From: Acholoe squamosa
Lineage: Eukaryota > Annelida > Polychaeta > Phyllodocida > Polynoidae
Direction of reading: 5' to 3'
Length of the DNA stretch: 64,000 nucleotides
Assembly: GCA_949317995.1 (NCBI GenBank)
Contig: OX439041.1
Location: 10,862,001 to 10,926,000 of the forward strand
This document shows positions 1-64,000 of this stretch, one piece after another. Below the pieces are notes generated by a model, which saw only the letters and a program-made list of their open reading frames with translations, was not told the origin of the DNA and made no database searches. A program made the position numbers and the translations under genes. Each line of letters begins with the position of its first letter. Position 1 is the first letter of the stretch.

Positions 1-100
1 GACAATTTGATACCAAAAAAAAAAAAGATATCATGTTAATCAACCATCCCATGATGCTGTTCAAAGAAAAAAAAATCAGCTTATTGAAAGCATCAAATCC

Positions 101-140
101 TCATTGGCACATGGGTTACTGGCACATTCATATATGTCTG
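101..140 (-). pseudogene. Truncated EGF exon relic
   Basis: The reverse complement reads TTCAG then the start of an EGF module: [13 protein letters not shown]. It is nearly identical to the start of the exon at 13,099-13,212. Similarity stops after the second cysteine, where the sequence turns A/T-rich. It therefore looks like a 3'-truncated duplicate exon. The D-to-Y change in the calcium motif fits loss of constraint. Confidence 0.55.
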
Positions 141-374
141 CTGAAGATGAAACCAAAAGCAGATTTTCTTTTGTCATTTAATTCCTTAAAACAAATCTTA
201 CCATACATTGCTTACATAGCAGCGCTATATAAGAGACCTTGTCGAGTAATGGCTCAGCTCAGCTCAAGTGATGATATACTTTGGCCACATCCGCAGCAGA
301 AAGTTGGGCAAACTTGATTACATGAACAATGCTGGGGTCGATGATTGCTAATTGACAAATGATGATTGATGAAA

Positions 375-601
375 CCACGGGCGTGGACTGGTTACCAGGT
401 TTAGTCTGTGTAGGTGTTATCCATATGCTATAGAAGGGTGAGAAACTAAAGTCACCACTCACCTCCGTAATCAAGGCCTGTGCATAGCAAATAAAAGCAC
501 CAGAGGGCAGCACTGTTCCCTTTAGTTTCTCACCCTTCTATAACATATATTATAGATAACACCTACACAGAATAAACCGTGTAACCAGTCCATGCCCGTG
601 G
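375..601. mobile_element. Foldback MITE-like inverted repeat
   Basis: Arms at about 375-458 and 523-601 are inverted copies of each other. Both contain GTGTAGGTGTTAT and the AGAAGGGTGAGAAACTAAAG block, with a few mismatches, around a loop of about 65 bp. There is no coding capacity. This is the structure expected of a palindromic non-autonomous DNA transposon; I did not find a clear target duplication. Confidence 0.65.
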
Positions 602-841
602 ATGAAACAAACACCTGATATTGCTTCACTACATTTGTCAAAAGAAAACCTTACTTTCGAACAAGTCCTGCATTCTGTCTTCCCTTTGCACAGTTCCCAT
701 TCCCGTGACAGTACATTGATGGACACTATTCCGTCATCCAACTGTCATTATGTAATGATGATATATAGGGAAATATTGATTGATGTATCATCTCTTACTA
801 TCTTGGGGCACATCCAATTGTAAAGTATTAAATTGACTTAC

Positions 842-955
842 TGTAACAATCAGTGCTTGTATACCCATTTACACAGTCACAGCGGTATCCATGCACCATG
901 TCTATACACGTTCCACCATTGGTGCATGGGTCACTTGCACATTCATCTATGTCCG
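842..955 (-). CDS. EGF-like exon (calcium-binding type)
   Basis: A 114-bp exon. The acceptor is AACAG at 956-960 and the donor GTAAGT lies at 836-841, in phase 1-1. It encodes a full six-cysteine EGF module starting D-I-D-E-C and containing N-G-G-T-C and G-Y-R-C-D-C. Asp, Glu and the aromatic before Cys4 fit the cbEGF consensus. Its closest relative in the window is the exon at 13,099-13,212, which shares the D-M-V-x-G-Y centre and suggests an exon duplication. Confidence 0.85.
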
Positions 956-1646
956 CTGTTCATCAAGAATAAAACAAATAGGAATTTTCATTTTTTTTCA
1001 TCCTGTCCCCCCTGTCAATCTGTCTAAACACTTTTACTTCCTAGAGTTCACTGACTTTTATAGTATGTTTTGAAATCCTTAATATCTCTACTTTTCACTT
1101 TTTTTGGTGTTCCCAACGCAAAACCTTGTCCAATCTCTGTTTTTTGGCGGCCACCTTGGATTTCCAATAAGAATTTAGGGACTTCTGTGGAAAATCACAT
1201 ATGTTCCGAACAGCGGAAGATACAATTATCAAATTCGGACAGGAAATGTATATCTGGGGCCCCTTTAAACTGATTTGAGCAACATGACTTTAAACATGGT
1301 CAAAGTCAGCAAATTTGACATTGAACTTAAAAAAATCGCCAAAACTGGATATGTCTACATTTCAACTCATGTCAAAATGCAGAAAATGCCAATTCAGTCC
1401 AATGTAGGGCTCAATTGCATAAAACAATTCAGTGCCTTGTTACACAGTCGATTGGAAGCCAATCTTGATAATGGTTGTCATGATACCAAACAACTTGTCA
1501 TTTGAGCAAACCACAAATATGTAATCTATAGCCAAATGTAATTGTTTCAGTATAAATATAAAAACAACAAAAACTTCACTGGAAATGTATAACTGTGATG
1601 AGCTGTTAGCGTCCTACTGAAAATTATTTTCTATAAGGAGACTTAC
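956..1646. other. Intron, no recognisable feature
   Basis: Low-complexity AT-rich intron between two EGF exons. Short open frames here lack splice or domain support. Confidence 0.6.
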
Positions 1647-1760
1647 TTTCGCAGCGATCCCCAATATACCCATTGGCACAAATACAGGTATAGCCATTAT
1701 CTTCATTGTCACATGATCCATCGTTCTGACAGGGGTTACTGGCACATCCATCTATGTACG
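1647..1760 (-). CDS. EGF-like exon
   Basis: A 114-bp phase 1-1 exon with acceptor ACAG (1761-1764) and donor GTAAGT (1641-1646). Six cysteines sit in EGF spacing (C-A-S-N-P-C, N-D-G-S-C, Y-T-C-I-C, G-D-R-C). The leading calcium motif is Y-I-D-G rather than D-I-D-E, so calcium binding may be weakened. The rest of the fold looks intact. Confidence 0.85.
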
Positions 1761-1840
1761 CTGTTTGTATAAAATGGATTAAGTTGGTCAACCATACACA
1801 ATATTTAAACAGCCACATATCATCTCAAGAAGAACATGCA

Positions 1841-2713
1841 CTGCAAAAACAGTGTTTAGATTTTAAACATGTTTAGGTCTAAACACGTTTAAAACCTAAA
1901 CATATAGGTCAGTTAGGTGTCTCATTGACTAAACATTTAGGAAATGAACACTTTTATTCTAACTACATAAACATTTTTGCTAAACATGTTTAGAGTTCAA
2001 ACAGTTAAATAATAGGTGTTTAGATTTATACATCAATAGGTTTAGATACTTAGATGTCGAATCCACACCAGGTAGCAGCACTACCTTTGAATGGACTATC
2101 TTTACACAATTATAATCAATTTGTGTGACAAAAATACCCGAACCCCATGTTTATTATAATTTCTATTCATTGAATGTCATGAGAATAGAAAGGACAATAG
2201 AAAGTTGACTAGATTCACCTTACACCACCACCATTAGCATGAAATAATCAATAAGCTCAATGACTGACACCAATTTCATGTTATTCTGGAATAGACAAAG
2301 CAATTTCCTTCCTGCCAAGCTGTTGTACTTTCTAAAGTCTCTCATTCTGATGCAGTGTGTACATACATGCACACGTAAATAGGTGAGGCTGACATCTTTG
2401 GAGACTTTGACATATAATTACCCCCCCCCCCCCGGTAAATGAGAAAACAAACAAAAGACATTTTTTTTTAATGTATACATGTCTGCACACCCTAACTCTC
2501 CGTCAAAGCATCTAAACACAAAAATTCATAAACATCTAAACACAAAATTCATAGATATATAAACACAAAGTTTAAACCTAAACACCTAGATTTCTAAACA
2601 CTTGAGCTAAGCACATTGTTTGGCTAAACATGTGTAGGAAATTAATGTGATTACAAAAACGTTGCAAGAATATGTTTAGAATTGTGTTTAGGATCTAAAC
2701 ACCATTGTTGCAG
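1841..2713. mobile_element. Non-autonomous DNA transposon with CTAAACA subterminal repeats
   Basis: The ends are inverted: CTGCAAAAACAGTGTTTAGA on the left and the complement of CTGCAACAATGGTGTTTAGA on the right. The first ~200 bp and last ~220 bp hold many copies of CTAAACA/TGTTTAG in both orientations, as in subterminal transposase-binding repeats. The centre (2050-2500) is unrelated AT-rich DNA including a C-run at 2420-2432. No ORF. It lies in an EGF intron. Confidence 0.55.
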
Positions 2714-2757
2714 TATACTTAATAACCCTAGTTTGTATGTAGAACTGGCTAAAACTC

Positions 2758-2853
2758 ACTGAGAAAATATTCTTACTTACATGAGTCTAGATCCAGGCTC
2801 AGGCAATGTCTCAAAAATGAGTATTGTTTGAGACTCAGCCTAATCAATGTTTA
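2758..2853. mobile_element. Partial copy of the CACTGAGAAAA MITE family
   Basis: It begins CACTGAGAAAA and continues with TTACTTACATGAGTCTAGAT and TTTGAGACTCAGCCT, matching the left arm of the complete MITE at 12,230-12,473. The right arm is absent. Confidence 0.55.
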
Positions 2854-3191
2854 ACATGACACGCTTTTGGTAGTTATATTTTGGCAGCACCCAAACACCA
2901 ATAACACTAGATGTGTAGCAACCTTTCCCAACTATTTGTTCTACTAAAGTAAAATTAAAGGTCTCCCAGATTGAGGTACTATGACATTGGGCTAGAAAGT
3001 CTAGAAAGGTTGATCATGACTGCAATATCTATTTTGTACCACACATTCTAGATAATTAATTGAACAGTAAGCCAAACTTTCTCCTCCACATAACCATTCT
3101 AACACCTTCTATAATATCACGGAACATGAAAAGAAGATTTATAGCAACCACTTGCAAGATCTTGTGGGTTTAAAGGCATTACAATACTTAC

Positions 3192-3308
3192 TTTGACACA
3201 TGACCCCTGTCCATCCAACTGCACAGGTGCAGTCAAACTCACCCACTGCAGGCTCTGCACACACTCCTCCATTTTGACAAGGATTCGAGAGGCATTCATC
3301 GATATCAG
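3192..3308 (-). CDS. EGF-like exon (calcium-binding type)
   Basis: A 117-bp phase 1-1 exon with acceptor ACAG and donor GTAAGT (3186-3191). It encodes D-I-D-E-C-L-S-N-P-C-Q-N-G-G-V-C and then E-F-D-C-T-C and T-G-V-M-C-Q: six cysteines in cbEGF spacing, complete. Confidence 0.87.
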
Positions 3309-4651
3309 CTGTCCGGAGAAAGTAGAATATATAAGTACCCAGAATGACCTATTGAAAAGGAACTTTTACCCCAAAAGTCCAGTTGGCCTCATCAATTGAT
3401 AGTTCTGTAAAAATCATACAGCCGAAATTGGCCAACAAAGATGGTGCTCTATTGCCTTGGTACATTTCGAATCAGACAGACTCTGATCCTGGTTGCATAT
3501 TAATAAATGCAGTCTTTAAAAGTGTCCTTGTTTGAAAAGCACAAGTTCCACTACATGACACTAATAGCCATGAGATACAGCAGTCTTTTGAACCCCTTGT
3601 TATATATGTTATTGTTTACATCTGGCATTGAGCAGAAACATAGAATGGATACTTTAGCTCCATATATACAATATAAACAATAACAGACAGAACAAAGGGA
3701 GTCTTGTCACAAGAAATGCCAATGTTTGTATTACGCTAATGGAACTTTGGCAATATTGTGCCACACCAGCATGCCTGTATAGTTCACAGACAGAGGTAAA
3801 CGATAGTGGGTTACAATGTTATCGGCCTACCCCAAGGAGACATCCCCTTTAGGGGTGGATGGATGACAACGGGTCCTTCAGAGTTCACCTCTGTTTCTAT
3901 TTCTCAAAATAAATGTTGGAAAATAAGTGTTTTTTAAGGCCCTTAACAGGGTGACTGGATCAAGACAGTTTACTGCAAGATAAGTGTGCGATCGGGATCC
4001 TAGTGCTTCTAGAATCGTCATCTTACATAAAAAAGGGTTAGGTCAAGTAGAACTTGCCAGAAGAGCTTTAATGCACCACACTGATCCACAGGACGAATGC
4101 ACTCTTTATAAGTGTTGGCTCCGCCATAGCCTATCAAAAGAGATTTGGGTCAATTTAAATTAGAATTTAGGACAAAACATTGATTATATTCGATGATGTA
4201 TTCAGAGTGTATTGCCAGTGGTTTTGATACCTACTTGAAATGGGAATTTATCAATTTAATCAGAAAACATTGGGAGGGTTCCCAAATTGCTCTCAATCTA
4301 AAAACTTAGTCCGGTTTCAAAAACTGTTTTGTAAGAAAATTTAGCCACAATTTATTTAACAATAGCTTCATCATAATAGAAAACAAAATGTTCATAATAG
4401 CAATGAACCTTGAGGGTTATTTCCTCAGCCTGAAGTCCAAGTGACCAATTACTAATTTAATGGCTTTTGATATAGCACATACATATATGGATGGAAATCA
4501 GCAGATCAGGATCTGTCGGTCAGGAGGTAATTTCACATGGCACAACGATCTCACAGATCCTAATTACAGTATAACTTGGTGTAGTTGAAGTTTTTTAAGA
4601 AATAACGTAATGGAATCAGGTTATGGGACTATAGATACTCCCTTCACTTAC
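3309..4651. other. Intron with a short inverted repeat
   Basis: No exon was found. A small imperfect inverted repeat sits at about 3593-3703: GTTATTGTTTA on the left and TAAACAATAAC on the right. The rest is AT-rich without recognised features. Confidence 0.5.
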
Positions 4652-4765
4652 TTTCACAATTTGTACCCGTGAGCCCAACTGAACACTCGCATGTATAACT
4701 GTTTATTGAATCAGCACAGGTTGCAGCAGTTGAACATGGATAGGAAACGCATTCATCAATATCCG
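4652..4765 (-). CDS. EGF-like exon (calcium-binding type)
   Basis: A 114-bp phase 1-1 exon, acceptor TGTAG and donor GTAAGT (4646-4651). It encodes D-I-D-E-C-V-S-Y-P-C, then T-A-A-T-C, S-Y-T-C-E-C and T-G-T-N-C-E. Six cysteines and the cbEGF calcium residues are present. Confidence 0.87.
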
Positions 4766-4825
4766 CTACAAGGAGACAGCTCTTGTTTCAGGGCTTATCT
4801 CATAGGATATCAACAGGTTCTGTAA

Positions 4826-5470
4826 AACCCCAAAAATGATCCTGGGTGAAAAATGACCCAGGGTGAAAAATGACCCTGCTCTGTCTGCTATGGAAAAAGC
4901 AATTTTAATTTGCTTTTTGGGGCCATTTTTCTTTATCTATCAATCATAAAACCATCATATGTGAAAAGAGGAGGATTGATAAGGGTAGTCTAGAATACCA
5001 AACTCCTTTTTAGCCATCTTATTTTGCATTCTGTTTTAATTATTGCAGTGGGTATGAGGGAAAATAGCTCTCTGGGCTCACAATAATGCAAATGATAAGT
5101 TTGTATCACATTTGAGATTGATCAATCATACATCACTGGAAATACCAATATGTATCCTAGTTAAATCTAAAATAACTTTTGGAAATGAACTATAGCAGTT
5201 GAGAAAACACAATTTGAAACTTAATCTGCTGCCCATTCATAACTGAAAGTCAGTATAGGGGAAAGGCCACTTATCTAGGTCAACTGATAAGGCAGAGAGA
5301 GGGAGAAGGGGAGGGGTGGGGGACAGGGTCATAAATGACTCTGGGTCAAAAATGACCCAGGGTCAAAAATGACTCTGGAGTGAAAATTCTTCAAGTAGGG
5401 TAAGTGGGGGGTCGGTGGGGGGCAAGGTCAAAAATTACTCCGGGTCAAAAATCACCCAGGGTCATTTCTA
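4826..5470. repeat. Clusters of GGGTCAAAAATGACCC-type repeats
   Basis: Three clusters (about 4826-4880, 5325-5390 and 5420-5468) repeat the partly self-complementary 16-mer GGGTCAAAAATGACCC and variants. They may be the iterated ends of one foldback element whose centre is 4880-5320. No coding capacity is seen. Confidence 0.45.
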
Positions 5471-5886
5471 TACTTTAGCTTAGATCTGATCAAAAGGTCT
5501 CTAACCCTGAAGTTCATCAATGTATCATGCCCTTTAGTCTTACTGATGCATAAAGGTAACTCTGTGAGACATCTCATTAGGGGAACATAATGACCAAGAA
5601 ATTTAAAAGTACAGGAAAAGAGTAATAGATTTCACTTTTTCAATTGCCTTGAGAAATAAAAATGATTTCATGAAAAGCATCTTCCTACTGCTGTCAAGAG
5701 GGGATAAGGACAACTTAAAAAAGAAAACACCTAAAACTTTCAATATCAATAATGATAAAACATACATATCTCAATAAGTTCTTGAGATTATCTAATTAAC
5801 ATTATCAACAAAACTCATTATGGCTGTATATTAGTCATGGTTTGAAATATGGAAGGTAGGTGAAAAAAACCAGTGTAACTGACTCA

Positions 5887-6000
5887 TGCAGTGAACACCT
5901 GTGTAACCATCAACACAGAAACATGTATACCTATTGACCTCATCTTTACACTTTCCTCCATTTTGACAGGCATTTGATGCACATTCATCAATGATGTCCG
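5887..6000 (-). CDS. EGF-like exon with damaged splice donor
   Basis: A 114-bp segment with a normal acceptor (CCAG, 6001-6004) and a full six-cysteine EGF module ([22 protein letters not shown]). At the position where all neighbours have GTAAGT, this exon reads TGAGTC, so the invariant GT is missing; a single lost base could explain it. The N-terminal motif has an extra Ile (D-I-I-D-E-C). An LTR retrotransposon is inserted about 30 bp upstream of the acceptor, inside the expected polypyrimidine and branch-point zone. The exon is probably skipped or dead; a cryptic donor cannot be excluded. Confidence 0.6.
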
Positions 6001-6033
6001 CTGGATGGAAATTAAGCCATTGAGTAAGTATAT

Positions 6034-6324
6034 TGTGGTGGTAGCGCTAGGATGCTGCAGGGCCCTGCGGGGCCGAGTAGTATGGTCAAGTGCCACTTGG
6101 GGGCGCACCGTCACAGAGTGCTATAAAACAACACTCCAGGCACCACCCCCCCCCAGTTGTGCTTGAGCTACGCTAGAGGAAAGAGCTCCCGATGCACAGC
6201 TCTAGGAAGAGACCTGGAATTGATGACGCTTGATGTAACTGATTTTACCCATTAATACAAGTTCCTAAACCATACTGGGCTGGTGTTTGTGTTCTCTTTC
6301 CCTGTGCCTTACTCCTCCATTACA
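6034..6324 (+). repeat. 5' LTR
   Basis: Shares with the 3' LTR long blocks such as GAGCTACGCTAGAGGAAAGA and CCATTAATACAAGTT, with small indels (291 against 279 bp). TGCTATAAAACA (6119-6130) is a plausible TATA box. The divergence between the LTRs indicates the insertion is not very recent. Confidence 0.85.
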
Positions 6325-6350
6325 GTGGTGACAGCGGTTTCTGACTCAGC
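6325..6350 (+). promoter_or_regulatory. Putative primer-binding site
   Basis: Directly after the 5' LTR, GTGGTGACAGCGG resembles the TGGTGACAG type of PBS common in animal Gypsy-like elements. The priming tRNA was not determined. Confidence 0.4.
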
Positions 6351-6361
6351 AAAAGAACCCT

Positions 6362-6646
6362 GTGAATCGGTCTAGTTTTGGCAAAACAGAAGAGACAGTT
6401 TGTAGAAAAGAGATGGCATCTGGAGAGTCATATACTCTGCAGTTGCCTGGAGGGAAAAGCACAGGAACGATTCCTGATGATTTCTGTAGGGGCCTATCTG
6501 AAGGCATTCTAGAAAAACATGAAACTCGTAGTGGCCCTGCGGCGCCACAGTGCAATGATGGCCCCACAGCACTGTGGTGCAATGATGGCCCCACGGCACC
6601 GAAGCAGGATGGCGGCCCCGCGGGGCCATCATCGCACTGCTTTTGA
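6362..6646 (+). CDS. Small ORF at the start of the internal region (gag remnant?)
   Basis: A 94-codon open frame starts 38 bp after the LTR. The first ~55 residues (M-N-R-S-S-F-G-K-T ... R-G-L-S-E-G-I-L-E-K) are non-repetitive. The remainder runs into the GC-rich tandem array (G-P-A-A-P-Q-type). It may be the stub of a gag gene into which repeats expanded. No known domain is recognised. Confidence 0.3.
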   Translation: MNRSSFGKTEETVCRKEMASGESYTLQLPGGKSTGTIPDDFCRGLSEGILEKHETRSGPAAPQCNDGPTALWCNDGPTAPKQDGGPAGPSSHCF

Positions 6647-6965
6647 ATCTACAGGGTGGCACTGCGGCGCCGCAGTGCGGCAATGGCCCCACAGTGCCGC
6701 AGTTGAGAAAAAGTAGCCCTGCGGCTCTGCATTGAGATCTACAGGGTGGCCCCACCGTGCCACAGCTAGATCTACAGATTGGCTCTGAGGCGCCACAGCA
6801 CAACAATGGCCCCGCGGCGCTGCAATTGAGAGGAAGTGGCGCCCCGGCTCTGCATTTAGAACTACAGGGTGGCCCCATGGTTCCACAGCACAACAATGGC
6901 CCCGCGATGCCGCAGTTGAGGAAGAAGTGGCCCCACGTCTCTGCATTAAGATCTACAGGGTGGCC
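6530..6965. repeat. GC-rich tandem array, unit about 100 bp
   Basis: Recurring blocks: CTACAGGGTGGC, AATGGCCCC(A/G)C, GCCGCAGTTGAG and CGGCTCTGCATT. Copies are degenerate. Open frames on both strands are by-products of this repetition. Confidence 0.7.
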
Positions 6966-7100
6966 CCGCAGGGATAGGTCCTGGTGGGACAGGGGCAGGT
7001 GATGGTGAGATGGAAGTGGGCTTTGGGAGCAGACACTAGTGGTGCCCAGTCCACTCTGAGTGCTGCAGTGACACCCCAGAGACAGTCTCCTGGTGACATA

Positions 7101-7458
7101 GAGACGACCTCTGGTGGTGCCCAGTCACCTTCTGGTGGTACACAGACTTTCCTTGGTGGTGCACAGATGTCCCCTGGTGGTGCCCAGTCATCTCCTGTTG
7201 GTACACAGACTTTCCTTGGTGGTGTCCAGTCATCCCCTGGTGGCACACACACATCCCCTGGTGGTGCACAGACATTCCCTGATGGTACCCAGCCACCTCC
7301 TGATGGTCCAGAGATGTCCCCTGGTGGTGCACAGACATTCCTTGGTGGCGCCAAGTCATCCACTGTTGGGACACATACATTCCCTGTTGGTGCACAGACG
7401 TTCCCTAGTGGTGCACAGAAGTTCCCTGGTGGTGCCCAGTCACCTCCTGATGCCCTGC
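7101..7458. repeat. 21-bp minisatellite, about 17 copies
   Basis: A strict 21-bp unit (such as CTGGTGGTGCACAGACATTCC) repeats with point variation. In the plus frame it encodes a heptapeptide of the form G-G-A-Q-x-x-P. All three plus frames stay open because the period is a multiple of three. Confidence 0.8.
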
Positions 7459-7560
7459 AGTCGAGAAGTGACCACACGGCTCTGCAGTATGACCTAAAAC
7501 AGCAGACCACAAGAGGTCCTTCTGTGAGGTTAAGGCCCCAGGCGGCCCCAGCTGCAGTTT

Positions 7561-8530
7561 AGGAGACCTAGAGGGCCCTACTGCAGAGCAAAGGCCACAG
7601 GCAGCCTCACCCGCAGCCCAGGAAATCCAGGGATGTCCTACTGTGGGGCAGAGGCCCCAGGCAGTCTCAGCTTTGAAGCAGGAGAACCAGGGGAGTGCTA
7701 CTGCAGGGCTGAGACCATAGACAGCCTTGGCTGCAGTCCAGGAGACCCAGGGATGTCCTACTGTGGGGCAGAGGCCCCAGGAAATCTCAGCTTTGGTACA
7801 AGAGGCCCAGGGGAGTCCCACTGCAGGGTTGAGGCTGCAGACAGCCCCAAGTTTGATGCAGGAAACCCAGAGGGCCCCTACTGCTGGGCAGAGGACCCAG
7901 ACAGCCTCACCTGCCGTCCAGGAGATCCAGGGATGTCCTACTGCAGGGCAGAGGCCCAGGGGAGACCCACTGCGGTGCTGAGGTCACAAACAGCCTCACC
8001 TGCAGTCCAAGAGACCTAGAGGGACCCTACTGCGGGGCAGAGGCCACAGACAGCCCCAGGTGTGATGTAGGAGCCCCAGGGAGACCCTACTGTGAGGCAG
8101 AGGCCTCAGACACTCTCAAATACGGGATAGGAGACCTTGGAAGGTCCTACTGCGGGACAGGGCCCCAGACAGCCTCAGGAGCAGTGCTGGAGACCTAGAG
8201 GGGCCCTACTTCGGGGCACATGACTCAGACAGCACCAGCCGCTGTAAAGGAGCCCCAGGGAGGTCCTACTGTGCGGCAGAGGCCTCACACAATCCCAAAA
8301 GTGAAGGAGTCCCAGAGGTGCCCAACTATGGGGCACCTCTGGGACTCAGACACTCAGGCTAGGGCGAGGCCCTATTGCGGCGCACAGGCCCTAAGCAGCC
8401 CCAGTTGGTGCCAAGGATACCCACGGAGGTCCTACTGTGGGACAGAGGCCTCAGACAACCTCATTTGGTGCCCAGGAGATCCACAGAGGTCCTACTGCAG
8501 GGCACAGATCCCAGACAGCCAATGCCATAG
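7561..8530. repeat. 60-bp minisatellite, about 16 copies
   Basis: A 60-bp unit starts with GGAGACCCAGGGATGTCCTA-like sequence and contains CTACTG(C/T)GGGGCAGAGGCC. The phase is so regular that consecutive 60-base stretches align. Later copies (8000-8530) are more diverged. It could encode a 20-residue repeat but is interrupted by stops. Confidence 0.8.
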
Positions 8531-9059
8531 GCAGGAGATGCACAGAAACCTTCCCTGGTGGAGGGAGGAAAGATTCCTCTGGTGGAGGGAAGGGGATAGA
8601 ATAAGTAAACCCTGTTCATGTACCAAGTAATCCTCCTATGGCTTCATAATAAATAGAATGGTTCCAGGAGGGACCCATTAAGGAGGTGCGTCCGGTAGCG
8701 CGTCCGGAGCCAGTCGGCTTCCGCGGTAGCTGTCTCCCACGCCGGACTGGGGGATGGCCGGTTGGACGAGGGAGGGAAGCCTGAAGTTACCATGTTGGAT
8801 GAGGGAGGCGACCCTGAAGTCACCACATGCCTGGGGAGGCGCGTTAAATGTGTCCATGGTGCCTGACGAGGCACCTTAAAGATGCACGTGGTGTCTGGCG
8901 AGACACCTCAGTGTTGCCAGAGAGGGTGGGGTTGAGTTTCCAGCGAGACAGAAGCTGGTCTTCCCAGGGACACTGGTCAGCGGCCACCAAGGCTGGGACC
9001 CTGAAATAGTTTAAGGATGGGGCATTGGCTTGAAATATTAGCAGAGATCCACGATGCCG

Positions 9060-9265
9060 TTCCTGTTGATGTTCCATGTTGAGAGTGGCCGAGGCCCAGA
9101 AGATGCTGTTCCAGTTGTTGTTCCATGTTGAGAGGGGCCGAGGCACAGAAAATATCATTCCTGTTGTTGTTCCATATTGAGAGGGACCAAAGCCCAGAAA
9201 ATGCCATTTCCGAAGATGCAGTTCCTGTTGCCATTAAATGTTGAGAGGGGCCGAAGCCCAGAAGA
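9060..9265. repeat. Tandem array, unit about 55 bp, about 4 copies
   Basis: Repeats of GTTGAGAGGGGCCGA(G/A)GC followed by CAGAAaATG and TTCCTGTTG occur near 9079, 9129, 9178 and 9239. Confidence 0.65.
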
Positions 9266-9403
9266 GAACCCGTCCCAGTTTTACTAGTAGCCCCTAAACA
9301 CTTTAACTCAGCATTCGGGGGGATGCCTTCTCGTAATGTTTTATTACCTACTTAATTCTGATCCATATTGGACCTCCCCTATTTTCTATCACCTATGTTT
9401 AAA

Positions 9404-9418
9404 GTAGTGAGGGGAGAG
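9404..9418 (+). promoter_or_regulatory. Polypurine tract
   Basis: GTGAGGGGAGAG sits immediately before the TGTAG start of the 3' LTR, the position of the plus-strand primer in LTR retrotransposons. Confidence 0.7.
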
Positions 9419-9697
9419 TGTAGTGCTAGGCTGCTGTGGCGCCCTGCGGGGCTGCGTAGCCACTTGGGGGCACGCTGTCACAGAGTGCTATAAAACAGTG
9501 CTCCGGGTGGCAAGCCCCTCAGTTGTGCTTGAGCTACGCTAGAGGAAAGAGCTCCCGATGCACAGCTCTAGGAAGGACGAGAGACCTACAATTGATGACG
9601 CTTGATGTAACTGATTTTACCCATTAATACAAGTTACCTAAACCATACTGGGCTGGTGATCGCATTCTCTTCCCCTGTGCCTTACTCCTCCGTTACA
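9419..9697 (+). repeat. 3' LTR
   Basis: Counterpart of 6034-6324. It contains TGCTATAAAACAG and ends TCCGTTACA. It is followed by ATAT matching the 5' flank. Confidence 0.85.
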
Positions 9698-9959
9698 ATA
9701 TAATACATTCAGTCATAGTTCTAAAGCTCTGTCAAGTTTGCTTTGTATGTAGATTTATAGATGTGTATTTCGAGCTGCCTTATAGAGTATAGTTCAAGTT
9801 GATATTCAGTTAAGCTACTAAACATAAATATTTTTTTGCTACTTCAGACAATTTCAATTACCAACTCTTTCAATCTATATATACCACCAGGGCATATACA
9901 AAGCCAATATTTATTCTTTCGGAATCTTTTGGGAAAGTGCTGGCGGGCATACAAGGTCA

Positions 9960-10075
9960 GTCTCTCCATTGTTCCATATTGAAAAATTGTGCTAACTCAT
10001 AGGAGAATTGAACCCCGGCCGCAGTGGAGCTGGGTGGAAACCTTAGCCATCACGCCACACTGAACGGAGAGGAAA
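9960..10075 (-). mobile_element. tRNA-derived SINE-like segment
   Basis: On the minus strand TGGCGTGATGGCTAAGGT (10,040-10,057) resembles a Pol III A box and GGGGTTCAATTC (10,005-10,016) a B box, about 25 bp apart. This is the arrangement in tRNA genes and tRNA-derived SINE heads. The cloverleaf is imperfect, so a SINE relic is more likely than a functional tRNA. Body limits are uncertain. Confidence 0.45.
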
Positions 10076-10138
10076 ACCAATGCAAAGTATATATTTGTCA
10101 AGAGTTCATCTGTGCACCCACATTTAGAGTAGAATGGA

Positions 10139-10489
10139 AGCTTGTCATGTCAAGTTATTAAAATGTATACATCCTCAGATAGCGTAGATGATCCCTCCAT
10201 GCCAAATGAGTCCATAATATTAACAATAAGAAGAATCGATTGATTTTTCCATCGTAAGCGAGTCGTGGTCCACCATTCCCCCCGCCTCCTTGCTTGACGA
10301 AATTGTGTCAGTGGCCCGGATGTAGATCGTAGGACGAAGGAAGAAGACGCTGAGAATGTCAGAGCGCAACTCGCTTACGATGGAAAACTCAATGGATTCT
10401 TCTTTATTTTGAATATATTGGACATATTAAGCATGGAGGGATCATCTAGAATGTCTAAGGATGTGTATACATTTTAATATTTCAACATG
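10139..10489. mobile_element. Foldback MITE, arms about 140 bp
   Basis: The left arm (from GTCATGTCAAGTTATTAAAA) is the inverted copy of the right arm (ending TTTTAATATTTCAACATGAC). Both contain TGATCCCTCCATGC and CCATCGTAAGCGAG. The ~80-bp loop includes CCCCCGCCTCC. No ORF. Confidence 0.75.
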
Positions 10490-10824
10490 ACACAGTTGGA
10501 TTCAACACAAAAAAAATGGGTGGAAAATCGAGCACACGCCGAGAATAACAATGGCTTTGCGCAGAGTGAACCAGGGAGGATCGCATGCACTTTCAAAATG
10601 TCTTCTACAGCTTCTATTCTTGGGATATCAGGAGTTTTATATTATCATAGAGGAATAGGTGGTATAACCCTAATATGACATCAATATGGAGGACCACGGT
10701 TTGTATATTGTTTGTATATTCCTCAATATACAAAGCTTGGGCCTCCATATTTATGTTATATTGGACTAATATACCAGTGCATGTATACAATAATGTTGAA
10801 TATCAAAATATAAAAAACACTTAC

Positions 10825-10947
10825 TTTGACAAACGCTGCCTGTCCACCCATTCATACAGTCACACGTGTACATTGCATCCCCATCTGCTCCATCACTACA
10901 TGTGCCACCATTTTGACAAGGTTCTGAGGCACATTCGTCGATGTCGC
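10825..10947 (-). CDS. EGF-like exon (calcium-binding type)
   Basis: A 123-bp phase 1-1 exon, acceptor TGAAG and donor GTAAGT (10,819-10,824). It encodes [16 protein letters not shown], a longer loop with D-G-A-D-G-D-A, then Y-T-C-D-C and G-S-V-C-Q. The length and the D-G-x-D-G loop match the 123-bp A-type exons of the tandem array. Confidence 0.87.
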
Positions 10948-11749
10948 CTTCAGGTGAAAACCAATCATGTGAAAGTATGATTTATTGAAGAAGCAATGTG
11001 TATATCTTTTGTAAATAATACAGACATAATGGGTGGTGGGAATCTTCCCCGGCATACATAAGTGCAATATGTACTCCTCACAGGGTTCATCGATTAGTGT
11101 AGAACATTATGATCTAAATACTGTGATACCTCGCATATAAGGAGTGGATTATACATGAGGATAACGCCGTGCTGTGCTATATATATCTTTTAAGGGAGTT
11201 CCATATAGACAGGGATATTTATTAGCCAATGTCTAAAACAGGGGTTGATGGAACCTAATCCTGACCTCTCCCATTAAAATAGAGTTGGGAGCTTGCTGAG
11301 TAACAGATAAAGGAAAAGAAGCTACTTCTGAATATGTACTGAACCCAAAATTAACTTGATTTTTTTTTACTTTGATTTATTTTCTAAGCCTATCAAATAA
11401 AATAAAATATGATAGCTATGTCTCCTATGACACATTCTCTAAACTTGATGGTATTTAAGCAAGATGCATGAATAAAAGCTTTACAGGCGACCCTCTGATA
11501 TTCACATATTTAGGTCACAGGTCAAGGGTTATGACCATTCGCTGCCACATATATAGCCCCAGATTGTCAGATGGTACCACAGATTTTGCTGCTGCATTTT
11601 GCCATAAAAAACGGAACACAATCTTACATATCCTGATTAAGTTGTAAAAGGTGGAAGGGGGTAATGGGGGTGCATCTTAAACATAAGGAATCCTAGGCAG
11701 GTTATGGAACGTGGCCAAAGGTCAGTGTACTGTTTTTATGTCATGGCTG
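10948..11749. other. Intron, no recognisable feature
   Basis: AT-rich intron sequence with no exon or clear repeat. Confidence 0.5.
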
Positions 11750-12075
11750 GTACGAACGTCACTATAGATTAGTAATAGAACTGCCGTATTTGGGGGGCAT
11801 TGAATACAATGTGTCCGTATTCAATGGGTGTCAGCCATCTTGGATTTTGAACAGATCTGAGCTGTTATTCTTTACTTAAAAGCAAAATAACCCCCTAGGC
11901 CATGACATTAATGCAAATGTCCACTTCGATGGGATTTTACACATTGCATTCCCCTCTGTGGGACTGGTCGTATCCCACTCAGCCACACAACGGCTTCATG
12001 GGATAGGCCAGTCCCACCTCGGTGAATACGATGTAAAAATATCCCATGGTCGTGGACATTTGCTTATGTAGCTAA
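11750..12075. repeat. Dispersed foldback repeat (copy 1)
   Basis: Strongly similar to 48,783-49,097: both start GAAC(G/A)TCACTATAGATTAGT and contain GCCATCTTGGATTTT and TAGGCCATGACAT. Each copy has an internal inverted repeat, GCAAATGTCCAC pairing with GTGGACATTTGC (copy 1). Confidence 0.75.
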
Positions 12076-12229
12076 TGGTATTGATCAGTATACAGTTTTG
12101 TAAGATTATAGGCAAGGTATTTTAGCCTGAATGGTAAGAGTATAACTACCTTTGTGCCATGTATGTAAGGCGCAACTAATAAATGGGGATCTAGTTCTCC
12201 CTGGTTAAAGCTAGACTTTTAATCTGATA

Positions 12230-12473
12230 CACTGAGAAAAAATCTTACTCACTTGAGTCTAGATCAAGATTTGTGGCAAAAATGAGTATGATTTGAGACT
12301 CAGCCTGATCCTTGGATGATACTCAGGCAAAGCCAGAGTATCACCCAAGAATCAGCCTCAGGATCTGCCTGAGTATCATCTAAGGATCAGACTGAGTCTC
12401 AAATAGTACTCATTTTGGCGACATTGCCTGAGTCTGGATCTAGACTCAAGTGAGTAAGATTTCTTTCTAAGTG
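12230..12473. mobile_element. 244-bp MITE with CACTGAGAAAA ends and TA duplication
   Basis: The left end CACTGAGAAAAAATCTTACT is the near-perfect inverse of the right end, and the arms extend more than 100 bp. TA flanks both sides (12,228-12,229; 12,474-12,475). A TA duplication favours Tc1/mariner-type mobilisation; CACTG ends also occur in CACTA/CMC elements. Family assignment is open. Confidence 0.75.
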
Positions 12474-12695
12474 TATTTTACATTATCACTTTTATAGTAA
12501 CATATGGGGATTTATGAGGGCCTGGGGCACCAACGTACATAAGCCATTTTCAATTTTGACAATCCATTGAACTGAAGTTATAAGATCCAATTTTGGGGCA
12601 AATCTTCAAACTTTAGGTGTGTTTTATGCACAGGGTTGCTCATATGCACAGGTTGATTTATACAGAGGGTAACGCAGTAGATGCTGTATACATAC

Positions 12696-12797
12696 TTTGA
12701 CCTTCGGCTTCTGTCCATCCAGCCTTACAAAGACAGATGTAAATTGCTTCCGCATAAACACAGGTGCCATCATTTTGACAAGGGTTCGAAGCACGTT
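12696..12797 (-). pseudogene. Decayed EGF exon
   Basis: The interior keeps S-N-P-C-Q-N-D-G-T-C and I-C-L-C-K-A-G-W. The first cysteine codon has become CGT (Arg), the last has become GGT (Gly), and the calcium motif is replaced by sequence with an in-frame TAA. The donor is GTATGT. Two disulphides would be lost, so this is a relic. Confidence 0.75.
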
Positions 12798-13098
12798 ATA
12801 ATTTCAATGTGATATAGGGAATGTAATGGTCATGATTTTTTTTTTTCATTCATGTCATCTTTTCCTATTTATTAGGCTAAACTGTTAATTGATAAAAACT
12901 TACAGCAAACAAAAAGTGTTCATACTTTTTGGATGATTTCTTGCTCACCATGTATATATGAGGTGAGTATGCTGATGAATGTTCAGTTCAGTGTAAAGTG
13001 ATGCTAAGGTCAGTTCAAAGTAACCCTAGGGTATCAGATTGATTATAATCATTCCACTATTTAGTGAGAGGGAGCCATAGGGTTTTTGAAAGACTTAC

Positions 13099-13212
13099 TC
13101 TGACAATCTCTGCCTGTATACCCATTTAGACAGTCACAGTTGTAGCCATACACCATATCTGTGCATGTTCCACTGTTGGCACATGGGTTACTGGCACATT
13201 CATCTATGTCCG
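13099..13212 (-). CDS. EGF-like exon (calcium-binding type)
   Basis: A 114-bp phase 1-1 exon, acceptor ACAG and donor GTAAGT (13,093-13,098). It encodes [16 protein letters not shown], then Y-N-C-D-C and G-R-D-C-Q. All six cysteines are present. It is the nearest relative of the exon at 842-955 and of the relic at 101-140. Confidence 0.87.
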
Positions 13213-13471
13213 CTGTTTGTAGGGGTATAAAATTGATTAGATTGGTCTGATAACAAACATTATATAAAATAGTAGATATCTCAGGGAGTAGATCCTGGAT
13301 AACTTCAGTATGTTAAGTTTGGACTAGAGTAAGAAGGAGTTATTCAACATATAACAAACTAATAAAAGGGTGTTACAATCTGAAATAGTGTGAAATATAT
13401 GAGTCACACTCATTGATATCAGCGTTATGTAAAAAAATGCAGAAAACAATGATATTGTAGTGTTTTCCACC

Positions 13472-13477
13472 CTCATG
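13472..13477. repeat. Target-site duplication, left (CTCATG)
   Basis: CTCATG directly precedes the AGTAGTATAG terminus and recurs directly after the right terminus (22,277-22,282). Six-base duplications are the Polinton signature. Confidence 0.9.
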
Positions 13478-14200
13478 AGTAGTATAGTATGTATCGGAAC
13501 GGGACTATAGCTAATCTAAGGATATTACTCACTGGTCATGCAGCCAATCAAAGGCCTCGCTTTTGACGGGAAATTCAAATGTGGGGTCACATGACCTAGA
13601 CCCCCATGGTGTGGCGCCAAAATGGACCAATCAGAGCCCTTCCTTTTGGCGGGAAATTCAAAAATTGTCACGTGACCCGAACCCCCTGTGGTTTGCCGCC
13701 CTCTGATTGGCTGGCTGTTTAGGTCATGTGACCTCTATTATGCAAATAAGGTCACATGACCCTAATTTGAATGGACCAATAAGAGGTCATCATTTTGGTG
13801 GGAATTTTGAAAAATTTGGTGACGTCTCTTTATTTAAAAAAAAAACATTTTTGCCAAAAAAAAAAATGGAGACCTCTGATTGGTTCGCTGACCAGCTGGC
13901 TGGCTGTCCACACGTCATACCGTCAGTCAGCTGTATGCAGCAAGCAAGCAAGTAGTTACGTGGTGACCTTATTAGCATAAAGAGGTGTGGTTTATTATGT
14001 AGTAGATGAGGGTGCAAGTATGGTGAGATATTTATGTAAATAAAAAAAGGCAAGCTGAAAGCTTGCCAAGAAAAAAAAAACAAAAAAAAGGGAAATATTT
14101 GCGGGGCCCTTGGGGTGGGGGGGCCTTTGTGGTGGGTTGGGCCCCTTTTTTTTTAGTAAACCAGCCCCTTAGCTAGGGGCGGGTTTAGTAAAAATAAAAA
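13478..14200. repeat. Left terminal inverted repeat
   Basis: Inverted match to 21,578-22,276, including the AG terminus, CCAATCA/GGGAAATTCAAA modules and the TAGTAAACC...GGGTTTAGTA hairpin at its inner end. Several CCAAT boxes and one GTCACGTGAC palindrome lie in the outer 300 bp. Confidence 0.88.
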
Positions 14201-14262
14201 CTTAACAAACAAATTTATTTCATTTTTTTTTATTTTGATAAATAATATTTACACTTTATTAT

Positions 14263-14541
14263 TTACAAGTTGCTAAATGCAAGTTCACACTCTCTACATA
14301 ATATAGACGAATGTCTGAGAGGAACATGACAGAACTCACACATTGAGATGTACACATTCGACTTTTGTTTGTCATAATTCAGACTGTACATGGTGTAATC
14401 TTGGTATACAACTTTGGAGCAAGTGCCCTCTTGAAATGAAGGATAGGAGTAAGCCATATTTCCCATCTGAATCTCATCGATATCGCAAGTGAAATCCACT
14501 GAAGCGCTATACCAATTACTCCATTCAGTTTGTCTGGACAT
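14263..14541 (-). CDS. Small Cys-rich protein (ORF B) of the Polinton-like element
   Basis: 92 codons, intact. The C-terminal third reads C-E-F-C-H-V-P-L ... L-C-R-E-C, a C-x2-C...C-x2-C pattern suggesting a small zinc ribbon. The N-terminal part is acidic and rich in aromatics and Ser (S-Y-P-S-F, Y-T-M-Y-S-L). It lies 33 bp after ORF A, which also ends in a C-x2-C cluster. I do not recognise the family. Position after PolB suggests a structural or regulatory accessory gene. Confidence 0.5.
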   Translation of the reverse strand: MSRQTEWSNWYSASVDFTCDIDEIQMGNMAYSYPSFQEGTCSKVVYQDYTMYSLNYDKQKSNVYISMCEFCHVPLRHSSILCRECELAFSNL

Positions 14542-14573
14542 GATATTCTCGGTTGAGCAGCTGGTACACCAGG

Positions 14574-14906
14574 CTAAGGAACTTTGCTACACAACATTCG
14601 GTCGACACACTTTTGACAAAAAGAGTTGAATGGTTCCTTTGACCAATGACACATTTTTCCCCAGAAGTCTGAGCACTCTTGCAAAAGAGAAAGCAACGTG
14701 TTGATCGATTCTATCGTATATTGCCTTTTGATGAAAGCACATGTGTTCTCGTCATGGAATTGATATACTCCTATAACTCTATCTGTGATGCTACCAACCA
14801 CTCTTTGATACACATCTTTGAAACACACGCTCAAAGAATCAAATACATCATTAGAAACGAACACTTTATGAACACCTTGGTTTAACAACGGAGCCTTAAA
14901 GAACAA
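14574..14906 (-). CDS. Small Cys-containing protein (ORF A) of the Polinton-like element
   Basis: 110 codons, intact. It opens M-F-F-K-A-P-L and ends with F-C-Q-K-C-V-D-R-M-L-C, another C-x2-C cluster. It is not clearly homologous to ORF B but has the same plan: an 80-residue body followed by a Cys-rich tail. No known domain is recognised. It is followed immediately by ORF B on the same strand. Confidence 0.5.
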   Translation of the reverse strand: MFFKAPLLNQGVHKVFVSNDVFDSLSVCFKDVYQRVVGSITDRVIGVYQFHDENTCAFIKRQYTIESINTLLSLLQECSDFWGKMCHWSKEPFNSFCQKCVDRMLCSKVP

Positions 14907-15236
14907 AACATCTGATGCATCTATTATTTCTCAAGTGAAAATGGGATCGCAAGTACACATTTTTTTTTCAACACTGATACACGAGGTAAGTTGGTGGATG
15001 AAGTAGATGAAGTTAATACAACAACAAAGGGTATTATCTCACCGGCTTATCTATATCTACATTTTTTTTTTAATAATATATTTTTTTCATAACTCTAAAG
15101 CACTCTTTGTCACTCCGTCAGAATGTACACAACGCTTCACATATAAGTAACTCAGTCCCTTTTTCTCTATCGTGTAAGTGCATTTTGTTTTCTATTACTT
15201 TAAAATTTGTATTGACAGCGCGGATAGTTTTTCGTT
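14907..15236. other. Spacer between PolB remnant and small ORFs
   Basis: AT-rich with poly-T runs; it may contain the frameshifted C-terminus of PolB. Nothing further is supportable. Confidence 0.4.
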
Positions 15237-18200
15237 TCAAAAGAACATCCAAGAAGTCTTTGGGTTCTTGAACAATTTTTTTTCATGACACCCTTGCACT
15301 CCATTTCTTTGATTTTCTTTCAGCTGTCGAGTCTTTATTGTAGCAAATGTAAGTCTTGGAGTTGAGACTCCCATTGCCCTCCCACTTGGATTTGAAAAGA
15401 CCCGGAGTTCTTTGATCGTGAACTTAACGTTTCTGACAACAAGCGGGGGGATCCATATGTCGACTCCTTGGGTTTTTATCTTTACAAAAAGCTCTAAGTG
15501 GTCATCGCACACCGCTGTTGGAATCCAGTTTCGTTTCTCTCTGAAGTATGATTCTCTCAGGTCGGGTTTCATGAGTTGGTCCAACGATTCCCCACTGAGA
15601 ACCATGTAAAGACTGTCAGTGTCCATTTGACAAAAAGCGTAATCGCGTCGATTAATAAATTTATCCAAAAAGTCGAACGTGAACTCTAACATTTTCAACT
15701 TGGCGTACTGGTACACCATGAATCCTATTTGAATAGGAAGATTGTTCCTGACTGTTTTCTGTTGCAGTTCGACTTCAAAGAGATCTGTGCTCAACTCTGT
15801 ACCCTTTTTGAACCACTACGAATTGGTCAATAATTCGAAGGTTCGACCTCTAGTGTATTTCACAGTGGTGTATTTTTCTTTGTTGCAAATTGTTTTACCG
15901 TACATGGTGTTTCCCATCAACTTGTAACAGTCTGACAGAATTTTCTCGTTCGCGTTTACGTCACTGCGTCTTTGTGCCGCGGTTATTTCATCTGCGAAAC
16001 CAGCAAAGGGACTTCTAGGAAAGTATTCTATAAACAGGTGTACTTCGGTGACTGTTACACCGTGATCCAAATACCACTTAAGAAGAGGTGTTCCCAAGAG
16101 AATCTTTTTTCCCTGGTAACTACCTATCAAGGATCTCTGAGGGGCGTTCATCAGGTTTTCGTTGTTCGCAAAGTCTGTCATGTGAGGTCCTATGTAGGAT
16201 TTTGAAATGGTCATGTTCTTGAAAACAGGAGTCATTTCTTTGAAGTATTCACGTATGTAAGGAGGAGTAGTAACGTTCACCTGAATCAAACCGAACATTC
16301 TCCAGTCTTTCACAGAGGATATGATATCGCTCTCTGTCATGGGATTTCGAGCCTGTGAATCCTGGTGTTTCATTTTTCTCCATTCACACTCCTATACGAC
16401 GATCAACTTGTGACCTATAGCTTTTGAGTAAGCATTTCTCATCCCTGTCTGAAGCACACGGATATCTGTGCAGCGGTATGCACTTATGAGCGTGGAACCA
16501 ACACCCATGAAATTGGAAAACGGTGTCAGAAACCATCTATGCGAATTTTTCGGTAACCTTGAGACACTTCCCCCTGTTGAAAGCGTGGCGAAGTTTCACG
16601 CTGTGGGCGTGCTCCACGTAGCGCAACCACTCTAAAGAGCTCTTAGAGTGTCTTTGCCTGATTTTCGGTTTGAACTCTGTCTCGGGTCATCTCACCAGGT
16701 AATAACCTGTGCAGTGTGCTTCGCTCATGCAGCGCAAGTACAGAGAGTTAGCGTCTACACCTAGGATGTGTTCGCATGTTCTCGCTTCTTCGCCGTACTT
16801 GTATTTCCTTATCAGCGTGGTACCCTTCTCTTGAAATCTATGGAAGATTATGGAAGGACCCCCCACCAGATTTTCTTTTATTAAAGAGTGGAGGTGAGAG
16901 TCCAACAGACACCCTGTGGTTTAAAAAAGGAATCGTAAAGTCAAACCCAGAAGGGAGATGCCGTCTTTGAACATGTCAATGTTGTGCTTCCTGAAAAATT
17001 TAGCGTGATTATTCAGTGCCTCTATGAAGGGTTTCACATCTTTGTTGTTGTAGTGGATTAAGTAATCTCTGAAAGTTTGCATGTTCTGTTAGGACCAAAC
17101 TTTTTCACATTCGGCGTAGTCAGTTTCAGACATCTTGGTACCAGTCAGTTTGCTGTCGAATGCAGATCTTGGAGGCAGTGTTCTGTTTTCCAGTTTCCTG
17201 GTAGATGTCATCCATTCGTAAGGAAAGTGTCCTTTGTGCTGATTTCTGGTGAAAGCTAGCTGATAATTCGCGTAGTTATAACCAGTTGCCAAATGTGTCG
17301 AGTGTAAATCGCCAAGTATTGGTTACTTCTCTTTATGACGCTGAATTCTTTGTTCTCTCGCTCTTTGGAGGAGAAGAACGAGTGAAGCTGTACTTTGATC
17401 AGATTTAAGTCATAGCGCCCCGAGTTGAAACCTACGACCGGAACTTGGCGGAGATATCTCAAAAGTCTCTTCTTCAGTTCAACTAAAGGGTGTCTTGTTC
17501 GAGTTTCATTGAAGTCGACACCAGGAGGACTGAACGCCTCCTCTAGGTGGAGAGCTTCAGTTATCCTCTCGTCTAACTTGCTAATGTCGGTCGGTAAAGT
17601 TCTAGCACTGCTTCCCCGATGATTTTGGCGGTGTCGTTTATGTAATTCAAAACTTTATCCAACAAGGGGTTTGAACTGTGTCGGATTGTCTCACGAAGCA
17701 GACCGGACCTTTGCGACCTGGAAAGTCAGAGCGACGCTAGCAAACAGAGGGACGTGTTCCCACAGGACTGACACTTGTTTGGTGGACAGCTCTTAGGGCG
17801 GTCTGAAGAAAGCTTTGAAATCGAAGGTAATTTTGTAAGGGTACATTTTTGAATTTCCGTTGGGAGGAAAAATGGAAAAATCTACTAGTGCTTCGAAAAC
17901 TGTTTTTGAATTTTGGTAGATTCCACCTATGTATTTCAAGGCGACTTGTCTGCAAGGGGAAAGTTGGTTCCTGTGTCTTTTCAGTAAGAACTTAGTCGTG
18001 AATGCCGACTTACACTCGAGACATTCGTAGATGCCAGCGTATTCATTGAAATCCGTAACGCTGGACACGTGCAAACCGTGTGTCGCGGACAGGTGTAGGT
18101 TGACTTTACCTCGGGCAGCAAATTTTTGGAAGGCGGTCTGATCAGGGTAACTCGGTTTTTCAGGTTCTGACCCCTCACTTTACGGGTGGTGTAAACTGCT

Positions 18201-19095
18201 ATTTGTATATTGAACAAGTTCTCTAACGCGGGTAAGTCGCTGATGACCAAACCTGGAAAGGTCTCAGGATTCACAGTGGAATCAAACAGATGCAACAATT
18301 TTGAAGCGTGTTTGCCGGACTTGTTTAAGTGAAGGATATGCAGCGAAAGACGCATAACTTATCCCTGTTGGGAAAATCTAACATACCCCCTCTCTTTTTA
18401 AGTCAACCCGAATGGGTAACCCTACCTCCTATGGGGAATTCTCTGGGTCCCATGTAAATGCAAACATTCAAATTGGTGGAAAAAGAACTTTCCACTTGGT
18501 GTCAGAGTTGCAAAGTTACTGTACTTCTTCGGAAGTGACAGTGTTTTCCATGAGGGAGAGAAGCTCTTCTAAAGTTTCTGAATTAGCTATGGTGGGGAGG
18601 GGTTGTAAAAGAGACGCATTGTTTTGGGAGGCGTGAAAGTAGCGTAGCTTGTTTCTGTTTTCTCTGTTTTGTAAAATTAAGCCTACTGACAAACCCAATT
18701 TGTATCTGAATCTTTGCGTGATGTGAATCTGACGCAGGGTATCTACAGCGTCACTCAACTCACCAGTTGGTAGTCTTAAGTTTGTTACACTCAAGCGACT
18801 CCCTTGTGCCCTGACTCCTGTTTGTATTGCGGGCCAATTCCTGGAGAACATTTCCTCACCCTCCGGTACAGTGCGTATTATTGGAGGAATAGTCACTCCG
18901 TCGAGAGATTCGCGTCGACAGGTGATTTTTTTTGCAATTTCCTTCGCTGCATAGAGGACAAAATTTAGGTATTACCCTACATTTTTCCATGTGTCTGTCG
19001 TAATTGTACACCCTTTTAAATTTTATGAAACACTTTTCGCAGATATGATGATCCATTTTCACTGAGTTAGTTATATGTGAAGAGATGTTTTTCAT
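15237..19095 (-). pseudogene. Protein-primed family-B DNA polymerase, disrupted
   Basis: Fragments in all three minus frames line up as one ~1,280-codon PolB. In order: an N-terminal zinc-finger-like part (C-E-K-C-F-I-K-F near 19,030), a second C2H2-like finger (Y-E-C-L-E-C-K, near 18,030), an exonuclease-side segment with F-P-Y-E-W-M (near 17,200), palm motif A (G-V-D-A-N-S-L-Y, near 16,760), motif B (K-L-M-G-N-T-M-Y-G-K, near 15,900) and motif C (M-D-T-D-S-L-Y, near 15,620). At least five frame changes and several stops, including a TAG near 15,810, break it. The palm residues themselves survive. It would replicate the element from a terminal protein; this copy cannot make a full enzyme. 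Confidence 0.88.
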
Positions 19096-19149
19096 TCATC
19101 TATCTATCTAACTAGCTATTTTTCTATCTATCTATCTTTTTGAATAGAT

Positions 19150-19510
19150 GAAAGGTGGCTTTGACGTCTCTTCTTAGAAAAGAGGATTAATCCTGTAGTC
19201 ACAACAGAAGAGACCCTCGCTCGGTAGGAGGCCTATAAATCCAATTTTTCACCTGTCCTCCAGCGGGGAGATAAACAATAGGAGAATCCGGATAAAAACT
19301 TCACTCCATTCTTAGATCATCAAAGGTTAGGTGGAAGAAGTTCCAGCAGGATCAAAGGCAGCTTTTGATAGTTTTTTTAGAAAAGAGCTCTAATCCCTTT
19401 GATCACAGAGATCCTCACTCGGTAGGGTGTCTATAAATCTAATTTCACCTGCCCTCCACAGGTAAACCAGATGAAAGTTCGTCTAAATAGGATTAGAAAA
19501 ACTTCAAAGA
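19150..19510. repeat. Direct repeat pair, about 200-bp period, in the divergent control region
   Basis: Two copies (from about 19,150 and 19,353) share TTAGAAAAGAG, CACTCGGTAGG-type and CTATAAATC(C/T)AATTT blocks and a CCTCCA box. They separate the leftward PolB from the rightward death-domain gene. TTTATAG on the minus strand could serve PolB. Confidence 0.65.
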
Positions 19511-19646
19511 GTAGTAGGTAGCAATTACACACCCCTGTTAACATAAGGAGAAGTAAAAATTAAGAAATCTCATAATACCTTAACACGCGACCCTCCCTCA
19601 CACCTGTAAAGTGGATTAAGCTAATTATCACAGTTTAATTCCCTTT

Positions 19647-19836
19647 AATCCCGCCAAAATACAGTTATCACAATACCTTTCCACTTGTTTTATGTCAACA
19701 GCTCTAAAAGATAAGTCACTACACAGAATGAAAGCAATCACCCTAAATTTCACCAAATACACTTGTCACAATGTCTTTCCCCCTGTTTGATGTTAACAAA
19801 TTCAAAAGCCTCAGGCTGATAATTTGCTACACAGAA
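19647..19836. repeat. Second direct repeat pair, about 95-bp period
   Basis: Both copies contain TGTCA/TATCACAAT, TTTCC, TGTT(T)(A/G)ATGT(C/T)AACA and end CTACACAGAA. The GCTACACAGAAA terminus recurs as GCTACATAGGAA before the BIR promoter. Confidence 0.6.
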
Positions 19837-19844
19837 AGGAAAAA

Positions 19845-19885
19845 GGTGGTGGTAAGTATCTAGCTGGAAATCACCCTATATAAAG
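19845..19885 (+). promoter_or_regulatory. Promoter of the death-domain gene
   Basis: Order of elements: GGTGGTGG, AAGTAT, AGCTGGAAA (19,862-19,870), then TATATAAAG (19,877-19,885). The same order recurs ahead of the BIR gene, so the module is likely a shared, possibly early, promoter. Confidence 0.7.
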
Positions 19886-20050
19886 CACCCCAATTTCTCT
19901 TTGGAAGGATATATCACTGCTGACCACTACAACTACGGCACCTACCGCCACTACCTTTACCATCACCAGCACCACCTACCCGCCGGCTCCCTGCCTACCT
20001 GCTTGCCTACCGACCTTCATCAAGTGATTTCTGAAGTTTTTGCAGGCGAA

Positions 20051-20725
20051 ATGAGTCTTGAAAATAACCCCTCCCTATCTGACTCTGACGACATATGTGA
20101 AGTGAGTGTACAGGATCATGTCACGTGTGAAATGAAATTTACATATAGCGATCGTTTGCTTCATGAAATAGGAAGGCTGTTAGTTGGGTCTTGGAAGAAA
20201 TTGGAAATCTACTTGGACATCTCCTATGAGCGTCTGCAGGAGATGGTCATTATCAAGACGGTGCAGGATATGTGTATGGAGATGTTCCAAACTTGGTGGG
20301 CTAAAACTATGGATCATGCCAGATGGGGAGAACTCCACAACACCTTCATGAGTGTTCATCAACAAGATCTATTAATTCAGTCGCAGAGCTTTTTCAAGAC
20401 AAACAAAATGGATTACAACAATCCCGACCAGTTTACAATGGAGAGGTACTTTGTCACCATGTCTGAATCTCTATTCAGGGAGTGGAAAGATATGGGGACG
20501 TATTTAGGTTTGTCATCTGAAAGGCTAAATAGAATCGCACAACAATCGGATCAAGATATGTCTCTCCACGCCTTCAAAGTGTTGAAAATGTGGCAAGCTA
20601 AACCCGACAGTACATATCATCAGCTCATTCGAGTGCTGATGGATGACATGCGGAGGTTTGACGTTGCCAGATATATAATACTTCACTTTGAAAATGAAGA
20701 AAAAGAGATGGTACGTAGAGAGTAA
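20051..20725 (+). CDS. Tandem death-domain protein
   Basis: Intact, 224 codons from the ATG at 20,051, the first ATG in frame after the TATA box; the frame is open upstream from 19,901 but without ATG. Two helical repeats look like death domains. Repeat 1 (residues ~30-105) has G-S-W-K-K-L-E-I-Y-L and F-Q-T-W-W. Repeat 2 (~130-210) has E-W-K-D-M-G-T-Y-L-G-L and L-K-M-W-Q-A-K, with the typical W-K-x-L-x2-x-L-G and late W. Death domains bind other death domains in apoptotic and NF-kB complexes (FADD, MyD88, IRAK type). With no enzyme domain, it is probably an adaptor-like decoy that interferes with host signalling. Family assignment is from pattern only. Confidence 0.75.
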   Translation: MSLENNPSLSDSDDICEVSVQDHVTCEMKFTYSDRLLHEIGRLLVGSWKKLEIYLDISYERLQEMVIIKTVQDMCMEMFQTWWAKTMDHARWGELHNTFMSVHQQDLLIQSQSFFKTNKMDYNNPDQFTMERYFVTMSESLFREWKDMGTYLGLSSERLNRIAQQSDQDMSLHAFKVLKMWQAKPDSTYHQLIRVLMDDMRRFDVARYIILHFENEEKEMVRRE

Positions 20726-20801
20726 TTGTGGAAGGGCGTGGTGACTTTTGTAAAGGAGGTGTCCACCACGGGAATCCCATTTTAAGTCGCTACATAGGAA
20801 C

Positions 20802-20858
20802 GTGGTGGTGGAGATAAAAGTATGCAGCTGGAAAGGGGATTAAGCACATCTATATAAA
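20802..20858 (+). promoter_or_regulatory. Promoter of the BIR gene
   Basis: GTGGTGGTGG, AAGTAT, AGCTGGAAA (20,826-20,834) and TATATAAA (20,851-20,858), preceded by GCTACATAGGAA. Near copy of the promoter at 19,845-19,885. The ATG follows 83 bp after the TATA box. Confidence 0.7.
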
Positions 20859-20940
20859 CCACTTACGTCACGTCTCTGCTGTCTCATTTACCATCTCGCC
20901 TACCACTGATACGTCCACACTCGACTCAGCTACTACCACC

Positions 20941-21387
20941 ATGTTACCTACCTACCTACCTGAGAGAATGGTCAAGTATGTACCTTTCGTCGATTTATCA
21001 AGGAGACTCAACACTTTTGACACAACTATGTGGAATAAACCCCATCCTTTCACAGAGAAACTCGCCGCCCACGGATTCTTTTACATCGGAGGTAAGGACC
21101 TTGTTCAATGCTACCAATGCGGAGTCACTATACACACATGGTTAGAAAGTGACGACATCACTGTGGAGCATTTCAGACATTCTCCTACCTGTCCGTTGGC
21201 CTCGGAAGGTATGAATCTAAGTCCACAGAGTAAAATTTTGCTGACGGAAATGTTGAAGAAATTGAACTCTCTGGACCACGAGTTGCAGCTTTTCAGAAAT
21301 AAGTGGGGTGGAGGAGTTTTTACTTTTGAACAAGCAACTGCTATGTTTTCTAACACTGTAACGTCGGAGGACACAGTAGATAAATGA
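20941..21387 (+). CDS. Single-BIR (inhibitor-of-apoptosis-like) protein
   Basis: Intact, 148 codons. A BIR domain occupies about residues 20-90: R-R-L-N-T-F near the start, zinc ligands Cys57 and Cys60 (V-Q-C-Y-Q-C), His77 and Cys84 (E-H-F-R-H-S-P-T-C), plus the G-F-F-Y-I-G-G-K-D turn. There is no RING finger, unlike cellular XIAP/cIAP and baculovirus IAPs. The tail (90-148) is Leu/Glu-rich and may be helical. BIR domains of IAPs bind caspases or IBM-bearing partners; survivin-type single-BIR proteins also act in cell division. Beside the death-domain gene and with the same promoter, a role in suppressing host cell death is likely but inferred. Confidence 0.88.
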   Translation: MLPTYLPERMVKYVPFVDLSRRLNTFDTTMWNKPHPFTEKLAAHGFFYIGGKDLVQCYQCGVTIHTWLESDDITVEHFRHSPTCPLASEGMNLSPQSKILLTEMLKKLNSLDHELQLFRNKWGGGVFTFEQATAMFSNTVTSEDTVDK

Positions 21388-21577
21388 GAAAATATATACC
21401 CCAGACACCACGGACAACATATATGAACTGACCAAAGACCATCCACAATGAATCGCGATTCATGTATAAATAAGACACCGAGTTAGTTTGTATGTAAAAA
21501 AAATGAAAAATGAAAATGCGAAATGTGTACTACTCAATATGTGGGTTCTATTGTATTTCTATTTAACTACCTTATGT

Positions 21578-22276
21578 AAATTTTACTTTTACTAAACCTG
21601 CCCCTAGCCAAGGGGCGGGTTTACTAAATAAAAAAGGGGCCCCCCCACCCCAAAGGCACCTTTTACCCAATGGTTCCCACAAAGGCCCCCCCACCCCAAG
21701 GGCCCCCAAATATTTTGCTTGCCTTTTTTTATTCATATAAAAAATATCTCACTATACTCGCACCCTCATCTACTACATAATAAACCACACCTCTTTATGT
21801 TAATAAGGTCACCACATAACTACTTGCTTGCTGCATACAGCGGACTGACAGTATGACGTTGGGACAGCCAGCCAGCCAGCCATCTTTTTTTTTTTTTTTG
21901 GCAAACAATTTAAAAAAAAAAGAAATTGACGTCACCAAATTTTTCAAAATTCCCACCAAAATGACGACCTCTGATTGGTCCATTCAAATTAGGGTCACTT
22001 AACTTTATTTGCATAATAGACGTCATGTGACCTAAACAGCCAGCCAATCAGAGGGCGGCACACCACAGGGGTTTGGGTCACGTGACCATTTTTGAATTTC
22101 CCGCCAAAAAGAAGGGCTCTGATTGGTCCATTTTGGTGCCACACCATGGGGGGTCTAGGTCACGTGACCTAACATTTTAATTTCCCGCCAAAAGGGAGGC
22201 CTCTGATTAGCTGCATGCCCAGTGAGTAATATCCTTAGATTAGCTATTGTCCCGTTCTGATACATACTATACTACT
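21578..22276. repeat. Right terminal inverted repeat
   Basis: Inverted copy of 13,478-14,200, ending ...GATACATACTATACTACT. It contains GTCACGTGAC twice (near 22,078 and 22,160), several ATTGG (CCAAT) boxes and a TTTGCATAAT octamer-like site. Confidence 0.88.
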
Positions 22277-22282
22277 CTCATG
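22277..22282. repeat. Target-site duplication, right (CTCATG)
   Basis: Perfect copy of 13,472-13,477. Confidence 0.9.
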
Positions 22283-23074
22283 ACTGGTCAAATCTTTTGA
22301 TAGACAATGAGTGGACACAAATCAGGTTCCAGTTAAAACTTTATTTTTGATGCACTTGACACCAGCCTTTCATAGATCACAAGATAGGAGGAAGGTGTGA
22401 GAAGGGCTTTATATATGCTGGAATCAATGACCATGTGACCAGTGATGAAATGTTTGGGTAATAAGGCGTTTCTAACAATGTTTCTTTTATGTAAAAAAAT
22501 TGTTTGTAATAAAACATTATTTAATGTTTGATGCTATAACCACAGGAAATGTGTTCTTGACAAAATGTATAAAAGGAAATTCATTTTCATAATTTAATTT
22601 CAACAAGTAGGCCTACTCTATTTTACAACACAGAGTGCATTGAAGTATTGTGATAATCAGTTGTCATTAAGTTGTCTTCATGGTGCATCAATCCAGTCCC
22701 ACTAGTGATTTGTCAGTTCTACAGAAATGCCTCACACAGAAATTTCAACCCGTTCTTCAAGCTGAGCTTCTGTTTTCTATTATGACAAAGAGTTTTAAAA
22801 ATATGCAATGGCAAACTAGACTGTGCTGACTTATCACATCATAAACCTTACACTTGTGGTTACCAGATAAACCCTCAAATCAAAGCTTATTTATTTTGTG
22901 ATCAAACGTACATTCTAAGGGAGTCAACTGCTCATATGGTGGTGGTTTTAAAAGTTGGGGGTTTGAATAAAATTAATTTTGACTGCCCATCTACACTGAA
23001 AGAGGGAGTCAATACCATCATTTTCAGGTATTACACGACCAATTATATCGATGAATAAGAATTTTAGAGAATTA
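22283..23074. other. Intron, no recognisable feature
   Basis: AT-rich intron between the Polinton-like element and the EGF array; no exon or repeat recognised. Confidence 0.5.
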
Positions 23075-23640
23075 TGTTGGTGAAAATTATTTTGAGGTTA
23101 TCAGGATTATAAAGCTGATACCTGATTATAAAGCTCATTTTACTGGCATTTATACAGACTTCCTTCAATCAGCATGTGCACTACTTAATAGAAAAGACCA
23201 CCCTTTTTTCATGATGGCCTCTTTTGAGAGTATTTGTACTGAATAAATTGAGTCTTTGATAATCATTTCCGCATCTGCTAGCATCAGGGCAGGGAGCAGA
23301 CTGCTCTGCTGCATCTTATGACATCACGGTTGGTCAGAATACACTGAGGGCTTCATTGACTAAGCTTGGAGGATGTTGCAACCATGTGTTTAATTATAAT
23401 ACTATGAGTAAAGACCACAAAGCTGTGCTGCCCTCCATTAGCCAAACGAGCACCCTGACCTATTTTTTTTATCTTTTCTATATTAACCTAAGAAGCAAAC
23501 TAACATTCATGAAAGTTCAGAGGAGAAAATGCTGGTCAATTTTGAAATAGACAGAGTGTATCTACAACCTTTAAGCAATGGATCACCTCCTATATAAAAT
23601 GTTACAAAGATCTATAGAATGCAAGATTATAAAGACTTAC

Positions 23641-23754
23641 TTTGGCACATGTCTCCAGTCCACCCATCTGCACATATACACGTAAACATGTTGACTTCGT
23701 CATTACAAGTTCCATAATTCTCACAGGGATTCGACATACATTCCTCAATGTCAG
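23641..23754 (-). CDS. EGF-like exon B0
   Basis: Phase 1-1, acceptor TACAG and donor GTAAGT. It encodes D-I-E-E-C-M-S-N-P-C, six cysteines. It differs from B1-B3 by N-Y-G-T-C in place of N-D-G-T-C, the most diverged of the four. Confidence 0.87.
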
Positions 23755-24406
23755 CTGTAATGTTAAAGAATCTCATGGTTTATAACAAGGCTGGGCAAAG
23801 TCAAGGTGCATTGTCTTCAACACTGCATTCTGATTACGTGATTGACTGTGCATTATCTAGATGGATAATGCACTCTAAGTACAGGAGGTTAACTTGATCT
23901 AACCTTTAGACTTCACGATTGATATTGATGTGTTATTAGGTGGTTGATGTGTGATTTTTCTGTGTTATAACAGGAATAAGACAGTTGGTCATGGCAATGG
24001 AAGTGCTCAATACTGTATCATGAGGCTAAGAGGCCTAATAGGCCCCTCATCATCTCGATACAGTCTAGAGTACTCCCATTGCCATGACCAAGTGCCTTAT
24101 TCCCTAAAATGTAATGAAATGAAGTTGGTACATGATGTACTAATAAAGTGTGGGCAAGACTGCTTGCCAGCACTTCATTGGAGCATCATGCTGACCCCCT
24201 GCTGTGAGTAAGTATGTATCGATCCTGTAGGGTCAGCATAATGCACCAATGAAGTGCTGGCAAGCAGTCTGACCAGCATGTCATTGGTGCATCATGACGG
24301 CCAATGGACATGATGGACTCCAGCATCAGTCGCATTTAACGTTAAAGGGTTAAAGAGTTTTAACAATAACATCATGATAGAGTACATAACATATGTAGCC
24401 ACTTAC

Positions 24407-24529
24407 TTTGACACAAGTCACCCATCCATCCATCTCCACACAAACAGGTGAACATACCAGCTCCGTCTACTCCATCAATGCACATTCCATCATTCAAACA
24501 TGGTGTTGAGGCACATTCATCGATGTCAG
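24407..24529 (-). CDS. EGF-like exon A1
   Basis: Phase 1-1, 123 bp, donor [25 protein letters not shown], then F-T-C-L-C and D-L-C-Q. It differs from A2/A3 at three residues (D/N, I/N, L/M), so it is the older copy. Confidence 0.87.
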
Positions 24530-25096
24530 CTGTTGGTGAAATGTTTTTTGAGGTTATCAGGATTATAAAGCTGTTACCTGATTATAAAGTTCATTTACTG
24601 GCATTTATACAGAGTTCCTTCAATCAGCATGTGCACTACTTAAAAGAAAAGACCACCCTTTTTTCATGATGGCCTCTCTTGAGAGTATTTGTACTGAATA
24701 AATTGAGTCTTTGATAATCATTTCCGCATCTGCTAGCATCAGGGCAGGGAGCAGACTGCTCTGCTGCATCTTATGACATCACGATTGGTCAGAATACGCT
24801 GGGGGCTGCATTGACTAAGTTTGGAGGATGTTGCAACCATGTGTTTAATTATGATACTATTAGTTAACACCACAAAACTGTGATGCCCTCCATTAGCCAA
24901 ATGAGCACTCTGACCTATGTTTTTTTTATCTTTTCTATATTTACCTAGGTAGCAAGCTATTATTAATGAAAGTTCCGAGGAGAAAATGCTGGTCAATTTT
25001 GAAATAGACAGAGTGTATCTACAACCTTTGACCATGGATCATCTCCTATATAAAATGTTACAAAGATCTATAGAATGCAAGATTATAAAGACTTAC

Positions 25097-25210
25097 TTTG
25101 GCACATGTCTCCAGTCCACCCATCTGCACATATACAGGTAAACATGTTGACTTCGTCATTACAAGTTCCATCATTCTCACAGGGATTTGACATACATTCC
25201 TCAATGTCAG
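25097..25210 (-). CDS. EGF-like exon B1
   Basis: Six-cysteine module, D-I-E-E-C start, N-D-G-T-C centre. The only change I see from B2/B3 is synonymous (a Ser codon). Donor GTAAGT, phase 1-1. Confidence 0.87.
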
Positions 25211-25863
25211 CTGTAATGTTAAATAATCTCGTGGTTTATAACATGGCGGGGCAAAGTCAAGGTGCATTATCTTCAATGCTGCATTCTGATTGCGTGAATG
25301 ACTGTGCATTATCTAGATGGATAATGCACTCTAAGTACAGGAGGTTAACTTGATCTAACCTTTAGACTTCACAATTGATATTGATGTGTTATTAGGTGGC
25401 TGATGTGTGATTTTTCTGTGTTATAACGTGAATAAGACAATTGGTCATGGCAATGGAAGTGCTCTAGACTGTATCAAGACGCTAAGAGGCCTAATAGGCC
25501 CCTCATCATCTCAATACAGTCTAGAGTACTCCCATTGCCATGACCAAGTGCCTTATTCCCTAAAAATGAAATGAAATGAAGTTGGTACATGATGCACTAA
25601 TAAAGTGTGGGCAAGACTGATTGCCAGCACTTCATTGGAGCATCATGCTGGACCCCTGCTGGGAGTAAACATGTATCGATCCTGTAGGGTCAGCATAATG
25701 CACCAATGAAGTGCGGGCGAGCAGTCTGACCAGCATGTCATTGGTGCATCATGACGACCAATGGACATGATGGACTCCAGCATCAGCCGCATTTGACGTT
25801 AAAGGGTTAAAGAGTTTTAACAATAACATCATGATAGAGTACATAACATATGTAGCCACTTAC

Positions 25864-25986
25864 TTTGACACAAGTCACCCATCCATCCATCTCCACACAT
25901 ACAGGTGAACATACCAGCTCCGTCTACTCCATCATTGCACATTCCATTATTCAAACATGGTGTTGAGGCACATTCATCAATGTCAG
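25864..25986 (-). CDS. EGF-like exon A2
   Basis: Same frame and splice sites as A1, with L-N-N-G-M-C-N-D-G. Nucleotide-identical to A3 across the exon. Confidence 0.87.
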
Positions 25987-26554
25987 CTGTTAGTGAAATT
26001 TTTTTTGAGGTTATCAGGATTATAAAGCTGATACCTGATTATAAAGCTCATTTTACTGGCATTTATACAGACTTCCTTCAATCAGCATGTGCACTACTTA
26101 AAAGAAAAGACCACCCTTTTTTATGATGGCCTCTTTTGAGAGTATTTGTACTGAATAAATTGAGTCTTTGATAATCATTTCCACATCTGCTAGCATCAGG
26201 GCAGGGAGCAGGCTGCTCTGCTGCATCTTATGACATCACGATTGGTCAGAATATGCTTGGGGCTCCATTGACTAAGCTTGGAGGATGTTGCAACCATATG
26301 TTTAATTATGATACTATGAGTTACAACCACAAAACTGTGATGCCCTTTATTGGCCAAACGAGCACCCTGACCTATGGTTTTTTTATCTTTTCTATATTTA
26401 CCTAGGTAGCAAACTAACATTCATGAAAGTTCCGAGGAGAAAATGCTGGTCAATTTTGAAATAGACAGAGTGTATCTACAAACTTTAAGCCATGGATCAC
26501 CTCCTATATAAAATGTTACAAAGATCTATAGAATGCAAGATTATAAAGACTTAC

Positions 26555-26668
26555 TTTGGCACATGTCTCCAGTCCACCCATCTGCACATATACAGGTAAA
26601 CATGTTGACTTCGTCATTACAAGTTCCATCATTCTCACAGGGATTCGACATACATTCCTCAATGTCAG
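26555..26668 (-). CDS. EGF-like exon B2
   Basis: Nucleotide-identical to B3 across the exon; complete six-cysteine module with GTAAGT donor. Confidence 0.87.
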
Positions 26669-27321
26669 CTGTAATGTTAAATAATCTCATGGTTTATAAC
26701 ATGGCTGGGCAAAGTCAAGGTGCATTATCTTCAGCGCTGCATTCTGATTGCGTGAATGACTGTGCATTATCTAGATGGATAATGCACTCTAAGTACAGGA
26801 GGTTAACTTCATCTGACCTTTAGACTTCACAATTGATATTGATGTGTTATTAGGTGGCTGATGTGAGATTTTTCTGTGTTATAACAGGAATAAGACAATT
26901 GGTCATGGCAATGGAAGTGCTCTAGACTGTATCAAGAGGCTAATAGGCCTAATAGGCCCCTCATCACCTCGATACAGTCTAGAGTACTCCCATTGCTATG
27001 ACCAAGTGCCTTATTCCCTAAAAATGTAATGAAATGAAGTTGGTACATGATGCACTAATAAAGTGTGGGCACGACTGCTTGCCAGCACTTCATTGGAGCA
27101 TCATGCTGACCCCCTGCTGGGAGTAAGTATGTATCGATCCTGTAGGGTCAGCATAATGCACCAATGAAGTGCTGGCGAGCAGTCTGACCAGCATGTCATT
27201 GGTGCATCATGACGACCAATGGACATGACAGACTCCAGCATCAGTCGCATTTAACGTTAAACGGTTAAAGAGTTTTAACAATAACATCATGATAGAGTAC
27301 ATAACATATGTAGCCACTTAC

Positions 27322-27444
27322 TTTGACACAAGTCACCCATCCATCCATCTCCACACATACAGGTGAACATACCAGCTCCGTCTACTCCATCATTGCACAT
27401 TCCATTATTCAAACATGGTGTTGAGGCACATTCATCAATGTCAG
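27322..27444 (-). CDS. EGF-like exon A3
   Basis: Identical to A2; D-I-D-E-C start, six cysteines, GTAAGT donor, phase 1-1. Confidence 0.87.
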
Positions 27445-28012
27445 CTGTTGGTGAAATTTTTTTTGAGGTTATCAGGATTATAAAGCTGATACCTGATTAT
27501 AAAGCTCATTTTACTGGCATTTATACAGACTTCCTTCAATCAGCATGTGCACTACTTAAAAGAAAAGACCACCCTTTTTTTATGATGGCCTCTTTTGAGA
27601 GTATTTGTACTGAATAAATTGAGTCTTTGATAATCATCTCCACATCTGCTAGCATCAGGGCAGGGAGCAGGCTGCTCTGCTGCATCTTATGACATCACGA
27701 TTGGTCAGAATATGCTTGGGGCTCCATTGACTAAGCTTGGAGGATGTTGCAACCATATGTTTATTTATAATACTATGAGTAAAGACCACAAAACTGTGAT
27801 GCCCTTCATTGGCCAAACAAGCACCCTGTCCTATGGTTTTTTATCTTTTCTATATTTACCTAGGTAGCAAACTAACATTCATGAAAGTTCCGAGGAGAAA
27901 ATGCTGGTCAATTTTGAAATAGACAGAGTGTATCTACAAACTTCAAGCTGTGGATCACCTCCTATATAAAATGTTACAAAGATCTATAGAATGCAAGATT
28001 ATAAAGACTTAC

Positions 28013-28126
28013 TTTGGCACATGTCTCCAGTCCACCCATCTGCACATATACAGGTAAACATGTTGACTTCGTCATTACAAGTTCCATCATTCTCACAGGG
28101 ATTCGACATACATTCCTCAATGTCAG
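28013..28126 (-). CDS. EGF-like exon B3
   Basis: Identical to B2; the 5'-most exon of the array in transcription order. Confidence 0.87.
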
Positions 28127-28514
28127 CTGTAATGTTAAATAATCTCATGGTTTATAACATGGCGGGGCAAAGTCAAGGTGCATTATCTTCAACACAGCAT
28201 TCTGATTGTGTGATTGACTGTGCATTATCTAGATGGATAATGCACTCTAAGTACGAGATGTAGAAACATATATATAATATATTTAGGATTTACCAATGGT
28301 GCACACTGAATCAAAAATTTTTCCAATCTGCTATAGGGCTGCGGCCATTGCTCCAGCTTATCATACCCTTTGAACCAATGCCTCCCTGGTCATAAGTCAA
28401 TTACTTTTTTTGATCGAAATTGCCCTCTAATTGCCATTGGCGCTCTTGTGTAATTATCCTTTGCTAACACACACGCATCATGAATTATCCATTGATTACT
28501 TATTCCATAATGTC

Positions 28515-28518
<4 letters not shown>

Positions 28519-28574
<56 letters not shown>

Positions 28575-28586
28575 ATATATGTATGC

Positions 28587-28639
<53 letters not shown>

Positions 28640-28645
28640 ATTATA
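28519..28645. repeat. Compound (TA)n microsatellite
   Basis: Two long TA runs separated by a TATATGTATGCAATTATA block, which itself recurs after the second run. Confidence 0.95.
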
Positions 28646-29865
28646 TATATATTTGTATATATTGGCAGCATTGTGCAGATCAGAGGAATAGTCTAGAAAC
28701 AGGAAGCCACTAGTTTATGTTATAGTGTCATTTTTACCTTTCAAGACCATTCCGATTCTAAATTCAAATTCATTGCTCTTTACTTTATCAAAACTCCTAA
28801 GATGTGGCCATGAAGATCGTTGTATTTTCGGGTGCAGATAAAAAAAATAGCACAAACATGAATAAGGGATCTATTGATAAAAAGGAAACACAGGGAAAGA
28901 TCCCTGGTTATTCCACAGTGTTAGCCTGGATTCTAATTTGGAACTTGGCTCAATTAAAGATTTTGAAATTTGATATGATCTGCAAAAAAAAGGACCTTAA
29001 CCCAAGGAGCACTGAAGCCCCATATCCAATTACATGACACAGGGGAGTGCAATTGTCAGGGTGGGGGCCTAATGGCAAATATTAAAAGATTTTGCTTTGA
29101 TACATAATGCCTTATTAGATCAGGTGGAAAGCTAAAGTGCAATATTGAACTGCTCTGAAAATAAAGGTATATGTTACATAATAGTAATTATAGCAGCGTT
29201 AAAAAGATGTGTACATGGGTCTAGGTCAGAAAAAGTGTACTTTTTTTGGGGCACACAACACAGGAAGACAAAAGTCAGAGTAAGATTTCAAAAAGTTATT
29301 ATATATATGAAGCAACATCTTGGCTCTATTTAAACTCCTCGAGGATTGGCTTCCTCCAAAAACTGCAGTTTTTATTCATGGTCAACCAAATCTCATCATT
29401 TTTTGTGAGGTGTCTATGACAAAAACCCTAGGATTGCTATAGAACAAGTTAGGTAGATCACAACAACTTGGAATTTAGTCTCCAAATACCTATATAACCA
29501 AGTAGATTAAGCATGCAAGTTTTCAAAACTGTATCTTTAAAATTCTTTTGTTAGCAGCCTGGCAAAATTATTAAATTTCTTTAAAATTTGGGGCATCGCT
29601 GGATGATGTGCAAAGGGGGTGGGTGCACACCGACAAATATGATCACAGTTATCATGACCCATCCCCCACTAATAACTGAATTTGAAAAATGACCCCCCAT
29701 GCATGTTGAATGACGTGTCATAATGAGTACTTCATTTGCTCATATTTAGTTTTGACTGGCCCAGGTTTCTTTAGTTTTGCCCCCCCCCCACACCAAGGAG
29801 TTATTTTAAAAATGCCCCCCCCCCTACCTCCTATAAATCATCCCATAAATTTTTCAGTCACTTAC
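28646..29865. other. Intron, no recognisable feature
   Basis: No EGF exon was found; C-runs at about 29,780-29,790 and 29,815-29,824. Short open frames lack support. Confidence 0.5.
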
Positions 29866-29976
29866 TTTGGCACTCGGTGCCCGTAAATCCTTCAACACAA
29901 ATACAAGACCATGCCGTGCCATCACTTAAACATGTTCCACCATTTTGACAGGGTCCGGACCCGCAAAGGACAGCAA
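29866..29976 (-). CDS. EGF-like exon (non-calcium type)
   Basis: A 111-bp phase 1-1 exon, acceptor TTCCAG and donor GTAAGT (29,860-29,865). Six cysteines: [14 protein letters not shown], then W-S-C-I-C and T-G-T-E-C-Q. The D-I-D-E motif is replaced by A-V-L, so it is not a cbEGF. Confidence 0.85.
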
Positions 29977-30533
29977 CTGGAATAAATGGTCATATATTTT
30001 AGCTTTATGTATGGTCAAAGGAACACAAACCAAACACAAATTGCAACAGAATTTTCCTCAGCACCACATATCATCTGAGCCTCTTCTATTCATCTTTTTA
30101 AACAATGATGTCAGAGTGGTATTTAAGACTCCAAGGTACCTAATGTGCTGACGATCTGGCAATGTTCTACTCTACTGAAGGTCCAGACATATACATTTTT
30201 TAACACACTACAATTGCTCACCATCCAGTCATAGTGGGAGGACCCTTAATTTTGAGACATTACAGCCTAATAGTATTAAGCATGTAGTCCCTGCACCAGT
30301 GCGACTGCCCTACCGAATGCTATGTAATAACTGCATAAGAGCTGATTGTACAGAGCAGCCGTACAGCACTCCCTAGGATTGCTGACACTAAGGTTTGAGG
30401 TTTCAAATTGTAGTGGCTGTGTTCAGTCGTAGTACCCTAAGATATGGCCTCCTGACATTATTCAAATGCAGTGAAACACCCTCCTGGTGGGCAGGAGGAT
30501 GCACCAAATCGGGTATTAAAAAGATGTACTTAC

Positions 30534-30647
30534 TAGCACAGTCACCGCCATTATATCCGGATGCACAAATGCATGTATTAAGGGTGCCAGTAACACAGGT
30601 GCCACCATTTAGGCAAACTGTAGCATTATGGGTACAACTTATAAGAT
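30534..30647 (-). CDS. EGF-like exon (non-calcium type)
   Basis: A 114-bp phase 1-1 exon, acceptor TACAG and donor GTAAGT (30,528-30,533). I-S-C-T-H-N-A-T-V-C-L-N-G-G-T-C, then N-T-C-I-C and G-G-D-C. Six cysteines. Confidence 0.83.
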
Positions 30648-31978
30648 CTGTAGAAATAAAACAGTGAAATATTGAATTTGAGTAAAGGGATTAGTTTGAA
30701 TCATGTATAACGGAAAAAATGGTACATACTGTAGCATTTTCGATTATCACCGTTACCTCGGTCTATGCCATAATACATTATTAGCGATAGTGATAAAAAA
30801 GAAAAATAGAATAATAAAACTGAAATGAAATAGCTCGAATTCACTTCGGTTATGTGTACTGATAACAGAGACAACAATGGATATTCTTTTTCAAGATATA
30901 TTGGTACAACCATTTTTTTGAGGACTGAATCACACAATCCTTCAGCACCCTCACTTTATCATTTACCACAATAACCAAGGCTACGTGTCCCCCATTATGC
31001 ACAAAATGTGTAAAATAAGTCATCTATTTGCACAATTTCTTTGTCCTATACATATTATCTCATGAATACTCACACCTACACAAGCTGCAAAACTGATTTT
31101 ATACTTTCCAACACATAAAAATTCATAAATTGGTAATGATTGTTGTGATCCAGATGCAAGGCCACTCAAAAAAACAAACTGTTTTCTCATCACCGCTCCC
31201 TAAAAAATATGACGAGGGCGATTATCTTTTTTTTTTTATTATTATTTTATTTGTTTCTTACTCTGGGCATAAACCGATTGCGGCGGTTTACTTTTTTCCA
31301 AATGTTTCAGAACAAAAACTTTTTAATTTAGTACTTAGAGCTTACTGATTAGATCTAAGGAAAACTGTGCAAATACACCACCTCCATTGCTGACATCAGT
31401 AGCTTTAATTTGATACTAAATATGCGCATACTTTTCTATTTGGAAAGAAAAAAAAGACAGGAAAAAAAATATTCAAACACAATATTTTGATGCATGTGGT
31501 GATGAGGAACCAGTTTATTTTAGCGGAAATTGATTAAGCAACGTTTCCCGTCTTCAAATACTACCACAAAAGTTACCTCCAACTCGGTCTTTAATTCTGA
31601 AGGAATCTTTGCTAAAATAGTTCCAATGCCCATGGAGGGATACATACTCATGATAGGTTGGAACTTGACCTGCATCCAAGGTTGCTATGTTACCGAGGGC
31701 TCCTGTATGCTTGGGGCTCCACTCTAGTGAACCAGAATCAATCACTGGCATATCTTTGTCTCGGTGCAAGGTACCTTATGTCCTATATGTATTGAATCTT
31801 GAATGTCGGTCATTCTTTTAGGAGTTTAAAGGGAAAGTCTATTGATTATATCCTGTGTTGTGTGTAAGGGGTCCAAATAACAGCCCCACATTTATTTATC
31901 TAAATGCATATCCATTGTTTGGAGGGGAGGAAAAATGACTCTTCCCTGAGATCATAATATAATGTTGATTACACTTAC

Positions 31979-32074
31979 TGAGACATGTAATGCCGCTGTA
32001 GAAGATATCGCAATGACATATCTCCGAACCACCTACATCAACGCACACTCCATTAGCACTACACTCCGGAGTAC
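31979..32074 (-). CDS. Short EGF-like exon
   Basis: A 96-bp phase 1-1 exon, acceptor CCTAG and donor GTAAGT (31,973-31,978). Five cysteines (P-E-C-S-A-N-G-V-C, E-I-C-H-C, G-I-T-C). The first EGF cysteine is missing or lies in an upstream exon I cannot identify. It is the most 5' exon I can support. Confidence 0.7.
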
Positions 32075-32804
32075 CTAGGTAGCAGAAAACAACTGTACAA
32101 GCAGAAGAAATATTGAGAGTAGTACAGAATTCCTAGCTATAAACCATACAGAGAGACCACCAGCTGATGCACCCCTCAACTCCCCAAGGTTGTCAAATCT
32201 ACAACCTTCGGCTGTCAGATTGAGTACCAAGTGTAGTCAGTCTGATGGATTTAGGTCAACACACACACCCAAGGTAATCAAACCGATTACATAATGTTGC
32301 TAGAGTGACAACCTAGTTGGTGACTACCTTGGCAGTCAATACAAAAACTCGTCGGACACCAAATGTCTGGCTGTAATTGTGGGACCTGATGCTACATTCT
32401 GTTTTTTACAGCTTGCAAATCAGACATTATCAAGGTTTTTACAGCCTAAAACAAAAGGCATTATTGTTTGTTTTAAAGAGTTAGATGATTAGAATAATGA
32501 TTTAGTTCCAGTTCTTAATTATTTCTTTCCTGACAATAATAATCTTTAAGTATTCGACCTACAGAATGATAAAAGTTAATGGCCTGCAAGGGGAAAAACT
32601 TTCTGTATAGATTGCCTTGGGTGCTCAATCTGACTACCAAAAGTGGTAGATTTAGGTATGTCAACTTGAGCATGTAAAGTCCTCAGCAGGGACGACCTTC
32701 AGCTTAGAAATGAGGGTTTGATCATCTCATCTACCATTAGTGCACATACCTGCTACATTGTGAGGTAGTTATAGAGGCATTGAGGAGAGGTAGAATGAGG
32801 GATT
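32075..32804. other. Upstream intron, no recognisable feature
   Basis: No further exon was identified upstream within this stretch. Confidence 0.4.
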
Positions 32805-33000
32805 TTAATCAATTCAATTCAATTTTATTCACACCCAACCCCGTTCGGGGCAAAGGGGTAAGGGAAGGATAACAGTCGGCGGGTATAGTCGATAGTTACA
32901 TTGGCATCACCGGGTAGAATACATGCTTTTACAAATATAATATGAAGAATAAGTCAATAAAATGACTAGTGGAATAGCACCAAACTCAGATCTATACTAG
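32805..33000 (-). mobile_element. 3' end of a retroposon (LINE/SINE tail)
   Basis: Read on the minus strand, a short body ends in GTGAATAAAATTGAATTGAA, that is an AATAAA signal followed by a (TTGAA)n tail, as at the 3' end of many non-LTR elements. The body contains CCCCGAACGGGGTTGGG. The family was not identified. Confidence 0.5.
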
Positions 33001-34128
33001 TATGGGTACACATAACATCTGTTTACCCAACAAGCAAATCTAACTGTGTAGTGTCCATTGGTGATTAAACTATATGCTACAAGTAAACAATACATGCATT
33101 ACAGAGAATCAAAGTTAATGTTTCTCATGGAAAGGATTAGAGAGAGGATGCAGCCGACCATATGGGTTGAAAGGACATAGCACCATGGGACCCATATTAG
33201 CACCCCAGTTAAGATTGAACTGCCGTTAAGTTGGTGGACTTCTGCCTCCTCCTCTCCATCCCTTTCCTCTTTAACTTATCCCTGAGGTGCGAGACCTTTG
33301 AGGTATTACAGCCCCTTTTTTAGAGTTTCTTCCCTTAGCCTTAGGCAGAATAAAGGCCCTATAAAGTGCTTCCCCTGTCTGTACCTCTTCTAACACTGCC
33401 TGAGGACTTGACGAGTTTAAAGATCTGGAGGGTTTTCAGCTTATGTTGAACACTGTTGCATAAGGCAAAATATAGAACCCTTTCATCAGCTTTGATACAG
33501 TAGATGGCGCTAGTGGCGATCATGCCAGTTTGGTACTCCCACAGGGGTATGGCTGGTTTTGACTCCAGGACCTGTAATAGGCCCACATGTTTGTACTGGT
33601 GTACATCATGTTTTGCTACTCATTTTCTTTTCATACAAATGGTGAGTACGACCACACTATTTCTCTGTGTGCAGCTTTTATTGGTAAGACCTGGAGATCC
33701 ATTTTACATTGCAAATTGGTATTTTAGTGAGGGGTGTCTGGGCACTCAGGGTAAGCCTATGGGGTCCTGGGACTATTGGCAGTGGGAGGGGGCCACTGGA
33801 GCGCCATCTAGTGTATTAGCCTGGTAAAATAAATATGGAACCCATTTGGACCTACAGACCAATTGGACATGTGTCAGCCTGTGTGTTGATATACAGACAG
33901 AAGGATTACAAACCTAAACACACTGCCTGAGCAGTATGAACATAGAAGAGCATCAGCAGTAGGACGATGATAAAACCGTCACCATGGCAACCAAGTTTGA
34001 TGTATTCAGACATAATCTGGAATTTGAATGGAGATTAGGGACTTAGAAAAAAACGTGATGTTTACCTGATTTTCAATTATGTATCCATCTATTCACCTAT
34101 CCATTTACTCATGTTATTATGTTTATTT

Positions 34129-34131
<3 letters not shown>
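33001..34131. other. No recognisable gene
   Basis: Contains open frames of 75 and 107 codons (33,359-33,586 minus and 33,504-33,827 plus) that overlap each other and show no domain. Confidence 0.4.
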
Positions 34132-34202
<71 letters not shown>

Positions 34203-34496
34203 TTTCATCTATCTGTTTATTTCTTTCATTGTTTATCTTATCATGATGTGCATAGATGACCTTTATGTCCTAGAAAATGGGTGTTTTTCCCCATTTGATG
34301 ATATATATGGAGGTAAATATGCACCTCCATATAGGTGTCCGTATTGTGAATTTTCATAAAACGCCTGTTGTGTCCTGTTCTTGTCCACAGTATATATATT
34401 AGAAGTGTCCATTGGGGCACCCTTTGTGCTTGCCATTTGATTGCGAATTTATAAATGATGACTGCATGTAGGGAAAGTGGCACAAGATTTACAGAA

Positions 34497-34562
<66 letters not shown>
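34132..34562. repeat. Two (TA)n microsatellites flanking 300 bp
   Basis: TA runs at 34,132-34,201 and 34,499-34,562. The intervening sequence has no gene. Confidence 0.95.
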
Positions 34563-34563
<1 letters not shown>

Positions 34564-34691
34564 TTTGTTCAGGTTTTCTGTGATAAACCATGTATGGCTC
34601 AAAGTTGATAATTTGGACAATTTGTATGGGGGTACTCGAAATTTCCCCCATTACTAACTTTGCCCCCATTAGAATCAAGGATCCTTAATAA

Positions 34692-34737
34692 CTTGAAGAG
34701 GCGTACAAAGCCTGTGTTGAGAAATGGAAGGAAGCTT
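34692..34737 (+). repeat. Short copy of the 39.5-kb ORF sequence
   Basis: About 44 bp starting TTGAAGAGGCGTACAAAGCC is identical, in inverted orientation, to the start of the ORF near 39,470-39,515. It would encode E-E-A-Y-K-A-C-V-E-K-W-K-E-A and then diverges at once. Confidence 0.8.
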
Positions 34738-35347
34738 ACTTGCATTGAAAGGAAATATCAGAAATCCACCCTCCATAATAAAAATACTGCTCCATACTTA
34801 CAGAAATGAGTCCCACAATGCCTCCCTCACTGAGTCCCATCTTTCCTCCAATCCCCTTTGCCGCCCTCTCCCACAGCCAGCATATTATAGCTAAACCCTG
34901 CCTCTTCACCCCTCCTTCCCAGAGAACACAGACACATGTATGAAACTAATTTGACAAAGTCTCTAGGTGTCAACTATGTAGATGTCCTACCGAGAATCTT
35001 CTGAAAATATTATGTCCTGAATACATTCCAGCAGGGCATTTCAAAACTATATCTATAGCTGGTTTTGAAATGCCTTCCTGAACATTTAGAACAATTTCAC
35101 CTGATTTCACGTGCAAGGAAGTATCAGAGAAACCCATTGATATATCTAAGCTAATTACATTATGAAACATAAGATTGCATTTGATTTAAACCCACCTTCT
35201 GTAGTGAGGAAAAAAAATAGCTATTGACACTGGGATTTGAACCCATATTGTGATTATCTTTGGATGTATAAATGCAGGAATAATTACCTTTTGTTGGACA
35301 ACACTCACTCTGACCTAGTACTAGTAGCAAGGAAAATTGCGGTTGTG

Positions 35348-35426
35348 ACATACATACATACATACATACATACATACATACATACATACATACATACATG
35401 CATACATACATGCATACATACATATA
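35348..35426. repeat. (CATA)n microsatellite
   Basis: About 19 CATA units with occasional CATG. Confidence 0.95.
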
Positions 35427-37901
35427 CCTATAGATGTTCCCGCCAAGTATAGGACTGATCTAAGATATGTCTTTACTGAAGGGAATTTTCAGTTTAAAAG
35501 CAATTTTGGCAGTCTGTTTTAATTAGACAGAAGAAGCCTTGCACATCATTTCCAAGCAGAATTGATGAAAAAATAAGGTCAATATTTCATCTCTAGAGCT
35601 AAATAGATGATAGGAATAGCCTACAGTAGGGGGTAATGTGGCCTAAACAAGCCTATATTCTGCCACATTTTCAACTTTTTCAAGCATATTATGTGTTACA
35701 GAGAGGTTTATACCATTTGCATCAAACACAGATTTTGTAGTTTTGATAAAAACTTCTTTGAGATTCATTATGGTCAGATTGTACTCAGTGGAATAACCAA
35801 AAAGGTCCTTCATCTGCCATTACAAGCCTAGTCCTTCCCCTTGGGAACCTCCATCCCCCAACCATCGCATCTCCTATCGGGGTTGTAGCCCTTGTTACTG
35901 GCTCAACTTTGCACCTCCTCATTGGACGAAGGTGTAACCCCCTTTAGAGATTTTAACATTTCTGCTCAATCATTGTCATACAATATATTTGCACATTTTG
36001 ATGAATCTCTCAGTGTTTGAGCAGTCAATTTAGTGAGGATTTGATGTATTTGAAAGGGAAGAATGTGTACAGTCTGGACAATTCTTGGGGTAGGTTCTGG
36101 TGAAACATAGCAATTTCTGGCAATCTGAGAGCCTATTTAGTGACTGATTTCTTTTAAAGTAAAGGTGCAACAGTTATGAAAATAGTCTCAAATGAAGCGG
36201 AATTTTGTTTTACAACTTCTGTAGACTTCCCATGCACACAGACAAATATGTTTCTCTTCAATGACTGTGAGACTTATGAAAGGTAGCAAAAAATTGAAGA
36301 TTTCAGGTATTTTGACCATGGTTTCCATGGCAACCGGTCACACAATTTTCACAATATTGAAGAAATAAGCCTACATTCAGGTTGCCATTTATCTTAGCTA
36401 TAATCTGGTATCCAGATCAATATTGCAGCTTGAGTGGGTGAGAAATTATCAATGCCCTTTCAAAACGAGTCAGGGAAACCATAAGTTTTCACCTGATAGA
36501 TACAAATATACATGTACATGTATACATGTACATACCAGGGTTGGGAGGTTTCTTCCAGAGGGCAGAAAGAAAATGGTAAAAACCATGAAAAAAACTGTCC
36601 GGAAGAAATAGGTTTTGTCTGCCTAAAGTGGAAGAAACGGAAGAAACTGGAAAAATGTCTCTAACATTTAGAACATAACTCAAAATGTCATCATATACCA
36701 ATCAAAGTATAACAAAAAGAATTACAGAGGTATCTTTTCTATATCTGTAGGTGGGGGAGTTATTGGTTTTTCAAAATCATGATGAAGGAAAACAAATTAT
36801 GAGTTGATATTGTCTGTTTTGTGACCTGAACAAAATTATATTTCCAGTTCTTTCCAAAGTGAGACTAACTTCAACTGTGCCCTTTTTTATTCAAGGCATA
36901 TAGCTTTGGGGAAGATAGTGTCAACGAACCATTACAAGTCGATGTTGTAATGAACACTGAATCCAGAGAAGTTCTTTGATCCTTGTTTATTACGTGATGA
37001 CGGAGTGTACATATAGGTGGTAACAATGATACACACGCCAGGCTGCAGGCTCTGCCCTTAAGCTTGTAGCTCAACCTGTCGTAGGTTCTGGTTGGATCTG
37101 GTCAGATCTGACGCGTTGTCAACCTGGTAATGATTCTATTTATATGTGGACCAATCAGGGTGAAGGGATATTGTGGAATTTCCCTGCATCCTAGAAACGC
37201 GTCCACAGGTATGTCGGTATGGTGTGATACTCTCAGTGAGTCAGTGCCCAGAAATGGGATGGGTCAAGCTCTCATAACATCCTTGTATGGATGATGTGAG
37301 AGTAGCTCACTGTACACACTGGGGGGGGGGGGGTGAGCTGTAAGCTTGTGAGCAGGGCCTGAGCGTGTGTGGCGAAGAATTTAATAAGTGTGTAAAATAA
37401 TGAATAATACCCAGAATAGTCCATTGACAATAGAGTGACTTAAACTGACTTTACACCTGTCATAAGGGAGGACTAAATTCAATAACTATTTGGTGGTAAG
37501 GTATTTATAAGCTTGTGAAAGTTGTACAAAATATGTGATGGAAGAAACTAAATTCTGTGGAAGATGTCTGTGTTGTGAAGTGGTTGGAAATTTGCTTGTT
37601 TGTTTTTATGAATACAAGACACATAATCTCATAATTGTGTCTTTTTATTCCCTTTTCTGAGTAAATGCTAGATAATCATCACATAAATGTTGAGATACTA
37701 ACAGTGAAAGAGGAACAGCCAGGTCAATATAGAGTTGGGGTAAACAAAGTCAAGTCATGTACTTAATTACAACTTAGTACAGAATGTAACAGATAATAAC
37801 TCGCTCTGATTAACACAGAGTCAAATAATAGTTATACACAGTAGATCGAGTCTCATTCTATACAGGTTAATTACCCTGGATTAATTACCAGACTATACTT
37901 T
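35427..37901. other. 2.5 kb without recognisable gene
   Basis: AT-rich; short palindromic ACATGTACATGTATACATGT-type sequence near 36,510 and a G-run at 37,321-37,332. No supportable ORF. Confidence 0.5.
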
Positions 37902-38272
37902 TGTAGTGGTTCGTTCTAAGTTATGTAGATATGGGTGGCTCTTTGGCTCGCTTAGTGGCTGTAAGAATCAACACAACACGAAGGGTTCGGGTTGGGCAAA
38001 GCCCTCAATCTTCCACCCACTCGGATGGCCTTTTATCATAAAGCACACTCAGAAGGATAGGTAATCCGTATGGACTGGACAAGGTCCAGTCCCCTTCTGC
38101 CGATTGCCCAGCTCCGTAGTAGGAGCTGGACGCGAGGCGTGGTGCTGCCCCCTCTTGTACTAAATGGGTATCGTGAAGCGACAACTGGTTAGCATAGAAG
38201 GAACAAGCAACACACAAACACGTCTCTCGTGTGATCCGCACTAGTATATATACAACCATGTCAGCCCCTACA
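37902..38272 (-). repeat. LTR (3') of a minus-strand LTR element
   Basis: On the minus strand it starts TGTAGGGGCTGACATGG and ends GAACCACTACA, with TATATATAC near its start. It is preceded (38,273-38,286) by the purine run GTCTAGGGGGGTGG. No partner LTR was found at higher coordinates, so the element is 5'-truncated. Confidence 0.65.
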
Positions 38273-38286
38273 CCACCCCCCTAGAC
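38273..38286 (-). promoter_or_regulatory. Polypurine tract of the minus-strand LTR element
   Basis: GTCTAGGGGGGTGG lies immediately upstream of the TGTAG LTR start, as expected for the plus-strand primer. Confidence 0.6.
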
Positions 38287-39130
38287 TTTACCTAGGGTAA
38301 GTGTTACAATAGTAGACTTTTAAACCTTCGTATTACATATAGTGACCAGTATTTACACAGGTAAATCTATGGTATAGTAGTTAAATAACTAATATAACAA
38401 TAGAAGGGGCATTATAAATAATATGTACATTAATAAGCATCGTTACATATAACCCGAAGTATATAAGTATGTATGTACAACAAGATAGGAAGTGATACTT
38501 TATGTAATATTGACCTATTATTATAGAGTTATACTGTTATTAATATTTACCATTAACCTTGTAAAATAACTATACATATATCCAAGAGTGCTAATTTACA
38601 GAATTAAAACTATTGGAATGTTGTATTGACCCAAAAAATAAAAAAATTTATACAAAGTTTTACAATTTTTTTCGTGAACTCATACACTTGAGTCGCCCAT
38701 TAACATTTAAGAACACATCTGGTGGTTTATAATATCTTTTAAATATTACCCTTATGAACACGAATAGTAGTTTGTATATCATAAATATAAATATTGAGTA
38801 TGAATATCACATGTATTTATATAAACAATAATTAAGAAATTAAAGGTGTCCTACCAGAATAGTAAGACCACCCGTACAATGATACTAGACTTCCGGCGAC
38901 ATTAATGTCGTGGCAAGCCACATTGCTGTTGTGATGTGCCCTGATGAAGAAGAGTAGATGGAGCCCCCTTTCGAGTAGTGGTCCACGAGTGGTTCGGGAG
39001 GCATCCATCTGTGCTGCAGGTCATCATTCCTGTCCATCAGTCTCGGGTGGTCACACTAGAGTAATATCTGGCATATAACAAATGCCTTTATGTACCCTGG
39101 GGTACATATGAAACAACCGCAGATGGACAC

Positions 39131-39555
39131 TTACAAGTTGGTAGACTCACTGTCAGTGTCCATCTTCTCAGCTGACTCCTGGTCTGGAGCTGAGCTGCCA
39201 TCATTCTTGTCCTCGGGAAGCTTAAGGTTCCCAGTGTTCCGGTCCACGTCTGACAAACTCAAATCACTGGCGCCCTCGGACAAACTACCCCCTACTGCTC
39301 CAGCGTCAGCATCTGAGGGGACAACCAGGGACGACAGTTTGCCATCCCAGTCATCCAGATGCTTCTCGAAGCAGAGTAAGAACTTAAGGTCAGCCTCCTT
39401 ATACCTAGTTATGTATTTTAAGTTCTCAGCAGCATGGAACTCCTTAAGCTTCTCAGCTTCCTTCCATTTCTCAACACAGGCTTTGTACGCCTCTTCAATT
39501 TTTTTGGAAATTGTTTGATACCCCCTTCCCTCTGGGAAAGTTAGGAGGAGGCAAT
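39131..39555 (-). CDS. Lys/Glu-rich, coiled-coil-like ORF of unknown function
   Basis: Open on the minus strand for about 140 codons up to a TAA at 39,131-39,133; no start ATG near the upstream end. The N-terminal half (G-Y-Q-T-I-S-K-K-I-E-E-A-Y-K, E-K-L-K-E-F-H-A-A-E-N) looks helical. The C-terminal half is acidic and Ser-rich (D-L-S-L-S-D-V-D-R) and ends E-S-T-N-L. TTTCCCAG before G-R-G-Y could be a splice acceptor. It may be the gag-like end of the LTR element whose LTR follows, or a host exon. A 44-bp piece is duplicated at 34.7 kb. Confidence 0.4.
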
Positions 39556-40652
39556 ATTCTAACTATTCTTCAACGAGGAGAAAATCTCAAAAAGATTTTC
39601 ACGTTGCTATAGTTGGGAGGGCCTCCCTCACCCCTTATTTTTAAAAAAAATGATACTTCCCTAATGTGCCACTGCATGTATAAACTGGAGGGTGTTGCTC
39701 CTATGTGAAAAGGTAGTGTGGGCCACATCAGGCAAATTCATTTACTCCCTTATCATACATAACTTAACTAAAATGAAGACATCAATTTGTAGGCATTTAT
39801 CTATTTTATAATCTTGGCAGTTCATATTTATTAGGAAATTTAACAAAACATTAGGAAATAGATTTTACTATAACAGGGAAATTCATACAAATAGCCATTT
39901 CTCAGAGAATGTTCTGATTTTAGCTCTTTAAAAAAGTGCATGTATAAAATGTAGACCCCTTCTACTTATGGTGTTATCAGAATTATGATGCAGAAGTAAG
40001 AGAAATTTTGATGATAAACTAGTGTAGCAAATTATTAGTACACCCCATGATCCAGGGACTCATTCAATCTTAGGGCGTACCAAGAAACAGGTTAGTCCTG
40101 AACCTGATCATTTCGAAAGATAATTGCCCAGATGGACTGAGGATCGGTTAACACAAGCCATACTCAGGTGGGAGTTCTGAACATTGACACTAGATGACCC
40201 CACTATAACTAATGTTCAGCTTTCCCCTTTTTTTTTTTGAGTATGGGTAGTGATGCCAAGCACCAGCCCGTTTATTTTTATATTATCCTGGTTACAAAGA
40301 TAAAGCTTATTCAGCTTGATGATGATCCTCGCAACCAGTACAACTCTCTGTTATCAAAGTGATATACATATATATAACAATATGTGTTCATTCCTATCGT
40401 AACTAATCATATATAGTCTCTATACTCCTCTTACAATAAAGCAAGTTCAAGTTATATCAGTGTCTCAGTACATATACGTGTATACAACCTCTTGTCAACA
40501 ATAACACCAGTAGTATCGTCTGGGTTGTGAACCTGGGGGCGGGCAGCCCCTCTTTAGACAGCAAATCCAAATAAATCATATTCAGTAGACAATTAATGAA
40601 CGATATATCAAGTAATAGTCTGTAAGGGGTATAAGGGAATTGATCAACTAAA
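39556..40652. other. Spacer including LINE 3' UTR
   Basis: The first 800 bp show nothing recognisable. About 40,440-40,652 is probably the 3' untranslated part of the adjacent LINE. Confidence 0.4.
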
Positions 40653-43459
40653 TTAAGCAAAAAGAGCTCTTCCAAGTCCAATCTTTTGATTTAGCTTAAA
40701 TTCCTCGTAAGTAGAAATATTTCTCTTAGATACAGGAAGATCGTTCCATGCCATAGCACCTCTATATAATGTACTTTTACGGCTAGTTTCATATCTTGGT
40801 TTAATAGTGAGAAACACTGTAGCATCATGGCTTCTAGTAGGTACATCTCTAGTATTTAAGAGGGAGACATTAGATTGCTGTTTATACATGAAGTTTAACA
40901 AATGCATTTCTCTACGAGGAGACAGTGGAGATATCATAGCCTGTTGATGAGTCAAATTTGTAGGGTATCTATTATCCAGACCTAACGCAGTATGTAATGC
41001 TTTATTCTGAGTCACCTGTAATTTTTCCAAAATATATACACCAGCCACATCATACAGAATATCACCATAATCTGCATAGGGAAGCACCATGGATTTGTAC
41101 ACCGTCAATAGAGAACCATTGTCTCGGAAAGGTCTTATTTTAGACATCAGAAAAACCTTATGTAGCATTTTGCGACACATCTCTTCAGCATGTTTGTTAA
41201 AATTAAGTACAGGGTCCAGATATACACCTAGATATCTAACACTCAAGACTCGTTCAATTTGTGTATTACCAAACATAAGCTTATGGTTAACAACCTTCTT
41301 CAGCCAAGGCCTCAGACCAAAAATCATATAGTTTGTTTTTTTGGCATTCAATGTAAGTTGATTTCTTTGGAACCAGCCTTCTAAAGCTAATAGCTCATGT
41401 TGCAATGTTCTGGTTATTTGGTCTAGATCCTTTCCCTGCACTGAAACTACAGTATCATCAGCATACAAATAGACAGACCCATGTTTTATGACATTCGCCA
41501 AGTCATTCACATATATTAAAAATAAGGTAGGGCCCAATATAGATCCCTGTGGTACTCCACATTTCACCACTCCTTGACTTGACATCAATCCATTTACCAG
41601 AGATTTTTGTTTTCTATCATCAAGATAATTTCTAAGCCATCGCTGGAGAGGTCCTCCAACACCAATCTTGTCCAACTTTTTTAATAAAATAGAGTGATTT
41701 ACTGTGTCGAATGCTTTCTTCAGGTCCACAAAAGTAGAAATGGTGTACAAACCTTCATTAATGGCTTTATATACCTCATCTGTAAAGTATACCACCGTGC
41801 CTATCGTTGAATGTCCCGACCTGAAGCCATTTTGTCTGTCATCTAAAATTTTATTAAGTTCCAAATATTTCATTAATCTATTATTTACTATTTTTTCCAA
41901 TATCTTACCTATAACCGGAAGTAATGTTACTGGCCTCAGGTTGGATACATTCGCCTTATCTCCTTCTTTTTGCAGCGGTACTATAGTACCAACCTTCCAG
42001 GCAGATGGAACAATCCCTTTCTCAAGTGACATGTTAAATAGATCCATAACCTTATCTGGTATAGAAAGTAAGGCATCTTTTAAAACCCTCGAAGAGACAT
42101 TCTCAATACATGATGATTTGTTGATATCAAGTTCTTTGATTAACTTTATGACTTCTTCTTCATTAGTAAGAATTTCTGAGATAGTGCTATCAGGTGCAAT
42201 GCCCTCGTAAAACCAGTTATCCTCAAAGTTGCGGGCTAGTTTGGGACCTATCTCTAAGAAAAAATTATTGACAAAATCTGGTACATCTTCGTCTCTAACC
42301 ATACAGTCATTCTCAAAGTCCTTTAAATGACAGTTAATCATGTTTCCATCACCTTTGATTAAACCATTTATTTCCCTCCAAAACTTTTTACTATCATCTT
42401 TAAATGCCTCTAAGCGGGCCTTAACATAGGTTGTTTTCGCTTTTTTAATATATTTAGTACATTCATTTCTCAGTCTCCTAGCAAGAGACCAATCATCCGC
42501 ATTTTTTGTTTTAACTGCTTTTTTCATTGCATTATCCTTGTCTCGTATTAATTCTAGTATGTAGTCAGTAACCCATGGTGCTCTTTCCTTCTTTACAGAG
42601 AATGACTTTATAGGTCACATAACATTCAAATTATTCAGTATCACTTTCAAAATAAAATTCCAACGTTCGTTAACACATTCACAATCATCGTATGGGCCCC
42701 AATCTGCATCTCTCATGTATTCCTTAAAGAGTTCAGCATTATATCGTTTATAGCTTCTACCAGTGAAATCTATTTTTTCTTTTGACACATGGTGATCAGT
42801 AAATACAATGCCTATCATATAGTGATCACTAATAACCCATTTCCTTACAATGGCCTTATACTTCTTGGTTGTATTTGTAATAATCCAGTCAATACATGTA
42901 TTAGAATCTTCGGTGCAGCGGGTATATTCATGTATAATTTGCTTTAGACCAAGAATGTTAATACAAATTTTCATTAACTTTGTGGATACCATAGCAGGCT
43001 TCAGGTAGTCAATATTAAAGTTACCCATCACCACAAGATCCTTACGCCTGAGATTTGCTTTGTCAATGAGGGAATGAATAGTGTCTATAAACATAGCCTT
43101 ATCTCCATCAGGGGACGATATACATTTGCAATGACAATATTTTTCTTATCCTTGCATATTAATTCTATCCATTGAATCTAAATAATATTGGAGCTAATAT
43201 TAAGGTGTGCATATGAAGTGTTGGAGTATGAAAAGTCATTTCTTATGTACATTGCTACACCGCCACAAGATTTGTCTCCCCAGCTTCTATCATATCGTTC
43301 CGAGTTGTAGCCCTTTAGACTAACTGGTCCACTAGCCATACCTTGTTGAAGCCAACTTTCTGATATACCTATTATAGCATCTTCACTATCATTCATATAA
43401 ATTCTCAATGATTCAATATTAGCATTTAGGCTTCGTGCATTCAGGTGAGATAATGTCAT
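40653..43459 (-). pseudogene. LINE ORF2: endonuclease plus reverse transcriptase (Jockey/CR1-like), nearly intact
   Basis: The EN part (43,459-42,615) opens L-S-H-L-N-A-R-S-L and has G-I-S-E-S-W-L, V-V-M-G-N-F-N-I-D and the catalytic S-D-H. The RT part (42,527-40,653, 624 codons intact) has V-D-L-K-K-A-F-D-T-V-N-H (motif A), G-V-P-Q-G-S-I-L-G-P (B) and Y-A-D-D-T-V (C), then S-V-R-Y-L-G-V-Y-L-D. Three lesions: a TAG and a one-base loss near 43,110-43,175, and a TGA at about 42,612. This is an APE-type non-LTR retrotransposon; with few lesions it is fairly young. Confidence 0.9.
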
Positions 43460-43744
43460 TTCATTCCCACCCCTTATGTTGTTCAGGTTATTTATAATTG
43501 TTTAATTCAGGAATGCTCGCAATTTCACAGCCCAAACACACACTTAGTATCATAACTAAATTGAGTAGGTATAGGCAACTTGTGCCACCTACATGGAGCA
43601 ATAACTCCATATGGAGGTCGTTAATAGGCTTGGGATAGCCCGTTAGGATATAAACAAATAAACGGCTTTATACATTCAATTTTCTAATGCATTACAACAA
43701 GTGGCTTCTCATTATATCTCTTCATTCAGTACAATAACATAACA

Positions 43745-43756
43745 GTAATAATAAAG

Positions 43757-43804
<48 letters not shown>
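43745..43804. repeat. (TAA)n microsatellite
   Basis: About 19 TAA units between the LINE ORF2 and the NADAR ORF. Confidence 0.95.
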
Positions 43805-43995
43805 TTGGTACATGATGTCTTTTAAATAATCAGTTACTGAACAGGAGTCAACAAGCACGCGTCCAATTTTAGCTCATTATAGTGCTATATATACAGCGAC
43901 CCCACAGGTCGCGACGCTGTAGGCTAAATATACAAAAGGTCTATTCCCCTCTCGCTCTATCAGCTGATCCAACCGTGTCGTTTTAACTGTCTATT

Positions 43996-44688
43996 TTATG
44001 GCTGTATGTAGGCGTCTCTCAGCTCCATCAGAATTTCTCCCATTTTATTTTCTTTAACAGAATCCTTGGAGATCAGATTAGCTTGAGCAATAGTGTAATT
44101 GCAGCCCCATCCCTTCTCCGTTGTGGCCTCGTATATGTGGCCTTTAATGCCACATAATTTCTGCTCAAGTATACTGTCTTGGCCAAATTTAAGGTCCACC
44201 ACCTCTCTCATGATCATATACTTCTTCTCATTGGAATCCTTTTTGGTGATCTTGATACCATGTGATAAATGTTTGGCTTCATAACCATCCCTACTGAGTT
44301 TTATTAACTCTACCTGTTCATCATCATTGTTATACATTGCAACTTTGTACCAGAATAATTGTTCTGCACAGTTCCAAGTAACATCATCATAAACAATGGT
44401 GCATGGGTACATGTTAGAGAGGAACGCATGATGAGACTGGTAGGCGATACCATCCTTTACCTCCACCACCTTAGCAGCTTCTAGATTAATACCCTAAGGT
44501 AGCCTCCCAATGTCCTTATAGGTGTAGGTCTTGTCGTCCATTTCAATTTTCCCACCCTTCAACTTAACTGGTATCCCCTGATTTTTGGCCACAGCAGCAA
44601 GACATCTAAGATCTTTTCTTTCCTCCTGTTGTTCCCACGTCAGGTCGTCTGAGATGAACACTTTCTTCCATTTAACCACATTTTTCAT
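43996..44688 (-). pseudogene. NADAR (YbiA-like) domain ORF, one in-frame stop; probable LINE ORF1 part
   Basis: Two open segments (44,688-44,494 and 44,469-43,996) are in the same frame, separated by one TAG. The N-terminal 65 residues (V-K-W-K-K-V-F-I-S-D-D, D-L-R-C-L-A-A-V-A, Y-T-Y-K-D-I-G-R-L-P) are a small alpha/beta-looking domain I do not name. The rest matches NADAR: A-F-L-S-N-M-Y-P, W-N-C-A-E-Q-L-F, W-G-C-N and M-G-E-I-L-M-E-L-R-D. NADAR proteins bind or hydrolyse ADP-ribose derivatives, for example reversing guanine ADP-ribosylation or acting in riboflavin-pathway clean-up. It lies 540 bp upstream of LINE ORF2, same strand. It could alternatively be a host-gene fragment. Confidence 0.75.
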
Positions 44689-46436
44689 GTTGGCGAATAT
44701 AATTGATTTCCTTTAGTATGATGTAACAAATATAGGCTACTGAATCATATAATTTTCTCAGAATTTGGGTCTACTTACGAAATACATTAAAATTGCACAA
44801 ATTTAGGTGATGCCAGCAGTTTTTTTTATGTGACTACACCATTCCTGTGATAATCAGTTTATACTAAGTATTGAAGTGTGCTTCCCATTGGGATGAACTA
44901 TGAACTTGAGGTCCTGTATGTTGCTAGACTAGGTCAGGTTGACATACCTAAGCCAACTGTAGATGGAGAGTAATACAGGATGTTGGTCTCCTTGCAACTG
45001 TGGAGGCAGAGGGAGGGAGGTTGGCACCTGGGGGCTAGCAGCACATTTTCAGGCTTCAAAATGAGGAAAAATCAAAAACCTATGTTGAACCCAAAGTTAT
45101 AATATTTATCCCAGATGGCACCATGTGATCAAAGTGGGCAGCCCACTTTCAGCCACACCAAAAAAAACATGTTGAACCCAAAGCGGTCAACCCACTCTGA
45201 CACTGATCTGTGCCCATATTGGTTAGCCCAGTGTGGCCCACAAAACTCAATGAGGTCACAAACTGCCTGCAACCCATTGGCTAGCCCAGTGTAGCCCACG
45301 TCATAAGCCACACCAAATATAGTGTGGGCAACAGAAGGGCCACCAGACCACTTAAAAAAGTGGGCAACAAAAGTATGTACCTCATAGAGCAGCACACACT
45401 AACTTTTTGCAAGACATGTGCCTTATCAGACATATGGGCAGCTCTTGTGATTAACTCACCTGGATGGTAATTCACAATATTAAAGAGAGTGAAAATTGTT
45501 AATCTCTACAGGACCGCATGGCCTACATAGAGAAACTCCATTCGCAAAGCCTGCATTAATTATTTAGCTGTCATATACATTATGGTGCCTCTCAAACAGA
45601 CATTTAAAAGCGACATTTGTCCCAGCAAATTACCTATTGATAGAGCATACTCAAGGTCCGATATCATCACATTAGACTAGTGGGGGGGGGGGAGGGGGGG
45701 GCATGCATGGGAATGTGGAATAACAAGATATAGGAGGATGTCATGAGAAGCTAAAGAGATTGTTAAGACTGAGTTTGGTTAAGTAAATTCATGCTTGGTA
45801 AAGTAACAAGATGTCTTTTTGATCCTTTAAAGCCAACTAAAGCATATTGCATCATTCTCTTGAATGCATCATGGAATAAACCCTAAGGAATGTATCAAAC
45901 CCATAAGTCAGGCATGATACACGAATGCAGTCCCGGTATCAGAAGACCATTGGCACAACATTGGTGGCCGCTATTAGTCCAGTCATATTCTGGATGTACC
46001 TAGGACAAATTGCAAATTTTATCTCCCATGGGTTTTCTGGTTCCTTATAGGTACCCGACTGTCATACAAACTATCAAAAAAAAAAGTCAATTGAGGGGCA
46101 CAAGCTAAAAATCGCATATATGATTTATTTTTGTTGATAAACATTATTATAGGTACACTCATTTTATGATAGGCAGTTGATTTCTACTACACAAAGTGTG
46201 TTTTTTATATATTAAGACATTATGTAACATTTTAAATACCGATATAGAGCATTGTATTGCAATATCCCTTTCTTTTTTCTATCCATCATAATCAATGTTA
46301 AACACACTTTAGAATACAACTATTTATCTGTCAGGGCACTACTGTAATAGATTTATAACATTTTGAAACATAAAATTGACATTAGTCTTATCAGAAGACC
46401 CCCCCCCCCCCACCAACACCACTAGAGAATCATCCT
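44689..46436. other. No recognisable gene; short repeats
   Basis: At 45,130-45,400 blocks like GTGGGC(T)ACACTGGGCTA occur twice, and AAAGTGGGCAGCCCACTTT is a perfect palindrome (about 45,133-45,151). A G-run lies at 45,682-45,699. No supportable ORF. Confidence 0.45.
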
Positions 46437-47830
46437 GCACATGTATATATGGATGAGTGAACACTTTTGCACTGCTGAGTCCAGTGTAATCTGATCTCCT
46501 AGGTATTATTGCTTGACCAATATAGGATTATTAGTGCTCTGATCAGTCAGCTGGAACCAATTACATTGGCCACATGATCAACCAGTTCCTAATAAGATGG
46601 TGCTGCAAATTATAGGTACAAATATTTCCAGAATTATGACAATTTCCTTCAATGGAACCTTCTCTAGGACTTTCATTTTAATCTGCAACTCCTGTAAATT
46701 AGGAGATATGCAAAAGTGTGTCATTTATCAGCAGTGAACTGCACTGACGACACACAGATGCACAGATTATGGGAGACATCAGTATTTTGGTGGTCATGCA
46801 CACTTACAAACAATACCTTGAGTATATGGCACATCTTGTAGTAAAATAGCTTATGTGTGCTTCAAATATATGAACAAGATGTTGCTGTCTTTGATGGATC
46901 AGCACAAGTCATCTAAAACATTCAAAACATGGTGCCAATCTCCATTTGCACACAATAATTTGGGTTGGTGTTTGAAACCTTCCATACAAGGTGATCTTCC
47001 TTCATCCAACAGGCTAGACTGTTTAGAAGAACAAAAGTTTATGAAGTAGCCAAGGCAGGTGATGCAACCCATATCTAATTGCATAGTGATAAGGGAAACA
47101 CATATAGACATGAAGATGATTCAAAGAGATTAGAACAGACTCTGCTGCTATTTTCTTCTATGATTTATGAAATGGCAACCCATGTGCTGCTGCATGATAG
47201 ACGTGGCCTTGAGTGCATAATAGGAGTGTAGCTATAGTGCACAACTGAGCAAGGTCACAGCTTGTTTATCATTCATGATGGATATGTGAAGTTTATAATT
47301 ACACTTTTCTATCTAGTCAGTGTGGTGCAAGATCCACTTGTTTTATAAAGACAATAGGCAACCCCTTCTTCACATCTTGACTGCCTGTTGTCCTATAATG
47401 TGCTCGGATGCATTTATGCATTATAGGACAACAGACAGTCTGGACGTGCAGAAAGCCTTTGTCTATTCTCTAACTATTGGAGTCTCCATTGTCATGTTTC
47501 CATAATAAAACATTCCTAAGCCCTATTTCACATATCTGAATATCTCCATGACACTATTTACAGGAGCTGAAAATGAGGATGAAAGTCTCAGATGACTTAT
47601 CAGACTTTCCATTGATGTAAAAAGTCATAATTCTGGTACTATGATTTGACAAAAGCTGCACCATCTTAGCAGGAGCTGGTTGGTCATGTAGTCAATGTAG
47701 TTGGTTCCAGTCAACTGATCACAGCACTAATAATTCTACCTTGGTCATGCAATAATGCCAAGAGGAAGAGATTACCCTAGAATCAGAGTGCAATGTTTTC
47801 ACTTGGCAGAATCCATATGTACATGTGCAA
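46437..47830. mobile_element. 1.4-kb foldback DNA element, arms about 270 bp
   Basis: The left arm (46,437-~46,705) and right arm (~47,560-47,830) are inverted copies. Both have GCACATGTAYATATGGAT at the tip, ATTATTAGTGCT, TTGGTTCCAG / CTGGAACCAA and CCAGAATTATGAC. The centre has no gene but a second perfect hairpin. Terminal duplication was not resolved. Confidence 0.75.
47380..47440. repeat. Perfect hairpin inside the foldback element
   Basis: CTGTTGTCCTATAATG is followed after about 17 bases by CATTATAGGACAACAG, with flanking GACTG / CAGTC extending the stem to about 22 bp with one mismatch. Confidence 0.8.
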
Positions 47831-48782
47831 AATGAAGAGAGTATATTATCTGATAAGCATAATGTTAATTTCAATAATGAATTAATAGATACATATTTAA
47901 AGACAATTTTTGTAGTAGAAATCAATAAGTACATAATATTGTTTATCAAGAAGGGTTCAAAATATGAGTTGTTGTTTTTTTGCATATGTCTTATGATACT
48001 AAGAATTTTGGTCTCAAATTTAAGATAACCCCCAAAAATGGCCTGCCCTTCAATGGATTTTGTTTGATAGTTTGTATAAGGCTTGGATAGCTGTACAGAA
48101 CCAGAAAAACTATAGGAAGTGACATTTTCAATAAGACCTGTGTGCATGCAGATTATGACTAGACTAATATGAAAAGCAGACAGCTTGCAGTTGTATGTAA
48201 GTTAATGAAAAGGAGACACAAGCTGTTTGTAACCTATTTTTTTTTAAATAGTAAGGTACAAATTTGATCTAAATAATGTCAGATTTTGTTCTTCTTATAA
48301 GGCCTGCACTTCTGTAAGCTAATGACATTTTTGCTGTTTTGGAAATATTTGTTGCGATCTTGACCTTTGACAATGTCACAAAATCCCATAGGCCAGTTGA
48401 ATGTATGATATAATTGATATAGAATGCCAAAGAAAAGTTCCAGTAAAGGAAATTCCTTCAATATTCACTTATAGGGTTTCTTCTTTAATTGTAAATATAT
48501 CTGATAGATTCAACACTATTTACATCATTTTGTGAAATGCATTTTAAAAACACATACCCTAGGTATGACCTGGATGTGTTATCTCATCTAAATTCACACA
48601 TGTCTGGTCAGTACAAAAAGTTTCTCTTGCTCTCTCTCTCTGCCAATGCTAATTACTATGGCCCTTTATCATGGGTCCACCATTCTTATGTTAGTTTTTT
48701 TGTTGTTTTTATTTTCTGACCACTGTTTCTACTCTCATCCAACATCTTGGCGTGATTCTAAGGAATGCCTCTTAATGTAATG
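47831..48782. other. No recognisable gene
   Basis: AT-rich; a minus-strand 142-codon frame overlapping the foldback arm (47,719-48,147) shows no domain. Confidence 0.45.
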
Positions 48783-49097
48783 GCTGATAGAACATCACTA
48801 TAGATTAGTACTAGAACTGCTGTATTCAATGGGGGGGGGCATAGAATACAATATGCTTGTATTCAATGGGGTCTGCCATCTTGGATTTTAAATTGAGCTG
48901 AGCTGTTTTTCTTTATCTAAAAGCAAATTTACCCCATAGGCCATGACATGAATGCAAATGTCCACTCCCATGGAACATTTTTGCATCGCATTCACCTTAG
49001 GGAGGCCTGTCTATAAGGCGTCGTTGAATACGGACAGCCTCACCTCGGTGAATATGATGCAAAAATATTCCATGGTCATGGACATTTGCTTATATCT
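48783..49097. repeat. Dispersed foldback repeat (copy 2)
   Basis: Second copy of the 11,750-12,075 family, including CCTCACCTCGGTGAATA and the terminal GGACATTTGCTTAT. Confidence 0.75.
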
Positions 49098-50065
49098 TAT
49101 TGAGGAATAGAGAACAATTCAGTGTGGGATATTCTTACATGGCGTACCTGCCTATAGGTTAGCACTACAGCAACCAGCGGTCAGAACTGATCATGATTTA
49201 ATCAAAATACCTGTAACCTACTCATGGGAGACTTAGAGTGGTTTTGAAATCTATAAGAGTTGGAATGCTTAAACAGGCCACTGCAGTACATTCCAACTAC
49301 ATTCATTTAAGTATTGCCATAGTTCACCATTTTGAGGGTCCCATCATAAAGTACCTATATCAATGAACCTTTTTTAGATTGATGTATTTCAATCAAATTG
49401 AAGTGGATTCATTTCAGTCAACATTTCAATCAAACTTTAAAAGTGGATTTCACCAATATAATATCAAATGTACAAAGCTTTTAAAGGATTGTCTGAATGA
49501 GACTTACTTGCTGGTTTGCCCTCGGGCAGCTATCTATAGTCCCTATAGTACGTTCCCTAATGTCCAACTATATGCTAGTCCTCCTGTAAGATCTTAGTGT
49601 CTTAACTACAAAGCAGGAAACAAAACAGGTAGAGTGGTATACTTACACACCAACTTCCTTCTCTGCTGATTTAACCCGTCCTCCTGTGGGTGCTGGCAAC
49701 TTCCCTTTGAGCACCTTCTAGGTGCCTCTAAGAAGATGATTGTTTCTGAATGTGTGCATCACAAAACTGACTATTGTACATTTTTATGTTGTTTTTTTTT
49801 ATATAATTTCAATTTTTGTATGAATTGAAGAATAAATGTAAAAAAATATATCGGTGATAAAACATTATCATTATATCATGATCTACAGTTTTCTCTTGGC
49901 TATAAAATGCCATTCTTGGTTTGAATGCAACACCTTAATTTTTCAACGGAAACTATTCCCTCATCTCATATTTCCAAGTGGGTGAATAAAACAACGCTCC
50001 TCTTTCGCCTGTCCTTAGCTTGATACTGTGTTTCTTTCTTTTTTTTTTTTTTTATAGCGCGACCA
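49098..50065. other. No recognisable gene
   Basis: AT-rich sequence; no domain, exon or clear repeat. Confidence 0.45.
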
Positions 50066-50450
50066 ACCAGTAAATAGATCTGATGTGCTAGTATATTGCT
50101 CCATGGACGAGACATGGCTTATACCCTGGATGATGGAGCTCTGGTGCAACTTCTAGATTAGAAATTCTTTGAGTTTTTTTTTCTCTAAAAAATGCCTGTA
50201 GAGTGGTATATGGGCTTCAGATAGATTTTTGAATTTTGATAATCCGTTAATCAAAACAGTCATGCTGAGTTATGATATTTTCAATTTATCTCCATTTTGT
50301 AAGCTGGTGCATGGTGCACCTTATGTATAATATATGGGGTATCGTGGTAGTCCCATTGTGTCAGCCATGACATCATAAATGCCTGTTTATATACTTATGT
50401 AGACCATTTTCCGTGATGTTTTCATGTCCTTCAAATTGGTGATACTTGAA
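50066..50450. repeat. Dispersed repeat (copy 1), shared with 61.7 kb
   Basis: Shares GAGTTATGATATT, AAGCTGG(G)TGCATGGTG, ATGGGGTAT and TAAATGCCT in order with 61,690-61,995. Non-coding; family unidentified. It ends just before the non-autonomous Polinton relative. Confidence 0.65.
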
Positions 50451-50486
50451 TGAAATGAGCGATAATGGGTGCTATGGGGTAGGTGT

Positions 50487-50492
50487 CCTGTG
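50487..50492. repeat. Target-site duplication, left (CCTGTG)
   Basis: Identical to 54,756-54,761 and immediately outside the AGTAGTAAAG terminus. Confidence 0.9.
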
Positions 50493-50774
50493 AGTAGTAA
50501 AGTATGTATTGGAACTTGACTAAAGTTAAGTACTGTTTATTACTCACTCGACCTGCAGCCAATCAGAGGCCTCCATTTGGTCACGTGACCCGTTGCCATG
50601 GCAACGTGACATACTTAGGGGGTCATGTGACCACCTCTCAGCAAATCAGAGGCCAGCATTCTGGTAACCATGGTAACATGACCTTCTTAGGGGATTAGCA
50701 GAGGGCTCCCTTTTGGCGGGAAATTCAAATGGGGGTCACATGACCTGTGACATCACAAGGGGGCGTGGCCTCAT

Positions 50775-51422
50775 GCAGCCAATCAGAGGCCTCCATTTGG
50801 TCACGTGGCCTGTGACATCACTGGACCCCCGTGGTGCATGCCCATATATATGGTCATGTGACCTTCACCTTGACCTCATTTGCATAATAGGCCATGCCCC
50901 TTGATCTAATTATGGGATTATTAACCACCTCTCAGCCAATCAGAGGAGGGCATTGTGGTTACCATGATAACATGACCTAATTAGGAGATTAGTGCGATCG
51001 TGTGACCCCTTGTTTGTAAACAACATGTGACCTAGCCAAGTGGCTAGGCCACATGGTTCCTTATTTTTAAACAATGGGGTGGGGCTAATTATGCAAATGC
51101 AGCCAATCAGAGGCCTCCATTTGGTCACGTGGCCTGTGACATCACTGGACCCCCGTGGTGCATGCCCATATATATGGTCATGTGACCTTCACCTTGACCT
51201 CATTTGCATAATAGGCCATGCCCCTTGATCTAATTATGGGATTATTAACCACCTCTCAGCCAATCAGAGGAGGGCATTGTGGTTACCATGATAACATGAC
51301 CTAATTAGGAGATTAGTGCGATCGTGTGACCCCTTGTTTGTAAACAACATGTGACCTAGCCAAGTGGCTAGGCCACATGGTTCCTTATTTTTAAACAATG
51401 GGGTGGGGCTAATTATGCAAAT
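50775..51422. repeat. Perfect 324-bp tandem duplication
   Basis: Units 50,775-51,098 and 51,099-51,422 start GCAGCCAATCAGAGGCCTCC and end AATTATGCAAAT. I found no difference between them. The right arm has only one copy. Confidence 0.88.
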
Positions 51423-51594
51423 GAGATATTTTACGATAGAGCACTGCTGTGTTTTTTGCAAGCCACCAAAGTGAGGGGTATGTCTTATACATGAGGATTT
51501 TGTACTTTAGAATAGTACTTAACTGCTAAAAAACATGCTTGTACATGACACTAGACCATACAACTAATATTAAAGACAAATGCTGGTGGATGAG

Positions 51595-52105
51595 TGTTAA
51601 AGAAGTTGTGTTGATTTTTACCTATACCTTTGGATATAATTAGGTTTATATATAGGGATGAAGGAAATGTAAAAATAGTGACATACCACTGAGCTTAATT
51701 CTCTGGGAAAGGGGTGTAATGAAGGAAGGTCTATAGGAGTCAATGGGAAAATCTATGGCCTCAGTTCCTGCTAAAATATCATTCAAGTTCTGTTGCTATT
51801 TTCAAATACTTTTGGATTATGGTAGTTGGATATGTATAGAAGTGAAAAATGCAAAAGGATTTTGTTGACTTTTGTCTATACCTCTGGATATCATTAGGTT
51901 TATATATAAGGATGAAGGAAATGTAAAAATAGTGACATGTCACCAAGCTTAATTATCTGGGAAAGGGCTGTAATGAAGAAAGACCTATAGGAGTCAATGG
52001 GAAAATTTATGACCTCATTTTCTGCCATAATATCATCCATGTTCTGTTGCTATTTTTAAATACTTTTAGATTATAGTAGTTTGATATGTACAGAAGTGGT
52101 AAATG
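51595..52105. repeat. About 250-bp direct repeat in the left arm
   Basis: Two copies share GGAAATGTAAAAATAGTGAC, TATAGGAGTCAATGGGAAAA and GTTCTGTTGCTATTTT. The right arm holds one inverted copy (53,620-53,860) plus a stub. Confidence 0.75.
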
Positions 52106-52479
52106 CAAAAAGATGCATATATGGTCAACCTCATTTTTGTGTATTGGACCATTTAAGTACAACAGGCTTCCAAAATGATATTCATATTCAGGTTTGAAAA
52201 TATTTGCCTTTTCCTTATCTCAACTGTGATATATGGAAAGTATGAATGTCCTGGATTTTAAAACTAGCTTTATATATTTTCTAAGTTGAGGCAAAGTCTA
52301 TTAAAAGTGTGATACAGAAAGTGTCAGGTGTACCCGTCATTGCAGTGCTCTTCAGTGTGGATAGTATTAGGACCATGAGACCTGATGAGTGAGTAGGGTG
52401 TAGACCTACCTATGTATATATCCCCAGGTGTCACCAGTAGGGTAGCCCTGGTAGATTAGTTCTCCAACTTAACTCTTTA

Positions 52480-53390
52480 TTGGGAGCGCCGCTGTTTATA
52501 TGCACAGACATGGACACATGTCCTCTTTAGTGACAGTGATGTCTAATCAGAATTTTCTCGCAATGAATATTCACTCTTAAAATATCCACAATTACTATCA
52601 TGGATTCTCGTTAAACTGAACAATGAACCACTGTTGTTGCATTACAGTGAATCAGTGTAGTTTCTACAATGAAGCAGTACAGTTCACACTATGGTACAAG
52701 GAATCTCTGGACTTTTCTAACCCACTTAAAAGGATATATTTTCTCCTTTTTTCTATTCCCTCAGGTGTGTGTAGTCCACATATGCACAGACACTGACACA
52801 TGCCTCTGTGAAATGGTGTAATGTTGTTCTCGCCATGAATATAACCGTAGCTGTCGAAATGGCGTTAAACATCTATTACTCACTCACTCACAAGGGATCT
52901 GTGTGAAAATGATACTGGTTCTGTGGCAATGTTGGGACAAAGATTTTACCGTTTTTTTGATAATTTCACCTACCTCACACAACTTTAAAATTTAGTCACC
53001 CATGTTTCATTTTAAAGATTTAGAGAATTTAAACTATACAAAAGTCATAAAGACATGTTCAAAAATTTTCTCACCAACCAAAAAACTGATAGAGCCAGTG
53101 TATCAGCGTCAAGTCGAAAGCAAGATATTATCTATGGACATAAAAGGAGCTGGGTCCTGCATGCAACGATTGTGGTTATAGTGAAAATAAGTTTGAAAAT
53201 ATCTTCGAGAACACACTTCACATCGGTACCCGCACAGTAATGTTGTTCCCATTTTTACTGTGAAGTCGAGACATGGCACACAGCTGATGTGAAGGATTGA
53301 CTTTTGTGTTTATAAGAAGTCAGTCAAAAAAAAAAGATTTTTGGTGACCATGTGAAATTGTGTAATGTTGTTCTCGTCATGAATATGTGA
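52480..53390. repeat. Degenerate internal repeats of the non-autonomous element
   Basis: Blocks CACAGACA(T/C)(G)GACACATG, CTCGC(A/C)ATGAATAT and GTGTAATGTTGTTCTCG recur near 52,500, 52,785 and 53,350. No ORF. Confidence 0.5.
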
Positions 53391-53972
53391 GCCAGCAAGC
53401 AGAAATGGGGTTCCTGCGGGATTTAGTACCTGTTACACCAGGGGCACCACTATGGGCTAGAATGGGAAAGATATGCCTAAAACTATTATGGGGTACTTTT
53501 CTATGGAGAATTCAATGATTTTTGATAGAATGTTATATTTTGGGTGAAAAGGTTCCAAATTAGGCTTGTGTATTGGACCATACTAAGGCTTGAGGTTGAC
53601 CATATATGCATCTTTTTGCATTTTCCACTTCTATACATATCCCACTATCATAATCTAAAAGTATTTGAAAATAGTAACAGAACATGAATGATATTTTGGC
53701 AGAAAATGAGGTCATAAATTTTCCCATTGACTCCTATAGGTCTTTATTCATTACAGCCCTTTCCCAGATAATTAAGCTTGGTGACATGTCACTATTTTTA
53801 CATTTCCTTCATCCTTATATATAAACCTAATAATATCCAGAGGTATAGACAAAAGTCAACACAAATTCTGATATCCAGAGGTATAAGTAAAAATCAACAC
53901 AACTTCTTTAACACTCATCCACCAGCATTTGTCTTTAATATTAGTTGTACGGTCTAGTGTCATGTACAAGCA

Positions 53973-54270
53973 CAGAGGCGTAGGAAGTAAATCTTCATTG
54001 GGGGGGCCCGGCGAGGGCACCATCGTGACCACCTTGAATTGTCGGCTGATTCGTGATGGCATCTATTATTATGCATATATAGAATTCATATAGAAAAGTA
54101 ATTTTTGGTAAATTTTGGATCTGATTTGAGATGTAAAGTTTTAGCTTCTTTTCCATTGTGTTTATGAGTTCTTGGAAAATATTGGGGGGGCCCAGACATA
54201 CTCAGGCCCCATCTCCTTCTTGATTAGGGGGGCCCAGGCCCCCCTGGCCCCCCCTTTTCCTACGCCCCTG
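53973..54270. mobile_element. 298-bp MITE nested in the right arm
   Basis: Ends CAGAGGCGTAGGAAG and TTTTCCTACGCCCCTG are inverted. AAGCA is duplicated on both sides (53,968-53,972; 54,271-54,275). The left arm at about 51,530-51,550 preserves the uninterrupted target, so the boundaries are certain. Confidence 0.85.
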
Positions 54271-54755
54271 AAGCATGTTTTTTAGCAGTTAAGTACTATT
54301 CTAAAGTATAAAATCCTCATGTATAAGACACACCCCTCACTTTGGTGGCTTGCAAAAAACACAGCAGTGCTCTATCGTAAAATAGCATAATTAGCCCCGC
54401 CCCATTGTTTACAAAAAAGGGACCACGTGGCTGGGCCACGTGACTAGGTCACGTGTTGTATACAAACAAGGGGTCACGTGATTGCATTAATCTCCTAATT
54501 AGGTCATGTTATCATGGTAACCAGAATGCTGTCCTCTGATTGGCTGAGAGGTGGTCACTAATCCCATAATTAGGTCAAGGGGCATGGCCTATTATGCAAA
54601 TGAGGTCAAGGTGAAAGTCACATGACCATATATGGGCATGCACCAATCAGATCGTGAGGTCATGTGACCAAATGGAGGCCTCTGATTGGCTGCAGGTCGA
54701 GTGAGTAATAAACAATACTTAACTATGGTCCCGTTCCGATACATACTATACTACT

Positions 54756-54761
54756 CCTGTG
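54756..54761. repeat. Target-site duplication, right (CCTGTG)
   Basis: Perfect match to 50,487-50,492. Confidence 0.9.
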
Positions 54762-56159
54762 TAATTACATTACACAGGAGGGTGGCTTTATACGGACTTA
54801 GCAGAATCAATTATTAGCCAATGAGATAATTCTAATTATTTACTGCGGCCCTCTTGGGGGCCAACTGGTACCCATCTGATGGGTCTTATCAGTAGAACTC
54901 GCTGGTAACAAGCTCCAGCAATGGGACAACCTGCTACCTGCTTATAGGTGGGTGTCTAGATGCCTATAGCCCCCCCCCCCCTATCCCCCTGCAGCATGAC
55001 ATGACTTATGGATGACCTCTATACAGCTGTATGGTTAGCACAAAATCTAATAGATTGGTTGATTGAGGAGCGAACTCCATTATAATAATTACCCCTGCAT
55101 TAGTACTTGGATATTGCACAAATTCCAAATTTCACATAGCATATACATGAACTAGGATAGTTATCTTCATTAAAATCATCATAAAGCAAACAACCTAGCT
55201 AGTCTCTTTTTAACATAATTAACAGCAATCACTGGATGCTTTGTTCTTCTTTTATTCAGAATAAAATGCAAAAGTGATTAATGATAATCCTTGATAGGTG
55301 GCATACCTAGACAAACTCTAAAAATATATGTGTAGACCTGAATGTAATTCAGATAGAGATACATTCTAAAATCATCTGTCTCTTTTCAAAAGAAATTTGA
55401 AAAAAAAAAAAAACTTATAGCCAACTATTGGATCAAGGATGTCAGTCTCCATCTAGGACCTCACTCTGTATCAATGTAGCATGAAGATTTCTTCCTTCAT
55501 CCTATAGCTCTATTAAAATGGCAATAACATGTGCACTCATAGTGGAGAGGTACTATTAGTGTGGGCATGGGCCATGGCATTCTATGAAGGAGCTCCCAAC
55601 TTGTCATGGGTAATTCCATATATTTCGCTGTGTACATTCATGACTTAGTTCTATCACTGATCTTAACTGAACTTTCCCTCTAAGCATTTGTCATACCTTT
55701 TCATTTAGAAAATTTCATTGGCTGATGTTAATCCCACTACAAGTCAGTATAAGCTTTGTTTTGTCAAGACACACGAATGCACTTATGATGAGTAACTCGG
55801 CAGTGTTTCATTAAAGCAATATGCCAATCCTATTAGTTATCACTGGTACACTACCAAGCAATTGGTATGATATGATTAATAGTCACAGATCGTCGTCAAC
55901 TAGGTTGCCAAGGGGGTGCCAAAGAAATTTAACATTAGGAACTTTTCCTTTTGCATATATAAACTACAATTGTTGGTGCATAGGCCCCATATATGAGGGA
56001 AGGTTCAATATGTTAAATATTTCTGTACCAGCCTGGCCAAGTGAGGCATGTCAAATACCGTGTGGTCACGTCTACGACCTTATCCCTGTGCATACATTGA
56101 TAGGATATACATGTACCACAGTTATTATACCCCAATTATTGTTGATAATATTTAAGAAA
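54762..56159. other. No recognisable gene
   Basis: AT-rich; C-run at 54,970-54,981. The 136-codon frame at 55,821-56,231 runs into a MITE and shows no domain. Confidence 0.45.
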
Positions 56160-56310
56160 CAGAGGCGTAGGAAGCAAATCCTCGTTGGGGGGGCCCGGCG
56201 AGGGCACCATCGCGACTACCTTGAATTGTAGGCTGATGCGTGATGGCGTCTATATATGCGTATTTAGAATTCATATAGAAAAGTGATTTTTGGTAAATTT
56301 TGGATCTGCA
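56160..56310. mobile_element. Truncated copy of the CAGAGGCGTAGG MITE
   Basis: About 150 bp aligns with the left half of 53,973-54,270, including GGGGGGGCCCGGCGAGGGCA. The right end is missing. Confidence 0.75.
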
Positions 56311-56348
56311 ATCCCTGCAAGGAGGCAAAATGCAGGAAAAATTCTTAT

Positions 56349-56420
56349 ACAGTCAACTCTCACCTTAGGACCACCCCTCCAATACAACCATCCTGTCGTC
56401 CCGATCACTTTTAGGAAGAC
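56349..56420. mobile_element. Single end of a pogo/Tigger-like transposon
   Basis: ACAGTCAACTCTCACCTTAG followed by GACCACCCCTCCAA resembles the known pogo/Tigger terminal pattern. No partner end was found. Confidence 0.4.
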
Positions 56421-56938
56421 TAAATCATTTTTCTGTTTATTTTAATGTATGATATGGGGATCTGGCATTGATGTCTGGGTGCTAGAACTAATAGAAAGAG
56501 AAATTAATGAATACGTAAGAGATACTGTCAATAGTAGTCAAGGAAATCCAAAAACGTTTTGGTTCAACTTAAATAAAGCCTTCCCATTAAAAGAAGCCAG
56601 TAATCCTTGTATTTTTTAAAAAAGTAAGCAAGGAGTCTACATACCAAAAGAAGCAACAGCACAGCACATTAATACCCTCTTTAGTAAAATTAGCCCTGAA
56701 TTGGCAACTAATTTTAACAGGAGATGGACCCCACCCATACAAGGAGAAGATCCAACTAAAATAGAAGACCTAATCATAGAAAATGAAATGGTCAAGAAAC
56801 ACATAAAAAATGTTGACATTGGAAAATCATCAGCAATTGATGGCTTACCAGCGGTGGTATTAAAAGCTGTACTCTTGCACATAAGCCAAGTCTTTACCCA
56901 TTTATTTAATGTCTCATACTTTACTGGAGTGTATCCTA

Positions 56939-57908
56939 CACAGAGGAAAGAACACTGATCGCTTTGACACATACTGCACAGGTCACAATTTGTCTCCCAG
57001 ATGACATGTATGAAGGCATGTCAAATGAGGTTGACCCTCTCATATTTGGTTTGTCAACTCCATTTGACATGCGTAATAAAGACACGTCACATATTTCTGA
57101 TCCATTCACCTGAGTGCTAGGTAATACTGTGAGACAATTATGTAAGGGTCAAGAGCAGTCAATAACTATGTACCAATGGTTCAATCAAGGGAGGCCTATA
57201 ATAGAAGGCAGGGGATATCATAGTCCCACAGGCCTGCAACACTAAGGCACTTTTTCCTATCTACAGAACTCCTACTTGACTGAGGACCTCTATGCAGTCC
57301 ATAAGACAAGGGCATGGAGGTGCATGGCAATGCCATATGTCTCCCTGTACTGTAGATACTGAGATTATAGATTGTGGGTTAGAATACAGTCCTTTGGTAT
57401 TTTCACTGACCCACACATAAGGTGTCTAACCACTCCAGTTGGAGTATTCAGGATGGTGGGTGTCTATTTTGATATTCAATAACAAATGCAGATTTAACAA
57501 CGAAATAGAATTCACTACCATTTATTGATAGTATTTACAGACCTTAGTGATCTATTCTTCATGAAAACAAAATGACACAGATACATCAAATGTCTCAAGT
57601 GTTGGTAGTACTTCTTGGTAGTGATTAGTCCTGGTACCAAAATGGTTGTTTGCTCCATCTAGTGGAATATCCTAGAACAATTATGTATGTCAAACCATCA
57701 CATGTCAAGTGCCTTCGACATGGCCGTGACCCTGGTCAACTCACAGATGACATGGCATTTTAAGGCATGTCAAATCATATGAGGATTACTGTGTGCTACA
57801 GTTGTCATGGTGACATATGTGCACATGTCCCAATGACCTGTGCTCTCTGTGTCAAATCAAGTTGACATGGGTATACATGTCACTTTGTCAGGAAGAATTT
57901 TCTCAGTG
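56939..57908. mobile_element. 970-bp TIR element inserted in the LINE
   Basis: Ends CACAGAGGAAAG and the complement of CACTGAGAAAAT; TA duplicated at 56,937-56,938 and 57,909-57,910. Removing the insert and one TA rejoins the LINE frame as G-V-Y-P-K-E-W-R-I-A-K, a perfect family match, which proves the limits. Subterminal GACATG / TTTGACAT motifs are frequent. No transposase ORF. Confidence 0.85.
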
Positions 57909-58047
57909 TAAAGAATGGAGAATAGCTAAAGTGGTTCCTATTTTCAAATCTGGTGATAAATTTTCAGTGTATAACTACAGACCCAAATCACTGCTACCTC
58001 TTCCAGGAAAATTTTTTGAACATATTCTACATGATCACTTAACACAG

Positions 58048-58268
58048 TGTAGAGGACGGTGAAAATATCTAGGATCACCGGGACTTGAACCCGGATCTCT
58101 GGCATGACATTCCAGCATGCTAACCATTACACCATGATCCCTTGCCTGATATTTCCACCTTCCAACTACACCTGGATCGGTATGATACATACTAGGGGAG
58201 CAGTGATTACTAGGTAACTGGCCCCTGAGGGTCAATCTACCAGGTACAGGGATTTCTGGTCCCCTACA
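58048..58268 (-). mobile_element. 221-bp TG...CA unit with embedded tRNA (Helenus-type TRIM solo LTR)
   Basis: Ends TGTAGAGGAC and GTCCCCTACA are short inverted repeats of the LTR type. ACAG is duplicated at 58,044-58,047 and 58,269-58,272, and the host LINE frame (H-L-T-Q then F-L-E-R) is restored on removal. The minus strand carries a near-complete tRNA. Animal Helenus TRIMs have LTRs with a tRNA-like promoter and 4-bp duplications, which fits; a tRNA-SINE is less likely given TG...CA ends and no 3' tail. Confidence 0.75.
58070..58141 (-). tRNA. tRNA-Asp(GUC)-like sequence
   Basis: 72 nt with acceptor stem GGGATCA / TGATCCT (one G-U pair), A box TGGTGTAATGGTTAGCAT, anticodon loop ATGTCAT with U33 and anticodon GUC, and B box GGTTCAAGTCC. 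One mismatch closes the anticodon stem. It is embedded in a mobile unit, so it probably acts as its Pol III promoter rather than as a translation tRNA. Confidence 0.65.
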
Positions 58269-59592
58269 ACAGTTTCTTGAAAGACACAAAATATTAATGA
58301 ATGCACAAGGAGGCTATAGGAAGAACAGGTCTACCATAGAAACAATAGGAAAAGTCACAGACTTCATACACTTAAACAAGAATGAAGGAAAGTTTACATT
58401 GGCAACTTATATTGATCTAAAAAAGGCATTTGATACAGTAAATCATACAGTCCTCTTAGACAAATTAAAATATTATGGAATTACTGGAAAAACCTTAGAG
58501 TTATTACAAAACTACTTAGAAAATAGATTTCAATTAACAATAGCCAATAATACTGCCTCACCTACAGAACTAATTTCTTTTGGAGTCCCACAATGATCTG
58601 TGCTGGGACCGTTGTTCTTTTTAATTTATGTTAAACATGTAGAATCTTGTTGCAATCATTCTAAAATTGAGTTATTTGCTGATGACACAGTTATATATAC
58701 CTCAGGTAATGACTTATGAAACATTGCTGCAATAATGCAACATGATCTGAACAAATATGCAGAGTGGTGTGAAGAAAATTGGCTAACAGTGAATGTTTCC
58801 AAGACAAAATATATGGTCTTCTTTGCTAATACAAAGAACAAAATCGTACTTAAATTGAATGATCAAGAGATACATCAAATACCATCATACAAATACCTAG
58901 GAGTAATTCTGGATCCAAAATTGAAGTATGACATTTTCATTAGAAATCAAATACAAACACTCGAGTTTAGAAGTTACCAACTTAGAAGAATCTCATACAT
59001 TCTAGACCAAGATACCCTAGTTTTGATATATAAAACCTTTCTATAACCAATTTCTGATTATGGATGTGTGTTATACCAAGCAACAACAAAGACATTAAAT
59101 GATAAACTACAAATAATCCAAAACAGATGTCTTAGGATCGTTTTAAGGATGGACAATAAAGCATCCACTCATCTTGTTCATGCATTAACAGTTGTAAATT
59201 ATTTAAAAGACAGCCAATGGTACTTTACAGCTCCAATGGCATTCAGGAGAGCGCAAAACCCATTCTATCTAGACCAAAGACCATTATATACAAGACAATG
59301 GGATGGTTTAAAGTTAAAAGTTATCATGACAAGATAAACAGCCTATATTACTCTATCTCAATAGTATGGAATAACCTATCACCTGAAATGAGACATATCC
59401 CTGCCCAAGAAGTATTTAAGAAAAGAGTAAAGGAAATGTTGTCTGAAAAAGTGCCCACAGTTTAAACAAATATACAATAAAAAATGTTTAAGGAATCTCC
59501 TGCACTCCGGTGCTACCCCCTACCCCCCCCCATTATCATTACTATATAACATTATATTACTATTATTATTACTGTTATTATTACCGATAAAA

Positions 59593-59593
<1 letters not shown>

Positions 59594-59652
<59 letters not shown>
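59594..59652. repeat. (TA)n microsatellite
   Basis: Uninterrupted TA run directly after the LINE 3' region. Confidence 0.95.
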
Positions 59653-59655
<3 letters not shown>

Positions 59656-59694
59656 TGTGATAAGATAAATACTCGTCATGTTAAACATTTCAGA

Positions 59695-60615
59695 CTTTTC
59701 ACCTGCATCACATGGATCTCACTCACTGGGTGAGTATGTGCCACTCCCAGTCAACTCTCACTCAAAATGGTGCCTTATCACCACCATTGTCACATGGATC
59801 TCACTCACTGGGTGAGTATGCGCCACTCCCAGTCAACTCTCACTTAGAATGGCACCTTATTACCACCATCGCTAATATGGATCCCACTCAGTGCATGAGT
59901 ATGTGCCACTCCGAGTCAACTCTTACTCAGAATAGCGGCTTTTCACCTGCATTGCCAACATGGATCTCACTCACTGCGTGAGTCTTTGTCACTCCCAGTC
60001 AATCTTCTCTGAGAATGGCACCTTATCACCACCATCGCTAACATGGATCTCACTCATTGCATGAGTATGCACCACTCCCACTCAACTCTCACTCAGAATG
60101 GTGATTTTCACCTGCATCGCCACACGAATCTCACTCACTGCGTGAGTCTTTGTCACTCCCAGTCAATCTTCTCGCAAAATGGCACCTTATCACCACCATC
60201 ATTAACATGGATCTCACTCACTCTGTCAGTATGTGCCACTGCCTGTTAACTCTCACTCAAAATGGCAACTTTTCACCTGCATCACCACATGGATCTCATT
60301 CACTGCATGAGTCACTCCTAGTTAATCTTCTTTCAGAATGACGACCTATCACCACCATCGCTAACATAGATCTTACTCGCCGCATGCCTGTGTGCCACTG
60401 CCATCAACTCTCACACAAAATGACGACTTATCCCCACCATTGCCAACATTGGTCTTACTCACTGCATGAATTTGCGTCACTCGCAGTCAATGCTCTCTGA
60501 GATGGCGGCTTATCACCACCGTCGCCAACATGGATCTCACTCATTGCGTCATGATCTGTCACTCACGGTGAGCTCTCACTCAGAATGGCAACTTATCACC
60601 ACCATTGCCAAAGTT
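59695..60615. repeat. Minisatellite, unit about 82 bp, 11 copies
   Basis: Copies start ATGGATCTCACTCACT near 59,712, 59,793, 59,875, 59,959, 60,042, 60,124, 60,206, 60,288, 60,365, 60,446 and 60,529. Each has CCACTCCCAGTCAA and CTTATCACCACCATCGC blocks. Open frames here are by-products. Confidence 0.9.
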
Positions 60616-60989
60616 GTTGAGACAGCAGCACTGTTTACCATGTGGCCTATCTAGTTGGTGTGGCCATGAATAAGTCCGATAAGTATCAAATGTGCTTTGC
60701 TTCACACTGATTTCCATGTAATAATTTAGAGTTGAATCAAACAAGATTATATAGAGAAAATATCAATTGAATTTAGATGAGAGGTATCTCTAAAATGAGA
60801 ACAACTATCCAAAACACCTTTTCTCTGGTTAGAGGAAAAAATACAAAATGAAATATCTACATGAACACCTTTTCTATGGCTAGAGGGAAAACATATGCAG
60901 CAATACCTTTTCTCGCAAATCATACTTTGATCAGGCAGATGTGAGGCTGCATGATTACCAATGTTGATGATGTTTATGTGATCATGAGC
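60616..60989. other. Spacer between minisatellites
   Basis: AT-rich; a small repeat AACACCTTTTCT(C/A)TGG occurs twice (about 60,818 and 60,865). Confidence 0.5.
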
Positions 60990-61640
60990 TTTTCAATTTG
61001 GAAAGGTGAGTGATCACCAGCGTCACCATCACTAGTGAGTCTGAGTGATCGCCACACTCGCAATCCATGGTGAATCTGCAATATGATGAGCTGTGCATTA
61101 CATCTAGCGAGTTGATTGATCACCTGCATCGCCATCCCTGGTGTGTGTGAGTGATCATGATCCTCGCCAACCGTGGTGAATGTATGCTATGACGTGGTGT
61201 GCGTTACATCTAGCGAGGTGAGTGATCACTCGCATCACCTTCCCTGGTGAGTTTGGGTGATCACAATCTTTGCCATCTGTAGTGAACCTATGCTATCATG
61301 AGGTACGCGTTTCATCTAGCAAGTTGAGTGATCACCCACATCCCCATCCCTGGTGAGTGTGAGTGATCCTCGCCATCCACAGTGAATGTGCGTTATAACG
61401 TGGTGCATGTTTCATCTAGCAAGGTGAGTGATCACCCGAGTCGCCATTCCCGGTGAGTGTGCATGATCACGATCCTCACCATCTGTGGTGAACATGTGCT
61501 ATGATGAGGTACCTTTTTCTTCTAGCGAGGGGAGTGATCACCCGTGTCGTCATCCCTGGTGAGTCTGATTGATCACCCTCCTCGCCATCTGAGGTGAGGC
61601 CATGTGATCACCACCATGGCTATTCCTGGTGGTCCTGTGC
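60990..61640. repeat. Minisatellite, unit about 105 bp, about 6 copies
   Basis: Units contain CATCTAGCGAG(G/T)TGAGTGATCACC, CGCCATCCCTGGTGAGTGTG and CTCGCCATC..TGGTGAA. The palindrome TGATCA recurs in each. Confidence 0.9.
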
Positions 61641-61689
61641 TATAGCGACATTGTGTTCGATCTAGTGACATGTGTGAGCCACCTCACAC

Positions 61690-61995
61690 AGATGAGGAGT
61701 CACGACAATTTGCTGGGGCATGGCTTAAATCCAGCGATCGAGCCCTGGTGCACCTCATATAATTATTTTTTTCTAACATTTTTCTCAATACATACCCACT
61801 CCTCTAGATGTGGGTGACGCATCGGTTTTTGATAATCTGTTGATTGAGTTATGATATTCCCAATTTCCCGCATTTAATAAGCTGGGTGCATGGTGTGCCT
61901 CAATACATGGGGTATTACTGTAGTCTCATCGTGTCAACCATAATATTATAAATGCCTTCTTACATAGACCATTTTTCTTGAAGTCTTCATGTCTC
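61690..61995. repeat. Dispersed repeat (copy 2), shared with 50.1 kb
   Basis: Aligns in order with 50,066-50,450, ending TAGACCATTTTTCTTGAAGT. It directly follows the minisatellite. Confidence 0.65.
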
Positions 61996-62282
61996 GGCAT
62001 TGACACTGGTGACACTTTAATTGTATTTACCTATAAATAACAATAATTACTGGTAATGTAGTAGAATTCCCAGCAATGTGCAGGTCTAGTACTTCTCGTT
62101 GTCTTCTTAAGTACAAGGGGCAGGCACAAGGGCTCCAACTTCAGACCCCTAGCATGGCGTTAATACTAGGTCAAGGACAGATGCCGACAAGGAAAATACA
62201 GTTCAATACATTTTATTACCCAAAGCTAAGCTTGGTGTTAATACATGAAATCTATGTGAATAAATGAAGTTAGAATTAAGGG

Positions 62283-62455
62283 GTCAGGTCTCCAGCCCAT
62301 GGTTCTAGATAAGTGCTAAAGTTGAGGGGGCCAGGACTCCACTAAGCCCATAGGTCTATGTGAAAATTCAAGATGAGACCAGGACTCCGCGAAGCACATA
62401 GTCTTAAATAAATGTAAAAGATGAGGGGCCAGGACTCCACTAAGCTTTCCCCTAG
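62283..62455. repeat. Short tandem repeat, about 3 units
   Basis: GGGGCCAGGACTCCACTAAG-type blocks at about 62,325 and 62,435 with a diverged copy at 62,375 (ACCAGGACTCCGCGAAGC). Confidence 0.7.
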
Positions 62456-64000
62456 GTTTTGTGGTGTTGGGATTCTATGCAAGTGGCCAAGGTAAAGTCA
62501 AGCACACTGCTCGGCTGGCTACCTGCCTGTATATTGGAGACATGTATACAGGTAGGCCATGCCTAAGAAGTTACCAGTCAATCAGCCCCTATTTTCACAC
62601 TTACTCACTAGGGGGCATCCTATCAGCCCAATGGTTTACCTGTCTTTCCTATACAGATGTTTGGAATATAGACTGTGATTGGAGATCTATAACTGTCATC
62701 TAGTGAAGTTCAAGTGCACTACTCCCCAGGATCTGGAGACAAAAACCACCAGGCATGGCCTGTGGGTATATGCCAACAATACCTGAAGCACACCAGCATA
62801 GCACACCATGTTACTCCAAGAGCAAAAATCCGTCTCGGGGGATGTTTACTCATAGGTCTCCTATTCAGTCATGATTTAAAGCATGGTGTCTGTGATGGGT
62901 TTAAAGAATAGCGAACATGTTAACCTTATCATGTAAGGGTATTAGAGTGCTGATATAGTGGATTTATATATGAGATTCATTGGGCCTTAAAGGGTTAAAG
63001 CTAAACATGAAAGATATGGAAAAAAGAAATCAAGAATCAGGGCCTTTTAATTCTCAATGAATGGACATCAGGACATGTTATTTATTGTAAGAAATACTGA
63101 AAGTAGAAATGTACACACAAAATCAGACAAGGTCAAGTACGGTTCAAGATTTTATTTACAACAAGCAGATAAATCTGTTATATCATAGTCAATGTTGAGT
63201 AATTAGGTTGTTGTTAAGTTGATGATCTATGTTTCGGTAAAGTTGATTTACCTTGCTCTTTGTAAGGCCTGCATCGGCCTCCTCCCCGAGGGCTGCCACT
63301 CTTCACAGGAGCCCTGTTTGCAGTTACCCCTGCCCATGCAGCGACCTTCTTTCCCACATCAATCTAACAAATTTATACAAAGACAACTTTTGTCAAATAG
63401 TCAGGGATGTGGACTGAAAGTTTAAAACCTTTGTTTAGCCTGTATTCTTTAGTTTAGGGCTGTATTTTGATGAAACACCAGCACCCTGGCTCCCATCTTC
63501 ACCCAGCCACTACCGGGCTGGACTGAGGGAAGCAGCCTCTGGTGTGCAAATCTCTGTGTAGCCTCAGGACTTTTTCCAACCCAAGCTTTCCCAAAGACAG
63601 GTTTTAGACACCAAGTCAACCCTATTAATGTAGCCTTATAGTTAGCTAGGACCTTTATTAAAGTAGCCATACTGGATTTGTTGACCATATTTTAATATAA
63701 ACCTGTGTATTTTGAGCCAAAATAGGAGCTAGATCTTACTCCAGATTTGGGGTGGAAATAGCCATTTTGGCTTGGTTCCCCCATGGCTCAATGACAAATC
63801 TCTGTTTTTGGCTCTAAATGCACTTTTTCAGACATTTAGACACTTGTGACCTGCTAATTTATTAATTTAGAATCAATTCCCAATACTTAGAAATTGTGAA
63901 ATTAAGCCCTTTTTATTATTTTGGGGCTTTCTGTGCTTTTGCCAGCAGATAGCCTCAGAAATCCCAGCCTGTGATTGGCTGGACCAGCCTGCTGACCTGG
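62456..64000. other. No supportable gene
   Basis: Several 60-80-codon open frames without domains. On the minus strand near 63,265-63,365 a Cys-rich stretch (C-G-K-E-G-R-C-M) precedes AAGGTAAAT, but nothing else supports an exon. Confidence 0.4.

What the first reader, a model, noticed from the sequence alone, without database searches (positions are those of the whole stretch)
13478..22276. Compact Polinton/adintovirus-like element with PolB plus two cell-death genes
Exact ends, ~0.7-kb inverted repeats and a perfect 6-bp duplication (CTCATG) define an 8.8-kb unit. It encodes a protein-primed PolB (broken), a double death-domain protein and a single-BIR protein (both intact), plus two small Cys-rich ORFs. 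Integrase, packaging ATPase, protease and capsid genes expected of a Polinton are not visible. Retaining only replication and host-death-control functions would be an unusual lifestyle: a satellite-like, trans-mobilised element or a remnant that has specialised.
Basis: partly seen in the sequence, partly recalled or inferred. Interest (0 to 1): 0.92.

Follow-up and report, generated by a model that had tools for sequence, protein, structure and literature searches.

The report
Compact Polintons carrying cell-death genes
A family of short, virus-like mobile elements that carry their own DNA polymerase and two cell-death-control genes, but no visible integration or particle genes, has multiplied in this animal genome and may be a hidden source of 'extra' apoptosis-inhibitor genes.

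Summary
In detail: exact (AGT)2//(ACT)2 ends, ~0.7-kb TIRs 7.4% apart, perfect 6-bp duplication; Pfam supports the death-domain (DD) and BIR proteins; the polymerase call rests on relatives of one open piece. It is not a one-off deletion: of 20 further TIR loci in the same genome, 19 hold parts of the same four-gene layout, 11 both halves; of 7 elements with both ends located, 6 have perfect TSDs. A place whose DD protein is only 60% identical still has DD-BIR-TIR with the same end; another lacks BIR. None of 150 DD hits lies within 15 kb of 148 Polinton-type integrase hits, many of which are stop-free. Best reading: an old integrase-less, capsid-less Polinton lineage that replicates with its own PolB, is integrated in trans and carries apoptosis regulators. 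PolB shows past purifying selection; DD and BIR do not detectably. The open DD and BIR of this copy are not a family-wide feature. Clam intronless IAPs, ascribed to retroposition, may be cargo of such elements: a prediction, not tested.

The parts
13472..13477 (.). left copy of the 6-bp target-site duplication CTCATG
13478..14199 (+). left terminal inverted repeat, outer end AGTAGT
14263..14930 (-). gene s: Cys-rich protein of unknown function in two frame pieces (14263-14586, 14574-14930); no significant family match
   Evidence: recurs beside the TIR in other copies
15237..19095 (-). broken polymerase gene of the Polinton PolB type, about nine stop-to-stop pieces; includes the Cys-rich ORF 18856-19095 at its 5' end
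   Evidence: PHROG polymerase match of one piece only 0.028
20051..20725 (+). DD: 224-aa protein with two death domains, open in this copy
20941..21387 (+). BIR: 148-aa protein with one BIR domain and no other domain above cut-off, open in this copy
21581..22276 (-). right terminal inverted repeat, outer end ACTACT
22277..22282 (.). right copy of the 6-bp target-site duplication CTCATG

Best explanation
The unit is one decayed copy of an old, repeatedly amplified lineage of compact Polinton-like elements (about 7.5-9.5 kb when complete): TIR, s and PolB on one strand, DD and BIR on the other, TIR. Inferred mechanism: PolB copies a linear extrachromosomal form by protein priming at the (AGT)2 ends; an RVE integrase from larger Polintons in the same genome inserts it with a 6-bp duplication; DD and BIR damp apoptosis of the cell while it replicates. 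Shown: ends, TSDs, recurring gene order, no integrase within or near, past selection on PolB, stop-free integrase frames elsewhere in the genome. Inferred: protein priming, action of a foreign integrase, anti-apoptotic role. Whether a helper also packages it is open.
For: Ends and TSD match those reported for vertebrate Mavericks (PMC8097293, passages). 19 of 20 fetched TIR loci hold parts of the element, 11 both halves. Of 7 elements with both ends located (window included) 6 have perfect 6-bp TSDs. 33 PolB hits have a divergent DD partner within 12 kb against 0.09 expected; 79 of 150 DD and 78 of 150 BIR hits have a listed partner in the element arrangement. A place with 60% identical DD has BIR, TIR and ACTACT in the same order. 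0 of 150 DD hits within 15 kb of 148 integrase hits (0.45 expected); many integrase frames of 371-450 aa without stops elsewhere. Shared against private substitutions: PolB p 3e-6.
Against: No trans-acting integrase was linked to these ends; the ends of the larger Polintons were not read. An expectation of 0.45 makes the 0 near integrases weak by itself; it counts only with the 20 read loci. DD (p 0.86), BIR (p 0.15) and s (p 0.09) show no significant selection in the amplifying lineages. Pairwise dN/dS did not discriminate: the TIR control gave 0.59 in one frame, like the genes (0.33-0.66). One complete copy (L014) lacks DD and BIR, and one 60% place (L039) lacks BIR. 4 PolB pairs are arranged otherwise. 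Capsid profiles were not searched.
Confidence: 0.55

Rival explanations
1. Deletion-derivative family: a full Polinton with DD and BIR as accessory genes lost integrase and virion genes once, and the shortened form was amplified by its parent, without being an independent lineage.
For: Copies share one layout and similar TIR divergence, 4.6-8.3%, as after one burst. Larger Polintons are present in the genome.
Against: The layout is also found at a place with 60% identical DD and 55% identical BIR; PolB was under selection during amplification; no full-size parent with these ends among 20 loci.
Confidence: 0.2
2. Segment of a multipartite virus: another segment with the same ends carries integrase and capsid genes and lacks PolB.
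For: Segmented relatives with a PolB exist among bidnaviruses (PMC11071296, passage). The gene set here is replication plus host control only.
Against: None of 20 TIR loci shows a second gene set inside the same ends; the one candidate, L009, proved to be unrelated sequence that occurs elsewhere without a TIR.
Confidence: 0.1
3. Autonomous element: integration is done by its own s protein or by the Vsr-like stretch of PolB, with no helper.
For: The s gene recurs beside the TIR; relatives of the polymerase piece carry a Vsr-like match.
Against: s has no match to any recombinase; a 6-bp duplication is what Polintons with RVE integrase make.
Confidence: 0.1
4. Host co-option: this copy kept its DD and BIR genes because the host uses them.
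For: Both ORFs are open in a copy whose TIRs differ by 7.4% and whose PolB is broken.
Against: Across copies, mean disruptions are 2.0 per 672 bp for DD, 1.3 per 444 bp for BIR and 1.4 per 573 bp for one PolB piece, so they decay alike. From those means about 4% of copies would be open in both by chance (Poisson, my arithmetic), and this one was noticed because it is open.
Confidence: 0.03

Closest known systems
Polinton/Maverick elements
   Same: (AGT)2//(ACT)2 ends, 6-bp TSD, TIR length in the reported 46-1447 bp range, PolB-type gene (PMC8097293, passages)
   Different: No integrase, no room for capsid, protease or ATPase genes, 6.7-9.5 kb instead of 12.7-24.6 kb, DD and BIR genes present
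Capsid-less Polintons
   Same: Nine Polintons without MCP that also lack PRO and ATPase are reported (PMC4028283, passages)
   Different: Integrase is missing here as well; whether those nine keep it was not seen. A DD-BIR pair is not mentioned in the passages read
Adintoviruses
   Same: Animal-associated, PolB-type polymerase
   Different: Their definition needs Hexon, an OTU-like domain at the PolB N-terminus and an integrase with chromodomain (PMC11071296, passages); no Hexon or integrase seen here
Intronless single-BIR IAP genes of bivalves (hard clam clade 1)
   Same: One exon, one BIR, scattered, mostly not transcribed, DNA transposons enriched around IAP genes (PMC7831173, passages)

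Membership tests
Polinton/Maverick | 6-bp target-site duplication | tested here: met
   window; perfect in 6 of 7 elements with both ends located, the seventh differs at one base
Polinton/Maverick | (AGT)2//(ACT)2 or (AG)3//(CT)3 ends and TIRs | tested here: met
   definition from PMC8097293 passages
[quoted passage not shown]
   homologues of one piece; 1 of 17 aligned members matches DNA_pol_B_2 at 0.0012; no piece of the window itself matches; protein priming not testable
Polinton/Maverick | RVE-family integrase | tested here: not met
   no rve match in 20 window pieces scanned; an integrase query finds none in the window or in fetched loci other than L022/L029; 0 of 150 DD hits within 15 kb of 148 integrase hits
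Polinton/Maverick | major and minor capsid proteins, protease, packaging ATPase | tested here: not met
   by space: gaps between the named genes are at most about 1.1 kb; no match in the pieces scanned with Pfam. Dedicated capsid profiles were not used
Adintovirus | Hexon and integrase with chromodomain | tested here: not met
   same tests; Hexon profile not searched separately
Adintovirus | OTU-like domain at the PolB N-terminus | tested here: inconclusive
   N-terminal pieces have no significant Pfam match
Bidnavirus | parvovirus-type helicase and single-jellyroll capsid protein | tested here: not met
   no match in the pieces scanned
Death-domain proteins | Pfam Death domain above cut-off | tested here: met
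   6.7e-11; first domain alone below cut-off in the window, above it in P0003
IAP/BIR proteins | BIR domain | tested here: met
   3e-18
IAP/BIR proteins | inhibits caspases or cell death | not testable with these tools
   needs an assay

The most novel reading that the evidence does not exclude
A long-lived satellite-like lineage of Polintons has given up integrase and capsid, kept a polymerase, and added a tandem death-domain protein and a BIR protein as a cell-survival cassette. By multiplying, it has seeded animal genomes with hundreds of intronless BIR genes that have been counted as an expansion of the host's own IAP family.
Probability: 0.35. Interest if true: 0.85.

Novelty: new variant of a known kind. 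Interest (0 to 1): 0.72.

Why it matters
If right, the gene set of a successful Polinton-type element can shrink to a polymerase, one small protein and cell-death control, with integration supplied in trans: a satellite-like form in the Polinton world. It also offers a directly testable alternative to retroposition for the intronless IAP genes of clams, a published puzzle about bivalve immunity. In 5.39 million open-licence papers no paper holds both 'polinton' and 'death domain'. In the search for Maverick, Polinton and 'inhibitor of apoptosis' two listed papers hold all three terms; in the one opened, the passages mention them separately (PMC8905726); the other (PMC2836289, on fungal transposons) was not opened. 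No listed title links Polintons with BIR genes. Subscription papers and preprint servers are mostly not covered.

Tried and rejected
L022 as a full-size relative: the compact part ends at 8288 and the neighbouring Polinton has a different polymerase (38% identical), so it looks like a junction. L009 as a second element class: its inner sequence occurs elsewhere, and the 500 bases beside the best copy hold no TIR. Retention of DD and BIR by the host: not supported at family level. Viral contigs: four scans (DD alignment, BIR alignment, polymerase piece, polymerase alignment) found no relatives. Structure prediction of the DD protein, twice, was too poor to search with (mean pLDDT 48.8 and 45.7). 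PDB by sequence: the DD alignment finds FADD, ankyrin and RIPK1 chains from E 2e-4 upwards; the BIR alignment finds NAIP first; the polymerase piece finds nothing and its alignment finds Vsr at 0.0017. Pairwise dN/dS did not separate genes from the TIR control. A genome scan for the TIR end and one for all BIR domains did not complete. The host species was not identified. The founding adintovirus paper is not held.
Full report
Observation. The outer ends are AGTAGTATAG and its reverse complement, with CTCATG on both sides. The TIRs (13478-14199 and 21581-22276) differ at 49 of 658 aligned bases, with 14 gap events. (AGT)2//(ACT)2 ends, TIRs of 46-1447 bp and perfect 6-bp TSDs are reported for vertebrate Mavericks (PMC8097293, passages read).

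Genes. On the minus strand, from ~19.1 kb down to 15.2 kb, lies a polymerase gene split into about nine stop-to-stop pieces. No piece alone has a significant Pfam or PHROG match. The open piece 15819-16391 has 40 homologues, the best at 66% identity. In an alignment of this piece with 16 of the 40, 1 of 17 members matches DNA_pol_B_2 and 4 match Vsr; the window's piece itself matches neither. Next to the left TIR is a Cys-rich gene, here called s, of unknown function; it is broken by a frame change in this copy, while L022 carries both pieces in one frame that changes frame near its own end. On the plus strand are a 224-aa protein with two death domains (the first is weak in the window but clear in a relative) and a 148-aa protein with one BIR. 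The gaps between these genes are at most ~1.1 kb, which leaves no room for a Polinton capsid gene (typical sizes recalled).

It is a family. The genome of the window (1.48 Gb, 63 contigs, unnamed) gave 2092 first-look candidates for the left TIR; 40 were scored, with main hits at 80-100% identity, the window included. From the upper part of that list I fetched 20 loci, which hold 23 of the other 39 places, with about 10 kb each. Parts of the same element lie beside the TIR in 19 of 20. Segments of both halves (s/PolB and DD/BIR) are present in 11: L011, L012, L013, L015, L016, L017, L018, L020, L024, L025, L026. One half only shows in 8: L010, L014, L019, L021, L022, L023, L027, L028. L009 has none. 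Seven elements, window included, have both ends located: 8799, 7534, 9530, 9262, 8054, 6716 and 12525 bp, the last with an insert. Six TSDs are perfect; L026 differs at one base. TIR-to-TIR divergence is 4.6-8.3%. The 6716-bp copy (L014) has s and PolB but neither DD nor BIR.

Genome-wide. The DD protein gave 2206 first-look candidates; the best 150 were scored, at 60-100% identity. 44 of the 150 have no stop in the matched stretch (frameshifts not counted), including 5 of 17 at 60-69% identity. The BIR protein gave 828 candidates, 150 scored; 83 of the 150 places I compared have no stop. The PolB piece gave 2392, 150 scored. Comparing 150 places of each: 62 DD hits have a BIR hit 0.4-2.0 kb downstream on the same strand, and no pair is arranged otherwise. 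33 PolB hits have a divergent DD partner within 12 kb, where 0.09 is expected; 4 PolB pairs with DD or BIR are arranged otherwise; 79 of 150 DD and 78 of 150 BIR hits have a listed partner in the element arrangement. Since only the best 150 of each list are known, unpaired hits may have unlisted partners. First-look counts are loose and are not copy numbers.

Depth. At one place where DD is only 60% identical and stop-free (contig C9, stretch L040), the next gene is a BIR at 55% identity in an open frame, followed by a TIR at 75-84% identity ending in ACTACT. Over 129 codons the two BIR genes give dN 0.34, dS 0.55, ratio 0.62. At a second 60% place (C10, stretch L039, 1950 bases) no BIR or TIR follows; a distant s-like gene (29%, E 2e-7) lies there in reverse. 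So the compact order is older than this split, and it varies.

No integrase. A 116-aa integrase piece from a different Polinton (L022) gave 1970 candidates and 150 scored matches from 100% down to 27% identity, many in frames of 371-450 aa without stops, several with identical scores. Of 150 DD hits none lies within 15 kb of 148 of these places (0.45 expected; two places on small contigs were left out); the only TIR place near one is L022, from which the query came. No PolB hit lies within 20 kb of 43 integrase places of at least 45% identity. Among the fetched loci and the window only L022 matches this integrase. In L022 the compact element is cut at 8288, before its polymerase; beside it lie another polymerase (38% identical), a NADAR domain (E 1.8e-10) and an rve integrase (E 1.3e-12); no TIR was found in the 10 kb further out (L029). 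So other Polintons with integrase exist in this genome as possible sources. Their ends were not read.

Selection. In the fetched copies I separated substitutions shared by two or more copies, mostly older than insertion, from private ones. Replacement-to-silent counts, shared against private: PolB 84:78 against 427:169 (Fisher p 3e-6; eight pieces summed, two of which overlap in different frames); s 20:14 against 101:35 (p 0.09); BIR 23:15 against 77:28 (p 0.15); DD 45:15 against 130:41 (p 0.86); TIR control 26:13 against 82:28 (p 0.40) (L025 left out). Wrong-frame controls scatter widely and for a few pieces are as low as the right frame (for example one of 0.33), and pairwise dN/dS did not separate the genes (0.33-0.66) from the TIR control (0.59). 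PolB was thus probably needed while the lineage multiplied; DD shows no such sign here, although stop-free frames at 60% identity hint at constraint over longer times. Only 2 of 14 DD and 2 of 13 BIR copies are open, window included in each, so the open DD and BIR of the window do not show that the host keeps this copy.

Mechanism. Shown: ends, TSDs, order, missing integrase, selection on PolB. Inferred from what is known of Polintons and adenovirus-type replication: protein-primed copying at the AGT repeats, integration by a foreign RVE integrase, and damping of apoptosis by the two plus-strand proteins (tandem death domains could compete at FADD- or PIDD-like adaptors; a BIR without RING could bind caspases or IAP antagonists). 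Packaging by a helper is possible and untested.

Link to clam IAPs. In the hard clam 51 of 159 IAPs are intronless and scattered; clade 1 holds 49, of which 42 are intronless with one BIR exon; most IAPs of that sort are not transcribed; DNA transposons are enriched around IAPs; the authors propose retroposition (PMC7831173, passages read). In oysters the suspected retroposed intronless IAPs have a single BIR, and those of C. virginica lack retroposition machinery (PMC8917759, passages read). Elements of the present kind would produce this picture. I could not compare sequences, and the host of the window is not identified, so this is a prediction.

Novelty. Capsid-less Polintons are known (PMC4028283, passages), so this is a variant of a known kind. 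New, as far as I could search, is the compact, integrase-less, multi-copy form with a recurring DD-BIR pair (searches; open-licence papers only; listings seen, passages of few).

Noticed in passing
window 43996-44493 (-): ORF of 165 aa that resembles a NADAR domain found beside the polymerase of another Polinton (34% over 97 aa, E 2e-5); may be a remnant of such an element or a host gene.
   Followed up: partly
window 40653-43145 (-) and 56620-58596 (+): Long ORFs that look like reverse transcriptase and endonuclease of LINE-type elements (named from recall of motifs, not scanned).
   Followed up: no
window 50492-54756: Nested inverted repeats of 89-98% identity.
   Followed up: no
L014 240-6955: Complete copy with perfect TSD that has s and PolB but no DD or BIR: an internal deletion before or after insertion.
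   Followed up: partly
L039 (C10:80377640-80379589): Downstream of a 60% identical, stop-free DD frame there is no BIR; a distant s-like gene lies in reverse: a rearranged variant.
   Followed up: no
own genome, e.g. C12:64399959 and 64409263; C17:9609469 and 9619177: Integrase hits of one 33% class lie in opposite orientation about 9-10 kb apart at several places, as if an integrase gene lay inside long inverted repeats of another element.
   Followed up: no
L022 and L029: Remains of a different Polinton with polymerase, NADAR, a P-loop ORF and integrase on one strand, interrupted by a LINE-like ORF.
   Followed up: partly
L025 127 and 5760: The same TIR end with the same eight flanking bases occurs twice in one orientation: a local duplication.
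   Followed up: no
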